Virus record (IMG/VR): IMGVR_UViG_3300028581_000003
Location: 1 to 50,167 of that record
Source of the DNA: a virus
Reading direction: 5' to 3' (one strand)
Length of the DNA: 50,167 nucleotides
In this document: positions 1 to 50,167 of the stretch, piece after piece
How the letters are laid out: every line of letters starts with the position of its first letter
How positions within the stretch are numbered: the stretch's first letter is position 1
Position numbers and translations under genes: made by a program
Notes under the pieces: model-generated
Told to the model about the DNA's origin: nothing
The model's input: only the letters and a program-made list of their open reading frames with translations
The model's database searches: none

Positions 1-127
1 ATATAATTCGAATCAATGTAAGAAGCTGTTCCTGGAACAGTTGTATGTGAAAAGACACTTCCTAAAGAATTATACATTGTCATTGTAATGTTTTTTATCA
101 TAAAGTTATCTGTGATATTGGCAGTAA
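1..127. repeat. Terminal overlap, identical to 50041-50167
   Basis: Positions 1-127 match 50041-50167 base for base and the match covers both contig ends exactly. A direct repeat of this length at both ends is what a k-mer assembler leaves when it closes a circle. The reading frame of the giant surface gene continues through the join without a stop. I read the molecule as a 50,040-bp circle; a biological terminal repeat is less likely because the repeat lies inside one coding frame. Confidence 0.95.
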
Positions 128-3100
128 GATTTTGACTTCTGTTATTTGAATAAGAATTATTTGCTGGCAATAAGAGAGTTACATTTGGAGAACTTGTGTC
201 TAAATTAATTGTTCTATTCTCTGAAAAAGCAAAATTATTGTTGGTGTTATATGCTTTTGAGAAATAGATATAAGTTCCTTGTGGCAACCCTGTGAAATTT
301 ATGCTTTCTATTTTTGCCACATAAGAAGTTGTGTTTTTCAATCCTGTCGAATTGTAAAGATAATAGGTAACATTTTTGAAATTATCGTCTACTATGGTTG
401 TGTTAAAGAATATCCAAGTCTGCGATTTGTTTGCTGTGTTTTCTTCTGTGGGTGAAACTATATTTATTTCTGGAACAGAAGTTGCTATTGTTAAAGTTGT
501 ATTTTGAGAAACTCCTTCATTTCCATTTATGTCAAAAACAGACCAAAACCATGTGTAAATACCATCTGCTAAGTTTACTAAAATAGATACAACTGTTTGT
601 GTTAAGTCAGCAAAAGAGTCAAAAAATGTTGTGTTTATAATTCCCCCTGTGGAATTATAAATATTCAAAGTAGCATTTGTTATATTGAATTGACTTGTTA
701 TGTTTGCTGAATAATTTTGAGTTTGATTGTTGTATGTTTGATTATCAGGAGTCAAAGTAACTACAACTGGTCTATAAACATCTGAATTTAGTGTAAGTGT
801 GTAATTTATTTCTCCTTCTTCTGAAGAATAAAAAGAAATCGGTATTGAGCAATTATTTCCAATTATTTCACAACCCGAGCAATTGCAATTTCCAAGAGCC
901 AAAGCATCTCTTAATTCTTGAGTAATATTTTCCATTGGAACTTGATAAGTTAAATTAATTGAAGAAAGATTTATCTTTCCTGCTGTGTCTGAATAAATCA
1001 CAATTGGAATTTGACAATTTCCGTTTTCGTCTGCTGTGCAACTTCCTTCTGAAGTAAACCATGTGATGTTTTCTTCGTAAAGTTTTAATCCCGATCCTCC
1101 ACCCGATCCTTCAACATAATCCTGTTCAATCTCATCGATAAGAATCCATTCGTTTTTATATTTGCAACGAGTTTTGATATATGAGTCTCCTTCAAAAGGC
1201 TCTTGATTTGCCACATCAAAATTTAATACCAAATAATTGCTATCATTGAAACAAATATCTTGAATGGCAATACTTTTGTAAACGTCTGTTCCATTGTTAT
1301 AGTGTATGTTAAAATTTGCTCCTGCGAAAGATAAATTGGCAGGTTTTGAGTATGTGATATTAAAAACTGTATTTTCTGAAGGATATGTATAAATTGGATA
1401 TATAAAAGTTGAGTGATTTCCATCTGTAAAATTTCCTATAGAAGAATAACTTCCAAAATATCTATTGTCACAGTCTGTGTCTCCTTCTTTGTTTACATCT
1501 GTTTGCTCTTGATAACAATAAGTTTTTCCATCTCTTAAGTAGTTATTTAATGAAGACTCAATATTTGGAGTTCTAACATTTGTTAAATTTGCTGTCATAT
1601 TGTAAGCAATCCCTTCTCCTACATTTCCTGTTCTAATCTTGATGTTTGATGCATTTGAATATCCTTTCATTGCCCAAGTTATAGCTTCTTCCGAGAAGAT
1701 AAATTTGCTAGTTTCGTCATCCCAATAAACATCATCATAATTAAATGAAATCCAATCTCCTGAATTATTTTTACAAAAAATTTCTATCACATCATTTGGC
1801 ATTTCGTCAATCATAACTGTGGAATTTTTATAGTTTAACTCTAATTTGTTATTGCTTTTTAACAAACATGAATAGGGAATCATTACAATGCTATTGCTAG
1901 AACACTGATCGCTATATCTGTAAGAGTTTTCAAAAGCATAGTTAGAATAAAATTTTTCTCCTACAAAATATTCAGGAGCTTCACTTTCTCCGATAGGGCA
2001 CATATATCCATTTGGAAAAAATACAAGAGTGGATAGAGATGAATTAAAATTTATGTCATAATACGAATGTGTATAATTAAAACTTAATGTGCTAATATTT
2101 GACGGAATTGTGTAATTGATAAAAAAATTGATATTCGAATAAGAATCTTCTTCTATGGTTTCATAATTTCCCCAAACACCATCATTCCAATATCCAGAAG
2201 AAGAATAACTTCCTCCTGTGAAATTAAATGTGCAACCTGCTGTATCATTAACATGAGTTGCATTTGCTTGTTGCTGAACACAGTATTTACTTACAACCTC
2301 TATCTGCTCGGCTGTTAAATTGAAAGACGCTTCTGTTATACTTGCACCTTTTGGAACATTAAAGTAAAAAAATCCAATTCGGTAAACATCCATCCATCTT
2401 GGCAAAGATATTTGGTCATTTTCGATTGAATTATTTGTTTTGTTTAAATAAGCAGAGTTTCCTATTAGTAAAGCATCTTTATACCAGAAGGATTTTATAA
2501 AATCTGAAATTTGTAAATAAATTGAGTAACCTGAACCTGAAATGTTGATTAGAGATTCAAAAACATTCGTAAATTTGTTTAAAGAAAGAAAATCAAGTCT
2601 TGCATTGCAAGTTCCATTTAATTGATATTCAAAAAAAGTTTGATTTGTATAAGTTCCACAGACATTTGCATCATATTGAGTCCAGTTTCTCGACTGATTC
2701 ATTTGATTGGAAGAGCAAGAAATATTTATCCAAGAAGATTTAGACGTGTTGATTAAATTTTGAGAACATACATCAACATTAACTCCATAAGTTCTTATGT
2801 AATTTGGATAACCATCTTCAACATGAACGATAGTGGAAGAGTTTACTGAAGCAATTGTATTTAAATATCCTGAATTTGAAAAATCATCATCTGTAAGAAC
2901 CTGATTAAAAGAAGTCCCGTTCCAATCAAATAAACGCAAATCAGAAGAATCCGATGCAGAGTAAAAAAGACGAGTTTGGTTTAACATAGAAATCTGCCCA
3001 TCAGCAAGAGATTTATTATAAAAATGATTCCACGAAGAACCATTCCAATCATAAATCTGTAAATAATCATCAAAAGACAAAACAATTCTAGAAGAATTTA

Positions 3101-3683
3101 TTTTTGAAAAAGAATGAGATGAATAAGAAACAAAGTTTTCAGAAAGAGTGATATTGGAAATTTTAGAAAATGAAGAACCATTCCAATCAAAAGTAATAAG
3201 ATTATTATCTGATGGATTAATATATAAAACTCGAGAAGAATTAATGGTTAAAAGAGAATCGAGATACCCTGAAAGAGAAGTGGAAAGATTAAATCCGCTC
3301 CCTATGAAATCAAGAGAACTTCCTGTAAAATTAAGAACTCTGAGCTGACGATAACCGCCAATAGAAGAAACAACAAAAAGTTTTGAAGAATCAATGGCAG
3401 AAATAGTGTCATATTTAGTAATAGGAGAAAATCTTTGTTCATAAAAAAAAATCCAGGAAGAGCCATTCCAATCATAAAGTTCTATATCAACTTTATTAAG
3501 ATCAGTGCAAGCACTAGAAATGGCAATTCTAGAAGAATTCATTAATGCCAAAGATAATGTGCACCCTGTATTTTTAACAGAAGAACTTTGTCCAATTTCA
3601 GTAATTGCAGAACTCACGAATCCAATTAAAAAAATGCAAACTAAAAGTAAAAGGATTGTCCTAGCGGTCCTTTCTTTTCTCAT
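1..3683 (-). CDS. Giant surface adhesin-like protein, N-terminal part (joins 45909-50040)
   Basis: Start ATG at 3683 forms an ATGA overlap with the end of the upstream gene. The frame is open to base 1 and continues in the same frame from 50040 down to the stop at 45909: 7,815 nt, 2,604 residues. Residues 1 to about 26 form a signal peptide (basic start MRKERTAR, Leu/Ile/Val core, SSA cleavage site). The next few hundred residues repeat a DWNGSS motif at spacings typical of a beta-propeller. A Cys- and Asn-rich region and then Ig-like beta-sandwich repeats (LYNSTG, SPxNNTY motifs) follow. It is exported, heavily N-glycosylatable and probably binds host or neighbour cell surfaces. Adhesins of this composition are common in DPANN archaea. 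Fold assignments are by motif reading only. Confidence 0.85.
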   Translation of the reverse strand, partial: MRKERTARTILLLLVCIFLIGFVSSAITEIGQSSSVKNTGCTLSLALMNSSRIAISSACTDLNKVDIELYDWNGSSWIFFYEQRFSPITKYDTISAIDSSKLFVVSSIGGYRQLRVLNFTGSSLDFIGSGFNLSTSLSGYLDSLLTINSSRVLYINPSDNNLITFDWNGSSFSKISNITLSENFVSYSSHSFSKINSSRIVLSFDDYLQIYDWNGSSWNHFYNKSLADGQISMLNQTRLFYSASDSSDLRLFDWNGTSFNQVLTDDDFSNSGYLNTIASVNSSTIVHVEDGYPNYIRTYGVNVDVCSQNLINTSKSSWINISCSSNQMNQSRNWTQYDANVCGTYTNQTFFEYQLNGTCNARLDFLSLNKFTNVFESLINISGSGYSIYLQISDFIKSFWYKDALLIGNSAYLNKTNNSIENDQISLPRWMDVYRIGFFYFNVPKGASITEASFNLTAEQIEVVSKYCVQQQANATHVNDTAGCTFNFTGGSYSSSGYWNDGVWGNYETIEEDSYSNINFFINYTIPSNISTLSFNYTHSYYDINFNSSLSTLVFFPNGYMCPIGESEAPEYFVGEKFYSNYAFENSYRYSDQCSSNSIVMIPYSCLLKSNNKLELNYKNSTVMIDEMPNDVIEIFCKNNSGDWISFNYDDVYWDDETSKFIFSEEAITWAMKGYSNASNIKIRTGNVGEGIAYNMTANLTNVRTPNIESSLNNYLRDGKTYCYQEQTDVNKEGDTDCDNRYFGSYSSIGNFTDGNHSTFIYPIYTYPSENTVFNITYSKPANLSFAGANFNIHYNNGTDVYKSIAIQDICFNDSNYLVLNFDVANQEPFEGDSYIKTRCKYKNEWILIDEIEQDYVEGSGGGSGLKLYEENITWFTSEGSCTADENGNCQIPIVIYSDTAGKINLSSINLTYQVPMENITQELRDALALGNCNCSGCEIIGNNCSIPISFYSSEEGEINYTLTLNSDVYRPVVVTLTPDNQTYNNQTQNYSANITSQFNITNATLNIYNSTGGIINTTFFDSFADLTQTVVSILVNLADGIYTWFWSVFDINGNEGVSQNTTLTIATSVPEINIVSPTEENTANKSQTWIFFNTTIVDDNFKNVTYYLYNSTGLKNTTSYVAKIESINFTGLPQGTYIYFSKAYNTNNNFAFSENRTINLDTSSPNVTLLLPANNSYSNNRSQNLTANITDNFMIKNITMTMYNSLGSVFSHTTVPGTASYIDSNY

Positions 3684-4093
3684 TTTCGCAATTGGAAAAA
3701 TAGATATTCATTTTCCTTGTTTAATTCTTTATTTTTCATAATCAAATTATAAAAGCAAATAAAACTTATTACAAAAATACTTAATATAATTATTGAAATC
3801 GAGTATGCTTTTGTTTCTGTATACTCGCCGATTTTTTCCACTTCGTCTTTAAGCTCTAGATTATTCTTTGGAAAGTTAAAACTATAATAGCCCATATATC
3901 CACTAGGCGACCAAATACTTCCTTCTGTATCTCCGACAAAAAAACAAAGATCTTCTTTAGTAAAATTCTCACTTAAATGTTTATAATCATTTACATGAGA
4001 ATATTCGTGCCAGATTGTAGAGACTTGCAAAGCACCGATAAATGCAAAAATAAAGAATACAAATAGAAACAATGAACTAAATAGTTTTTTCAT
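3680..4093 (-). CDS. Small membrane protein with HEXXH motif
   Basis: 137 residues. An N-terminal hydrophobic helix (about 5-22) is followed directly by WHEYSH, an HEXXH zinc-metallopeptidase signature (H29, E30, H33), with another His at 39. A second membrane helix lies near residues 95-117, then a charged tail. Starts by ATGA overlap with the upstream CPBP-like gene and itself overlaps the giant adhesin start by ATGA, so the three genes are co-translated. HEXXH is short and could be fortuitous, but its place just outside the membrane fits a small membrane protease or chaperone for the adhesin. Family not recognised. Confidence 0.7.
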   Translation of the reverse strand: MKKLFSSLFLFVFFIFAFIGALQVSTIWHEYSHVNDYKHLSENFTKEDLCFFVGDTEGSIWSPSGYMGYYSFNFPKNNLELKDEVEKIGEYTETKAYSISIIILSIFVISFICFYNLIMKNKELNKENEYLFFQLRK

Positions 4094-4956
4094 ATAATCA
4101 TACCTTCCTCTTTTTTATTTCTTTTTTTCAAATAAGTTAATCCTAAAAGAACTGCACAGACAACTATAAAAACAACTGTATATAATATTAGTTGGTCGTC
4201 GCTCAAAAGTCCTGCCTTTATCATTTTTGCAAATTCAACATAAGTATTGTTTACACCATGAGCAATAAATGCAGGTATAAAGCTTGCAAATGCCCAAGTG
4301 ATCGCTCCAAGAAAAAACCAAAATTGCAAAACAGTGTTTAATGCCGTTTCCATATTTGAATATCTAAGTTGATGATTTATGAATCCGTATCCTGTAAAAA
4401 CAAGAAGAGTCAAAAGCAGAGACAAGAACATAAAATTTCCTTTGCTCCAATTATTCTTTTTTGCAACTCGTCTTAGCCAAACAATTCCAAATGCACAAAG
4501 TGCAAAAGCTCCCGCATTCTCTGAAGTAACAACCATAAGCCAATTAAATAATATGTTGTCTGTCTGTGTAAACTGTTGCTCTAAGTCACCTATTCCTAAA
4601 TAAGTTTGATCTGCAAAGGTTGCAAACAAGGCAAGAGGACAAAAAAGAATAAAACAAACAAGTATCAAACGCCATGTGTTTTTAAAATAATCAAGAGAAG
4701 GAGAAGGCATTTCTCCAGGAGAATTAAATAAGACTGATGTTCCATAAGATGTTGGCTCAAGGTTTTCAAAGATGTAAAAGAATAAAATTATGAGAAGACT
4801 TCCTACTCCATAAAATCCATAAAAGATAAATTGAGTTCTGATAATTTCAACATTATATCCTTCTCTGCCATAAAGAATGAAGGCACTAAACACCACCATC
4901 AACAGCATAAAAAATGCGATATACCAAATCGTAAACTTTATATTGGCTTTTTCCAT
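4090..4956 (-). CDS. Multi-pass membrane protein, CPBP (CAAX/Abi) protease-like
   Basis: 288 residues with about seven to eight predicted membrane helices. Helix seven carries FIAHGVNN (about residues 231-238), which matches the HxxxN motif of CPBP intramembrane proteases; GFINH earlier can stand for the F/Y-xx-H motif. The first CPBP motif (EExxxR) is only weakly present as SENAGAF, so catalysis is uncertain. The promoter lies exactly 29 nt upstream, so this is the first gene of the transcript that also makes the HEXXH protein and the giant adhesin. A role in processing or protecting the surface protein is inference. Confidence 0.5.
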   Translation of the reverse strand: MEKANIKFTIWYIAFFMLLMVVFSAFILYGREGYNVEIIRTQFIFYGFYGVGSLLIILFFYIFENLEPTSYGTSVLFNSPGEMPSPSLDYFKNTWRLILVCFILFCPLALFATFADQTYLGIGDLEQQFTQTDNILFNWLMVVTSENAGAFALCAFGIVWLRRVAKKNNWSKGNFMFLSLLLTLLVFTGYGFINHQLRYSNMETALNTVLQFWFFLGAITWAFASFIPAFIAHGVNNTYVEFAKMIKAGLLSDDQLILYTVVFIVVCAVLLGLTYLKKRNKKEEGMII

Positions 4957-4976
4957 GATTATTATTAATAATTTAA

Positions 4977-4985
4977 CTTTATAAA
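4977..4985 (-). promoter_or_regulatory. TATA box of the adhesin operon
   Basis: TTTATAAAG on the minus strand. Its first T (4985) is 29 nt before the A of the ATG at 4956, predicting a leaderless transcript. Confidence 0.75.
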
Positions 4986-4986
4986 A

Positions 4987-5733
4987 TTATTTATTAATTA
5001 AAATTTCGATGTCCTCCTGAAATACATCGATATTTGTGTTGTTTATTTCTTTAGAATGAGAAACTCTTGTTAAATCTTCCTCAAGAAAATCTTGGTCGAT
5101 AAGATATATTTTTATAAAATCCTCAGAGGTAAGTTCTTTTAGTTTCAATATTTGAAATCCAAACTCTTGAGTTTCATTGAATTCTTCTAATTTGTGACAT
5201 CTGTCAACAAAATATCTTTCAGGATTTTCATAAGTTGCTGTTAAATTTATAACCTTCAAAGTAATTATGCTATTGCTCCATCTAAAACACATCAGAGGAT
5301 TTTTAAAAATTCCATTTTTTGTTAAGTTAAAGTAAAAGAAATCGTCCGTTATCTTGTTTTCTGTTGAAAAATTCAAAGTTCCGTATTTTTCTAAGTATAT
5401 TTCTTTTCGTATATTCTCAAGTTCAGAAGTTCTAAAAATTTCTATAGATGGATAATATCCTTCTTCTTCTGTAAATATTTGAATTGTAGAGTTTATTGGC
5501 AAAGATTCCAACACATATCCATTTTTAACAGTTTTGTCTTTTGAGTTTTCAAAGCCATTAACATAAATGACATAATTGGCTTCTATTTGTTTTTTATCAG
5601 CAAAAACCGACAGAGTTAGGTTGGCATGCTCAAAAGATTTTTCAATCAAAGGTTTTTCAAAATAAAAATAAGAAAAAACAAAACCAATAGCCAGAACTGT
5701 AATTAGAGAGAAAAACAATAAATATTTATTCAT
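4987..5733 (-). CDS. Membrane-anchored extracellular protein
   Basis: 248 residues with one N-terminal membrane helix (about 4-21) and a mostly beta-strand, Asn/Glu-rich outer domain containing several N-x-T/S sites. Last gene of the 8604-to-4987 operon; its start abuts the stop of the gene upstream. No family recognised. Likely a surface or virion-membrane component given its neighbours. Confidence 0.7.
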   Translation of the reverse strand: MNKYLLFFSLITVLAIGFVFSYFYFEKPLIEKSFEHANLTLSVFADKKQIEANYVIYVNGFENSKDKTVKNGYVLESLPINSTIQIFTEEEGYYPSIEIFRTSELENIRKEIYLEKYGTLNFSTENKITDDFFYFNLTKNGIFKNPLMCFRWSNSIITLKVINLTATYENPERYFVDRCHKLEEFNETQEFGFQILKLKELTSEDFIKIYLIDQDFLEEDLTRVSHSKEINNTNIDVFQEDIEILINK

Positions 5734-6366
5734 TTAGTTTCCTCCTGGATTTGAAGGAGAAACTCTTTCGAAAGTTCCTGTTTTTTTCTCCTTTAAAGCT
5801 TCTGTAATTTGTTTGATTATGCCTTCATACAAATCTATTATTGTTTCAGAGACTTCACCATCAGGCATCTCTTGTAAAAGTTGAGTTTTTCTCGTAGAGC
5901 CTTCTCTAATAATTTTTTCAACAAGAGCTTGATAATTTCTTTCTTCCGTCAGTTGAGCAAGCATTTTTCCAAACGGATTCTTTAATAACTCTGCAGGAAT
6001 GTCTTCAGGGTCAGGTGGCAAGATTATTTTTATATTGCAATCTTTACTCCACTCTCCTTTTGGAATTATGTAAGCTTTATTTTTTTCATAAATAATTTTT
6101 TCATCTTCAAGCGTTTCTCCTTCTTTTAAATTTCTAACATCTTTTGGAATTCCTCTGCTAATGATTCTATTTGTTCCTGGACAATTGATTGTCTCTTTCT
6201 CTTGAATAATGGCTCTTCCTGTTCCTCCTAAATAACTCGAAACATTCAAAACAATAACATCGTCTGTTTCCTTGTCTTTTTCCTTGAAGTAAACATTTAA
6301 CCACATTATAATCATTGCTGAAGCCACTAAAAAAGCTATTCCAACAAGTATCCAAGCGAAAATCAT
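5734..6366 (-). CDS. Single-pass membrane protein with soluble C-terminal domain
   Basis: 210 residues. An N-terminal membrane helix (about 3-26) is followed by a charged stretch, a beta-rich segment with two Cys (INCPGTN and KDCN), and a long helical tail (about 140-195) ending in a Gly/Pro-rich tail. Overlaps the upstream gene by 4 nt (ATGA). Function not recognised; the conserved gene string suggests it assembles with the spike-like protein at 7022. Confidence 0.7.
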   Translation of the reverse strand: MIFAWILVGIAFLVASAMIIMWLNVYFKEKDKETDDVIVLNVSSYLGGTGRAIIQEKETINCPGTNRIISRGIPKDVRNLKEGETLEDEKIIYEKNKAYIIPKGEWSKDCNIKIILPPDPEDIPAELLKNPFGKMLAQLTEERNYQALVEKIIREGSTRKTQLLQEMPDGEVSETIIDLYEGIIKQITEALKEKKTGTFERVSPSNPGGN

Positions 6367-7028
6367 TGCAAGTCCTCCTTTGGCTTTTCTGCTTCTTTCG
6401 AATCTTTCTGATGAGTGGTTTCCACAATTGTTTGCTTTCTTCCTGACAGAACATCTTCATTCTCAATAACTCTTTTATTTGGAGCTTCTTTTGGAGATAA
6501 GGATAACTTGTTCTTTGCAGCAGAAATTTCAGCTTTTGTTTTGTTTACCAGAACAGCATATCTTTCGGGATAATGTGAATTAATTAAAATGGCATATTCA
6601 TCCTTAACTCCTTTTCCATTCTTGAAAGCTCCTTTGCCAATGTATGTATAAATAAGATTTTCACTTCCTGGTTCACCAATGCTTTCACTTGATTGAAATT
6701 CCGGTCTATTTAAGTAATCTGCATAAGTAATTCCTCGAACAAGTGATTTTGCAAGAGCTTCTCCTTTCTCAGTAGATATTGGAGCAGGAAGTTTTTGTGA
6801 ATTACTTTGGCTCTCATCATGAATCTTTTTTGGAATTCTTATGTTAATCCACCAGAATCCTCCAATAACAGCAACAAAAAATAAAGTAACCACTCCAAGC
6901 CAAATTACTAAAGCTTTCAATCCGAAAACTTCTGAATTTGCTTTTATCATGAACAAAATAAAAATAAATAAGATGTAAAAAGAAATTCCCCAAAGCATCA
7001 ATCTCTTAAAACTATTTTGCTCTACCAT
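6363..7028 (-). CDS. Two-helix membrane protein
   Basis: 221 residues. Two membrane helices (about 9-27 and 38-60) form an N-terminal hairpin. A soluble region follows with a possible small alpha/beta domain (residues 90-170, ITYADYLNRPEF to YAVLVNKTKAE) and a disordered Lys/Glu tail. Overlaps the end of the 468-residue protein by 7 nt. Family not recognised; part of the membrane operon. Confidence 0.7.
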   Translation of the reverse strand: MVEQNSFKRLMLWGISFYILFIFILFMIKANSEVFGLKALVIWLGVVTLFFVAVIGGFWWINIRIPKKIHDESQSNSQKLPAPISTEKGEALAKSLVRGITYADYLNRPEFQSSESIGEPGSENLIYTYIGKGAFKNGKGVKDEYAILINSHYPERYAVLVNKTKAEISAAKNKLSLSPKEAPNKRVIENEDVLSGRKQTIVETTHQKDSKEAEKPKEDLQ

Positions 7029-8428
7029 TTTCCGGCTTTCTCCTTTTCTCTTTTCAAGAGATAATATTTTCTAAAGTAAAACGAAAATGTTGCAATTGCT
7101 GATAAAAGAAGAATTAAAAGAAAAGAAGTTATAAGAGTGCTTTCGGTTGCACTTTTATCTTTTGCATCTTCTTGATCTTGAACAATTTTTCCAACATCAG
7201 TTCGGATTTCATTTGTAGATGCAGTTTGATTTGCATCACTTTCTTTTACAGAGTTTAAAACAGTTCGCATTTCTTCTCTGAGTTTATACAGTTCCAAATT
7301 GTAGTCTCTCCACATTTCGTCAGTTATGCTAACATTTGAAACAAGCAAACTATCATTATCGTAATATCTATAAACAACCTGAGGTATACATAACTCGGGA
7401 TATTGAAAGCATAAAATATCTTTAATTGTCATATTTGAATAAAGAGAACTATTTCCGTCAATCACAGCATAAGGAATTTTAACATTAAACTTTAGAGCAA
7501 CAGAATCTATGTTTCCATTTAGATAAATATGTTTTTCATAAGTTTTATTTGTCTGAGATGTATTTGTTATTCCAAATGGTTGAATCGTATATACAATTGT
7601 TTTTGTATATCCGGGATCTAAATCAAAATAATTTGAATTAAAGGAAAACCATTCACCTGATAGTGATAAATTTCTTAAAATTTTTCCACCTGTGTTTGTT
7701 ATTGTAAAAGCTCCTTCGTCTTTTTTATTAAACTCGATATTATAATTAGAAACCAGAACTTGTGTTAAAATATTTGTTTTTTCATAGTTAGACTTTAACA
7801 TCACATTTAACTTTGCATTTTTCAGCGGGTCATTAACATATCCAAAAGATGGATTGACTGTGATTGGACATCTTTCAAATTGCAAAGCTCCAACCTTTCT
7901 TCTAAACCAAAAGTCAGTTCCTGCTTCATTATAATTTACGATATAAGATGTTTTTGCAGGAATAGAAATCTCTCCATAATTCAAAAGCAAGCTTATTTCA
8001 TAATCACCTGTGTTTGTAAAGTTTATCTTATCTCCTTCTATAATGCTCTTTTCGCAAACAGACTGACCATCCCAATCAATGTTAATGTTGTGAGTTTCAT
8101 TCTTTATTCCTACATCATTGTAAAATAATCCATAAACATCAAAAGTTAAATTTTTGTTGAAATCATCTTTTTTCACTGTGGCAGTGATGTTTATTGAATC
8201 TCCTGACATTAATTGTGAAATTTCTGAGAAAGTTATGTAATCATTTGACTGTAAACTTATGTTAAAAAAGCTTTGTGAAAAGTTATTTTTAAGTGTAAAA
8301 ACAAAATTTTGATTTTGTCCAACTGTTTTATTGATCACTTGACCATTGTTCAATATTTCCAAACCACCTGCAGCAGAAACAGAAGTCAAAAACATCAAGC
8401 ATAGAAAAACACAGAAAAAGCTTTTCAT
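7022..8428 (-). CDS. Spike-like surface protein with C-terminal membrane anchor
   Basis: 468 residues. Signal peptide (about 1-19, ending SVSAA), beta-sandwich-type ectodomain with many N-x-T/S sites and scattered Cys, a helical stalk (about 345-420, EEMRTVLNSVKESD onward), and a C-terminal membrane helix (about 432-452) with a basic tail. This order (export signal, beta domain, coiled stalk, anchor) is that of archaeal surface proteins and of viral spikes. Start by ATGA overlap with the ribbon-helix-helix gene. Specific family not recognised. Confidence 0.75.
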   Translation of the reverse strand: MKSFFCVFLCLMFLTSVSAAGGLEILNNGQVINKTVGQNQNFVFTLKNNFSQSFFNISLQSNDYITFSEISQLMSGDSINITATVKKDDFNKNLTFDVYGLFYNDVGIKNETHNINIDWDGQSVCEKSIIEGDKINFTNTGDYEISLLLNYGEISIPAKTSYIVNYNEAGTDFWFRRKVGALQFERCPITVNPSFGYVNDPLKNAKLNVMLKSNYEKTNILTQVLVSNYNIEFNKKDEGAFTITNTGGKILRNLSLSGEWFSFNSNYFDLDPGYTKTIVYTIQPFGITNTSQTNKTYEKHIYLNGNIDSVALKFNVKIPYAVIDGNSSLYSNMTIKDILCFQYPELCIPQVVYRYYDNDSLLVSNVSITDEMWRDYNLELYKLREEMRTVLNSVKESDANQTASTNEIRTDVGKIVQDQEDAKDKSATESTLITSFLLILLLSAIATFSFYFRKYYLLKREKEKAGKW

Positions 8429-8604
8429 GTCATCACCTTCTTCATTTTATTTAAGTAAGTCATAATAAATTCTCTAATTTTTTCTGAAGCTCCTTTCATT
8501 TCTTTTTCAGCAACAACTCTGCCAAATTCTTCCCATATTGAATCCTCACATGATATTGAGTGAGATCTTCTCTTTCGCTCTTCAAAAATAAGTCGTCTTG
8601 GCAT
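8425..8604 (-). CDS. Small ribbon-helix-helix-like DNA-binding protein
   Basis: 59 residues. A basic N-terminus (RRLIFEERKRR) precedes a strand SHSISCE, a helix IWEEFGRVVAEKEM, a GAS turn and a second helix EKIREFIMTYLNK. This is the strand-helix-helix pattern of RHH (Arc/CopG) repressors. It heads the membrane/spike operon and overlaps the next gene by ATGA, so it may autoregulate that operon. A TTTAAAAAG box lies 47 nt upstream (8651), giving a short leader. Assignment is by pattern. Confidence 0.6.
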   Translation of the reverse strand: MPRRLIFEERKRRSHSISCEDSIWEEFGRVVAEKEMKGASEKIREFIMTYLNKMKKVMT

Positions 8605-8656
8605 TTTATTGTTATTATTTTATTAATAATATTAATTATTATCTTTTTAAACTTTT

Positions 8657-11600
8657 TTATCTTGAGACATCAAAAGAACTATCTGACTTCTGCTTTGTTT
8701 TGCCACCAATTAACAATAATCCTATAAATAAAACAAGCAAAAACAAACATATAAAGAAAATATAATTATTTGTGATAATCGCGGAGATATTTCTAAAATA
8801 ATATTCAAAATTTGAAAGAATCTTGGTCTTTAAATCTTTTTCAACAATTCTAATTTCAAAAACTTTTTGCAAAACAATCTCGTTTTGCTCAACGATTATT
8901 GTCAAGTTTGCATCACTTGCATTTGTATAAAGTATTTTTGCATACAAAGAATATTTTCCGATATCATCACGAACAACTTTTTCAATTTCTATTATTGCTG
9001 TGGATTCATTTGCAGAAATTAGAGAAACATCGGTTAAATTTCCGTCGGCATCAAATGCATTTATGTTTATAATATAAGTTTGATTTATTATCCAATTTGA
9101 CTCTCCTAACAACTCGGCACGATTTAATTCTTTTTCTTCACTTGTGACTGGAAAAGACCCAGAGCCTTGCACATTATCCAAAGAATAAACATAAAATCCA
9201 ATATTCTTTTGGTCAGAAATATTGTTCTTTGAACAATTCATTATCAAGACATGATCACCATTTGGAATTATTGCAGAGTAATTAAACGATATGTTTGTCG
9301 GAGAAGACAAGAATACATTTGATGAATTGTCTAAATTTATAAAACAATTATCAGCAGCAATATTTGTTTGCAGTCTTATGTCTAAATATTTTGTATTTAC
9401 TAAAGCATTGTTGGTTGGAAAGAAGTCAGTTATACTTATGTTTTCAGAAGACACTTCTGCATCAAGTCCAGTAGAGTTGCTTCGTATTACATTGTATGAA
9501 ACAATAGAAGGAGACAGAGATGTATTTTGAGTTGACAAAATGCTTTTAAATTGAAAGAATTCTGTTATGACTGTTCCGTTTTTCCTAAAATTAGTTTCAT
9601 TAGTAACAGATTCATATGAAATCCAATCTGTAAAATTCAAAAACATATTTTCATATAGACTTGTTATTTCTGTTGAATTTAGAGATTTATTAAATATCAT
9701 AACTTCATCCACGTCTCCGCTTAAATCTCCACCATTTGCTGGAAAACCACCAATATGTATATCATAACCCGAAGTTGAATAAAGAGAAGAAGGAATTGCC
9801 GTTCCACCGTCTGTTGTGTTGTCTATCATTACTCCGTCTTTCCATAATTCCATTCTTGCTGGACTTCCTTGCCAAGTTCCTACGAAATGATGCCACTTTC
9901 CATCATTAAATTTTGCAAGTGAGTTTTGATGTCCACCGACTTTTGGAAAAGTGCTTCCGTCTCCACTTACTAAAAATGTTCCATATCCTCCGAGATGATA
10001 GACGCTAAACTTTCTTTGGTAGGCATTAATTGCATCTGTTATTAAATTTTCATTATCGCTTGATGCTGTTCTAGCCCACAGAGAAACTGATAATCCAGTT
10101 AAAGATTCTAGTCCTTGTGGTTTTGTTGCAGTCGCATAATCATCCGAGCTTTCTAATCCGAATCCGACAACTCCACTTTCATTAATTTTCATTCCATAAT
10201 TAGTTGTTGTTGAATTTCCTACTCTTGAATTTAATCCTTCATTGAACGACCAATGATAAACTAAATTTGCATGAGTTAAATAATTTTGTGCTGTTCGAGT
10301 TGCTATTTTTAGGCTTGTATTTGCAGGCATTGAAGAGTTTAAAAATACAGTAAATGCTGAATCGTTTTTTGTATAATTGTAGGAATTTACTTCTGATAAT
10401 GAACAACCAGTTACTGCAACATCACAGGCTTCTGTTATATTTGTTGCTGTATTTTGACCCGCACATGTAAAACCAGTATTGGTTGGACAATAAGAATAAA
10501 TCTGCCATGAACAAACCACAGAATAGGTTTCACAGTCACCCTGAACATATTGATAATGACATTCTGTAGCTGGTTGGCAATACCCATCCCAATAACAATA
10601 AGGATTTGCTAAATTGCAAGAACTTTCATCTAAGAAGTTATGATAACAATAATCATCCATGCTACTTCCCGAACAATAACCGATGTTTGCCCACGCTCCG
10701 CATCCTCCTTGATGATTACTAAAAGCATTACACGTTTCTTCTGTATAAAATAAAGCCTCACAACCAGCGTTCGGTGAGCCAGAACAATAATCGGATGTTC
10801 CTGTTAATTGCTTAATTATGTTATCAAAAACACCACTTTTAATATCTCCAACGGAAAAGAATGTATTTGCAGAATTATTTAAAAGCATCAATCCAGATGT
10901 TGCATTTTTAACTTGGGTTTGATTGTATTGTAAAAATGGCTGTCTTGTAAAAAACTCTGAAGAGCTTGCAACAAACAAGGGGTCAATCAAAACAGTTCCA
11001 TTTACATTAAGAGCATAAAAATCAACTTCAATATACTTCCCTGTATTTCTTGAAATCTCACACCGTGAATAAGAAACACCACAAATATCATGAAGATAAA
11101 GATATCTATTGTTTCCATCTTCAATAACATAACTTGCATTTTTCTTTTCGTCAAATTTGAAATCTTGAGTGGAATAAAATACATACTTATATTTATTCAA
11201 AGCTTTTCCAACTGGATTTTTATCGATTGCTCCAAATTTTAATCTGTTAAAATTTGCATCGTTCGCAAAAACATCAGTTGGAGAAACAACAAATTCTTTT
11301 CCATTCCACTTTTGCAGTTGAATCGACATATTAAAATCAGAAGTTAGATATTCAATTCGAGTTTCGTTTTGGTAAATCAATTCTGTGGAATTCTCTCCGT
11401 ATTTTAAATATTTTTCATTTGCAACTGTATAACAATATCCAAAATAATCTTTATCTAATTTTGATTTTTTTGCAGAAACTTTTACAGACTTAACTTTTTC
11501 CTTTGTAAATGATTTTGCATCCACAGCTGCTGATTTCTTTAGATCAATATCATTTAGGTCAGAAAGCTTTTTTGCATCATAACTTAAAAAACAAACTTCG

Positions 11601-11806
11601 GACTTATGTTTGTTTTTATCAGAAATCCAAACAAAATAGTCTTTTGCATCTTCGTCCGACATTCTAACAACTTTCCACTCTGCAGAATAGTTTACAACTT
11701 TAAAAGAAGAAGGAATTTCATTTTGTTTTTGAACAGCAGCAAAAGAAAAAGCAAAAAAAGACAATACAAATACAGACAAAACAATTAATGAATATATTTT
11801 TTTCAT
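8657..11806 (-). CDS. Large LamG-domain surface protein with C-terminal anchor
   Basis: 1,049 residues. Signal peptide (1 to about 23), a beta-rich N-terminal region, a Cys-dense segment (about 340-460, roughly twenty-five Cys in CxxxC/CxYxW arrangements, likely disulfide-knotted), then a LamG/concanavalin-like domain (about 515-720; VYHWSFNEG, SVSLWARTAS, KWHHFVGTW, GDVDEVMIFNKSL). Ig-like strands, a membrane helix (about 1015-1035) and a basic tail follow. LamG domains bind glycans or proteins, so a host-recognition or adhesion role is likely. ATGA overlap with the upstream secreted protein shows co-expression. Confidence 0.85.
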   Translation of the reverse strand: MKKIYSLIVLSVFVLSFFAFSFAAVQKQNEIPSSFKVVNYSAEWKVVRMSDEDAKDYFVWISDKNKHKSEVCFLSYDAKKLSDLNDIDLKKSAAVDAKSFTKEKVKSVKVSAKKSKLDKDYFGYCYTVANEKYLKYGENSTELIYQNETRIEYLTSDFNMSIQLQKWNGKEFVVSPTDVFANDANFNRLKFGAIDKNPVGKALNKYKYVFYSTQDFKFDEKKNASYVIEDGNNRYLYLHDICGVSYSRCEISRNTGKYIEVDFYALNVNGTVLIDPLFVASSSEFFTRQPFLQYNQTQVKNATSGLMLLNNSANTFFSVGDIKSGVFDNIIKQLTGTSDYCSGSPNAGCEALFYTEETCNAFSNHQGGCGAWANIGYCSGSSMDDYCYHNFLDESSCNLANPYCYWDGYCQPATECHYQYVQGDCETYSVVCSWQIYSYCPTNTGFTCAGQNTATNITEACDVAVTGCSLSEVNSYNYTKNDSAFTVFLNSSMPANTSLKIATRTAQNYLTHANLVYHWSFNEGLNSRVGNSTTTNYGMKINESGVVGFGLESSDDYATATKPQGLESLTGLSVSLWARTASSDNENLITDAINAYQRKFSVYHLGGYGTFLVSGDGSTFPKVGGHQNSLAKFNDGKWHHFVGTWQGSPARMELWKDGVMIDNTTDGGTAIPSSLYSTSGYDIHIGGFPANGGDLSGDVDEVMIFNKSLNSTEITSLYENMFLNFTDWISYESVTNETNFRKNGTVITEFFQFKSILSTQNTSLSPSIVSYNVIRSNSTGLDAEVSSENISITDFFPTNNALVNTKYLDIRLQTNIAADNCFINLDNSSNVFLSSPTNISFNYSAIIPNGDHVLIMNCSKNNISDQKNIGFYVYSLDNVQGSGSFPVTSEEKELNRAELLGESNWIINQTYIININAFDADGNLTDVSLISANESTAIIEIEKVVRDDIGKYSLYAKILYTNASDANLTIIVEQNEIVLQKVFEIRIVEKDLKTKILSNFEYYFRNISAIITNNYIFFICLFLLVLFIGLLLIGGKTKQKSDSSFDVSR

Positions 11807-12906
11807 CTTACAATAAAAACAGTTCCTTTTTCTTTTCGTTTAATTTCTCCTTCATAATAAACTAAGGAATGAAAGTTTGCAACCGAGGAGACTGTATCTC
11901 CAACAACTTCTAATTTTGTTTCTCCAAGTCCTTCTGCTCCACCTTCATCAACTACGGTCTGTTTTGAATAATCATCCGAATTGCAATAAACCAACTTTAA
12001 GCCATTTGAGCAACTTTCTGTCCATTGAACATGGTGCATTCCTTTTGAATCAGTAATAGAAGAGATTGGTTTTCCAACAGGAGTTTCAACATCTTTCTTT
12101 ATAATTTCCTCAACTCCGCTCCCAAGTCTTTTCGTAACAACATCAGCAACTTGCTTGCAAGAAGTTGGTCTAACTTTTGAATTTTTATAAACAACATTTA
12201 CAGAATTATCAGAACCAACACTGATATTTCCATCAAAACTGAACTCTCCTAATTCTGAAACATCTTCCAATCCTTTATTTGTAATTCTTCCTGTGCAAGA
12301 CTTTAAAGTTTTGTCATCGCTCTCTTCCCAAAGGGCATACAATCGGTGATTTTTATCTCTGGCAATTTGTGGATTCTTTTGACTCTTAACTCTTGAAAGT
12401 CTTTGTTTGCTTATTTGAGGTGGAAAGTTTGTAAAATTTGAAGCAGATAATAAATACAGATCATCAGAAGCATCATCGGTTGCCAGAAATGTCTGATGAT
12501 TGCCGTCAACAAGCTGAGCACATCTGTTCGACGATGGTGAAAAAATTTCTCTTGATTTCCAAGTTCTATTTTCTTGATAAACTTGCATTATTCGCCAATT
12601 GTTGGTCGTCGGAGTGTTTAAGTAACTTGTCACTACGGCAACAGGAGAATCTCTTGAAAACTTTAAATCAGAATAAAGTTGCTGTGAAGACATTGGAAAA
12701 CTAACTTGCTGTTTTGCTTCTCCTTTTTGATAATACAATCTGTTGTTTGCAGAATAAAACATATGATTTGTCCCTTGTGAATCTCTTGCATATCCTATCG
12801 AGCTGCTTATGGAATTTGTATCAACAACTCTTGAAGAGAATTGCTGTCCAATGCCAAAAACAGGAAGCAATACCGAAGCCAGCAGGGATGCGAGTGTTTT
12901 TTTCAT
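11803..12906 (-). CDS. Secreted beta-propeller-like protein
   Basis: 367 residues. Signal peptide (about 1-21, ending in FGIGQQ) and no C-terminal anchor. The body repeats a four-strand pattern with recurrent D-S/K-xx-x-H/V phrases (YARDSQGTNHMFYS, IARDKNHRLYALW, ITDSKGMHHVQWT) spaced about 45-60 residues, as in sialidase/BNR-type propellers. Cys pairs occur in the second half. No catalytic signature seen, so binding rather than enzyme activity is my reading. First gene of the unit that also makes the LamG protein. Confidence 0.65.
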   Translation of the reverse strand: MKKTLASLLASVLLPVFGIGQQFSSRVVDTNSISSSIGYARDSQGTNHMFYSANNRLYYQKGEAKQQVSFPMSSQQLYSDLKFSRDSPVAVVTSYLNTPTTNNWRIMQVYQENRTWKSREIFSPSSNRCAQLVDGNHQTFLATDDASDDLYLLSASNFTNFPPQISKQRLSRVKSQKNPQIARDKNHRLYALWEESDDKTLKSCTGRITNKGLEDVSELGEFSFDGNISVGSDNSVNVVYKNSKVRPTSCKQVADVVTKRLGSGVEEIIKKDVETPVGKPISSITDSKGMHHVQWTESCSNGLKLVYCNSDDYSKQTVVDEGGAEGLGETKLEVVGDTVSSVANFHSLVYYEGEIKRKEKGTVFIVR

Positions 12907-12926
12907 GTTATTATTGATATTTTATA

Positions 12927-12935
12927 GTTTATATT
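12927..12935 (-). promoter_or_regulatory. TATA-like box upstream of 12906
   Basis: AATATAAAC on the minus strand, its first base 29 nt before the ATG at 12906; a weaker match to the TTTATAAAC boxes elsewhere. Confidence 0.5.
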
Positions 12936-12945
12936 TTTATTCTTT

Positions 12946-13188
12946 TTAGTTTTTTATACTAATCGAAGGAATAATTTGTTCTTCGACAATTCTTATTATC
13001 TCTTGTGCGGTCGGAGGACAAACCTCGTCGTCAACTTTATCTTCCAATATTCCTTGCTCTAAAGCCCAAAATTTAAGAGTTCTGCAAAGTCTATAATCTC
13101 TATGACCGCAGTCTGCACTTCTATCAAATGTGCAAAAATAATGTTTAGTTTTTTCACTATAACACTGCAACGGACATTCGTTTTTCAT
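12946..13188 (-). CDS. Cys-rich small protein
   Basis: 80 residues with Cys/His pairs in the first half (ECPLQC, YFC, DCGH, RLC) and one later Cys, probably a zinc or disulfide-stabilised knuckle, then an acidic helical C-terminus. Last gene of the small-protein operon. Family not recognised. Confidence 0.65.
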   Translation of the reverse strand: MKNECPLQCYSEKTKHYFCTFDRSADCGHRDYRLCRTLKFWALEQGILEDKVDDEVCPPTAQEIIRIVEEQIIPSISIKN

Positions 13189-13511
13189 TTTAACCCCTCT
13201 CGTAATCTTTTAGTCATCTCTTCGTTTAATCTCTTTCTCCAGTAGTCTCTTTTTTCTTCCATCTTTTGAAGCTCCTTTTTTAATTCTTTATTTTCTTCGG
13301 ATAGTTTATTTTCTAGAGTTGTATTTATATTTGAAATTACTTCCCATTTATTCATTTCTAATAAAAAGTCTACATGAATTACTGGTCTGTTTCCCGAACT
13401 ATCTACGACAAAACCTTTATCGTTTACATACCAGTAATATCCTTCTTTCCAAGTTTTAATTCTTATTGTTTTATGACTTAGTAGTTCTTGTATTGCTTGT
13501 TTAAAGTTCAT
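13185..13511 (-). CDS. DUF2829/Tad2-like protein with coiled-coil tail
   Basis: 108 residues. Residues 1-59 follow the DUF2829 (Thoeris anti-defence Tad2) layout: MNFKQAIQELL, then K-x-I-R-x-x-x-W near 14-21, an aromatic beta region (YYWYV), and the closing D-F-L-L-x-x-x-K-W-E-V-I. Characterised Tad2 proteins bind and sequester the cyclic ADP-ribose-type signal of Thoeris immunity. Residues 63-108 add a charged coiled coil absent from typical members. It sits among small accessory genes, the usual place for anti-defence genes. Recognition is by pattern, and nucleotide binding is not shown. Confidence 0.45.
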   Translation of the reverse strand: MNFKQAIQELLSHKTIRIKTWKEGYYWYVNDKGFVVDSSGNRPVIHVDFLLEMNKWEVISNINTTLENKLSEENKELKKELQKMEEKRDYWRKRLNEEMTKRLREGLK

Positions 13512-13639
13512 TCTTCTTCGCTCCTAATCTCAATTAAATTTGGATTTGATTTTAAATGATTATGAAAAATTGTCTGGGCTACGCCTTCATTTTCTGCTTC
13601 GATTGTTTCTTCGTATTCTAACCATACTTTGAATTTCAT
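13508..13639 (-). CDS. 43-residue acidic small protein
   Basis: A 43-residue ORF joined to both neighbours by ATGA overlaps, which argues it is real. A strand MKFKVWLEYEETIEAEN is followed by a helix EGVAQTIFHNHLKSN and a short strand, a minimal beta-alpha-beta unit frequent in phage and archaeal-virus operons. Function unknown. Confidence 0.6.
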   Translation of the reverse strand: MKFKVWLEYEETIEAENEGVAQTIFHNHLKSNPNLIEIRSEEE

Positions 13640-14004
13640 TCTTTTTTCTCCGTTATTTTAATTTCAATATTTCTTTTATTGTGTTTTGAGTAATAAATAC
13701 CAAAATGTTCTAAAACTGAATAAAGTAAATCTTTAGTAGTTTCTAGGTCATAACCATTTTCATCTTCGTCTTTATATTCAAATACCTTTTCTCTGATTAT
13801 TTTATTTGTTATAATTTTATCTTCTTCTAATTCTTCTAATTCTTCTAATTCTTCTAATTCTTCGGAAGTTGTTATAAATACATTTTCTCTGATTATTTTA
13901 TTTGTTATAATTTTATCTTCTTCTTCTAATTCTTCTAATTCTTCTAATTCTTCGGAAGTTGTTATAAATCCGTTCTCTGCTTTTCTTATTTTTAGTTCTG
14001 TCAT
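13636..14004 (-). CDS. Small protein with recently duplicated Glu/Leu repeat
   Basis: 122 residues. Residues about 13-42 and 47-76 are near-identical copies of a unit FITTSEELEELEEL...KIITNKIIRE, each holding EEL triplets that vary in number between copies. The C-terminal about 40 residues (DLETTKDLLYSVLEHFGI onward) are non-repetitive and look like the functional core. The repeat is equally clear in the DNA and implies slippage or unequal exchange. Ends 1 nt before the next stop-start junction of the operon. Function unknown. Confidence 0.65.
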   Translation of the reverse strand: MTELKIRKAENGFITTSEELEELEELEEEDKIITNKIIRENVFITTSEELEELEELEELEEDKIITNKIIREKVFEYKDEDENGYDLETTKDLLYSVLEHFGIYYSKHNKRNIEIKITEKKE

Positions 14005-14005
14005 T

Positions 14006-14227
14006 TTATCCTTTACTTAATATTAATCCTTTTAATGCTTCGCAGTCACAATCTGCTTCCCATAAGTAAGGACTGATTTGTTTAGTTATTGAGTCTATTG
14101 CGTTACGCATTTTCTTTCCGCAGGTGGGACAAATTAATAATTCCTTTGCTCTGTCGTATTGTTTTAGTTTCATGCAAATATCAAACTTTTTCTGTAAAGT
14201 AAGTTTATCGTCTTCTTCGTTTTTCAT
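14006..14227 (-). CDS. Small zinc-ribbon protein
   Basis: 73 residues from the ATG at 14227, chosen for its ATGA overlap with the upstream gene and the GGAG about ten bases before it; an ATG six codons earlier is possible. A charged helix leads to CPTCGKKM and a late CDC, a likely single zinc site. Family not recognised. Confidence 0.6.
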   Translation of the reverse strand: MKNEEDDKLTLQKKFDICMKLKQYDRAKELLICPTCGKKMRNAIDSITKQISPYLWEADCDCEALKGLILSKG

Positions 14228-14604
14228 TTCTTCATCTCCAGCCATTGCTCTAATTGTTTTAGTTCGTCATCTGCGTTACAAATAATTGTATGTATTCTAT
14301 TTAACAACATTCCATTGTGGTCTTCTACTCCCATTTCTGCCCAGATGTCATCTATTTTAGCCAATAATCTAGCATAAGTTTTTAACACACTCAAAGCACC
14401 TTCGATTTTGCCTTGCTTTTTAGCTTTTAATTGACTATATTCTCCATATTCAGAACAATCTTCTAATGTTAATCTAATTATATTCTTTTCTTCAAAATTA
14501 TTTCTGTTTCCATATTCTTTATTCTCTTTATAAATTCTATCATAAACAATTTTCATCTCGTTATTGATTTCTTCTATTTCTTTAACGATTGGGTGAGTTG
14601 TCAT
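14224..14604 (-). CDS. Helical small protein
   Basis: 126 residues, almost entirely predicted helix with heptad-like Leu/Ile spacing, two isolated Cys and no membrane segment. ATGA overlaps at both ends place it in the small-protein operon. Function unknown. Confidence 0.6.
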   Translation of the reverse strand: MTTHPIVKEIEEINNEMKIVYDRIYKENKEYGNRNNFEEKNIIRLTLEDCSEYGEYSQLKAKKQGKIEGALSVLKTYARLLAKIDDIWAEMGVEDHNGMLLNRIHTIICNADDELKQLEQWLEMKK

Positions 14605-14813
14605 TTTTTACATAAACAATCAGCTAATATATTATAGCCCTTATCTTTTAATTCTTTTAATTTAAAGTGTAAATCATCTAAATCTGTAATCTTTATTGCA
14701 TCTGTTAATCCAACTGTTTCTACTTGACTACTATTTTCAAAACATGTTTTACCAACATTTAATAGGTAATAAGACTTTATTAAGTGATTTACGATTAACT
14801 TTTGGTATTTCAT
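14601..14813 (-). CDS. Hypothetical small protein
   Basis: 70 residues, mixed alpha/beta, with a C-terminal helix and a CLCKK ending. Joined to both neighbours by ATGA overlaps. Nothing recognisable. Confidence 0.55.
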   Translation of the reverse strand: MKYQKLIVNHLIKSYYLLNVGKTCFENSSQVETVGLTDAIKITDLDDLHFKLKELKDKGYNILADCLCKK

Positions 14814-15154
14814 TCTAACTCCTCTATGTAGGATTTTAGTTTTATATTATTTTCTTTCGCCAGTTTCTCTACTTCTGAAATGAATGTTGAAAGTTCTTCT
14901 GTTCTTTTTACTAATACTTCTTCAGTTAAACAAGAATTTTCTCCATCTATGTCCTCATTTATAAATCTTAATTCTTCACTCGCCCATTCGTGATATTTTT
15001 GAAGTTTTGTTTTGATTTTAGATTGACATTTGTTACAATACCAGTTTCTTTTACCACAAAACTCTAATTCATCTCCTGCTGGACAACCATCTCGCATACA
15101 TCCTTTTAAATCATTCTTTACATCTTCAAGTTGGTTGGTTAAAAAGGTGTTCAT
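14810..15154 (-). CDS. Zinc-finger-like helical protein
   Basis: 114 residues. Cys residues at about 19, 24, 33, 40 and 43 (CMRDGC, FC, WYCNKC) make a probable zinc site in the first half; the rest is a long charged helical hairpin. Small-operon member with ATGA overlaps. Function unknown. Confidence 0.6.
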   Translation of the reverse strand: MNTFLTNQLEDVKNDLKGCMRDGCPAGDELEFCGKRNWYCNKCQSKIKTKLQKYHEWASEELRFINEDIDGENSCLTEEVLVKRTEELSTFISEVEKLAKENNIKLKSYIEELE

Positions 15155-15393
15155 TGTTCTATTCTCTTTCCAAATTTATCACATTGATAAAGCACTTTAC
15201 ATTTCTTAAATACTATTTTATGAATACATGTGGGATTTTTCTTCCATTCAAATAAATCTTCTTTATTTACTTCGATTGCTATATATCTGTCTCCTGTTTT
15301 GTTTCTAAACCCATCGCAAAAGTAAGGTCTTGAACAAGCATGGAATTTACCTTCTCCACATTCTTCTTGTGAGTTTATTATTATTTCTTTCAT
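15151..15393 (-). CDS. Cys-rich small protein
   Basis: 80 residues with Cys at about 12, 20, 26, 56, 65 and 71. Preceded by GGAG about seven bases before the ATG. An 84-bp gap separates it from the gene upstream, so this is a break inside the operon. Family not recognised. Confidence 0.6.
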   Translation of the reverse strand: MKEIIINSQEECGEGKFHACSRPYFCDGFRNKTGDRYIAIEVNKEDLFEWKKNPTCIHKIVFKKCKVLYQCDKFGKRIEQ

Positions 15394-15477
15394 AAGTTGC
15401 TCCTAATTACTTTTTAAGTAAAGTTTATTTGAGTTAATCCATCGTGAAATGTAGAGTAAGCTACTTGCTGTTTACAT

Positions 15478-15660
15478 TTACCGCCGTTGTTTTGGTTTAA
15501 TATATTTCTTTCTAAAATTATTATATATCAATTCATCCGTATTACTTATTTCTTCCCCTTGTTTTATTTTTTCTTTTATATCTTCATATTGTTTCTTTTT
15601 TTGTTTAAAAATAAATATCTCTGATGGAGAATGTGTTCTTTTTATTTTTTCTGTTTTCAT
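15478..15660 (-). CDS. Basic helical small protein
   Basis: 60 residues from the ATG at 15660, which overlaps the upstream stop as ATGA. Highly basic at both ends (KTEKIKRTH, KKYIKPKQRR) with a central charged helix; plausible nucleic-acid binder. Function unknown. Confidence 0.55.
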   Translation of the reverse strand: MKTEKIKRTHSPSEIFIFKQKKKQYEDIKEKIKQGEEISNTDELIYNNFRKKYIKPKQRR

Positions 15661-15866
15661 TTTACTTCTCCTTGGCCATAAACTTCTTGGCAGGTTTTGC
15701 AAAGCGATTTACTTTGATCAATTTCTTGTCCACACCAACCACAAAGATTTACAACTTCATTATCAAAGCGATCTTTTATTATTTTTGCGACCTGAACTCC
15801 ATTATACAAAGTATAAATCAATTCTATTTTATCGGAAATAGATGCCAGATTAGATTGTGCTTTCAT
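15657..15866 (-). CDS. Small zinc-ribbon protein
   Basis: 69 residues with a C-terminal CGWCGQEI...CKTC zinc ribbon. AAGGAGAG lies about twelve bases before the ATG. The first four codons (MKAQ) are identical in DNA to those of the upstream 28-residue ORF. Function unknown. Confidence 0.6.
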   Translation of the reverse strand: MKAQSNLASISDKIELIYTLYNGVQVAKIIKDRFDNEVVNLCGWCGQEIDQSKSLCKTCQEVYGQGEVK

Positions 15867-15867
15867 T

Positions 15868-15954
15868 TTATCGCAACTCTCCTTGTAATTGACAACCTAT
15901 TGAGTTCTTCAATTTATAAAATGTTTTTTTGGTTTGTTGTTTTTGTGCTTTCAT
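15868..15954 (-). CDS. 28-residue leader ORF
   Basis: Short basic peptide starting MKAQKQQTKK, ending two bases before the next ATG. It shares a 12-base start with the following gene. No ribosome-binding site is seen, and it lies just after the structured leader at 15968-15992, so it may act as a regulatory leader peptide or be spurious. Confidence 0.35.
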   Translation of the reverse strand: MKAQKQQTKKTFYKLKNSIGCQLQGELR

Positions 15955-15967
15955 TGTAAATTTAAGC

Positions 15968-15992
15968 CCGCGGGTTTTGTTAAACCCCGTGG
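15968..15992 (-). promoter_or_regulatory. GC-rich hairpin in the 5' leader of the small-protein operon
   Basis: CCGCGGGTTT pairs with AAACCC(C)GTGG around a TGTT loop: ten pairs with one bulged C and one G-U. It stands out in an AT-rich region. It falls in the only clear long leader of this gene block: TATA at 16042 predicts a start near 16013, the ORF starts at 15954. Candidate translational control element or RNA-protein binding site; no known riboswitch recognised. Confidence 0.55.
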
Positions 15993-16033
15993 TCTTTGGT
16001 TATTGTTATTATTATTAATTTATCAAATTATAA

Positions 16034-16042
16034 GTTTATAAA
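16034..16042 (-). promoter_or_regulatory. TATA box of the small-protein operon
   Basis: TTTATAAAC on the minus strand. No ATG lies 29 nt downstream, so transcription should begin near 16013 and give a leader of about 60 nt. Confidence 0.65.
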
Positions 16043-16147
16043 TATTCTTCTTTGATATAATTTCAAAATGACAAAGAAGAACATTTAGAAAATCTACTAG
16101 TTAGTATCAATCAAAACTATTAAATAAAAAATTCAAACATACAAAAA

Positions 16148-16337
16148 TTAAATAATTTTTTTCTTTTTCAAATCACGCTTTGTATATTTTTCAGTTCCAT
16201 CTTTTGTAAAAATTCTTAAAACTCTTCCATCCCAATCCCGATCATCATAATCTTCTGTCGATTTTTGACAAAACTTGCTATTTTTGATAATTCTTTTTGT
16301 TCTAAATATTGTCGTTTTGAAATTTGATTTTTTTCAT
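16148..16337 (-). pseudogene. Frame-disrupted small ORF
   Basis: From the ATG at 16337 the frame stops after 11 codons. A second frame encodes a protein-like stretch (QISKRQYLEQKELSKIASF) and a third a clean C-terminal part (DYDDRDWDGRVLRIFTKDGT ending KKKKII). One extra A in the run of seven after the ATG joins the start to the second frame, and one more shift reaches the third. Either a decayed gene or a sequencing/assembly error. A TATA lies 28 nt upstream. Confidence 0.4.
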
Positions 16338-16357
16338 AATAATATATAAATTTTAAC

Positions 16358-16367
16358 TTTATAAATA
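16358..16367 (+). promoter_or_regulatory. TATA box, possibly bidirectional
   Basis: TTTATAAATA on the plus strand, with 29 nt from its first T to 16387, where a structured noncoding element begins. On the minus strand the same bases read TTTATAAAG and serve the disrupted ORF. Confidence 0.55.
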
Positions 16368-16386
16368 TGATTATTAATAATAAAAG

Positions 16387-16440
16387 TCGGGTTTGCTAGA
16401 ATGTCTAGCTTCTCTTACGATATCGTATATCAGCCCTGTT
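16387..16440 (+). ncRNA. Candidate structured small RNA
   Basis: No ORF. GGGTT (16389-16393) pairs with AGCCC (16432-16436) and encloses two perfect hairpins: GCTAGA/TCTAGC with an ATG loop (16395-16409) and the 12-bp palindrome TACGATATCGTA (16416-16427). This makes a compact three-way junction, richer in GC than its surroundings, at the distance from a TATA box where every leaderless gene here begins. The end is not defined. It could instead be a terminator for the 16504 operon or a DNA-level site such as an origin element. RNA class not recognised. Confidence 0.45.
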
Positions 16441-16503
16441 GAATATTATCGTCGATTTTCTTCAAAAATAAAAAGAAAAATAAAAATAAAATTTGAATTA
16501 TTT

Positions 16504-17016
16504 CTAATCAGATATTCTAAGCCAAAACTTCTCCGGGTTGACTTTATCGGGTGTAGTTCCTAAAACAACAAATTTACCAATTAAATCAGAAAGTTTCTTA
16601 ACTTCCATGTTTCTCATAAATCCCCAAAGCTTTGCTTTTGGATGTTTTGAGATAACCCATTGAACTTTTCCTGCATCATCAACTTCCTTTTTTAAATTGA
16701 AAGTTCTCTTAACAGTAATGTTTGTCAATTTCTCAGTTGGTTTGCCTTCTGCATCTAATTCTGGAATTCTTTCCGTTTCAATTACGATAACTTGAGCTAT
16801 TTCAGTAGACTTTGGATTGTATGTCGGTTGATCATCTTCATCTACCGGACCATTCCAAAAATCAATTTGTTCTTCTTGTCGAACGCCATCTCGAGTTTGT
16901 TCTTTTCCATCAGCATCAATAAAAGTAACTTTATCAGCAATCTTTATTTTCATGCCTTTATATTTTCTTGCATCAATACTTTTGGAGTCTCTTTGTGGTA
17001 TGTCATCAATTCCCAT
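16504..17016 (-). CDS. Possible OB-fold/ssDNA-binding-type protein
   Basis: 170 residues, acidic, beta-strand rich, no membrane segment. Two strand-heavy halves (ADKVTFIDADGKEQ, IAQVIVIETERI) and a closing DLIGKFVVLGTTP ... FWLRI segment could make a single OB-like barrel. It is the last gene of the regulator operon next to the primase region. I do not recognise a family; ssDNA binding is a guess from context and composition. Confidence 0.5.
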   Translation of the reverse strand: MGIDDIPQRDSKSIDARKYKGMKIKIADKVTFIDADGKEQTRDGVRQEEQIDFWNGPVDEDDQPTYNPKSTEIAQVIVIETERIPELDAEGKPTEKLTNITVKRTFNLKKEVDDAGKVQWVISKHPKAKLWGFMRNMEVKKLSDLIGKFVVLGTTPDKVNPEKFWLRISD

Positions 17017-17018
17017 AT

Positions 17019-17249
17019 TTAACCTCCTTTCATTTTTGAATTAAGTTTAGTTACGCGTATGATTTCATTTAGCTCTTTTTGAAAAAAATCAATTCTGTGT
17101 TTTGCAACAAGAAACCGATCTTTGAAATATGATGCACTTGGATTAGTTAAAAACAAATCTTCTTGCATGAGAAAATCATATCCTAGATTTTCTCGCTCTA
17201 CAGCAATTTGAACTCGTAGAGTTTCATCACGGCCTATTTCTTTTGTCAT
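17019..17249 (-). CDS. Hypothetical helical protein
   Basis: 76 residues, helical with a basic C-terminus. Tight spacing to both neighbours (ATGA with the AbrB-like gene). No family recognised. Confidence 0.55.
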   Translation of the reverse strand: MTKEIGRDETLRVQIAVERENLGYDFLMQEDLFLTNPSASYFKDRFLVAKHRIDFFQKELNEIIRVTKLNSKMKGG

Positions 17250-17485
17250 TTGAGTTCCTCCATCCTTTCACTTCCGCATCTTTTACAATAAGCCTCTTCA
17301 TTTTCTTGAAAAACACATTTTGTTCCACAATCGAAACATTTAAAGTTTTTAACTATTGCAATGTATTTTGAGATATCAATTGAAACAATTTCTTCATCCT
17401 CTAGTTTTAAGAATTGAATGATCTCGCTTGGGATTGTTGCAATAAGTGAATTTCCTGATTTTCTGAGTTTGATGTGTGTTATCAT
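17246..17485 (-). CDS. AbrB/SpoVT-type transcription factor with C-terminal zinc ribbon
   Basis: 79 residues. Residues 1-48 show the swapped-hairpin AbrB pattern (ITHIKLRKSGNSLIATIPSE then LKLEDEEIVSIDI). Residues 52-75 are a zinc ribbon, CFDCGTKC ... YCKRCGS. AbrB-plus-ribbon proteins are typical small archaeal regulators. Two palindromes flank the promoter of its own operon (17727-17784), so it is the first candidate to bind them. Confidence 0.75.
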   Translation of the reverse strand: MITHIKLRKSGNSLIATIPSEIIQFLKLEDEEIVSIDISKYIAIVKNFKCFDCGTKCVFQENEEAYCKRCGSERMEELK

Positions 17486-17724
17486 TTTTTCTCCTCTCGT
17501 ATTGAGAATACATTTCTTGGAAAATCAGTTATTGCTTTGTCATGAATTTTTTTCATTCGGGCAACAGTTTCTTCTGTAAGTTTTTCTTCTCGAGCTTTAA
17601 TTGTCCATTTGTATAATCCTTTTGCGGTCAATTCCATTTCTATAGATTCTTTCAATTCCATCATAGGAAAAGATGATTCTTGAGCAATTGGAAGATTTGT
17701 TTGTTCTTCTTTTTCGTTTATCAT
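17482..17724 (-). CDS. Hypothetical protein, first gene of regulator operon
   Basis: 80 residues, acidic N-terminus, then a strand pair and helix (MELTAKGLYKWTIKARE ... EETVARMKKIHDKAI). The TATA is exactly 29 nt upstream. Followed by the AbrB-like gene by ATGA overlap. Function unknown. Confidence 0.6.
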   Translation of the reverse strand: MINEKEEQTNLPIAQESSFPMMELKESIEMELTAKGLYKWTIKAREEKLTEETVARMKKIHDKAITDFPRNVFSIREEKK

Positions 17725-17726
17725 AA

Positions 17727-17784
17727 GATCATTAAATGGTATATCTTTTTAAATGTTTCTCTTAATATCATTAAATGATATTAA
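17727..17784 (-). promoter_or_regulatory. Promoter flanked by two related palindromes
   Basis: TTTAAAAAG at 17753-17745 with GAAAC just upstream. A perfect palindrome, TTAATATCATT/A/AATGATATTAA (17762-17784), lies behind it and a degenerate copy, GATCATTAAATGGTAT (17727-17742), covers the predicted start site. The arrangement fits a dimeric repressor at two sites. A related core, TATCATTTTATGATA, recurs at 18709-18733. Confidence 0.6.
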
Positions 17785-17787
17785 AAA

Positions 17788-18456
17788 TTAACAATTCGTT
17801 TGATTTTTAAAAAATGAACAAAGTTCAATAACCTTTAAACCAGGAATTTCGCGAAAGTCTCGATCTTTATACCAACAAACCAAATAATCCACTAAAATGT
17901 TTTCTTGACGCATTTGTTTTAAGTGTGATCTAAACTTCGATGACAAAAATTCAAATTCAATCTTTCTAGGATGTTCTTCTTTATCAATTACAACAGCATC
18001 TGGAAATCCTAATTGAACACTTTGAATTTTTGTGAATCCAAATTTTTCTAGACATCTAAAGAACAGGACTACAACCTCTTGTTTATTTTTTGGTTGAAAA
18101 ATAAATCCTTCTTGATTAAAATCTTTAATAGACCTTCTTTTTGCAATAAGTCTTTGCTCAAAACATTCTTTGCAAAAATATTTTGATAGATGTTTAGAGC
18201 CTTGTCCAATAGGAGTTTGACATTTTGAACATTGATGAGGAACAGGAGAATTCTTTTTGATTAAACATTCTTTACAAAGTTTTGAAGCACGTTTTCCTTT
18301 TTCTTGATAAAAGTTTTGTGAACACCACGAACAGATGCTTGGTTGTTGAAAAGAAATGTGATGACTTGAATAGCAAGCTTCACAATAAATACTTTTATGT
18401 AAAGTTTTTTCATTATCAAACAAGATTTTACAATGTGCACAATTTACTTCGGCCAT
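17788..18456 (-). CDS. Multi-zinc-ribbon protein with PD-(D/E)XK-like nuclease domain
   Basis: 222 residues. The first about 105 residues hold a series of CxxC pairs (CAHC, CEAC, CSWC, CKEC, CSKC, CKEC) making three short zinc ribbons. The C-terminal part has the PD-(D/E)XK layout: FPDAVVID, then RKIEFEFLSSKF (E-x-E motif), then VDYLVCWYKD. This nuclease-type domain is frequent in archaea and their viruses. Likely a DNA-processing or repair endonuclease. Own promoter 29 nt upstream, monocistronic. Confidence 0.7.
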   Translation of the reverse strand: MAEVNCAHCKILFDNEKTLHKSIYCEACYSSHHISFQQPSICSWCSQNFYQEKGKRASKLCKECLIKKNSPVPHQCSKCQTPIGQGSKHLSKYFCKECFEQRLIAKRRSIKDFNQEGFIFQPKNKQEVVVLFFRCLEKFGFTKIQSVQLGFPDAVVIDKEEHPRKIEFEFLSSKFRSHLKQMRQENILVDYLVCWYKDRDFREIPGLKVIELCSFFKNQTNC

Positions 18457-18476
18457 ATTTTATTGAAAAGTTTTAT

Positions 18477-18485
18477 CTTTATAAA
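18477..18485 (-). promoter_or_regulatory. TATA box of the PD-(D/E)XK gene
   Basis: TTTATAAAG on the minus strand, first T 29 nt before the ATG at 18456. Confidence 0.75.
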
Positions 18486-18496
18486 TATTCTTAGTA

Positions 18497-18740
18497 TAAT
18501 AAAATGATATTGTATTTCGTGATGCTCGTCGTTGGACGACAAACAGCAAAAACCTCCCCCCACTCTGTCTAACTGTATTATTCTTATCTACTGTGTATAC
18601 TTCGTCTAACTGAAACGGACTGTATAAAAATAATAGGTATATATAAATAATAAAATAAATAAGCTTCTTTTTTATTATATACTATAATACACTTTAAAAT
18701 TTAGTCAAACAAGTATCATTTTATGATACTTGTGTTGTAA
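18497..18740. other. Noncoding region, candidate replication origin
   Basis: About 300 bp without a credible ORF, next to the primase-helicase gene. In order it holds: hairpin TCGTC-GTTG-GACGA (18526-18539), a C run (18553-18561), direct repeats GTCTAACTG at 18567-18575 and 18604-18612, a long A+T stretch (18616-18700) and the perfect inverted repeat ACAAGTATCAT/TTT/ATGATACTTGT (18709-18733). A hairpin, short repeats and an AT-rich unwinding region beside the initiator-type gene is a usual origin layout. The last repeat could instead terminate the primase transcript. Confidence 0.45.
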
Positions 18741-18760
18741 TTACATAAGAATGGTATGAT

Positions 18761-20944
18761 TTAGTTTTCTTTATCAATAATATTTTCAGAAAGGTCCAAT
18801 TGTTCACTTGTCTTTGGTTTTGATTGAATTTCTTGAACAGCGGCATATTTTCCATAACGAGGATTAAATAATTGAGATTCTTTAACTAATTCTTCAATAT
18901 ATTTTAAAATTGTGAATTCTGTTAATTCGGTGGATTCTTTTGCATTATCGACAATCTCCTTTCTTGAGCATTCTTTTTGTTCTTTTACGAAATTTATAAT
19001 TTCTTGTTTAATTTTTTCTTTGTAGTTCAAAATTTTCTTGAATTCACTTGATCTAAATGATGTTTTCTTTTCATTATCATCTTTTGTAACTTCGATCATT
19101 ATATTATTAGCAATATTTCCATCTCTATTCTTTACTCCTAAATTGATGGCTAAATTGAAGTGTAAGACTTTGTTATCGACAGAAATTGACTCATTTCCTT
19201 TTGTAACTAAATAGGCCCCATCAAATAAAGCTACAATATCAGAGGAACCTCGAAAAGCATCCAATAAATCCTCATCTTCGACTTCGCCTAACTTAATTTT
19301 CTTTAAATGATGGATAATAATAATTGTTTTCTTTAATTCGGACAAAGGTTTTAAGAAATTCAAGTAGAATCCATTTGTAATTTCGGAGTCATTTTCAGAG
19401 CCTTCTAAAAATCTTCTAAAAGAATCAAAGACAATTACATCATAGGGAAAACATTTTGCTAATTCTTTTGTTAATTCTTTTTTATCAAAATCAAAAGAAA
19501 AATCAAATGGAGTTGGATTTTCGTTAAACTTTTGTCCTTTCACAAAATATTGAAGTCTTTGTGCATTTCGATCTTCTCCATTTTCTAAATCATAATATAA
19601 GATAGAAGGGTCTGTTGGAATGTCAAATTTATTAAGAAACTTTCGATTTTCTAATTTTGTTCCTACGCACATTGCAAGGACAAAAAGAGATTTGCCCTTT
19701 CCACCTTTTCCACCAATTAAAAGAGTTTTTCCTTTTGGAAGAATTTTGTCAATGATGTATTCATTTTCAATAACTTCTTTATTTGCTAAATTGAAAGCAG
19801 ATATTGGTTTGATCTCCGTTTTTTTATTTTCAATTTTTTTAATTTCTTCAAAGATTGTTTTCTTTGTAATCATTAGCGCATAAGCAACTTTGCCAACTAA
19901 ATATTCTCTTATAATAACATCTTTGATTTTTGCAATTCTTCTAAGAACAGAGTCTCGTTCATCCAGTAGTATTGATTTGTTTGGATTATTAAGTTCTAAG
20001 ATTAAAGCTGTCACATCTTTGTCCAAGTTCAAATCCAAGATTATTCCTTTTAAATCATAAATATCCTCTGTTTCATTAGAGTATTCTCTTGCCCATTTAT
20101 TAATTTCCCATTTATTATATTCTTTTAATTCACCAGTTAAAGCTTTTTTATACCATCCTTCAAATACCTTATAAGGAATATCGGGCATAAGTCTAGTTAA
20201 TAATTCTTGAATTTTTTCTCGAATTTTTTCATTTGATAAACCACTTTTTGCACTTGCAATTGCTAAATTCTTTAAAACAATGTTGTTTCTTGATGTTCCT
20301 AATGGCAAAATTTCTGTTCTTTTCTTTAAATATTTCCAAAATTCGTCTTTTGAGAAAAAGTTTAAAGAATCTTCATTATTACTATCTCCAGAGATTTGAT
20401 TCATTAATTCTAATGATCTTTTATTATTTTCGATATTTTCTTTTGCAATATTAAGAGTTGAAGTTTTCAATTCGTTTATTCCTTCAAAATAGTCTAAGAT
20501 AGGAAGAACTTTATTTATTTTGAAATGAGGTTTTCCTGGAATTGAAATAACACCATTAAGAGAAACCTTTGCCTCATCTGCACCAAAACCTCTTACAAAG
20601 ATTCTTCGAATCTCCTCAATTAATTCATCCGAAAAAGTTTCTAGTTTTTCAAAAGGTGCATAAATATGGTAGCCATGCGGACTTCTATCCGCCAGAAATG
20701 CAGTTATTCCTTTATTGATTAGTCTTTCTCTAAATTCGTGATAATGTAATAGAATTTCTTCTTCTGTTAAATCTTTTAGATCAATATCAAAAACAATATA
20801 TTTTCTTGCTGGAATTCCCAAATTCATTTGTTTTTTGTCGGCTTCTGATAATTCTTCCCATTTTTTCCAAGTAGGCCAGAATGTTTTTGTGATTTCGTTT
20901 CGATATGTAAATTTACCTGTTTTTGTATCAAAATCAAATTCCAT
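18761..20944 (-). CDS. Primase-helicase (AEP primase fused to RecA-like ATPase)
   Basis: 727 residues from the ATG at 20944, preferred because GGAAAG lies about eight bases before it; an upstream ATG at 20983 would overlap the previous gene by 50 nt. An archaeo-eukaryotic primase domain covers about residues 45-150 (VFDID metal-binding pair D53/D55, SPHGYHIY S-x-H motif). A PriCT-like helical region follows (217-270), then a RecA-like ATPase (Walker A GGKGGKGKS 411-419, Walker B VIVFDS about 503-508, IIIIHHLKK) and a C-terminal winged helix. It should prime and unwind DNA for the polymerase encoded at 24639. Architecture matches replication proteins of archaeal plasmids and viruses. Confidence 0.9.
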   Translation of the reverse strand: MEFDFDTKTGKFTYRNEITKTFWPTWKKWEELSEADKKQMNLGIPARKYIVFDIDLKDLTEEEILLHYHEFRERLINKGITAFLADRSPHGYHIYAPFEKLETFSDELIEEIRRIFVRGFGADEAKVSLNGVISIPGKPHFKINKVLPILDYFEGINELKTSTLNIAKENIENNKRSLELMNQISGDSNNEDSLNFFSKDEFWKYLKKRTEILPLGTSRNNIVLKNLAIASAKSGLSNEKIREKIQELLTRLMPDIPYKVFEGWYKKALTGELKEYNKWEINKWAREYSNETEDIYDLKGIILDLNLDKDVTALILELNNPNKSILLDERDSVLRRIAKIKDVIIREYLVGKVAYALMITKKTIFEEIKKIENKKTEIKPISAFNLANKEVIENEYIIDKILPKGKTLLIGGKGGKGKSLFVLAMCVGTKLENRKFLNKFDIPTDPSILYYDLENGEDRNAQRLQYFVKGQKFNENPTPFDFSFDFDKKELTKELAKCFPYDVIVFDSFRRFLEGSENDSEITNGFYLNFLKPLSELKKTIIIIHHLKKIKLGEVEDEDLLDAFRGSSDIVALFDGAYLVTKGNESISVDNKVLHFNLAINLGVKNRDGNIANNIMIEVTKDDNEKKTSFRSSEFKKILNYKEKIKQEIINFVKEQKECSRKEIVDNAKESTELTEFTILKYIEELVKESQLFNPRYGKYAAVQEIQSKPKTSEQLDLSENIIDKEN

Positions 20945-21215
20945 TTTTTTCTTTCCAAAGTTTAAATATAAGAAGTGCTTCATCTTGTGTAATCTCTTTT
21001 CTTCTTGAGACTTCTAATGTTTGAATACCCGAAAACATGATGGGAAATTCCTTTTCGATAACCACATCAAAAAATTTAATAAAACTTTCTTCAACCTCTG
21101 TTATAAATCCATTGTATGCAAAGACTTTTTGAGAATTAATTCTTTCTTGAATGAAAGAAAATGTTAACTCTTTTTTATATGTCTCGGCTTTTACTTTAAT
21201 ATCGTATAATATCAT
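20934..21215 (-). CDS. Hypothetical protein upstream of primase
   Basis: 93 residues from the ATG at 21215, which lies exactly 29 nt from the TATA box; longer readings upstream would start before the promoter. Strand-rich first half, helical C-terminus. Overlaps the primase start by 11 nt, so translationally coupled to it. No family recognised. Confidence 0.6.
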   Translation of the reverse strand: MILYDIKVKAETYKKELTFSFIQERINSQKVFAYNGFITEVEESFIKFFDVVIEKEFPIMFSGIQTLEVSRRKEITQDEALLIFKLWKEKNGI

Positions 21216-21235
21216 AAACAAATAGTAAATATTAT

Positions 21236-21244
21236 GTTTATAAA
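21236..21244 (-). promoter_or_regulatory. TATA box of the primase operon
   Basis: TTTATAAAC on the minus strand, first T 29 nt before the ATG at 21215. It faces away from the plus-strand promoter at 21296. Confidence 0.75.
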
Positions 21245-21290
21245 TATTTTTATTTTTTGTTCTTATTTTAAAATTACAAATAAGAATAAG

Positions 21291-21305
21291 AAACATTTAT
21301 AAATA
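21291..21305 (+). promoter_or_regulatory. Promoter, AACATTTATAAATA class
   Basis: AAACATTTATAAATA; TATA first T at 21296, 29 nt before the ATG at 21325. The AAC stretch just before it is shared with 22151 and 27141 and may be the BRE. Confidence 0.8.
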
Positions 21306-21324
21306 GATTAATATATAAAATCAT

Positions 21325-21378
21325 ATGAAAATAAAAAAAGAAGGTTTAAAACAATCAGGATTCATTTCATGGCTGTAA
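21325..21378 (+). CDS. 17-residue leaderless leader peptide
   Basis: MKIKKEGLKQSGFISWL starts exactly at the predicted transcription start and ends ten bases inside the next gene (start 21369). It probably loads ribosomes on a leaderless mRNA and hands them on by termination-reinitiation. May have no function as a peptide. Confidence 0.5.
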   Translation: MKIKKEGLKQSGFISWL

Positions 21379-21704
21379 AATCGAGACATCAACTTGCAAA
21401 GGATGCTGCAAAGGCAAGAAGTGCAAAGAGAGAAGCATTTTTTCAAAAGCAGAAAGTATATGCTAAGTTAGATGAACTTTCAAAGCTTGAGTTATATGCG
21501 GGCGGATTAATTTCACAAATTAAAAATTGTCAAGCTGATTTACAAGGAATGTTCAAAAACAATGAAGTGATTCAAAGAAAACAAGGTCATCTTGAAGCAG
21601 ACTTGAAAAAAACGAATTTACAAATTGCAAAACTAAGAATTGAAAAAGAACAACAAGAACTTGAACAAAGACAACAAAAAGAGGAGATTGTTAACAATGC
21701 CTAA
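21369..21704 (+). CDS. Coiled-coil protein
   Basis: 111 residues. Basic, Ala-rich N-terminus (KSRHQLAKDAAKARSAKREAF) followed by an almost continuous Lys/Gln/Glu coiled coil to the end. No recognised family. First full gene of the plus-strand replication block; the next gene begins inside its last codons. Confidence 0.6.
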   Translation: MAVKSRHQLAKDAAKARSAKREAFFQKQKVYAKLDELSKLELYAGGLISQIKNCQADLQGMFKNNEVIQRKQGHLEADLKKTNLQIAKLRIEKEQQELEQRQQKEEIVNNA

Positions 21705-22098
21705 TCAAAAAGCTATTCGAACAAAATATTTGCCTTGTTCAAATTGTAAAAAAATGGTTGAAGTTGGACAATCAACAAAAACTGTTTTATGTGAAGATTG
21801 CACAGAAAAATACATGAGAGAAGCTTATAATCAAGAAATGAAAGGAGGAAAAGAAAATATGGTTGAAAACAAAGTCGTTGCAAAGAAAGTTCCTGCAAAA
21901 ACATCTGTCCCAAAAGCTGAAAAGGTTGATAAGAAACCAAAGTTTGGTCCAGAAGTTGAGGCAAAAGTAATTAAGTTATTTAAGGAAGGAAAGAAATTCA
22001 CTGAAATCTCTAAAGAATTAGGTGGAAGTCCTGCCGTTCCAAAAATCAAGCGAATTATTGCTGCATCAGGAGCACAGGCCCCAAAAAAGAAAGAGTAA
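21697..22098 (+). CDS. Zinc-ribbon and helix-turn-helix protein
   Basis: 133 residues from the ATG at 21697 (GGAG ten bases upstream); a longer reading would lie entirely over the previous gene. CSNCKKM ... CEDC zinc ribbon near the start, a Lys/Val/Pro-rich linker, and a C-terminal HTH of resolvase/sigma type (VEAKVIKLFKEGKKFTEISKELGG). Likely a small DNA-binding regulator of the replication block. Confidence 0.6.
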   Translation: MPNQKAIRTKYLPCSNCKKMVEVGQSTKTVLCEDCTEKYMREAYNQEMKGGKENMVENKVVAKKVPAKTSVPKAEKVDKKPKFGPEVEAKVIKLFKEGKKFTEISKELGGSPAVPKIKRIIAASGAQAPKKKE

Positions 22099-22150
22099 TT
22101 ACTTTCAAATTTTTTTTATTTTTTTACTTTATAATTACACCAAATAAATG

Positions 22151-22166
22151 GAAACATTTATAAATA
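22151..22166 (+). promoter_or_regulatory. Promoter, AACATTTATAAATA class
   Basis: GAAACATTTATAAATA; TATA first T at 22157, 29 nt before the leader ATG at 22186. Drives the nucleotide-metabolism/polymerase operon. Confidence 0.8.
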
Positions 22167-22185
22167 AATATCTATTAACAAAAAC

Positions 22186-22230
22186 ATGACAATAAAAATA
22201 AATTACATTTCAAAAAAGAGGAACAAATGA
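22186..22230 (+). CDS. 14-residue leaderless leader peptide
   Basis: MTIKINYISKKRNK, starting at the predicted transcription start and ending in an ATGA overlap with the next gene. A GAGG inside the leader could serve the downstream start. Same arrangement as at 21325. Confidence 0.5.
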   Translation: MTIKINYISKKRNK

Positions 22231-22694
22231 ATATCTTTGTATTGGACACAAATCCAGAGAAAGCAGCAATTGCACAGTGTAATAAACACGTTGTTAAAAT
22301 GCCTTTAGAGGCTACACAAATGTTATGCACAATTTTTAATTTGCATAATATAAAGGCCCCTTACAAATCGTGTCATTCAAAACATCCTTGCACTCTTTGG
22401 CTATCAAAATCAATGAATAATATCGATTGGCTGATTCTTCACACAAAAACTTTATTTTATGAATATACAATAAGATACAAAAGAGTTCATAAATCTGAAC
22501 AAGTTTTGGATTGGTGTATTAAAAATAAGGACAAACTACAAATTCCTTATATCGGATTGACTCCATTTGCTCAAGCAATGCCTGAGCAATATAAAAATAA
22601 GGATGCTGTTATTGCTTATCGAGCATATTATCAAAATGATAAATTAAAAATTGCAGTATGGCCAGAAAATAAAAGCCCGGAGTGGATAAAATGA
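22227..22694 (+). CDS. Phage-type conserved protein (CNKHVVKM family)
   Basis: 155 residues. The opening MNIFVLDTNPEKAA and the motif CNKHVVKMPLEATQMLC, then HPCTLWL and a C-terminal AYRAYY, belong to a small protein family I know from tailed-phage genomes with no settled function. No signal or membrane helices. It heads an operon of nucleotide and replication enzymes, so a DNA-precursor or DNA-repair role is plausible. Confidence 0.65.
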   Translation: MNIFVLDTNPEKAAIAQCNKHVVKMPLEATQMLCTIFNLHNIKAPYKSCHSKHPCTLWLSKSMNNIDWLILHTKTLFYEYTIRYKRVHKSEQVLDWCIKNKDKLQIPYIGLTPFAQAMPEQYKNKDAVIAYRAYYQNDKLKIAVWPENKSPEWIK

Positions 22695-23002
22695 CAAAAG
22701 ACGCAAAAAATGGCGACTATTTTATAAAAGCTTGTCAAATGGTTTCTGAAAATCCAACTTTTGTTTTTTGTTATGCAAAAGTTCTAGGTCAAGGCCCATT
22801 GACCGGAATTCGATTTCATCATGCATGGGTTGAATTAAGAGATGTTGTTTTTGATTATTCAAATGGAAATAATATTGTTTTAAGAAAAGAATTATATTAT
22901 GAAAAAGCAAATATTGAAGAACAAGATGTTGTTAAACAAACTTCCAATGAAGTTATTTTGTTAATGCTACAAACAGGAACATATGGAGGTTGGATAAAAT
23001 GA
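22691..23002 (+). CDS. Hypothetical protein with HHAWVE motif
   Basis: 103 residues from the ATG at 22691 (ATGA overlap); a GTG three codons earlier is possible. CQMVSENP near the start and FHHAWVEL ... VFDYSNG place Cys, His and Asp in the order of papain/transglutaminase-like folds, a pattern seen in phage small proteins. Catalysis is not established. Confidence 0.55.
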   Translation: MTKDAKNGDYFIKACQMVSENPTFVFCYAKVLGQGPLTGIRFHHAWVELRDVVFDYSNGNNIVLRKELYYEKANIEEQDVVKQTSNEVILLMLQTGTYGGWIK

Positions 23003-23400
23003 ATATTATTGATGTAACTCCCGAAGAAGTTGAAAAAGAAGTTCAAGCTTTACAACCAAAGGACACAATGGATTTACTTTTGAAAATTGGCAAAGAATAT
23101 ATGCAAAAGTATCAATCTGAGCCCATTGATATTGATACAAAAGAAGGTCAAAAAGAATTTAGAAGAATAAGTTGTTATTTAATTGAGGAATTGATGGAAA
23201 TGCAAAATTGTTTAAAAATTAGAGAATGGTCTATTTCTGAATACCCGGTTGATCAACAACATTTCGCCGAGGAATTTGCAGACTTTTTTAATTTTGTTAT
23301 GCAAATCCCTCTGTTGTTAGGATATGAAGAAGAAAAAATTAAAGATATTATTATTCGAAAAAGAATTGTTAATAAATTTAGACAGGAGAGTTCATATTAA
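22999..23400 (+). CDS. All-alpha NTP pyrophosphatase, dUTPase/MazG-like
   Basis: 133 residues from the ATG at 22999 (ATGA overlap). Helical, with the two metal-binding motifs of the MazG/dimeric dUTPase fold: IEELMEM (E-x-x-E) and, about 30 residues on, EEFADFFNFVMQI (E-x-x-D), followed by LLLGYEEEKI. Members hydrolyse dUTP, dCTP or other NTPs to the monophosphate and pyrophosphate. Directly upstream of the thymidylate-synthase homologue, so it probably feeds it dUMP or dCMP. Confidence 0.7.
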   Translation: MNIIDVTPEEVEKEVQALQPKDTMDLLLKIGKEYMQKYQSEPIDIDTKEGQKEFRRISCYLIEELMEMQNCLKIREWSISEYPVDQQHFAEEFADFFNFVMQIPLLLGYEEEKIKDIIIRKRIVNKFRQESSY

Positions 23401-23402
23401 AT

Positions 23403-24137
23403 ATGCGAATTTTTAAGAATTTCAAACAGCTTATTCAAGAATTACCACGAGAAGTTTTTACTAGAGGTCAAGAGGTTTTTGATAAGTCTGTTCAAGGAAA
23501 AATTGTAACACAAGGCGAAGGCTTTGAACAAAAAGAATTATTTGGAATGTCGTATATGATTAATGATTTTTCAGATCGAGACGAAATGATGTTCTTAGCT
23601 CAAAAAATGTTTAACAAAGAGCATTTAACAAAGGAAGTTGCAGAGCAATGGTTTTGGGATATGATTCACAATCCAACAACAAAAGAAACTTGGTTTGATA
23701 AAACTCAATACACAAAAGAATACTTTGAGAAATTTTGTAATGAAAATAATTCCGGGACATCTGCATATGGATATGGAGAAAGAATTATTCCTCAATTAGA
23801 TTCTTTAATAAAAAGATTAAAAGGAAATTTATACGCAAGAGGAGCCTATATTGCAATGCATGATAATCGAGATATTCATAGAATAGGTCGTAGAATCCCC
23901 TGCACGCTGTCTTATGGTTTTGCTGTTAGAAAAACATTAGCCGGGGATAAAATGAATATGTTTTTACATATGCGGAGCCAGGATTTAGTTAATTTTATGA
24001 CTCTTGATTTATATAAGGCAACATTATTTCTGGAATATGTTGCAAAAGAACTAAATGTAAAGACGGGAAAACTTATTGTTTATGTGGATTCACTCCATGC
24101 ATACAAACGGGATGTGCCCTCTAGTGTAACTTGGTAA
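23403..24137 (+). CDS. Thymidylate synthase homologue with dCMP-type active site (candidate dCMP methyl/hydroxymethyltransferase)
   Basis: 244 residues of the ThyA fold. Nucleophile C167 (RRIPCTLS), phosphate-binding R191-S192-x-D194, then D202, H232 and Y234 (SLHAY). Spacing from D194 onward equals E. coli ThyA (D169, N177, H207, Y209). The position of ThyA Asn177, which reads the uracil base, is Asp here. T4 dCMP hydroxymethylase has Asp at this site, and the change makes thymidylate synthase prefer dCMP. I infer a modified cytosine in the element's DNA, though a dUMP-using enzyme cannot be excluded. Lies between a dUTPase/MazG-like gene and the DNA polymerase. Confidence 0.8.
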   Translation: MRIFKNFKQLIQELPREVFTRGQEVFDKSVQGKIVTQGEGFEQKELFGMSYMINDFSDRDEMMFLAQKMFNKEHLTKEVAEQWFWDMIHNPTTKETWFDKTQYTKEYFEKFCNENNSGTSAYGYGERIIPQLDSLIKRLKGNLYARGAYIAMHDNRDIHRIGRRIPCTLSYGFAVRKTLAGDKMNMFLHMRSQDLVNFMTLDLYKATLFLEYVAKELNVKTGKLIVYVDSLHAYKRDVPSSVTW

Positions 24138-24649
24138 CAAACGATTATTTGAATATTTTAATCTATTTTTGTGAAAAAGCAAAAAAGAAAGGGCAGTTAT
24201 TAATTTTTAATGATGTTTCTTTGCTTTCTTTTGTTCCAAGAATTGTTCACGAAGATGCGATTCTTCCTTTTATTAATATAAATATTGACAAAAAGAAAAA
24301 GTATATCTTAAAAACATATTATAGCGGAGAAATAACAAAAAAGAATCCTTGTATAGAATCCATATCAAATAATAAAATCTATTTTAGAAGTTGTCGAGTT
24401 TTTCCAACATTTTTCATAGATTTACTTGTAATTGAACAGTTACAATACCATAAAAAACTACTTGAAATCAAAAAGATGTTCATCGGTTATCACATCTTAG
24501 GCCTGGAAAAACTTTTCAAAGAATTTGATATTGTGATTCAAAACCCGGACTATTATTTAGTTTTAGAACATTGGAAAAAAAGATTTGCAAATGAGAATTT
24601 GAAACTAGAAATGTTAAAGAAATATAAGGGGTGGTTGAATGGAAAATAA
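24131..24649 (+). CDS. Hypothetical protein between ThyA-like enzyme and polymerase
   Basis: 172 residues from a TTG at 24131 that overlaps the previous stop; no in-frame ATG occurs near. Mixed alpha/beta, with a central beta region (PFININIDKKKKYILKTYY) and helical C-terminus. No motif recognised. Its place suggests a partner in nucleotide modification or replication. Confidence 0.55.
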   Translation: MVTNDYLNILIYFCEKAKKKGQLLIFNDVSLLSFVPRIVHEDAILPFININIDKKKKYILKTYYSGEITKKNPCIESISNNKIYFRSCRVFPTFFIDLLVIEQLQYHKKLLEIKKMFIGYHILGLEKLFKEFDIVIQNPDYYLVLEHWKKRFANENLKLEMLKKYKGWLNGK

Positions 24650-27110
24650 AAAAGGTGTTTTCTTCAATGTTGAGCAATGTCAAATAGGAGGAGACTCTTG
24701 TGGATTAAGATTTTTAGGAAGATGGGAAGATAAGTCAAAAATGGATTTTATTACAAAAGGTCAAAAACCATATTTTTATATTTTAGAAGATGAGGCCTCT
24801 TTAATTACTTTTGCCTGTAAAAAAGAATATGGATTCATGAGTATTTACAACGACAAATTGATTAAAATTATTTTCGATAATCCTTTTGATACATGGACTT
24901 TTAAATCTTTATTTACAAAAACATTTGAAGCAGATGTTCATTATTCTTTGAAGTATCTGATCGACAAAGATTTGTATGATGGAATAGAAGTTAAGAATAA
25001 CGAAGTTAAGAATAACGAAGTTTTTCATTCTGAAATTGATGTTGAGCCAAGAGTTATGATTGTAGATATTGAAACAGATTATGTTGGAGGGTCAAACTCT
25101 GATATGATGAGACCAATTATTTCAATTGCTTTTTATGATAATTATACAAATAAATTATATTGCATTGCAACAAAAGATGACAAAGAAGTTTTTGAAAAGA
25201 AATATCTTTCGACTCAAAAAGAATTAAAAACAGAAATTGAAGTTGAATTACAAGTTGTAACTTCAGAAAAACAACTACTGGAAATTTTCAAAAAGTTTGT
25301 AATTGATTTTGATATTGACATTTTTACGGGATGGAATGTCAATTTTGATATGATTTATATTTTACATAGACTTGCAACTTTGAACTTAAATGTCAGTGAA
25401 ATGTCTCCTTTGCGGAAAATTTCATACTCAACAGAGTATGTTGTCTCCGGAGAAAAACAAGCAAAATATGCTACGGGTAAACATGAAAAGAAAGTCAATA
25501 TTAAAGGACGAGCTATTATTGATTTGATGGCGGGTTACAAAAGAATGAAATGGAAGTCTGTTCCTTCCGGTAGTCTGGAGGCTGTTGGACAAGTTGAATT
25601 TAAAACAGGAAAGATTCAATATAAAGGATGGATTCACGACTTTTGGCTTTCTGATTTTGATAAATTTATTGAGTATAATATTCGAGATGTTGAAATTTGT
25701 ATAGCTTTAAACAAAAAATATAATATTCTTAATTCACTATTAGGAATTAAAAAAATGTCTGGTTGTGAATTAGCAGATATTTTACAAAATAGTAGAATTA
25801 TTGACACATACATTTTAAGAAATTGTAAAAATAAAATTATACTTCCATCAAAAAATTACGCAAAAGACTACGATGCAATTGAAGGAGGATTTGTTTTAGC
25901 TCCTAGATCTGGTATAAGTAAAAACATTGTTGTTCTGGATTTAAAGTCTTTATATCCATCTATTATGTTAAGTTTTAATATGTCTCCGGAAACTATTGAT
26001 TTAAATGGTGAAATAAGTGTTGGAAATGGAATCAAATTCAAAAAAGAAACAGGCATACTTAAACATATTTTACAAGATATTTTAGATAAGAGAGATGGGG
26101 TAAGAGCACTTTTGAAAACACCTGAGTATGATAAAGAAAAATATCCCGAAAAATATTTAACAATGTATAAGAAACAATACTATTATAAAACTTTTCAAAA
26201 TTCCTTCTACGGCGCCACGCTTTATCCAGGTTTTAGATTATTTAATCCTGACATTGGAAAATCAATTACATTTGTTGGAAGATTTTTGAATGAAAAGATG
26301 CGAGAACTTTGTATAAAAAAAGGTTATGAAGTTATAACTGCAGATACAGATTCGGTTTATGTTGATGTTCACGAAGAAAATTCTGAAAAAGCAATTGCTA
26401 TTGGAAAACAATTAGAAGATGACATCAATCACTCTTTTGCAACTTGGTTTGCGGATAAGGGAAATGATGCAAGTTTTATTAGTATTAAATTCGAAAAATT
26501 ATACGGAATTTATGCAAATGCCGGTGGCAAAAAGTGCTATGCAGGAAATATTGTCTGGGATTGGGAAAAAGGAATGTTGGATGTTCCAGAAATGGAGATC
26601 AAAGGATTTGCAACGGTTAAGAGTGATCGAAGTTTAGTAAGTAAAAAAATTCAAAAAACTGTGATTCAAATGATTTTAGCAGAAAAAGATACAAAATCAA
26701 TTATTGCTTTTATTTATCAAGAAATTGATAAGATTTATGCAAAAAAATATACTTGGGAAGAAATCGGAATTCCAAAAGCTATTTCAAAGGATTTAGATGA
26801 GTATAAGATTTCAAATCCTTGGATTGATGGAGTAAGATATTCTCTCGCAAATGTAAACGGATTTACATTTTCTCCAAAACCTTATTTGTTATATGTTAAA
26901 AAATCGAATAAATACAAAACATCTTGTTTTTGTTTTAATAATACTTGGGAAGTTCCTGATGATTTGCCAATTGATTGGGAAAGCATGTTATTAAAAAGTA
27001 TTGCAAAAATTGTTGAAAAGCTATTTGAAATGCTTCATGTTGAACCAAAAGTAGTAGACATCTATATAAAAAATAAATTAACAAACCAAAGATTCTTAGA
27101 TTCTTTTTAA
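24639..27110 (+). CDS. Family B DNA polymerase with 3'-5' exonuclease
   Basis: 823 residues. Exonuclease motifs: DIETD (D143, E145), GWNVNFD (D237) and YNIRD (D350). Polymerase motif A DLKSLYPS at 434-441, motif B KTFQNSFYG at 517-525, motif C DTDS at 569-572. All catalytic acids are present, so it should be a proofreading replicase. No protein-priming insertions recognised. A 15-bp unit (VKNNE) is tandemly duplicated near residue 118-128. Overlaps the previous gene by 11 nt. Confidence 0.95.
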   Translation: MENKKGVFFNVEQCQIGGDSCGLRFLGRWEDKSKMDFITKGQKPYFYILEDEASLITFACKKEYGFMSIYNDKLIKIIFDNPFDTWTFKSLFTKTFEADVHYSLKYLIDKDLYDGIEVKNNEVKNNEVFHSEIDVEPRVMIVDIETDYVGGSNSDMMRPIISIAFYDNYTNKLYCIATKDDKEVFEKKYLSTQKELKTEIEVELQVVTSEKQLLEIFKKFVIDFDIDIFTGWNVNFDMIYILHRLATLNLNVSEMSPLRKISYSTEYVVSGEKQAKYATGKHEKKVNIKGRAIIDLMAGYKRMKWKSVPSGSLEAVGQVEFKTGKIQYKGWIHDFWLSDFDKFIEYNIRDVEICIALNKKYNILNSLLGIKKMSGCELADILQNSRIIDTYILRNCKNKIILPSKNYAKDYDAIEGGFVLAPRSGISKNIVVLDLKSLYPSIMLSFNMSPETIDLNGEISVGNGIKFKKETGILKHILQDILDKRDGVRALLKTPEYDKEKYPEKYLTMYKKQYYYKTFQNSFYGATLYPGFRLFNPDIGKSITFVGRFLNEKMRELCIKKGYEVITADTDSVYVDVHEENSEKAIAIGKQLEDDINHSFATWFADKGNDASFISIKFEKLYGIYANAGGKKCYAGNIVWDWEKGMLDVPEMEIKGFATVKSDRSLVSKKIQKTVIQMILAEKDTKSIIAFIYQEIDKIYAKKYTWEEIGIPKAISKDLDEYKISNPWIDGVRYSLANVNGFTFSPKPYLLYVKKSNKYKTSCFCFNNTWEVPDDLPIDWESMLLKSIAKIVEKLFEMLHVEPKVVDIYIKNKLTNQRFLDSF

Positions 27111-27140
27111 TGTAATTACAAAGTTACAATTTCAATATAG

Positions 27141-27155
27141 CAACATTTATAAATA
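27141..27155 (+). promoter_or_regulatory. Promoter, AACATTTATAAATA class
   Basis: CAACATTTATAAATA; TATA first T at 27146, 29 nt before the ATG at 27175. Drives the ligase operon. Confidence 0.8.
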
Positions 27156-27174
27156 AGTATCAATATCTATTAAT

Positions 27175-27351
27175 ATGGTAAACACAATGAAAACTTTACA
27201 AATCATAAGCTCCAAACCCGATGTTCAAATCCTTGGATTCGCAAATAAAAGTGGTTTAATAGTTCGGGGTCTAGAACTCATTTATAAAACTACGATGTCG
27301 ACATTTGGGAATTCGTCTACCCTGGTTAGGACAGGGGGCACCTTAAAATGA
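27175..27351 (+). CDS. 58-residue small protein, leaderless
   Basis: Starts MVNTMKTLQIIS at the predicted transcription start and ends in an ATGA overlap with the next gene. Mixed strands with a Gly/Thr-rich end. No family recognised. The position and overlap argue that it is translated. Confidence 0.55.
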   Translation: MVNTMKTLQIISSKPDVQILGFANKSGLIVRGLELIYKTTMSTFGNSSTLVRTGGTLK

Positions 27352-27584
27352 CAAAAAAAATTATTAAGAGATACGGAACTTCAACAGTTCTGGTGTGGAC
27401 ATCAGAAGAAATGAATATGTATGATATTGAGCCCGGAAAAATTGCTGTTTTTGATAATTTAAGAGTAATTACAAAAAATGATCTTTCAAAAAGTGAATAT
27501 GCAGAGTTGTTAAAACAATCAACAAAAAGAGGTCCTCCTCTGGGCATTAAAAATAAATTTAATGAAAAACATAAAAACAAATGA
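27348..27584 (+). CDS. AbrB/SpoVT-like small regulator
   Basis: 78 residues. IIKRYGTSTVLVWTSEEM ... IEPGKIAVFDN has the beta-hairpin pattern of the AbrB domain, followed by a basic tail. Likely a DNA-binding regulator of the ligase operon. Confidence 0.5.
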   Translation: MTKKIIKRYGTSTVLVWTSEEMNMYDIEPGKIAVFDNLRVITKNDLSKSEYAELLKQSTKRGPPLGIKNKFNEKHKNK

Positions 27585-27721
27585 AAACAAAAAAACAAAT
27601 TGAAGAACAAATAAAGATCGTTAAACAACATCAAATAACTTCAAAAAATATTGGAGATATAAGAAATGTTGATTTTCTCCAAGGAGTAATTAACCAATTA
27701 AATTGGGTGATTTCAAAATGA
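27581..27721 (+). CDS. 46-residue small helical protein
   Basis: MKTKKQIEEQIKIVKQHQ onward; two short charged helices. ATGA overlaps on both sides. Such short Lys/Glu hairpins are common in phage operons. Function unknown. Confidence 0.55.
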   Translation: MKTKKQIEEQIKIVKQHQITSKNIGDIRNVDFLQGVINQLNWVISK

Positions 27722-27879
27722 AAGATTGGATATATGTTTTGTGGGCAATCACATCAGGAGTATGTCTTTCATTTTCATTTTACGCTGTTTCTTCTTGGGT
27801 TAGTCTTTCTTGTCTAATTATAGGAACATTTCTTGTTTATACTCTGGGCGTTATAGTAGGATGGGAGACAATGAAATGA
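27718..27879 (+). CDS. 53-residue two-helix membrane protein
   Basis: Two membrane helices separated by a short turn (about 4-24 and 28-48). ATGA overlaps tie it to the small protein before and the ligase after. Function unknown. Confidence 0.6.
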   Translation: MKDWIYVLWAITSGVCLSFSFYAVSSWVSLSCLIIGTFLVYTLGVIVGWETMK

Positions 27880-28799
27880 AAGAATTTCGTCCAATGCTCG
27901 CTCCTAATGACAAGGTCGATTTATCAACTATAAAATATCCTTTACTAGCATCAACAAAGTTAGATGGCATAAGAACAATTTTTATAAATGGAAAAATGCT
28001 TTCAAGAAGTCTGAAAGAAATTCCAAATAAACAATTGCAAGAAAAATTTCAACCGTTAAAAGACTTTAGTAAAGTGCATAATGTAATTCTTGATGGAGAA
28101 ATCTATGGACATGGTTTAACATTCCAACAGATCACACATTTTGTAATGACAGAGGATTTAGAACATGAACAATTGCCTAATGAACTAAAATTTAATTGTT
28201 TTGATTGTATTTATAAAGATCAAATCGATATGGAGTTTTGGACTAGAATCGTATATTGTAATAAACTAGAAATAGAATTTCCATTATTAGTTTTTACATT
28301 AATTCAACAAGAAGTTCGAAATCAACAAGACACAGAAGAATTATTTGAAAATGTATTAAAAGATGGATTTGAAGGTTTAATTCTAAAGAATCCACAATCT
28401 AAATATAAGTTTGGAAGAGCAACATTAAAATCTGGGGATATGTATAAAGTAAAACCATTCTTAACTTTTGATGCAAAGATCATAAGAGTCGAAGAAAGAA
28501 TGGAAAATACTTCAGAAAGTTATAAAAACGAATTAGGAGACTCACAAAAGCATCATTGTAAAGATGCAATGATTCCAACAGGAATTGCCGCATGTTTTGT
28601 AGTTAATTATGAAGGACAAGAACAAAAAGTTTGTTTGACAGGATTAGAAAGTTTTCGAAAAGAAATTTGGAATAACAAAGAAAATTATATTGGAAAAGAA
28701 ATTGAATTTAAAGGAATGTTAGTTGGAGCAAAAGATTTAGTAAGACATCCTACATTTATTCGATTTCGAAATGATAAAGATGGTAACGAAAAAGTTTGA
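27876..28799 (+). CDS. ATP-dependent DNA ligase
   Basis: 307 residues from the ATG at 27876 (ATGA overlap). Adenylation motif KLDGIR with nucleophile K28, motif III ILDGEIYG (E75), motif IV FEGLILKN (E166), motif V YKVKPF (K191, K193), then an OB-fold-like C-terminus. Size and motif order are those of small viral ligases. Seals Okazaki fragments or nicks during replication of the element. Confidence 0.9.
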   Translation: MKEFRPMLAPNDKVDLSTIKYPLLASTKLDGIRTIFINGKMLSRSLKEIPNKQLQEKFQPLKDFSKVHNVILDGEIYGHGLTFQQITHFVMTEDLEHEQLPNELKFNCFDCIYKDQIDMEFWTRIVYCNKLEIEFPLLVFTLIQQEVRNQQDTEELFENVLKDGFEGLILKNPQSKYKFGRATLKSGDMYKVKPFLTFDAKIIRVEERMENTSESYKNELGDSQKHHCKDAMIPTGIAACFVVNYEGQEQKVCLTGLESFRKEIWNNKENYIGKEIEFKGMLVGAKDLVRHPTFIRFRNDKDGNEKV

Positions 28800-28980
28800 A
28801 TGCTTTCATTGCAAGAGAATGATGAGATTACGAGCTCTTGTAAAAATCGGAAATGTTAGAGCTTGTCGAGAATGTCTTTATCATTCTTCAAGAGGAATTC
28901 CTTTAAAAATAAGGAGCAAAAAGAAAATAATTAAAAAAAAGAGGGAGAGTGATATGGATGAAGAGATTTCTTTCGCCTGA
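28771..28980 (+). CDS. Small zinc-finger protein
   Basis: 69 residues with CFHCKRMM ... CREC, a four-Cys zinc site, then a Lys/Arg-rich tail. The start overlaps the ligase end; an ATG at 28780 is an alternative. Likely nucleic-acid binding. Confidence 0.55.
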   Translation: MIKMVTKKFECFHCKRMMRLRALVKIGNVRACRECLYHSSRGIPLKIRSKKKIIKKKRESDMDEEISFA

Positions 28981-29158
28981 CGAAAAAAGAATGATAATAT
29001 ATAAGCATATTCAAAACGGGTATACTGCAAGTGAAGCAAGACAGAAAATGGAAGATGATTGCAAAGCTATTTCGGATATAACCAAGAAAGAACGAGTTAA
29101 TAGAATGACCAAACGAAAGAATACCAATAATGATAAATTTTTAGAGGGATTAAAATGA
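28958..29158 (+). CDS. Small basic protein, HTH-like
   Basis: 66 residues from the ATG at 28958 (GGGAG about twelve bases upstream); a GTG at 28949 is an alternative. DEKRMIIYKHIQNGYTASEARQ suggests a helix-turn-helix; basic tail. Ends in an ATGA overlap with the next gene. Function unknown. Confidence 0.5.
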   Translation: MKRFLSPDEKRMIIYKHIQNGYTASEARQKMEDDCKAISDITKKERVNRMTKRKNTNNDKFLEGLK

Positions 29159-29604
29159 GAAGTGAAATAGAATCTTTCAAGATAAAAGAAAGTCAAACTG
29201 TTTTCGATTGGAAAGCAAATAAAAGGTCGTATTCTTCTCCGAATAAATATGGAAATTATGCTGTGAGAATAAAAAGAACCAAGCACAAAGATGGCACATA
29301 TTACTCTGCCAACTTATATTTTAGCAAACAATTTCGAAGAGTTTTCAATTCCGGACATTTTGTTGAATTATTTTTCTCTAAAGTAGAAAAGCAAGAATAT
29401 CTTGGGATAAGATTTCTAAAAATTTCTTCTGACGACTCTTACAAAGTATCTTGTGGAACAAAAAGACACGATGGTATTGTTACAAAAGCTTTGGCTCCAT
29501 ACAACGAGCATGTTTATAAAGAAACTGAGCTAGAAATGGATGTTAAGAATAACATGATTGTATTAAAAATAGAAAAAGCAAAGGAGGAAAAATGCAAAAG
29601 CTAG
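29155..29604 (+). CDS. Hypothetical protein
   Basis: 149 residues, strand-rich and basic, no membrane segment, one Cys pair far apart. Strong ATGA coupling to the gene before. No family recognised. Confidence 0.55.
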   Translation: MRSEIESFKIKESQTVFDWKANKRSYSSPNKYGNYAVRIKRTKHKDGTYYSANLYFSKQFRRVFNSGHFVELFFSKVEKQEYLGIRFLKISSDDSYKVSCGTKRHDGIVTKALAPYNEHVYKETELEMDVKNNMIVLKIEKAKEEKCKS

Positions 29605-29849
29605 GAGCTCTTGCTCGTCCAAAAGGAGTTGGCTGGATTAAAGTATTTGACTGCAAGTCTAGAAAGCATGTTCATTTTTGTTGGAGAATTGTTAAGAGAA
29701 AAAATTATCTTTTGTATATAAGAAAGGTAGGTGGACTTTCGAAAAAAATTCCTTATGAACTTTGGTGCAAGAAGCCCGATCATGATGAAATTCCCATTCA
29801 AGAGCTAAATAGCTTAATCGAGGAGGTTACTTCCAAGAGGAAGATATGA
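29592..29849 (+). CDS. Hypothetical small basic protein
   Basis: 85 residues with strands WIKVFDCKSRKHVHFCWRI and a helical end. GGAGG directly before the ATG at 29592. Followed by a further coupled short ORF. Function unknown. Confidence 0.55.
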   Translation: MQKLGALARPKGVGWIKVFDCKSRKHVHFCWRIVKRKNYLLYIRKVGGLSKKIPYELWCKKPDHDEIPIQELNSLIEEVTSKRKI

Positions 29850-29926
29850 GCTTTTTGACTTGTGAACCTCATTTTCATTTCACAAGTGCTAATTGAAAAC
29901 AATGCAAACTCATCATGAAGGGTTAA
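29846..29926 (+). pseudogene. Short zinc-finger-like ORF interrupted by TGA
   Basis: Starts by ATGA overlap with the gene before. The frame reads MSFLTCEPHFHFTSAN, TGA, KQCKLIMKG, stop. The TGA replaces the first residue of what would be a CxxC pair, giving C-xx-H ... (TGA)-xx-C. Either a Cys codon mutated to TGA (pseudogene) or UGA recoding. The frame on both sides of the TGA looks like one small zinc finger. Confidence 0.35.
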
Positions 29927-29970
29927 TGAAGAAGATGGATAAATACATCTTTGGAGATCCTTGCTCTTGA
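29926..29970 (+). CDS. 14-residue coupled ORF
   Basis: MKKMDKYIFGDPCS, begun by a TAATG overlap with the interrupted ORF. Last possible ORF of the plus-strand ligase operon before the palindromes at 29972. Weak evidence beyond the overlap. Confidence 0.3.
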   Translation: MKKMDKYIFGDPCS

Positions 29971-29971
29971 T

Positions 29972-30009
29972 AAATTTCTTTATTTAAAGAAATTTCAACT
30001 TTTGAAATT
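29972..30009. terminator. Pair of perfect palindromes between converging genes
   Basis: AAATTTCTTTA/TT/TAAAGAAATTT (29972-29995) is immediately followed by AATTTCAA/CTT/TTGAAATT (29991-30009). They lie where the plus-strand ligase operon meets the end of the integrase gene. Likely a two-way terminator; a recombination-site role beside the integrase is also possible. Confidence 0.45.
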
Positions 30010-30745
30010 AAATAAAAGTATCGCCATAGATTTGTCGAATTTGTTCTTTTTCTTTCGGAGTAAATGAATCTGATTGGGAATAATGTTCATATTGTGTAAT
30101 TAAGTTATGTCCAAATCGGGTAGATAATTTCATACTATCAACTCCAATCGACAATGCCCAATTCTCAGACGTTTTTCTTATACTATGAATTGATAACATT
30201 TTATAGTCTTTTACTTTTGCTTTTTCTAGGGCTTTCTTTAAAGCTTTATGTGCGGCAGGTTGTGAAAGTAATCCTAATTCATTTTCTCTATTTAGATTAT
30301 TGTCATTAATTACTTTTCGAAGATCTTTGATCAATTCTCTAGATACACGAATTGTTCTGGTTTTACTTTTATTTTGTATATTGTCGCCATGTCTTCTTTT
30401 AGTTACTTTAAGAACTAATCTTTGATTTGGAAAGTCGATGTCTTCTACTTTAATGTGTTGAGCTTCATTAATTCTGGCACCAGTTAATAATAAGACTTTG
30501 AATGTGAAAACCTGATGCTCTTTTAGATTAGAAAGTAAATTGAACCATTCATCGGGATTAAGTATTCTATCACGATTTGATCTTACACTATATTCTCTTC
30601 CATCCGATTTGATTCCTATTGCTACTTCTTCATTTGAGAAGTCAAGAAAGAGTTTAGTCTTTCCACATTCACAAATTAACTCATTATCTTTTCTGAGCCA
30701 AACATGTTTGTGTGTCGTATCCATTTGTTGTGTTAAAGAATTCAA
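30008..30745 (-). CDS. Tyrosine recombinase/integrase
   Basis: 245 residues. An N-terminal zinc-like motif (HKHVW ... CEC, residues 12-27) precedes a short core-binding part. The catalytic domain has all residues: R91 (LLTGARINEA), K116, H187-x-x-R190 (HSIRK), H213 (FGHNL) and Y222. Can integrate the element or resolve circle dimers. The N-terminal domain is shorter than in most integrases. Start ATG 30745 chosen as the first in frame; an ATG at 30724 is possible. It is the only gene on this strand here, with its own promoter (TATA at 30823). Confidence 0.9.
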   Translation of the reverse strand: MNSLTQQMDTTHKHVWLRKDNELICECGKTKLFLDFSNEEVAIGIKSDGREYSVRSNRDRILNPDEWFNLLSNLKEHQVFTFKVLLLTGARINEAQHIKVEDIDFPNQRLVLKVTKRRHGDNIQNKSKTRTIRVSRELIKDLRKVINDNNLNRENELGLLSQPAAHKALKKALEKAKVKDYKMLSIHSIRKTSENWALSIGVDSMKLSTRFGHNLITQYEHYSQSDSFTPKEKEQIRQIYGDTFI

Positions 30746-30783
30746 AAACGTCCTTTATTCAATAGAACTCCTATAGAACTTGA

Positions 30784-30804
30784 ATTCTTTTATACTAAAA
30801 GAAT
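30784..30804 (-). promoter_or_regulatory. Palindromic operator at integrase start site
   Basis: ATTCTTTTA/TAC/TAAAAGAAT, nine-base arms, centred on 30794, exactly 29 nt from the TATA first T (30823). A repressor bound here would block initiation. A repeated TAGAACT pair lies between it and the ATG. Confidence 0.55.
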
Positions 30805-30915
30805 AACACATTATCTTTATAAATTTTTCCTTTGCAGGCTATTACCTTATATATAATTCTTATTTTGCCCTTTCATTATTAAATGTTTTCAAATATGGAG
30901 ATAATACTTTTTTCA

Positions 30916-30946
30916 ATTATATAATTATAATTATATAATTATAATT
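30916..30946. repeat. AT-only tandem repeat
   Basis: Two perfect copies of ATTATATAATTATA followed by a partial third, in the 245-bp gap between the integrase and the plus-strand membrane operon. Could be an operator, an easily melted site or an integrase-arm region. Confidence 0.5.
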
Positions 30947-30989
30947 TTGTGAAAAACTTTAAAAACATAATATATTATAATATAATGAA

Positions 30990-31244
30990 ATGGCAGAACC
31001 AAAATTTCCAAAAACTCTCGAACAATTCAATTCTTTTCAAATGTATATTCGTGAAGAATTTAAACCTATTTTCAAGAGATGGTGGAAACTTGTTCAAACC
31101 GATCCTAATTTTATAAGTATGATGGTGAAGCCCGGTGCAGGACTAGCTAGTATTGCTTTGCAAGATCACATCTTCAAATATGTAGTTGAAAAAGACCCCG
31201 ACTTTATTCGTAACTTAAGGAGCCAAAATGCACAATCCACTTAA
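30990..31244 (+). CDS. Hypothetical helical protein
   Basis: 84 residues, helical, with aromatic-rich FKPIFKRWWKLVQ and a Gly-rich break (VKPGAGLAS). No membrane helix. First gene of the ATPase operon; TTTAAAAAC lies 32 nt before the ATG. Function unknown. Confidence 0.55.
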   Translation: MAEPKFPKTLEQFNSFQMYIREEFKPIFKRWWKLVQTDPNFISMMVKPGAGLASIALQDHIFKYVVEKDPDFIRNLRSQNAQST

Positions 31245-31431
31245 AGGAATCAAAGACATCGTAAACAAGAACTTTTCAATCTTCTTAATTTGGATGCTTT
31301 CTTTCTTGTGTCTTCTGGAAGCTTTCATTGTTGACCAGACAGTTTACACATTTGGACTTATTTTGTTCTTCTATGTCTGTTATCAAATTAAAAAAATCAT
31401 AAGCTTTGAAAGAGCCAAAGAGAATAAATGA
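31228..31431 (+). CDS. Two-helix membrane protein
   Basis: 67 residues with two membrane helices (about 16-35 and 39-58) and a basic N-terminus. Overlaps the gene before by 17 nt. Probable small virion-membrane or packaging-complex protein; family not recognised. Confidence 0.6.
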   Translation: MHNPLKGIKDIVNKNFSIFLIWMLSFLCLLEAFIVDQTVYTFGLILFFYVCYQIKKIISFERAKENK

Positions 31432-31622
31432 AAAAATATAAAAAAGAACTCATTTCCCTAGACAACTCTGAACTTATAGGAGTTGCTTTATTGGGACTTT
31501 TGGGCATGGTTTTTTCTTATTATGGAAATAGCTTATTTTATACAGGATTGAGTTTTTTCTTGATTTTAATCTTAGTTCATGCACCTAGTCAGAACAGGAG
31601 ACACATTTATGAAGCCGATTAA
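31428..31622 (+). CDS. Two-helix membrane protein
   Basis: 64 residues, two membrane helices (about 15-33 and 36-53), ATGA overlap with the previous similar-sized membrane protein. The pair may be paralogous in layout though not clearly in sequence. Confidence 0.6.
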   Translation: MKKYKKELISLDNSELIGVALLGLLGMVFSYYGNSLFYTGLSFFLILILVHAPSQNRRHIYEAD

Positions 31623-32082
31623 ATTAATGATAAAGAAAGGTGGTCCTTTCGGCTATTCTTGGTATAGACATGTTGAAGTTCCAGGAGGAAGACTGTTAAT
31701 CGATGAAACCTCGTCTATAAAAACAGAAGGACAACTAGCAAACTTAATTAGCAAGAAGTGGGGACAAGGAAGATATCAAATACTAGCTTGGCAAGGGGGA
31801 TATGAAGGATTCTGGCTATTTTGGCTTGGAGAAATAGGAGAGAATGGCTTCTTAAGAGAAAAGAATGTCAACAAAGACTTGAAAAAAGCCAAAGAAGAGT
31901 ATCAAAAGCGAATGACAGAAGTCGAAACTTATGAAGAAAAAAAAGAATTGGTCGAAGAGATGGAAGACGATTTAAGCTTTGAAAGAGAGTTTGCAAAAGA
32001 CACAAAATCTTCTAAAAGAAGAGGTCCAATGGGAATTAAAACAAACCGTCCTGGAGAATGGCATAGATTTGAGGAGTATTAA
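31609..32082 (+). CDS. Hypothetical protein with coiled-coil tail
   Basis: 157 residues from the ATG at 31609 (AGGAG nine bases before). A Trp/Gly-rich N-terminal domain (GGPFGYSWYRHVEVPGG, WQGGYEGFWLFWLGE) is followed by a charged helical region and a basic end. Directly before the ATPase, 1-nt overlap. Possible ATPase partner; no family recognised. Confidence 0.55.
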   Translation: MKPIKLMIKKGGPFGYSWYRHVEVPGGRLLIDETSSIKTEGQLANLISKKWGQGRYQILAWQGGYEGFWLFWLGEIGENGFLREKNVNKDLKKAKEEYQKRMTEVETYEEKKELVEEMEDDLSFEREFAKDTKSSKRRGPMGIKTNRPGEWHRFEEY

Positions 32083-33530
32083 TGGTTAAGAAATTCTTTA
32101 AAACAACTCCTTTGAAGACTTATTATCCAAATTCAGATTTAGAAGGTCCGATTTTCATTTTTGGTCGTATGGGTGGCGGTAAATCTGTCTCTGCAAAATC
32201 AATAATTGAAGGTTTTCATGACAACAAAGGATATAAGGTTTGGGATTTGTATGGTGGAGAAAGAAATGAGGGATTATATTGGACAACTCCTTCCACTGAA
32301 AAGACTTATTGGGACAAGCTTAAAATACTTGCAAAGTTTTCTGAAGAATTTCCAAAACAATATAAAGTAAACATGTTATATCCTTATTTTGAAAGTGGAG
32401 CTGTAAAAAAGCTTCCAATAAAGAAAGTTGGAGAAGAATTTGTTGTTAATTCAAAGTATTTTACGATATCCATTAAAGACATAACAGTAGATGACATAAA
32501 AATGGTCATTGGAAATCCTTCAGAGAACTCTAAATTTCATTGGGAAGAATTGCAAAACAAATTGGATAAACACGACAATGTTCAAGCTTTGGATTATTAC
32601 TCAGAAAAACAAAAGTGTGATACAACTATTCTTTATAAAAACTTTATTCTTCCAATGATCAGAGAAAGGTTTTTGCAAAGTGAATATTGTTCTACGAACA
32701 TTGATTTAATATCAGAAGCTAAAAATCAAGAAGCAATAACTGTGCTGTGCTTAGATTTTGTTCCTGAAAAGTTTCATCTATTCGTGATTAATTATTTTTG
32801 CAGTCGTTTGTCTGACTTAATTGATGACAATAAAATTCCCAAAAAGAATATTGGATTTATTAGAGAAGCAGCGACATTCTTTAGAGCGACAGATGATGCA
32901 GTCATAGAAGACAGATTGAAAATTTTCAAAAGCAACATGGCTCATTATATACGAATGGGACGTCGTGGTTTCTATTTTTGTCTCGATTGTCAGAGTCCAT
33001 ATGAAGTAAAAGGATTAGTTGAAGGAGCATCTGATTATGTTATGATGTTTAGGACTTCGTCTACAAGAGACAAAGATGAAATGTGTGCTGAACTTATAAA
33101 AACAGGGCGTATGTTAAGAGCACAAGCAAATGAATTGGATATGCTTGAAAAAGGACAGTGTTTTATTGCTGAATCAGGAGCTCCTATAGTTAGAAAAGTT
33201 CAGGTCATATTGCCAAGATCTGCGTTTTGGAAAAAAGAATTTCCTAATTTTTATAAAACCTTTTGGGAAAGTCATGGTGGTGATTGGAAAGTGGTAACAG
33301 AAACAATGGACATGATTGAAGAAGAAACGAAAAAGATTAAAGAAAAATATAAGCAGAAAAGAGAAGAAGAAAGCCAAAAGAAAAAGAATTTAAAAGAAGA
33401 ATACGGAGATGATTCAATGGCTGAAGAAACAGAAGGAGAAGAAGTTGAAACTGAAAACAGTGAAGTTCCAGAAGCAAAAATAATGCCACCTGTTATGAGC
33501 ATGAAAGACTTTTTTGGAGGAAGAAGATGA
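32082..33530 (+). CDS. HerA/FtsK/VirD4-like P-loop ATPase
   Basis: 482 residues. Walker A FGRMGGGKS at 27-35, Walker B-like NIGFIREAATFF near 257-268, and FYFCLDCQSP near 298-307 in the place of the arginine/glutamine sensor strand of HerA/VirD4 ATPases. A long charged C-terminal tail (about 400-470) may contact DNA or partners. No membrane helices, so it would dock on the small membrane proteins encoded just upstream. Likely role: DNA packaging into virions or DNA transfer. Packaging versus conjugation cannot be decided from sequence. Confidence 0.75.
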   Translation: MVKKFFKTTPLKTYYPNSDLEGPIFIFGRMGGGKSVSAKSIIEGFHDNKGYKVWDLYGGERNEGLYWTTPSTEKTYWDKLKILAKFSEEFPKQYKVNMLYPYFESGAVKKLPIKKVGEEFVVNSKYFTISIKDITVDDIKMVIGNPSENSKFHWEELQNKLDKHDNVQALDYYSEKQKCDTTILYKNFILPMIRERFLQSEYCSTNIDLISEAKNQEAITVLCLDFVPEKFHLFVINYFCSRLSDLIDDNKIPKKNIGFIREAATFFRATDDAVIEDRLKIFKSNMAHYIRMGRRGFYFCLDCQSPYEVKGLVEGASDYVMMFRTSSTRDKDEMCAELIKTGRMLRAQANELDMLEKGQCFIAESGAPIVRKVQVILPRSAFWKKEFPNFYKTFWESHGGDWKVVTETMDMIEEETKKIKEKYKQKREEESQKKKNLKEEYGDDSMAEETEGEEVETENSEVPEAKIMPPVMSMKDFFGGRR

Positions 33531-34003
33531 TTGATTTTAAAAAGTTTTCACAAGCAGAATTTGACTCTTTCAAAGAGCTAGCACAAAAAGTTTTTGAAAA
33601 ATCTCCCATGGAAAGAGATTTCTATCTATTTGATCAAAAGTCAGAAGCATCTGCAAAAATTTATTGCTTTGGAGTTAGAGCTTTAATCAATGTCTTTAAT
33701 TGCACAGAAAATAGTGATTTGAAGGCAGAAATTGAAAGAGAAATTAAAGCCAATGAAGCAACATTCAAAAGCATATCGGACTTGTTAAACTTAATAGACA
33801 AAGCCAATCTTTTTCAGAAGATAAGAATACGAAAACTTTTTCACCTAACTCACAAAAAAGAAGTTTTGGAAGTAATAGACTTGGTTGGATTGCTTGTTGA
33901 AAAGACAAGATTGATTGACACTTCTTTATTCAGAGGAGTATTATATGAAGGAAAGAGCAAAGAAGCTTTTGACAAGATTAATCAGGAGTTTGAACATGTT
34001 TAA
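33527..34003 (+). CDS. Hypothetical helical protein
   Basis: 158 residues, all-helical, no membrane segment. ATGA overlap with the ATPase gene. The last residues carry the AGGAG for the next gene. Function unknown; likely acts with the ATPase. Confidence 0.55.
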   Translation: MIDFKKFSQAEFDSFKELAQKVFEKSPMERDFYLFDQKSEASAKIYCFGVRALINVFNCTENSDLKAEIEREIKANEATFKSISDLLNLIDKANLFQKIRIRKLFHLTHKKEVLEVIDLVGLLVEKTRLIDTSLFRGVLYEGKSKEAFDKINQEFEHV

Positions 34004-34385
34004 AGACAAGCAGAAAGATATTTATTTTTTCTCGGTTTGTTTACTTGTCTTGCTTTTATTAACTCTCGGAGACATTCTTTCAACTTATCTGGCTCTAAGT
34101 GTAGGAGCTCAAGAAGGAAATCCAATAATCGCAAAATACTTTGATGATTATGGATTAGAACTTGGATTGATACCAATGTTTTTTCTTCAAGTTAAAACAC
34201 ACTTAATTGTTTTGATTTTGCCTCATTTAATTAATCTCTTGTATGTTTATTTACGAAGAAGTCATCTAGAATATCATGATAGAAAATGGATTCATATTTG
34301 TCAAATAGTTATTGTCTTGCTTGGAATTTATACATTTGTTCCAACCATAATAAACAATTTTAGAATATTTTTTTCGTATTTATAA
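33996..34385 (+). CDS. DUF5658-like membrane protein
   Basis: 129 residues from the ATG at 33996 (AGGAG eight bases upstream). About four membrane helices. The first helix runs into LGDILSTYLALSVGAQEGNPI, the D-x-x-S-T ... G-A-x-E-x-N-P signature of DUF5658, a family of archaeal and bacterial membrane proteins without known function. Ends against the tRNA-like gene on the other strand. Confidence 0.6.
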   Translation: MFKDKQKDIYFFSVCLLVLLLLTLGDILSTYLALSVGAQEGNPIIAKYFDDYGLELGLIPMFFLQVKTHLIVLILPHLINLLYVYLRRSHLEYHDRKWIHICQIVIVLLGIYTFVPTIINNFRIFFSYL

Positions 34386-34455
34386 CAGATGCTGGATTTG
34401 AACCAGACTTCAAGGTTATGAGCCTTGTGTGCTTGCCAGATTACACCACACTGTT
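34383..34455 (-). tRNA. tRNA-Met-like gene (anticodon CAT), imperfect acceptor
   Basis: Five-base anticodon stem CAAGG/CCTTG with loop CTCATAA; D arm GTGT/GCAC with GG in the loop; T arm CTGG-TTCAAAT-CCAG. The outer five acceptor pairs (AACAG/CTGTT) form but pairs 6 and 7 do not, the outermost T-stem pair is T-C and the variable loop is only three bases. No encoded CCA. Could be a working Met or Ile (after modification) tRNA, a decaying one, or a remnant used as an integration site. It overlaps the end of 33996 by 3 bp. Confidence 0.65.
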
Positions 34456-34465
34456 TTGATTTATG

Positions 34466-34506
34466 AAAAAAAGAAAAAAAGAGAGCAAGGCAATCCTTGA
34501 CTCTCT
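34466..34506 (-). terminator. Terminator of the candidate structural gene
   Basis: On the minus strand AGAGAG(T)CAAGG-ATTG-CCTTGCTCTCT (34506-34480) forms a stem of about eleven pairs with one bulged base, followed by a run of T interrupted once by C. Placed just after the stop at 34539, before the tRNA. Confidence 0.65.
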
Positions 34507-34538
34507 AGACTTTTATAAACACACTAAATTTAGGGAAT

Positions 34539-35432
34539 TTAAGCGTTTATGAAGAAGTCGTAATCAGCTGTGAACTCGTATTTTGTATCTCCGTTCGAGT
34601 TTTCAATTGCAGATTCTAAGAACGCTCCGTTCTTGTCAACAGCAGATTGAGAACCATATACAGTTGTATAAACAGCACCAGTTACAGTTTTATCTGTCTT
34701 AGCTGAAATATCTAAAGTATATTCACTTTGAACACCATTCAATTTAGCTGGTATTAAAAATGCCTTTGTATAAGGAGAAGACAATGTATTAGCATAGAAG
34801 CTTGGCATATCTACTTCAACTAATTCCTTGCCACTAGCATCAGTTACAATAACGTCAGAGACATTTTGAACAGAGGATAGTTCGACAACGAAAATTAAGT
34901 CGGAAGTTGATTTCTTAGAAGCTCCTTTGATTCTTAATGTAGCAGTTTCACTTGAACCAGCTCCAAGAGCAGTTAAGTTAGCAGCTCCACCAGTAGCAGC
35001 ATCTGTTAATGTAGTAGAGTCCTCCAATATTGTTATTGTAGGAGCAGCAGTAGCATATACTTCTGCATATCTATTGTTTGCTTTACATTCGACAGTAAAA
35101 GATTCAAGAGCAGTATCAATATAATTTGATGCGTTTACAAGAATTTCTACTTTATCGCCTTTAGCAGGATTTGTATATGTATATCCTAAGTATTTACCAT
35201 TAACTCTATAAGCTGAGCCAACAGAAACTGTTGTATCGGGGCTTAAAGCGTCAGTAGCAACTACACTCACAGTTGGTGCAACTTGACATCCATCATCTAT
35301 TACGTCGATAGGATTTCCTTCTTCGTCGATCATGGTTTCTTTTACTCCGAATGTTCCGTAAGCTATAGAGCCCGCGATAACAATTCCGATAAGCAAAAAT
35401 GCCATTATTGTCCAATTAATTTGTTTAGCCAT
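34539..35432 (-). CDS. Candidate major structural/surface protein
   Basis: 297 residues. N-terminal membrane helix (about 8-25, MAFLLIGIVIAGSIAYG), then an all-beta Ala/Thr/Ser/Val-rich body ending FFINA. Composition is more GC- and Ala-rich than neighbours, as in strongly expressed genes. It is monocistronic, with a leader of about 85 nt and its own strong terminator, which is unusual on this molecule. I infer the main virion, pilus-like or envelope protein; no capsid fold is recognised. The divergent wHTH gene at 35627 is the likely regulator. Confidence 0.65.
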   Translation of the reverse strand: MAKQINWTIMAFLLIGIVIAGSIAYGTFGVKETMIDEEGNPIDVIDDGCQVAPTVSVVATDALSPDTTVSVGSAYRVNGKYLGYTYTNPAKGDKVEILVNASNYIDTALESFTVECKANNRYAEVYATAAPTITILEDSTTLTDAATGGAANLTALGAGSSETATLRIKGASKKSTSDLIFVVELSSVQNVSDVIVTDASGKELVEVDMPSFYANTLSSPYTKAFLIPAKLNGVQSEYTLDISAKTDKTVTGAVYTTVYGSQSAVDKNGAFLESAIENSNGDTKYEFTADYDFFINA

Positions 35433-35597
35433 AATTTATTTAAAAAAAACCTCTTTTCACTCACAGTATTTGTTTTGAGAGCTCTTGTGTGTGCTCTATG
35501 ATTTTTGTTCATAAGATATTATATATTAAAGGCATTATAAATATTTATAAAAAAAGATTATGCAATTTATTTTTTAAATTATAGCATAATAAAAATA

Positions 35598-35606
35598 TTT
35601 AAAAAG
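35598..35606 (+). promoter_or_regulatory. TATA box of the wHTH operon
   Basis: TTTAAAAAG, first T 29 nt before the ATG at 35627. The divergent structural gene has its own TATA near 35545 (minus strand TTTATAAAT). Confidence 0.7.
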
Positions 35607-35626
35607 ATAAAAGAGCACATAATATC

Positions 35627-35959
35627 ATGAAAAAAGACAATGATTTAATGTCCAATGCCCAGATTATGGATTTGAGTCTAAAAGAAATTGATTATCTTAT
35701 CAAAATATTTTTTCTCAAAATGTCAGAGTTTAATCAAACTGATTTGTCAAAAAGATTGCAAATAAGCAGAGGTCATCCTATATTGCAAAAGATTATGGCG
35801 ATTCTAACAAAGAAAAATATAGTTTCTTATAGAAATTCAATTGGATCTTGTAAATTTTATCTTTTGAACAATAGAAAACTCAGAGAATTTATTCTAGAGC
35901 AAAATAAATTGAAGCTTTGGATAGATATAATGCCTTCAAAGTTTGATATTGTAAAATGA
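35627..35959 (+). CDS. Winged helix-turn-helix regulator
   Basis: 110 residues. SLKEIDYLIKIFF ... NQTDLSKRLQISRGHPILQKIMAILTKKNIV then YRNSIGSCKFYLL is a winged helix with a clear recognition helix and wing. Leaderless. Divergent from the candidate structural gene across 195 bp, so it probably controls one or both transcripts. Confidence 0.7.
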   Translation: MKKDNDLMSNAQIMDLSLKEIDYLIKIFFLKMSEFNQTDLSKRLQISRGHPILQKIMAILTKKNIVSYRNSIGSCKFYLLNNRKLREFILEQNKLKLWIDIMPSKFDIVK

Positions 35960-36516
35960 CTGGATTTGCTCCCGTTGCTGCTGCAACGGCATCTAAAGGA
36001 TTCTTTGCTTCACTAATTGTATTTCTAAAATATGGATTTTGGTTTCTTGTTGTAATTCTTCTTTTTAGCTCTGCAGTTGTTAAGGGAGTTCAACAAAGAA
36101 GTGGCTCTGTATTTTTAATTGAATTGGCAAAAGAAATAGGACTTGCAACTAAGAATTTAGACGAGCAAAGTGAAAAGATAATTCTAAGCGAGAATGATGG
36201 AAAGTTTAAAGAATTGAAAGACTTCTATGGATTGTTTAAAGCTTTCATAATAATTTTTGCATGGTTAAGATTATTTGCTTGGCTGTTTAGCATTTCTCCT
36301 TGGTCAAATAAGCTGAATGTCTTTGCAAACTATTCAGCAGCCATCTTGATATTTTTATTTTTGCAAATACTTATCAACATGATGTATGGCTGGATGTCTG
36401 GTCAAGGCTCGATTGACACAGTTTTGAATGCAATCGGATTGCCCTTCAAGTCATTATATAATTCTTTCAAAGCAATAACTGTGTTTGCAGATAATTTGAA
36501 AGGAGGAATTAAATAA
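35956..36516 (+). CDS. Multi-pass membrane protein
   Basis: 186 residues with about three to four membrane helices (about 15-45, 95-115, 125-150) and a Lys/Glu segment between them. ATGA overlap with the wHTH gene. Family not recognised; possible virion-assembly or holin-like role is speculation. Confidence 0.65.
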   Translation: MTGFAPVAAATASKGFFASLIVFLKYGFWFLVVILLFSSAVVKGVQQRSGSVFLIELAKEIGLATKNLDEQSEKIILSENDGKFKELKDFYGLFKAFIIIFAWLRLFAWLFSISPWSNKLNVFANYSAAILIFLFLQILINMMYGWMSGQGSIDTVLNAIGLPFKSLYNSFKAITVFADNLKGGIK

Positions 36517-36517
36517 A

Positions 36518-36583
36518 ATGGAAGACGAATTCGAAGAGGACGAATCTGAAGATGAAGAACAAGAAGTCAAAGAAGAGGATTAA
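36518..36583 (+). CDS. 21-residue acidic peptide
   Basis: MEDEFEEDESEDEEQEVKEED, preceded by AGGAGG about nine bases before the ATG, the strongest ribosome-binding site in this stretch. Its 3' half overlaps the HNH start in another frame. May couple translation or act as an acidic peptide. Confidence 0.45.
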   Translation: MEDEFEEDESEDEEQEVKEED

Positions 36584-36989
36584 ACAATCTTATTGGATAG
36601 ACGGATTTTTTATTTTTTCTTTTACAAAGGGACAAGCAGAAAGGATTCTCAAAAGAGCAAAGAAAGCAGACATAAAAAGAAGAATCGAAGAGTGGAAATT
36701 ACGAGTTATAGAAAGAGACAATTGGACTTGTCAGAGATGTGACAATAAATTAGAAGACAGAAAGCATTGTCATCCTCATCACATAATTGCTTTGCAAGCT
36801 GTTCTCAGAAGTTATCAGGAGCTCTTGGATGATATCAACAACGGAGTTCTAACATGTTATTCTTGTCACAAGCGTGCACCGTTTTCTGCACACCAAGGTG
36901 GATTTGAATTTTCTTATTTCTTAATGAAGAAAAAGCCTGAGCAATACGAGTTCTTGAAAAGCTATTTAGAGAGCAAAAATAGCCTGTAA
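36552..36989 (+). CDS. HNH endonuclease-like protein
   Basis: 145 residues. Basic N-terminus, then CQRC (C60, C63), HPHHIIA (H74-H77), N97 and CYSCH (C102, C105): the zinc-braced beta-beta-alpha HNH fold. A helical C-terminus follows. May nick DNA for packaging or act as a homing-type nuclease. Ends before the hairpin at 37075. Confidence 0.75.
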   Translation: MKNKKSKKRIKQSYWIDGFFIFSFTKGQAERILKRAKKADIKRRIEEWKLRVIERDNWTCQRCDNKLEDRKHCHPHHIIALQAVLRSYQELLDDINNGVLTCYSCHKRAPFSAHQGGFEFSYFLMKKKPEQYEFLKSYLESKNSL

Positions 36990-37074
36990 ATATATCAAAG
37001 AAGATTAAAATACCCACCTAGAATCGCTTTATTTGGCTTATTTTTGAGTGTTTTTCAAGCTTAAAATGATATAA

Positions 37075-37137
37075 CCTGGAAAAGAGTGCACAAGTAAAGT
37101 GTATCTAAAACCAAATACCTTTGCACTCTCTTCTAGG
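37075..37137. other. 16-bp inverted repeat between convergent operons
   Basis: CCTGGAAAAGAGTGCA (37075-37090) pairs with TGCACTCTCTTCTAGG (37122-37137) with one mismatch and one G-U, loop 31 nt. It lies in the 197-bp gap where the HNH operon meets the 37186 gene. Either a terminator or a small RNA: TTTAAAAAG near 37177 could start a minus-strand RNA at its edge. Confidence 0.5.
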
Positions 37138-37185
37138 AAAAAAGAGGTGATAATAAAACAAATATTATTATCTTTTTAAATTTAT

Positions 37186-37377
37186 TTATTTATTTAGAAT
37201 AGCATTGATAAGAGCTCTAAACTGCTCTTTCAAAGCGTTTTTTTCTTTTTCAGAAGTCAGAGTTTTTTGCAATTTTTTATATCTGTTTTTTGCTTGTCTT
37301 GCAAGAACTTTTAATGTCTTTTCATTTGATGTCTTTTCAGCAAAGCTTTCAATTTCCTTGAAGTAATTTTTTTTCAT
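37186..37377 (-). CDS. Basic helical small protein
   Basis: 63 residues, Lys-rich helical hairpin. Own promoter with 29-nt spacing. Possible DNA-binding or structural protein; no family recognised. Confidence 0.55.
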   Translation of the reverse strand: MKKNYFKEIESFAEKTSNEKTLKVLARQAKNRYKKLQKTLTSEKEKNALKEQFRALINAILNK

Positions 37378-37397
37378 AATAATTTGAATAATTTGAT

Positions 37398-37406
37398 CTT
37401 TATAAA
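37398..37406 (-). promoter_or_regulatory. TATA box of the 37377 gene
   Basis: TTTATAAAG on the minus strand, first T 29 nt before the ATG. Confidence 0.7.
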
Positions 37407-37457
37407 TTTATTTATTAAAAAAGAAAAATCTGATGTCTGCACATCAGAGTTGTATAT

Positions 37458-37673
37458 TTATCGCATATATTTGCCCATCAAACTTCTAACTCCAACCCAA
37501 GCACCAGAAATACCTACAAGAGAATATACAAAAGTGGATAACCAAGACATGGAAAGAGCATTTGATAAAGCTTCAACAACATTCATATTTAGAACTTCAA
37601 GTCCCCAATTAAGAGCACCCACAGTCGCTAAAATTCCTGCTGTCAAATCGAGAGCTTTGAATTTTTTTGCCAT
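37458..37673 (-). CDS. DUF378 family membrane protein
   Basis: 71 residues, two membrane helices. LDLTAGILATVGALNWGLEVLN and IYSLVGISGAW-type motifs are those of DUF378, small membrane proteins widespread in bacteria and DPANN archaea. AAAGGAGG ahead of the ATG sits inside a 15-codon ORF (37674-37721) that ends right at the start codon. Confidence 0.75.
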   Translation of the reverse strand: MAKKFKALDLTAGILATVGALNWGLEVLNMNVVEALSNALSMSWLSTFVYSLVGISGAWVGVRSLMGKYMR

Positions 37674-37734
37674 CTATTTCGTGTTTCCTCCTTTCAATTT
37701 TTGATAAAATACTTTTTCCATCACATTTCACCTT

Positions 37735-37890
37735 TCATGATATTCTTTTTATCAAATCTTCTTCTTTTGCCATATATTTTCGTGCTTTTACAAAGTCTTT
37801 TTTTATCCCAAGATTTATTATATTTCGATAAATAGAAGTTTTTCTTTTTTGTATCTTTTCCAACTGTTTGATTAAGGATGGAGATGGCAT
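37735..37890 (-). CDS. 51-residue basic helical protein
   Basis: MPSPSLIKQLEKIQKRKTS onward, all-helical and Lys-rich. One-base stop/start overlap (TAATG) with the upstream gene. Function unknown. Confidence 0.5.
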   Translation of the reverse strand: MPSPSLIKQLEKIQKRKTSIYRNIINLGIKKDFVKARKYMAKEEDLIKRIS

Positions 37891-38114
37891 TAGTTTTTCC
37901 TCATATAAGATTTAGCAAAATTGAGTGCATCTGATTTTTTCTTTGTAGAAATTTGGTCTTTCAAACCTTTGCCATACCAAGAGTCTCCTATTGCAACAAA
38001 CCAGACAAGAGGAGTTTTTGCAGCATATATTGCTACCAATTTTGCCTTTTTCAAGTTTGAGTATTCAATCATATATGGATGATTTCTTATCTTTTTCCAA
38101 TCTTTTAGTGCCAT
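37890..38114 (-). CDS. Small basic protein
   Basis: 74 residues: MALKDWKKIRNHP, a strand region (PLVWFVAIGDSWY) and a helical C-terminus (KKKSDALNFAKSYMRKN). The MALKD start recurs in the 39715 ORF. Probable single-domain structural or DNA-associated protein. Confidence 0.55.
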   Translation of the reverse strand: MALKDWKKIRNHPYMIEYSNLKKAKLVAIYAAKTPLVWFVAIGDSWYGKGLKDQISTKKKSDALNFAKSYMRKN

Positions 38115-38115
38115 G

Positions 38116-38310
38116 TTACTCGTTTATCCTCCAAAGAAATCCTATTAAAATAGACAAGAATACTGGAATATTCCAAAGTCCTGTTCTTAGCATCTGAGTG
38201 TCTCCATTATTAATTCCTGTGTAAATAAGATAAGCTATTTGCAAAAAGAAAGCAGCCAAACCGAGGAAGAAAAGCACTTCAGCAATATTTTTCTTGTTTT
38301 GTTTTTTCAT
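38116..38310 (-). CDS. Two-helix membrane protein
   Basis: 64 residues, basic N-terminus, membrane helices at about 9-30 and 42-60. ATGA overlap with the gene upstream. Function unknown. Confidence 0.6.
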   Translation of the reverse strand: MKKQNKKNIAEVLFFLGLAAFFLQIAYLIYTGINNGDTQMLRTGLWNIPVFLSILIGFLWRINE

Positions 38311-38477
38311 TTCACAGTCCTCAATATTTTAGCTTCGACTCTCTTAACGAATTGCTCTTTTTTCATTTTATTCTTTTTTGTTAAAGCTTGAGAAAAACTT
38401 GTTACTGTATGAGTTTCTGAAATAACAGGCTTGTTTTTTTCATCATAAGCAATTAATTGAATTTTGTATTTTGTCAT
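38307..38477 (-). CDS. 56-residue small protein
   Basis: MTKYKIQLIAYDEKN strand region followed by a Lys-rich helix. ATGA overlap downstream. Shape (strand pair then helix) resembles the 38688 protein next to it. Function unknown. Confidence 0.55.
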   Translation of the reverse strand: MTKYKIQLIAYDEKNKPVISETHTVTSFSQALTKKNKMKKEQFVKRVEAKILRTVK

Positions 38478-38478
38478 T

Positions 38479-38688
38479 TTAATAAAGAGCTGGATTTTTC
38501 CTTCCTCCTTTAATTCTTATGTGATTGTCTGGTGCAATTGGAGTTGCTTCAAAATTAAACGCAAGTTTTCTTGCAGTTTTGTGCAAGGATAAATAAACTT
38601 GTTTGATTGCTTGCTTTTCGGTTTTTGCTTCAACAATTCTTTTGTATTCTAATTCGGGTCCTTTGAATGTTACTCTGTAGGTTTTCAT
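38479..38688 (-). CDS. Small alpha/beta protein
   Basis: 69 residues. MKTYRVTFKG strand, AKTEKQAIKQVYLSLHK helix, then strands and a GGRKNPALY end. A beta-alpha-beta unit common in mobile-element genes. ATGA overlap with the gene upstream. Confidence 0.55.
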   Translation of the reverse strand: MKTYRVTFKGPELEYKRIVEAKTEKQAIKQVYLSLHKTARKLAFNFEATPIAPDNHIRIKGGRKNPALY

Positions 38689-38939
38689 TTCTTTTTATCA
38701 TTCTTACCATATAATTTATTTTGCATTTTCAAATATTTTGGTTTCAATTTTCCATTATCATATAAAGAATTGTTAAACAGATCATACATTCCTGCAATTG
38801 TATAAGAAAATTTGTTGCCCAGTCTATCTCTAAAATCCATGGAATAATGCCAATCAGGATGCAAAGCTGCTTTATACCAGTCCTTGATGTTTTTTGATAT
38901 TTTTATTCCCATTTTCTTAAACTGCTCTTCTGAAATCAT
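38685..38939 (-). CDS. Hypothetical protein
   Basis: 84 residues, Tyr/Trp/Lys-rich, no membrane segment. ATGA overlap with the gene upstream. No family recognised. Confidence 0.55.
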   Translation of the reverse strand: MISEEQFKKMGIKISKNIKDWYKAALHPDWHYSMDFRDRLGNKFSYTIAGMYDLFNNSLYDNGKLKPKYLKMQNKLYGKNDKKK

Positions 38940-39064
38940 TTTTTCTTCACCTTTTTCTTTCCTCTTGCCATTTTAGCTTCGCAGACATTTCCTTGTCCAT
39001 CTATGTAATATAGAAATCCTGGTTTTCTTACCACTGCATTTTTGACGATTATTTTTGAGACCAT
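38936..39064 (-). CDS. 42-residue conserved archaeal mini-protein
   Basis: MVSKIIVKNAVVRKPG, then FLYYIDGQGNVCEAKMARG and a Lys-rich tail. The phrase PG-[YF]-LYYID-x-x-GNVCEAKM is one I associate with tiny proteins in DPANN genomes, function unknown. ATGA overlap downstream. Confidence 0.6.
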   Translation of the reverse strand: MVSKIIVKNAVVRKPGFLYYIDGQGNVCEAKMARGKKKVKKK

Positions 39065-39065
39065 G

Positions 39066-39185
39066 TTATTTCTTATAACTCTTCTTTGCAACTTTCATCG
39101 CATCGCTTAATTTAATTGATGAGTCTCTTTTTTTCAAGTCTGCATAAACAGACATTAAGTGTTTTTGCCATTTTGATTGTGCCAT
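39066..39185 (-). CDS. 39-residue mini-protein, MAQSKWQ family
   Basis: MAQSKWQKHLMSVYADLKKR ... SDAMKVAKKSYKK. The W...V(Y)...K ... L.DAM..AKKSYK pattern recalls small basic motifs near the start or end of virion proteins in large DNA viruses. Its start sequence is duplicated at 39541. Confidence 0.5.
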   Translation of the reverse strand: MAQSKWQKHLMSVYADLKKRDSSIKLSDAMKVAKKSYKK

Positions 39186-39188
39186 TTG

Positions 39189-39455
39189 TTAATCCCAGTC
39201 ATCTTTTAATTTAGTAGCTAAACCTAATAGTTGAATTTTATCTCTTGAAGATATTTTTATATGCGAGATTAGATGAACAAAACTTTCTAAATCCCAAGCA
39301 GTGCCTTGAAAATAATTAATAGCAGAACGAGCATTTTTTATTGTTTTTATGTCTTTAATTTCTGATTTTTCTTCTTCAGAGTTATACCCTGAATTTTTTA
39401 CAACTGATAAAGCCTCCGATTTTAAAATTTTAATTGTTTTCAGAGATAGTGTCAT
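39189..39455 (-). CDS. Helical small protein
   Basis: 88 residues, helical, rich in Lys and Ser, no Cys. ATGA overlap with the short ORF upstream. Function unknown. Confidence 0.55.
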   Translation of the reverse strand: MTLSLKTIKILKSEALSVVKNSGYNSEEEKSEIKDIKTIKNARSAINYFQGTAWDLESFVHLISHIKISSRDKIQLLGLATKLKDDWD

Positions 39456-39541
39456 TTAATCAAAGCCAAGTTTTTCAACTTTGGCACCCTTAAATTTATT
39501 TTTAAAAATCTTAATCCATTTTGCCATTTTGATTGTGCCAT
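39452..39541 (-). pseudogene. Degenerate second MAQSKWQ copy with two overlapping frames
   Basis: The first 23 bases repeat those of the 39185 gene. In that frame the protein runs 29 residues (MAQSKWQNGLRFLKIN ...) and couples by ATGA to 39455. A second ATG at 39527 opens another frame (MAKWIKIFKNKFKGAKVEKL ...) ending at 39456, which looks more protein-like. Probably a partial duplication whose start was captured by a new gene. Confidence 0.4.
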
Positions 39542-39544
39542 TTG

Positions 39545-39715
39545 TTAGTTCCAAAGTTTCTCCAATATTTTAATTGCATCTTGGACTTCATCTGCTTCCA
39601 AATTATAATGTTCTTCAAGCAACTTTCCCTTTGTTCTTTTTAATTGAGCTATATCTGTCTTTATTAATCTTAAAGATTTTGCAATCGATCCTGATCCCAA
39701 GTCTTTTAATGCCAT
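39545..39715 (-). CDS. 56-residue helical protein, MALKD start
   Basis: MALKDLGSGSIAKSLRLIK ... EADEVQDAIKILEKLW: a helical hairpin. Shares its first residues with the 37890-38114 protein. Function unknown. Confidence 0.5.
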   Translation of the reverse strand: MALKDLGSGSIAKSLRLIKTDIAQLKRTKGKLLEEHYNLEADEVQDAIKILEKLWN

Positions 39716-39717
39716 TG

Positions 39718-39903
39718 TTATAATCTTCCTGTTCTCAAAAGAACATTTAATTTATACATCTTTTCATCGATGTATTCTTGCTCAGAATTAGAGCCTGCTT
39801 TCCATTTATTTAGAGCAACCAAAATACTTTTAATGTAACCTTTTGCATTTGCAACTACCTCTCTTCGATCTTGCAGTTCTTTTTTCGTCGATTGATAACT
39901 CAT
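39718..39903 (-). CDS. Helical small protein
   Basis: 61 residues, helical, basic. ATGA overlap with the gene upstream. Function unknown. Confidence 0.5.
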   Translation of the reverse strand: MSYQSTKKELQDRREVVANAKGYIKSILVALNKWKAGSNSEQEYIDEKMYKLNVLLRTGRL

Positions 39904-40115
39904 ATTTCCACCACCTTTAAATTACTTTTTAGCATTCTTTTATACAAATGTTTTGGTGACATCTTTCCGAAAGAGCCTTTGGAAGCAATATCTAAAGATG
40001 CATAGAAAATAGCTTGTTTTGAAGAATAAGCTTGAATTTTATAACCATCCAATTCAATTACATCATTTGGCAAAGTCATTTTTATTCGACCTGTGATTTT
40101 GTAAGTGTTTTTCAT
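39900..40115 (-). CDS. Small alpha/beta protein, first gene of mini-protein operon
   Basis: 71 residues. Strands (KNTYKITGRIKMTLPND, VIELDGYKIQAYS), a helix (SKQAIFYASLDIASKG) and a last strand, the same strand-helix shape as 38479. Leaderless, 29-nt promoter spacing. Heads the operon down to 37735. Confidence 0.6.
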   Translation of the reverse strand: MKNTYKITGRIKMTLPNDVIELDGYKIQAYSSKQAIFYASLDIASKGSFGKMSPKHLYKRMLKSNLKVVEI

Positions 40116-40135
40116 GTATATTTATTGTTTTTTTA

Positions 40136-40144
40136 GTTTATAAA
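40136..40144 (-). promoter_or_regulatory. TATA box of mini-protein operon (inverted pair)
   Basis: TTTATAAAC with upstream ATTAATAATAATA; first T 29 nt before the ATG at 40115. The whole 22-base module (40137-40158 region) is repeated in inverse orientation at 40182-40203. Confidence 0.75.
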
Positions 40145-40194
40145 TATTATTATTAATTTTATTTTAAGAGAAAAACCAATCATTAATAATAATA

Positions 40195-40203
40195 TTTATA
40201 AAC
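40195..40203 (+). promoter_or_regulatory. TATA box, divergent partner
   Basis: TTTATAAAC preceded by ATTAATAATAATA, an exact inverted copy of the 40144 promoter; first T 29 nt before the ATG at 40224. Confidence 0.75.
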
Positions 40204-40223
40204 ATTTGTTTATTTGCACATTA

Positions 40224-40283
40224 ATGAATAAATTAGGAGAAACAATGACAAAGAAAAAAGCAGTCAAAAAGAAAAAGAGATAA
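40224..40283 (+). CDS. 19-residue very basic peptide
   Basis: MNKLGETMTKKKAVKKKKR. The first ATG is at the exact 29-nt leaderless distance. The second (40245) has AGGAG six bases before it and would give a 12-residue Lys-rich peptide. It has its own promoter although it lies inside a minus-strand block. Such a peptide could neutralise DNA or the transcript could act as an RNA. Confidence 0.5.
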   Translation: MNKLGETMTKKKAVKKKKR

Positions 40284-40317
40284 GTAAACTTTTTTCAGAA
40301 AATCTTTTTTTATGTTT

Positions 40318-40632
40318 TTATTTTTTAACATCATAAGCCCAATTCTTTAGAGCAATTTCATTTTTCGTATATCCACAAGCAACAATCTTTGAGGATTTTA
40401 TTTCTCGTGCTCTTGCTAAATAAGAAATTGTTTTCAAAGCTTTTTTGCAAGTCAATTGTGTCCAATCACTTTTATTAAGAGATAATATGTAAAGATTTCG
40501 TCTAACTGGTTCTCTAGAAAGAGATGCTTTTAACGAACATGGGTTTTTGTTCCATGCTAACATTTCGGAATAAGACATGTTTACAGCTGAGCAGTATCTT
40601 CTAAAAATGTCATCAATGTTATATGTATTCAT
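40318..40632 (-). CDS. Hypothetical helical protein
   Basis: 104 residues with ordered phrases MSYSEMLAWNKNPCSLKAS ... RRNLYILSLNKSDWT ... ALKTISYLARARE. I believe related small proteins occur on other mobile elements but know no function. Last gene of the operon that begins at 42745. Confidence 0.55.
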   Translation of the reverse strand: MNTYNIDDIFRRYCSAVNMSYSEMLAWNKNPCSLKASLSREPVRRNLYILSLNKSDWTQLTCKKALKTISYLARAREIKSSKIVACGYTKNEIALKNWAYDVKK

Positions 40633-40633
40633 C

Positions 40634-40921
40634 TTAAGAAAGAAGTCCTATAAACTTCTGAAAATAATCAAATATGGTGTTTGGATTAAAGTATATTCCA
40701 AGCAAAAGAATTGCTCCTGCAATGGTGGTTAAAAACCAAATTCCGAGCATTTTAAGCTTGCTTTCTTTTCCATGTATAAATATCATTCCCACTATTAAAA
40801 GTATCAAGGATAGCCCTGCAAACAGTGTTAAAAGTGAAGGTAAAGCCACTGATTGACCAACTTCCGTTATAAACTGCTCTTTTGGAAGAGTGCAAACTTC
40901 TGTGATGTTTAAAGATGTCAT
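40634..40921 (-). CDS. Two- to three-helix membrane protein
   Basis: 95 residues. Membrane helices at about 28-48 and 58-78, a possible short third at the end. Ile/Leu-rich. ATGA overlap with the glycyl-radical gene. Possibly a small virion-membrane protein. Confidence 0.6.
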   Translation of the reverse strand: MTSLNITEVCTLPKEQFITEVGQSVALPSLLTLFAGLSLILLIVGMIFIHGKESKLKMLGIWFLTTIAGAILLLGIYFNPNTIFDYFQKFIGLLS

Positions 40922-41046
40922 TTGCTATTTACAGAGAAGAGAACTCTATCTTTGAATTCTTCTGCCTTTCCATCATTCCACTGAGATGTTGGTCTGATAT
41001 ATCCACACACTCGAGAGTAGACTTCGCAGCGAGTTCTTTCTTTCAT
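40918..41046 (-). CDS. Stand-alone glycyl-radical domain of anaerobic ribonucleotide reductase (NrdD C-terminus)
   Basis: 42 residues: RTRCEVYSRVCGYIRPTSQWNDGK then AEEFKDR. This is the C-terminal signature of class III ribonucleotide reductase, R-V-x-G-Y-x-R-P ... WN-x-GK-x-x-EF-x-x-R, with radical-bearing Gly15. The catalytic barrel is absent and no nrdD or nrdG is in the circle. Free NrdD-like mini-proteins are known in anaerobic microbes. It could replace an oxygen-cleaved domain of host NrdD, as GrcA does for pyruvate formate-lyase. ATGA overlaps with both neighbours show it is a real gene, not a fragment. Confidence 0.8.
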   Translation of the reverse strand: MKERTRCEVYSRVCGYIRPTSQWNDGKAEEFKDRVLFSVNSK

Positions 41047-41219
41047 ATTGCTCGGAGTTTCTCTAATTTATTTAGAAATCTTATGTGATCTTCCTCGTCT
41101 CTGATAATTTTTTTGATTACAGGAATCATTTTAGGATTTTTAACTCCTTGTGCTAAATAAGCTTTGTATGCAGTTATTGCTTCTCTTTCGTCTTTGATTA
41201 AGTCTTTTATTGTTAGCAT
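41043..41219 (-). CDS. Ferritin-like helical hairpin protein
   Basis: 58 residues, two helices. IKDEREAITAYKAYL and IIRDEEDHIRFLNKL give E11/E13 with Y18 and E42-E43-x-H45, half of the four-helix di-iron site of ferritin-like/rubrerythrin proteins; a dimer would complete it. Coupled by ATGA to the glycyl-radical gene, so both may guard against oxygen. Iron binding is inferred from motif only. Confidence 0.6.
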   Translation of the reverse strand: MLTIKDLIKDEREAITAYKAYLAQGVKNPKMIPVIKKIIRDEEDHIRFLNKLEKLRAI

Positions 41220-41222
41220 TTT

Positions 41223-41300
41223 TCACATGAGATTAAATTCACTGCATCTCTCTGACGGAAGACACAGCAAACTTAAATTTAATTCGTAATTCCCTATCAT
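41223..41300 (-). CDS. 25-residue ORF
   Basis: MIGNYELNLSLLCLPSERCSEFNLM, ATGA overlap with the end of the large protein upstream and three bases from the ferritin-like gene. Contains a Cys-x5-Cys. Real by position, function unknown. Confidence 0.4.
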   Translation of the reverse strand: MIGNYELNLSLLCLPSERCSEFNLM

Positions 41301-42745
41301 TTTTTCTTCTTGCTTCCTTTTTTAATTTCAGGTCTAAATATAATTAAAGCAGAGACGAGAACAATAACTATTGAGCCAGCAACAATTAAATAAACCAGCC
41401 ATCCAGCAACATTACAAGTTGGAGTTTCTACAACTGTTGGTTTTCCTAGTCCAAAATAATTATACCAAGATCTTGAGATGGTTACTTTTGTTCCTGGAAC
41501 TTGCCACCATAAGGAACATGTGTCAGAATCATTAACCGAACAATCTGACTTGCAAGTATCAATGCTTTCCCAGCTTTCACACTTTCCATTTCCACAAGCA
41601 TTATTAATGTTGCATCCAACACATGTTTCTTTGCACTCAAATCCTGAACAAATTTCTCCTGCATTACATTGAGAATCAAGTGTGCAAGCAACTTGTTTTA
41701 TCTGAGCAACACATTTGCTGTTTACACAAGCATATTTTATAGCTCGCTTTCCAGATGCATCAGAAGCATCTCTTTGCCATTGATCACTTGTACAGGGCTT
41801 TGTTGCCGAGCATTCTGCATTTGCTGTTGATACCCACATATTATTTCTACAAACTTTTGTTGGAGTTGAGTCACCATTACAGCAGTCAACATTTCGTATG
41901 AAGTCACTATAGGAGGGAGAGACAATCTGATAAGTTCCACTCTCTGTTGTAACTTCTTCAATCTGATATAAAGATCCTCCACTTGCAGTCGAAACACAAT
42001 AAGCACCAGCAACATCTGTTCCTCTTGAGAAACTTGGAACTGTAACATGTCTTGTGAAATATGTATAAGCTTCATTTGGCTCTAATCTATCAGGATTTCC
42101 TTCTTTTGCTCCCAAGTCTATAGATGAAGATATAATTATGTCCGAGGATATCTGTGAAGAAATTTCACAAGAAGTTTTTCCTATATTTGTTATTGCTTGT
42201 CCATTTGAAGATGAGAAACTATCATACTTTTTAATAACATAAGGCTGATAATTGTAAAAATACTGAATCGCTTTGTTATCTATTTTCCATTGTAGCAATA
42301 AATTTTGATATTCGACTTTAATGTTATAGTAGATTGGATTTAAATAATCTCCTGGAATTAGAGTTTCAATAATCGCATTTGTTTGAGAGGAAGAACTTCC
42401 AAACATTGAATTAAATTTCTTTTGAAATATTTTATTTCCCAATTGATCAGTTACAGTGACTCTTCTTTCAAAATCGGACCACCAGCTATAATCGGGAGTT
42501 TTAACAACAAGTTGACAATTTGTTGTTGGTCCAACTTCCGAACATCCCACTTGCTTTTCTCCAATCATGGAAAAGACCGATGAAGACTTAACAGTTCCAG
42601 AAGGGTCACATTTTATAAATCCAAACATCGGAGCTTGAACATATCCTTTATCAGAAAGAGTCGTCTGCTGAATTCCAAAAGCAGCAATACCTATTAAAAT
42701 AATTAAAGCAAGAACTCCAATCAATGTTCTGTTGTTTTTTTTCAT
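41297..42745 (-). CDS. Envelope-type membrane protein with Cys-rich stalk
   Basis: 482 residues. N-terminal membrane/signal helix (about 8-25), beta-rich ectodomain, a Cys-dense region (about 290-410) including CNAGEIC, CVGC and ACGNGKCESWESIDTCKSDC, and a C-terminal membrane helix (about 449-471) with a basic tail. The CGNGxCE ... C..DC motif is frequent in archaeal secreted proteins. Candidate virion surface protein or receptor binder. Own promoter, leaderless. Confidence 0.75.
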   Translation of the reverse strand: MKKNNRTLIGVLALIILIGIAAFGIQQTTLSDKGYVQAPMFGFIKCDPSGTVKSSSVFSMIGEKQVGCSEVGPTTNCQLVVKTPDYSWWSDFERRVTVTDQLGNKIFQKKFNSMFGSSSSQTNAIIETLIPGDYLNPIYYNIKVEYQNLLLQWKIDNKAIQYFYNYQPYVIKKYDSFSSSNGQAITNIGKTSCEISSQISSDIIISSSIDLGAKEGNPDRLEPNEAYTYFTRHVTVPSFSRGTDVAGAYCVSTASGGSLYQIEEVTTESGTYQIVSPSYSDFIRNVDCCNGDSTPTKVCRNNMWVSTANAECSATKPCTSDQWQRDASDASGKRAIKYACVNSKCVAQIKQVACTLDSQCNAGEICSGFECKETCVGCNINNACGNGKCESWESIDTCKSDCSVNDSDTCSLWWQVPGTKVTISRSWYNYFGLGKPTVVETPTCNVAGWLVYLIVAGSIVIVLVSALIIFRPEIKKGSKKKK

Positions 42746-42765
42746 GTAATTTAATGCCTTTTTAT

Positions 42766-42774
42766 CTTTATAAA
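42766..42774 (-). promoter_or_regulatory. TATA box of the 42745 operon
   Basis: TTTATAAAG preceded by ATTAATAATAATA, first T 29 nt before the ATG. Confidence 0.75.
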
Positions 42775-42788
42775 TATTATTATTAATT

Positions 42789-44105
42789 TTATTTTCGTCT
42801 TGACATAAGATTTTTAACGATAAGCATTATCATTATTAGCATAAAGAAGCCAAATCCAATTGCAAAATAAACTCCATATTTTTGAAAGAACCAGTCTATT
42901 CCTTTTTCTGTGCTATCCTCGATAATTATATCTTTTTCACAAGCTTCCTTTGTCGAATATTGAGCTTTATCGTCAACTGATTGACATTTGTTATTTTCTA
43001 AAATATATCCAGGAGTTTTAGAAACTGAGCAAACTGAACACATTGAGCCACCACAATCTATTCCAACTTCGTCTTGATTTCGAGTTCCATCAAAACATGT
43101 TTCTAAAATTATTTCATCTTCATCATCAACAGGAGGTGGAGGAAGAGGAGGAGTGATTATCTCTTCTTTAATAACACAATTCTTTGAACCGCTTCCAGAT
43201 GTTGAAGAAGAAGTTCCTTCAATAACATATCCTGAAGAGCAAATGGTTTTTAATTCTGTGGAAGTTATAGAAACTGTGCAAGAGACAGAGTCAACTGTTT
43301 CATAAGCTCTTCTTTGAACATTGCCATTATCGATAGAAGCAAAGTTTGCCCAACTTGTCCATCCTGATTTCTTAGAACAAGTTGGAGGTGTAACTGTATC
43401 GGTAATTGTTAATTCATTAATAGAAACTCCACCGCTATAACTTGACATAGAACAAGAACTCAAAGCATAAGAAGTTGTTGGACACAGATACAGTTCAGTA
43501 ACTCCTCTATATTTTCCTGCTTGCTGAGCATAGAAAGTCATAGAGACTCTTTTATTTGTTATCCCATCATTTCTATAATCAGGAGTATAAACTCCTAGTC
43601 TTGAATTGTCTTTGTAAATTCCAAAAACAACTTTGCCAACAAATTGATTTCCTATTTTTGCAGGAATTTGATCATATATCGTTGTTTGCTCTCCAACCTT
43701 TAAAGAAGTTGTTCCAAAAGCAGATTGTTGCACTTTGAAAACTGAGAATATTTTATCCCAAATCGTTGGTGTGTAAATTTTATATTCAATCATTCCAATT
43801 TGTGGGTCATCAACATATTCTATTTGGTCGTTGCTAACAAAAGAATTTTGAACAAGCAAAGAAGACGATGCAATAAACATGACTCCAATAAGCAAAAAAA
43901 ACATCATATATTTTCCTTTTGTTTTATTAAAGTCGCCCTTAAAGCCAAATATAAGCGTTAGAACAACAATTGCAGCTCCTATTAATAGAAACTTATTCAT
44001 ATTGATAAAGAATCCAATTCCTAAAACCAAAAATAATATTCCAACAATTAAAGCTATCACCATTCCTAGTGTTAAAACTGGAAAAAATCCTCTTTTATTA
44101 TTCAT
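42789..44105 (-). CDS. Envelope-type membrane protein
   Basis: 438 residues. Three N-terminal membrane helices (about 8-32, 36-52, 64-84), a beta ectodomain with Ser/Gly linker, a Pro-rich segment, and CFDGTRNQDEVGIDCGG ... C..C, a known Ca/Cys repeat of secreted archaeal and bacterial proteins; C-terminal membrane helix (about 410-432). ATGA overlap with the 587-residue gene. Confidence 0.7.
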   Translation of the reverse strand: MNNKRGFFPVLTLGMVIALIVGILFLVLGIGFFINMNKFLLIGAAIVVLTLIFGFKGDFNKTKGKYMMFFLLIGVMFIASSSLLVQNSFVSNDQIEYVDDPQIGMIEYKIYTPTIWDKIFSVFKVQQSAFGTTSLKVGEQTTIYDQIPAKIGNQFVGKVVFGIYKDNSRLGVYTPDYRNDGITNKRVSMTFYAQQAGKYRGVTELYLCPTTSYALSSCSMSSYSGGVSINELTITDTVTPPTCSKKSGWTSWANFASIDNGNVQRRAYETVDSVSCTVSITSTELKTICSSGYVIEGTSSSTSGSGSKNCVIKEEIITPPLPPPPVDDEDEIILETCFDGTRNQDEVGIDCGGSMCSVCSVSKTPGYILENNKCQSVDDKAQYSTKEACEKDIIIEDSTEKGIDWFFQKYGVYFAIGFGFFMLIMIMLIVKNLMSRRK

Positions 44106-45865
44106 TTTCTTTTCTTCCTCCGAGGTTTACTTAACTTTGTCATAATAACAAGCAGGACTGTAATTCCAATTCCACCGATAATTACATACATCCAAGGAAA
44201 TGGTTTTTCATCTTGACAAAATTGAGTGTTCCATCCACATATGGGATATGCTTGCCATAATGCTTTATCACAAGGTTGCTCTGGTATATCTTCACAGCTT
44301 TGTGGTTTTGGGGTGTCTCTTTCTTTAATATCCAAAGTAAATGCTTTTTCATCTCTTGCCATTGGATTGTTTAAAGAATACATTATCGCCAAGCAATTGT
44401 ATTTTCCGACATCAGCAACGAAATTAAGATTAACATAATCTTTTTCTCCAGCAGCTAAAGACTTTCTAACAGAGCCTAAAGATATTTCATTTCCACAATC
44501 CATATAAATGTCGAATGAATCCAATTCTTTTCCGATATTTTCTATATCAACTTTTACAAAAGAAGCTTCTCCGTCGAATATCTTTGGAGCGACTGTGACA
44601 TCATTTATTTTTGGATTTCCATTTGGAATAACAATTCCGATCCAAGATGCTTTCAAAGTTAATTGTAATTCGGGGTATATTATGTCCTGAGTCGGAGTGC
44701 AAACATATTGCATTCCTTGTATTACACAGTTGTCTTTTATATCCTCATCATAGATATTTCTATGTAAAGCATTTAATGTTGACATTTTATCCCAAAGAAC
44801 ATCAGCTCCAACTCCTGGGTCTGTAGCAACTGTTGCATAATAATTATTATCGAAATTTATCAATTCAAAAAATTTAGATTTGTAGTCATCATAATAATTT
44901 TTGCTTATAACTTTCATTGCGTTGGTGTTTAAATCTCTTACAACAGCTTTATCAACAGATGGCACTCCGCAATATTGCTGTGCAACCAAATTTCCTACCC
45001 ATTTAACTTTTCCAATGTCAGACAAAAATTTTGATGTCTCTTTATTTGATAGCACAGCTGAAACTTTATCACCTTCACTATTCTCGACAATTACCTCAAC
45101 TTCGAAAGTTGGAGAAGCGATTGTTCCAATCTTATATCCTGAAAACCAAGGAATGCCCCCGATGTGTGTAACTCTCCAGTGATCTCCATCCCATCCTTGC
45201 AATATTTCGGCAGGCATTGCATAACACCATTCAGAAGCTTCCATTCCAAGTTCAGGTCTTATTGGAGTTTGTTGTATATTAACAATTGAGTCACAACTTC
45301 CACCAGCTATTGCTGCTCCTGGAGATGCTGTATTTGTTCCTGTTGGTGCAAATACTTTATTGCAGAATTCAGGATTATGAACTCCTGCAACAAACCAATC
45401 TCCTCGACAATTTGCTTTTACAGTCTCTAAATTAATGTCGCCATAAGGACACGAACTTCTATCAGAGCAGCCCGACAAACATCTTTGACCACATAAAGAC
45501 TTTCTAACAGTAGCTTGATACATCTTATATATAGTTAAGTCATCAGCAGCAATATCATAATTGCAAGAAACATTTTTTAAATTAAAATAAACTTTAATTG
45601 GACCAGAAGGAATTTGTGTTAATCCATAACTCTTTAAATCTTCAGGAGTAATTTCTCCAGCCAAAGATTCACCGCCTTTATTAACAACCACATCAATTAA
45701 AAAAGCATTTTCACCTTGTGCATCAGGAGAATTTGTTAGAAACTTTGCATTCGAAATGCTTAAAATTGTTGCTCCTGAATAAGTTTGAGAAACTCCAAAA
45801 GCAAACAAACCTGCTACCACAATTAATGCTAGAGAAATCCATGCGATTTTATTGCTTTTTTTCAT
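44102..45865 (-). CDS. Large envelope-type membrane protein
   Basis: 587 residues. Signal/anchor helix (about 7-25), Cys-rich patch (about 125-155, CGQRCLSGCSDRSSC), beta domains including a CARDB-like segment near 430-520 (IVNENIGKEL ... FVADVGKYNC type), C-terminal membrane helix (about 560-578) and basic tail. First gene of a two-gene unit with the 438-residue protein. Together with 41297 a trio of anchored surface proteins. Confidence 0.75.
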   Translation of the reverse strand: MKKSNKIAWISLALIVVAGLFAFGVSQTYSGATILSISNAKFLTNSPDAQGENAFLIDVVVNKGGESLAGEITPEDLKSYGLTQIPSGPIKVYFNLKNVSCNYDIAADDLTIYKMYQATVRKSLCGQRCLSGCSDRSSCPYGDINLETVKANCRGDWFVAGVHNPEFCNKVFAPTGTNTASPGAAIAGGSCDSIVNIQQTPIRPELGMEASEWCYAMPAEILQGWDGDHWRVTHIGGIPWFSGYKIGTIASPTFEVEVIVENSEGDKVSAVLSNKETSKFLSDIGKVKWVGNLVAQQYCGVPSVDKAVVRDLNTNAMKVISKNYYDDYKSKFFELINFDNNYYATVATDPGVGADVLWDKMSTLNALHRNIYDEDIKDNCVIQGMQYVCTPTQDIIYPELQLTLKASWIGIVIPNGNPKINDVTVAPKIFDGEASFVKVDIENIGKELDSFDIYMDCGNEISLGSVRKSLAAGEKDYVNLNFVADVGKYNCLAIMYSLNNPMARDEKAFTLDIKERDTPKPQSCEDIPEQPCDKALWQAYPICGWNTQFCQDEKPFPWMYVIIGGIGITVLLVIMTKLSKPRRKKRK

Positions 45866-45885
45866 GTAATTACATATATATTTTA

Positions 45886-45894
45886 GTTTTTAAA
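45886..45894 (-). promoter_or_regulatory. TATA box of the 45865 operon
   Basis: TTTAAAAAC preceded by ATTAATAATAATA, first T 29 nt before the ATG. Confidence 0.75.
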
Positions 45895-45908
45895 TATTAT
45901 TATTAATT

Positions 45909-48900
45909 TTAGATAAAGATAATTGCTATAAAACTTATGATTACAGAGATTGCTATGCTTAAGAACAGTCTTATCTCTTTCAAAATCTTCATCTTTCGAA
46001 AAACAATATAATTGAAGAAAAAATATGAAATTAGAGAAAAGAGTGCAAAAATAATAAAGTAAGGCACTTTAATTACTTTTCCAAATATTGTAAGTTCTTT
46101 GTCTTTTCCAAGTTTAATTACAGTCTCGACGATTTGAGTTCCAGGAGCTCCAACTATTATTTTTAGAGTAATAATTGCATCTTTATTCTTTGCATCAACT
46201 GCTCTAATGTTGAGAAAATATTCTCCTTCTGTAATGTCTATCGGCAACTTTATTGAAAATGTTTTTTCAGTTATAAAATTGGATTGAACAGGCAATACAA
46301 ATGAGCTAGATTCAAAAGATAACCAAGAACAAGAGCTTAAACTTGAATTAGTAACTGAGCACTCTAATTTTATTGTTTGCTCTATCGTTCCTAAGTTTTC
46401 AAATTCAAAAGTTCCTGTTCTTTCTGCTCCTTGTGACATCTGAAAGTCAAATGCTTTTGTTTTTATTGACCATTTGCTTTCATTTGTATCTCCAACAACT
46501 ATTGTTGTTCCTCCGCTACCACCATTACTTCCCGGATTATTAATCACATCATTTTCCTGTGTTATTATAAAATCAGAATATGTTTGTCCAAGCAATCCAA
46601 GTGTATCATTTGCAAAAAGATTTATTCTATATTTCCATCTGCTTTCAGTATCATCCGGAGCTGCTAAAGTTATTGAAATGTTTTCACAATTTGCTAGACT
46701 TGTATTTGAAACTTTAGATTGCAAAGACGAAGTTAAGTTTTCTACATTATACCAACAAGCAGAAACTTGTGAGCGATTGATGGTGTGTTTAATTTGCATA
46801 AGATACTCTGTTAATTGTGAAACAAACACTGCATCGAATTGAGGCGTTGTTATTTCAAATCCAGGAGAGTTAATTTTAACAGATCTATTTGGTGTTATAG
46901 AGCAATAATCCAAGACATCACAAGCTTCTACATTAAACGTGTAATTGCCTGCTGTTAATCCATCAAAATAATGAAAGTTTGTTTCTGAGTTGTAAACTGT
47001 TGTTGCCACATTATTATTTTCATCAAATATTCTATAAGTTATGTTTTTGAAATTGTCATCATAAACAAACACATGAGCAAAGACTTGCCTTGTGTTGTAT
47101 AAATTTCCAAGTGATGATGTTGATAAAAAGTATAACTCCAAAGGTCTATTAATTGTCATTTTTCTCAGTTCTGTTGAATTTTGATTTCCAACAATATCGG
47201 ATGTATTAACTTGATAATAATAAATGTTTGAAGATAAGTTTGTGAAATTGTAAAATAAGGTATCATTTGTGAAACTTACATTTTTGACCAAGGACATGGA
47301 AATGTTGTAAAGACTAAATGTTATATTCTTTGGATTTATTTCTGTTCTGGAAATATTTACAAATATGCTGCTTTGATTTGTTAAAGTGTCATTTGCAGGT
47401 GTGTTTAATCCAAAAGATATTAATGGATTTTGAGAGTTTGTGTTTATTGTAAAGCTTCTTGAAAAATCCTCAGTGGAATAAGATGTATAATTTAAAGAAA
47501 CTTTGCTTAAATTCAAATAACCAGATCTAGAGGAAAATATTTCAATAGGAATTGTGCAATTTGAAAATGAAGTGCAGTTTGCAGATATAAGTGAAACATT
47601 CGTTGAACTTGAATGAAACTCTAAGGATGAAGATGCATTTGAGTATACAGTCTGACCACCAACTTTTATACTTACATTGCTTAATGCTTTGTATGTTGTT
47701 GTTGGAAGCCAAATTCCATCATTGCTCGAAAGCAATCCAGAGTCAACACCTATTAATTGAGCCTGAGTTGCAAAACCATATCTATTACTTCTTTCAGGGG
47801 CAACATATGGAGTTGTTAAGGTTATTGGATTATTTCCTATATTAAAAAAGCTCTTATCCACAGATACACAATACTTTCCAAAATTATAACAAGAACTTCC
47901 GCAAACATCTATTTCCCCACTTGTCCATGTTTTAACATTTACACCATTTACTGCCATGGTTATTGATTGAGAAGACTCTTGACATGCTAACATACAAATG
48001 CTTATATTGTTGTTTTCATATTCATCCCAATATGTATCACTTGAAATTGGTAGATTGTATGAGTTTGAAGTTGAATCAGAATAAGCTCCAATCATGTTAT
48101 CAGGAGCATAAGGAGAACATGTATCAAAAATGGTGTCATTAAATCGTGCAGTTGAAATGTTTGTCTTTTGAGATGAAAAGTTTAATAAGAAATTTGTTGC
48201 ATTGTAAAAGTTATTTGCTTTTATGTAGACTCTTGTTGTTTGATTTGCAGTTATAGGTAAAAATTTAGAAGTTGTCGAATCATTAAAGCCATTCAAAGAT
48301 ATGTTTGATCTGTCAAGTTTTTTCATCTCTACTTCAGAGGATACATCTTTCTTTAGTGAAAATAAAAAGTTAAATATCTTTTCTCCAACTCCAATTAACT
48401 TTTGAACTCCATCGACAAACCATTGAAAAGCACTCTCTTCGTCTTCTTCACCTTGATAAGTAAAGGTTACATTTGCATTTTCTTCCCAAGTTGAATTTCC
48501 CTCAACTTGCAAAACACAAGCTGTTGAGTTGCAAATGTTTGTTTGATACGGTGAATAAAATTCTCTTAATTCGGTCGAGTTTATATTTCCTGCCAAATCT
48601 TGAACATATGCTTTAATTGTATGATTTCCAGATTCAAATGTTTTATTGTAGAAAATGCTTGTTGAATTGTATAGTGCCATTATTTCTTGTGAGTCTAGAC
48701 TTCTATTAAAAATCATTACATCGTCTATTGAGCCGTTATAGGGAGATGCCCCATCACCACGATAACCTATTTGTCTTAAAATAGCAGGATTATCAAAAGT
48801 GTTGTTGATCATAACAGGAGAACCTATTGAACCATCAACACCACCGGTCATATGTGTTCCATTATAAGTATAAGTAATTAAATGCCATCCGGGATTCGTT

Positions 48901-50167
48901 GAAAATGAATAGGTCTTCAATTGGGTTGTATAGATAGACACTCTATTACCCCACAATGAAAATCCGCTTTCAGAAGTATCTCCCCTCATTAAATTCATAA
49001 GTCCGTAAAAGGGAACCCCGCCAGGTATTGGATAAACTGGATTAATCCACATACTTATTGTATATTGTGATAAGTTGTAATATCCAATACTTATATAATC
49101 ATTACTTCCATCAAAGCTAAACGCTTTCCCGAACTTTCCACTCGTAACCTGTGTTGCTCCTCCAATAGCAGTTCCATTATTTCTGCCCATATAATCAATA
49201 ACCTTTGTTCCAGTAGAATCCGTATCATCCATTCTCCACCACGAAACTAAAGAATTATCTATATCCAAAATAGTCGAAGAATTTGGAGCAGAAGCTGTGG
49301 AAAAATTTATTAAAATTTCTCTTTGCTGATAATAAGTATTATTTATAGGAGAATTGAAAATATACAAAGGAGAAATTCTATCAATTGCTAAAGTATTATT
49401 TTGGGTTTGATAGTTATTTCCAGACCAATCAAAGATGGAATAAAACCAATTGTAAGTTCCATCTACAAGTGTTATTACAATTCCTAAAGTTGATTGAGTG
49501 ACTCCCTCCACAAATGTTATTGTTTGATTTAAAACTCCATTTATCCACAGACTTGCGTTTTTAATTCCTGAGTTGTCCGAAACACTTGCTGTGAAATTAT
49601 GAGTTGCATTATTTGAATAAGTATTATTCGCAGGATTAATTAAAGTTCCAGATGGCAAAGATGTATCCAAAGTTATTGTCTGACTTGTCGAGCTTCCACA
49701 ATTATTTGCTAAATCACAAACTGTTGAATTATAAGTGTAAATTTCTGATAAAAGACTTGTCCAATTGATTGAATTTATGTTTGTCAAATAATTTGTTGAA
49801 TTAACCAGACTTGTGGAGTTGTAAAGATTGTAAGTTATATTTTTGAAGTTTATTTCTGTTACAGATGTGGAAATGGCAAACCAATTATTTGATGAGAATG
49901 TATTATTTTCAGGAGAAGTTATTGACACAACTGGATTTGTCGCATCGATTGTTAATGTATTGTTCGGAGAAGTGTATACATTTCCAGCAAAATCGTAAGA
50001 CTTATAATTCCAATACCAAACATTGTCCGAGATTCCTGTTATATAATTCGAATCAATGTAAGAAGCTGTTCCTGGAACAGTTGTATGTGAAAAGACACTT
50101 CCTAAAGAATTATACATTGTCATTGTAATGTTTTTTATCATAAAGTTATCTGTGATATTGGCAGTAA
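45909..50167 (-). CDS. Giant surface adhesin-like protein, C-terminal part (continues from 1-3683)
   Basis: Same gene as 1-3683; 50041-50167 duplicates 1-127. This part adds Ig-like repeats (SITSPENNTFSS, GTLINPANNTYSN) and a LamG domain (SLVSWWRMDD ... FSFDGSNDYISI ... SIDDVMIFNRSL). More Cys-containing beta domains, a GGSGG linker and a final beta domain follow, then a C-terminal pair of membrane helices (PYFIIFALFSLISYFFF, then LFLSIAISVIISFIAIIFI) anchoring it. Over a hundred N-x-S/T sites suggest dense glycosylation. LamG plus propeller plus Ig repeats points to cell attachment. At 2,604 residues it takes about 16 percent of the circle. Confidence 0.85.
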   Translation of the reverse strand, partial: TANITDNFMIKNITMTMYNSLGSVFSHTTVPGTASYIDSNYITGISDNVWYWNYKSYDFAGNVYTSPNNTLTIDATNPVVSITSPENNTFSSNNWFAISTSVTEINFKNITYNLYNSTSLVNSTNYLTNINSINWTSLLSEIYTYNSTVCDLANNCGSSTSQTITLDTSLPSGTLINPANNTYSNNATHNFTASVSDNSGIKNASLWINGVLNQTITFVEGVTQSTLGIVITLVDGTYNWFYSIFDWSGNNYQTQNNTLAIDRISPLYIFNSPINNTYYQQREILINFSTASAPNSSTILDIDNSLVSWWRMDDTDSTGTKVIDYMGRNNGTAIGGATQVTSGKFGKAFSFDGSNDYISIGYYNLSQYTISMWINPVYPIPGGVPFYGLMNLMRGDTSESGFSLWGNRVSIYTTQLKTYSFSTNPGWHLITYTYNGTHMTGGVDGSIGSPVMINNTFDNPAILRQIGYRGDGASPYNGSIDDVMIFNRSLDSQEIMALYNSTSIFYNKTFESGNHTIKAYVQDLAGNINSTELREFYSPYQTNICNSTACVLQVEGNSTWEENANVTFTYQGEEDEESAFQWFVDGVQKLIGVGEKIFNFLFSLKKDVSSEVEMKKLDRSNISLNGFNDSTTSKFLPITANQTTRVYIKANNFYNATNFLLNFSSQKTNISTARFNDTIFDTCSPYAPDNMIGAYSDSTSNSYNLPISSDTYWDEYENNNISICMLACQESSQSITMAVNGVNVKTWTSGEIDVCGSSCYNFGKYCVSVDKSFFNIGNNPITLTTPYVAPERSNRYGFATQAQLIGVDSGLLSSNDGIWLPTTTYKALSNVSIKVGGQTVYSNASSSLEFHSSSTNVSLISANCTSFSNCTIPIEIFSSRSGYLNLSKVSLNYTSYSTEDFSRSFTINTNSQNPLISFGLNTPANDTLTNQSSIFVNISRTEINPKNITFSLYNISMSLVKNVSFTNDTLFYNFTNLSSNIYYYQVNTSDIVGNQNSTELRKMTINRPLELYFLSTSSLGNLYNTRQVFAHVFVYDDNFKNITYRIFDENNNVATTVYNSETNFHYFDGLTAGNYTFNVEACDVLDYCSITPNRSVKINSPGFEITTPQFDAVFVSQLTEYLMQIKHTINRSQVSACWYNVENLTSSLQSKVSNTSLANCENISITLAAPDDTESRWKYRINLFANDTLGLLGQTYSDFIITQENDVINNPGSNGGSGGTTIVVGDTNESKWSIKTKAFDFQMSQGAERTGTFEFENLGTIEQTIKLECSVTNSSLSSCSWLSFESSSFVLPVQSNFITEKTFSIKLPIDITEGEYFLNIRAVDAKNKDAIITLKIIVGAPGTQIVETVIKLGKDKELTIFGKVIKVPYFIIFALFSLISYFFFNYIVFRKMKILKEIRLFLSIAISVIISFIAIIFI

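Follow-up and report, generated by a model that had tools for sequence, protein, structure and literature searches.

To our knowledge, the viral relatives of thymidylate synthase (ThyA or TS) that act on dCMP make only three types of product (5-hydroxymethyl-, 5-methyl- and 5-hydroxy-dCMP). Each type has its own set of residues at a few positions of the pocket. In T4 dCMP hydroxymethylase (T4dCH or gp42), a ternary complex revealed that the substrate water is activated by Asp145, which precedes the catalytic Cys by three residues (hereafter Cys-3) and interacts with Ser94, which is two residues before Tyr96 (hereafter Tyr-2). A D145N mutant yields no 5hm-dCMP, TS has a Leu at Cys-3, and Asp/Glu at Cys-3 combined with Ser/Thr at Tyr-2 constitutes the signature of hydroxymethylation (PMC6400193). 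In the metagenomic contigs studied by MetaGPA, Asn or Asp at position 177 (numbering of E. coli TS, EcTS) separates unmodified from modified-cytosine contigs, positions 177 and 147 being the best separators, and this residue switches the substrate from dUMP to dCMP; in work cited there, N177D/N229D converts TS to a dCMP methylase (eLife 2021, PMC8670742). Archaea are not mentioned in the main text of that paper. In RB69-type phages, 5-hydroxy-dCMP is made by a TS-superfamily enzyme, according to one publication (PMC13390438), and the function of AfhB, the 5-hydroxy-dCMP synthase of HY126 and RB69, is taken here from the titles of its PDB entries (9iqc, 9iqu) and one citing paper. Xp12-type phages, which have 5mC genomes, are represented in our comparisons by their relative DLP4, used as a stand-in for Xp12.

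The window analysed here, i.e. the whole 50,167 bases (31% G+C) of record IMGVR_UViG_3300028581_000003, contains at 23403-24137 (+) an intact ORF of 244 aa with an ATG start. Its product is an Asp-type ThyA that probably makes a modified dCMP and whose Arg/Tyr pocket, as read from alignments, matches no characterised version. The ThyA fold is recognized by Pfam (PF00303, E 1.4e-14) and PHROGs (phrog_160, E 1.2e-26), and the protein scores far below the cut-off of every NCBIfam thymidylate-synthase equivalog. An AF2 model (pLDDT 88.5, pTM 0.88) matches TS-family structures at Z 19-23, with AfhB on top (9iqc, Z 22.7, 3.1 Å over 219 residues; 9iqu, Z 22.3), followed by MilA (Z 20.8) and EcTS (Z 20.0); T4dCH is not among the best 50 matches, which is no sign of a different fold. 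AfhB is also the closest solved structure by sequence (phmmer, E 4e-8 for 9iqc/9iqu). The catalytic Cys/Arg/Ser/His/Tyr set of the superfamily is present, the enzyme retaining Cys167, Glu81, Arg146, Arg191, Ser192, Asp194, Asp202, His232 and Tyr234. An earlier, sequence-only reading of this locus had placed C167, R191, D194, H232 and Y234 with ThyA spacing, and these positions are correct, as is the spacing of D202. Glu81 (EcGlu58, T4 Glu60) was assigned via an AEQ motif compared with AEDFW in RB69 and RELEW in T4, in a gappy segment that the MAFFT alignment offsets by two residues. Of the phosphate-binding Arg126-Arg127 pair in EcTS, the second Arg is replaced by Gly147. The TS-type C-terminal tail is absent, 15 residues following the SLH motif, and in all relatives except one no more than 13-27 residues remain after the SxH motif.

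The residue expected to select the base is Asp202, which both MAFFT and profile alignments put at the position of EcTS Asn177 and T4 Asp179, exactly where the same reading had located it. This position and that of EcD169 are both Asp in 66 out of 66 alignable relatives, a degree of conservation that is beyond chance. The pterin-binding Asp (EcD169, T4 D171) is Asp194 in the enzyme, while the position of EcHis147 is occupied by Thr168, as by Thr149 in T4, and in 64 relatives by Ser. Key positions of the E. coli ThyA sequence that served as a ruler were cross-checked against PDB alignments and T4/SPO1 profile alignments.

It is in the rest of the pocket that the enzyme departs from T4dCH, with which it is 23% identical and shares the ThyA fold without a C-terminal tail, the base-reading Asp, the catalytic Cys, the Glu and the pterin Asp. 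The Cys-3 position, Asp145 in T4, is Arg164 (Arg in 65 of 66 relatives), while the Tyr-2 position, Ser94 in T4, is Tyr122 (Tyr in all 63 relatives that are readable there), so that the two positions have changed as a pair across the family. Elsewhere, Cys-3 is Asp in the SPO1 dUMP hydroxymethylase and a Dickeya-phage relative, and Glu in the RB69/PTm1 group. For the window enzyme only, the segment S120-A-Y-G-Y124-G-E-R also allows a second reading, in which Tyr122 is the active-site Tyr and Ser120 falls at Tyr-2, but the gapless match to the family and the 'YGERL' of SPO1 favour Tyr124 as the active-site Tyr. The sequence-only description of the enzyme as resembling T4 dCMP hydroxymethylase thus holds for the choice of substrate, through the Asp, but not for the T4 signature, in place of which Arg164 and Tyr122 are found.

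Besides about 60 relatives from viral contigs, the family takes in phage records and a single genome contig. When the window is left out of its profile, the enzyme is still detected with an E-value of 2.9e-49, well above any characterised enzyme, and in a maximum-likelihood tree it groups with the Arg/Tyr relatives, among which it forms a long basal branch. This clade, in which cytosine selection and the pterin Asp are kept, includes more than 50 viral contigs. A single-protein scan of viral contigs with the enzyme returned no close relatives, and identity to family members is 27-35%, which, together with the long basal branch, means that the activity of the window enzyme could differ from that of the family. 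The nearest named proteins are gp43 of actinophage JacoRen57 and Huwbert gp67, which share the Arg at Cys-3 and Asp177 (family-profile scores of 115-127 bits) but have His rather than Tyr at Tyr-2. We know of no characterisation of either protein. JacoRen57 also shares with the window a MazG-like neighbour, annotated as dUTPase, in the order kinase - MazG/dUTPase - hypothetical - enzyme - ORF - PolA, although its polymerase is PolA instead of PolB.

The gene lies in a run of six (22227-27110, +) with overlaps of 7-13 nt at four of the five junctions, and these overlapping ends suggest co-expression. The run is headed by a gene (22227-22694, +) of the pyrimidine-dimer-glycosylase-like or 'DNA binding protein' phrog_624 family (phrog_624, E 7e-52; Pfam Pyr_excise, E 1.5e-5), which is found in 591 phage records. 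A 106-aa ORF follows (22682-23002, +) with no confident family match in Pfam, PHROGs or NCBIfam, and then a MazG/dimeric dUTPase-like NTP pyrophosphohydrolase (22990-23400, +; phrog_12184, E 4.7e-14; Pfam dUTPase_2 below cut-off), which stops 2 nt ahead of the start codon of the enzyme, so that the earlier statement that a gene of this kind precedes it is borne out. Its C-terminal stretch shows a weak local match to the T4 gp56 dCTPase (33% over 51 aa, E 3e-5 in one comparison), making it a candidate for a dCTPase-type partner converting dCTP to dCMP. The cluster to which this gene belongs, which is transitive and loose, is found in 46 of 58 clustered loci (57 with the enzyme), at a median of 1.9 kb upstream of the enzyme, and direct BLAST links it to genes of three viral contigs (L062, L023 and L007) and to the 'dUTPase' of JacoRen57. 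A MazG-superfamily pyrophosphohydrolase (PF01503) likewise accompanies the Asp177-type thymidylate synthases of the MetaGPA modified contigs, as does dCMP deaminase (PMC8670742). Downstream there is, as had been stated, a DNA polymerase of family B (PolB, 24639-27110, +; PF00136, E 4.4e-43), although it does not follow directly since a 172-aa ORF (24131-24649, +) with no Pfam or PHROG family lies in between and overlaps both neighbours. A dCTPase-type gene and a PolB nearby are also shared with T4, whose replication region includes gp56, gp42 and gp43. In three related loci (L020, L047 and L051), the order is kinase - MazG - enzyme - PolB.

Unlike in the T4 pathway, no kinase or glucosyltransferase was recognised in the window. 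There is no P-loop ORF for a kinase, including an hmdCMP/dNMP kinase, in this stretch, which may be a fragment, and the Thymidylate_kin Pfam has no window match, although it is a weak tool that picked up only 4 of 26 records. Nor was any glycosyltransferase or other tailoring gene recognised in the window, and the term 'hypermodified' that had been applied to its cytosine is therefore not sustained. The more general proposal of a role in cytosine modification fares better: the Asp177-type dCMP switch, the putative dCTPase-type partner and a role in supplying DNA precursors are all supported, and what is not is the specific analogy with the T4 hydroxymethylase.

The explanation we favour, with a probability of roughly 0.62, is that the enzyme, a member of the Arg/Tyr clade, works as a dCMP C5 one-carbon transferase with folate as its cofactor and feeds modified dCTP to the viral polymerase. 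The MazG-like neighbour would produce dCMP from dCTP. By analogy with T4dCH and TS, Cys167 would then attack C6 of dCMP while the cytosine is held and protonated by Asp202; 5,10-methylene-THF, the donor of the one-carbon unit added at C5, would be activated and held by Glu81 and Asp194. With no TS-type C-terminal tail to close the active site, the exocyclic methylene would most likely be hydrated, giving 5-hydroxymethyl-dCMP, and not reduced to 5-methyl-dCMP. Phosphorylation of the modified dCMP towards the triphosphate would fall to a host kinase, or an unseen viral one, and the neighbouring PolB would substitute modified dCTP for part or all of the dC, possibly shielding the DNA from host nucleases. 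If dCMP is indeed the substrate, 5-hydroxymethyl-dCMP has slightly better than even odds of being the product; another C5 adduct is considerably less to be expected, 5-methyl-dCMP is an unlikely outcome and 5-hydroxy-dCMP would come as a real surprise. The findings that count against this explanation are the departure from the T4 hydroxymethylation signature, the fact that the nearest solved structure is a 5-hydroxylase and not a one-carbon transferase, the lack of a recognised kinase or tailoring gene in the window, and the long basal branch of the window enzyme with its 27-35% identity to the family.

The second of these findings raises the idea of a flavin-dependent dCMP 5-hydroxylase, in which C5 would be oxidised by flavin without use of folate, as in phages HY126 and RB69. 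FAD-bound AfhB leads both by sequence and by fold, has the same dCMP-type Asp and is similarly short at its C-terminus. Its lead in Z is modest, however, since values within the superfamily differ little, and in AfhB, RB69_048, PTm1 and AbPhT2 the pterin-Asp position is occupied by Asn (RSxN) and Cys-3 by Glu, where the window enzyme has Asp194 and Arg164 and its family the invariant Asp and near-invariant Arg given above. As the pterin-binding Asp is without exception in the family and is Asn in the AfhB group, folate seems more likely than flavin, an argument drawn from few characterised enzymes, and we consider the hydroxylase quite unlikely. Synthesis of 5-methyl-dCMP by a methylase of the kind found in Xp12-type phages is also unlikely, although N177D alone makes TS a dCMP methylase (literature cited in PMC8670742), an Arg at Cys-3 eliminates the water-activating acid, and in DLP4, too, a MazG-like gene adjoins the Asp-type ThyA. 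The DLP4 enzyme has Asn at Cys-3, a long TS-type tail and an adjacent DHFR gene, whereas the window family is tail-less and DHFR was found in 0 of 34 records (the window included), which may be fragments; this difference would speak against reductive methylation. The unusual pair at Cys-3 and Tyr-2 could alternatively mark out a fourth class of ThyA enzymes acting on dCMP, in which something other than water or hydride would capture the methylene (or C5) and Arg164 would help to keep the incoming group in place; the product would be a cytosine derivative new to DNA. That is a doubtful proposition.

Further from the favoured transferase are two explanations in which cytosine would not be modified at all. 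The Pfam and PHROG names would make the enzyme an ordinary viral thymidylate synthase acting on dUMP, with an incidental Asp, and no other dTMP synthase is recognised in the window. This is difficult to reconcile with the missing Asn177 and tail, the invariance of the Asp and the distance from the NCBIfam equivalogs. Moreover, a separate dTMP synthase is present in 9 of 37 related records (ThyX in seven, a canonical tailed Asn-type ThyA in two), contig L002 has a ThyX-like ORF near the enzyme and phage Huwbert an Asn-type ThyA directly after the Asp-type one, which implies that in at least those viruses thymidine is supplied by something else. It is thus unlikely that the enzyme serves thymidine, and an ordinary synthase seems very improbable. 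Less credible still is a decayed, inactive subunit or regulator. The long branch, Gly147 in place of the second Arg and the frequency of divergent ThyA-fold paralogues beside the family would all be compatible with decay, which would nevertheless have had to spare each of the nine retained residues listed above, from Glu81 to Tyr234.

An archaeal host is plausible for this virus, given the general style of its proteins and the similarity of its PolB to those of haloarchaeal tailed viruses, which are its best-ranked matches in the phage collection (about 25% identity); a single-protein scan of viral contigs gave no close relatives of this PolB. The secreted LamG proteins and short hydrophobic-start proteins of the window fit an archaeal element. 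The enzyme family itself is not limited to archaea, its named members coming from bacteriophages and from one contig of a gut-bacterial genome. ThyX, MazG, DNA methyltransferases and 7-deazaguanine genes are listed in a survey of haloarchaeal tailed viruses, which never mentions hydroxymethyl or hydroxymethylase (PMC8651126). To judge from its genes, this virus may replicate with modified cytosines in its DNA, and the Arg/Tyr clade would represent either a new base or one more route to hydroxymethyl-dC; should the host be archaeal, precursor-level cytosine modification would be added to what is known of archaeal viruses.

Several additional observations concern the surroundings of the enzyme in the window and in related contigs. 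A divergent second ThyA-like gene is found near the enzyme in up to 36 loci (30 + 6, in two clusters), sometimes as two genes in tandem and partly assigned to phrog_34294 ('unknown function'); examples are L014:6882-7790, L016:7199-7957, L004:13000-13989 and 13982-14767, L067:8642-9475 and L007:5107-5895, among others. These paralogues keep the Cys, R-x-S-E and the final Asp, align with the enzyme in the same register in a profile comparison (E 1e-5), and a model of one (pLDDT 92.6) matches AfhB (Foldseek E 1.3e-6, Z 14.8), so that a second subunit or a second modification enzyme is possible. The 172-aa ORF of the window (24131-24649) reads NPCIESISNNKIYFRSCRVFPTFFID, a PC...RSC...D pattern resembling the Cys, Arg-Ser and Asp of ThyA with the right R-to-D spacing, a likeness that is statistically unsupported. 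As a shrunken version of the paralogue it was set aside as unproven: hhalign gave P 0.02-0.17, and when the paralogue profile was run against all 424 frames of the window this ORF did not stand out.

In nine clustered loci (L061:9560-10885 and relatives), the Asp-type enzyme is followed, about 1.2 kb downstream, by a gene that by eye resembles glutamine amidotransferase/asparagine synthase (N-terminal MCGI) and is a candidate tailoring enzyme for hypermodified cytosine. The gene order closest to that of the window is a compact module in L020, L047 and L051 (TS at 8001), which with names given partly by eye reads Cas4-like nuclease - primase - SSB-like - kinase - MazG - Asp-type ThyA - PolB. 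Copies of the phrog_624-like gene that are 50-52% identical to it occur in viral contigs, in stretches which, as fetched, share hardly any other tested window gene. Elsewhere in the window, a P-loop ATPase that by eye is HerA/FtsK-like is encoded at 32082-33530, and neither it nor the primase-helicase of the window has relatives in the collections searched. The large secreted LamG-domain proteins are encoded at 8657-11806 and 45909-50141, and none of the window ORFs scanned was recognised as a capsid or tail gene of tailed-phage type. Finally, a tyrosine integrase gene (30008-30745) and a tRNA-Met gene (34383-34455), about 3.6 kb apart, possibly form an integration module.
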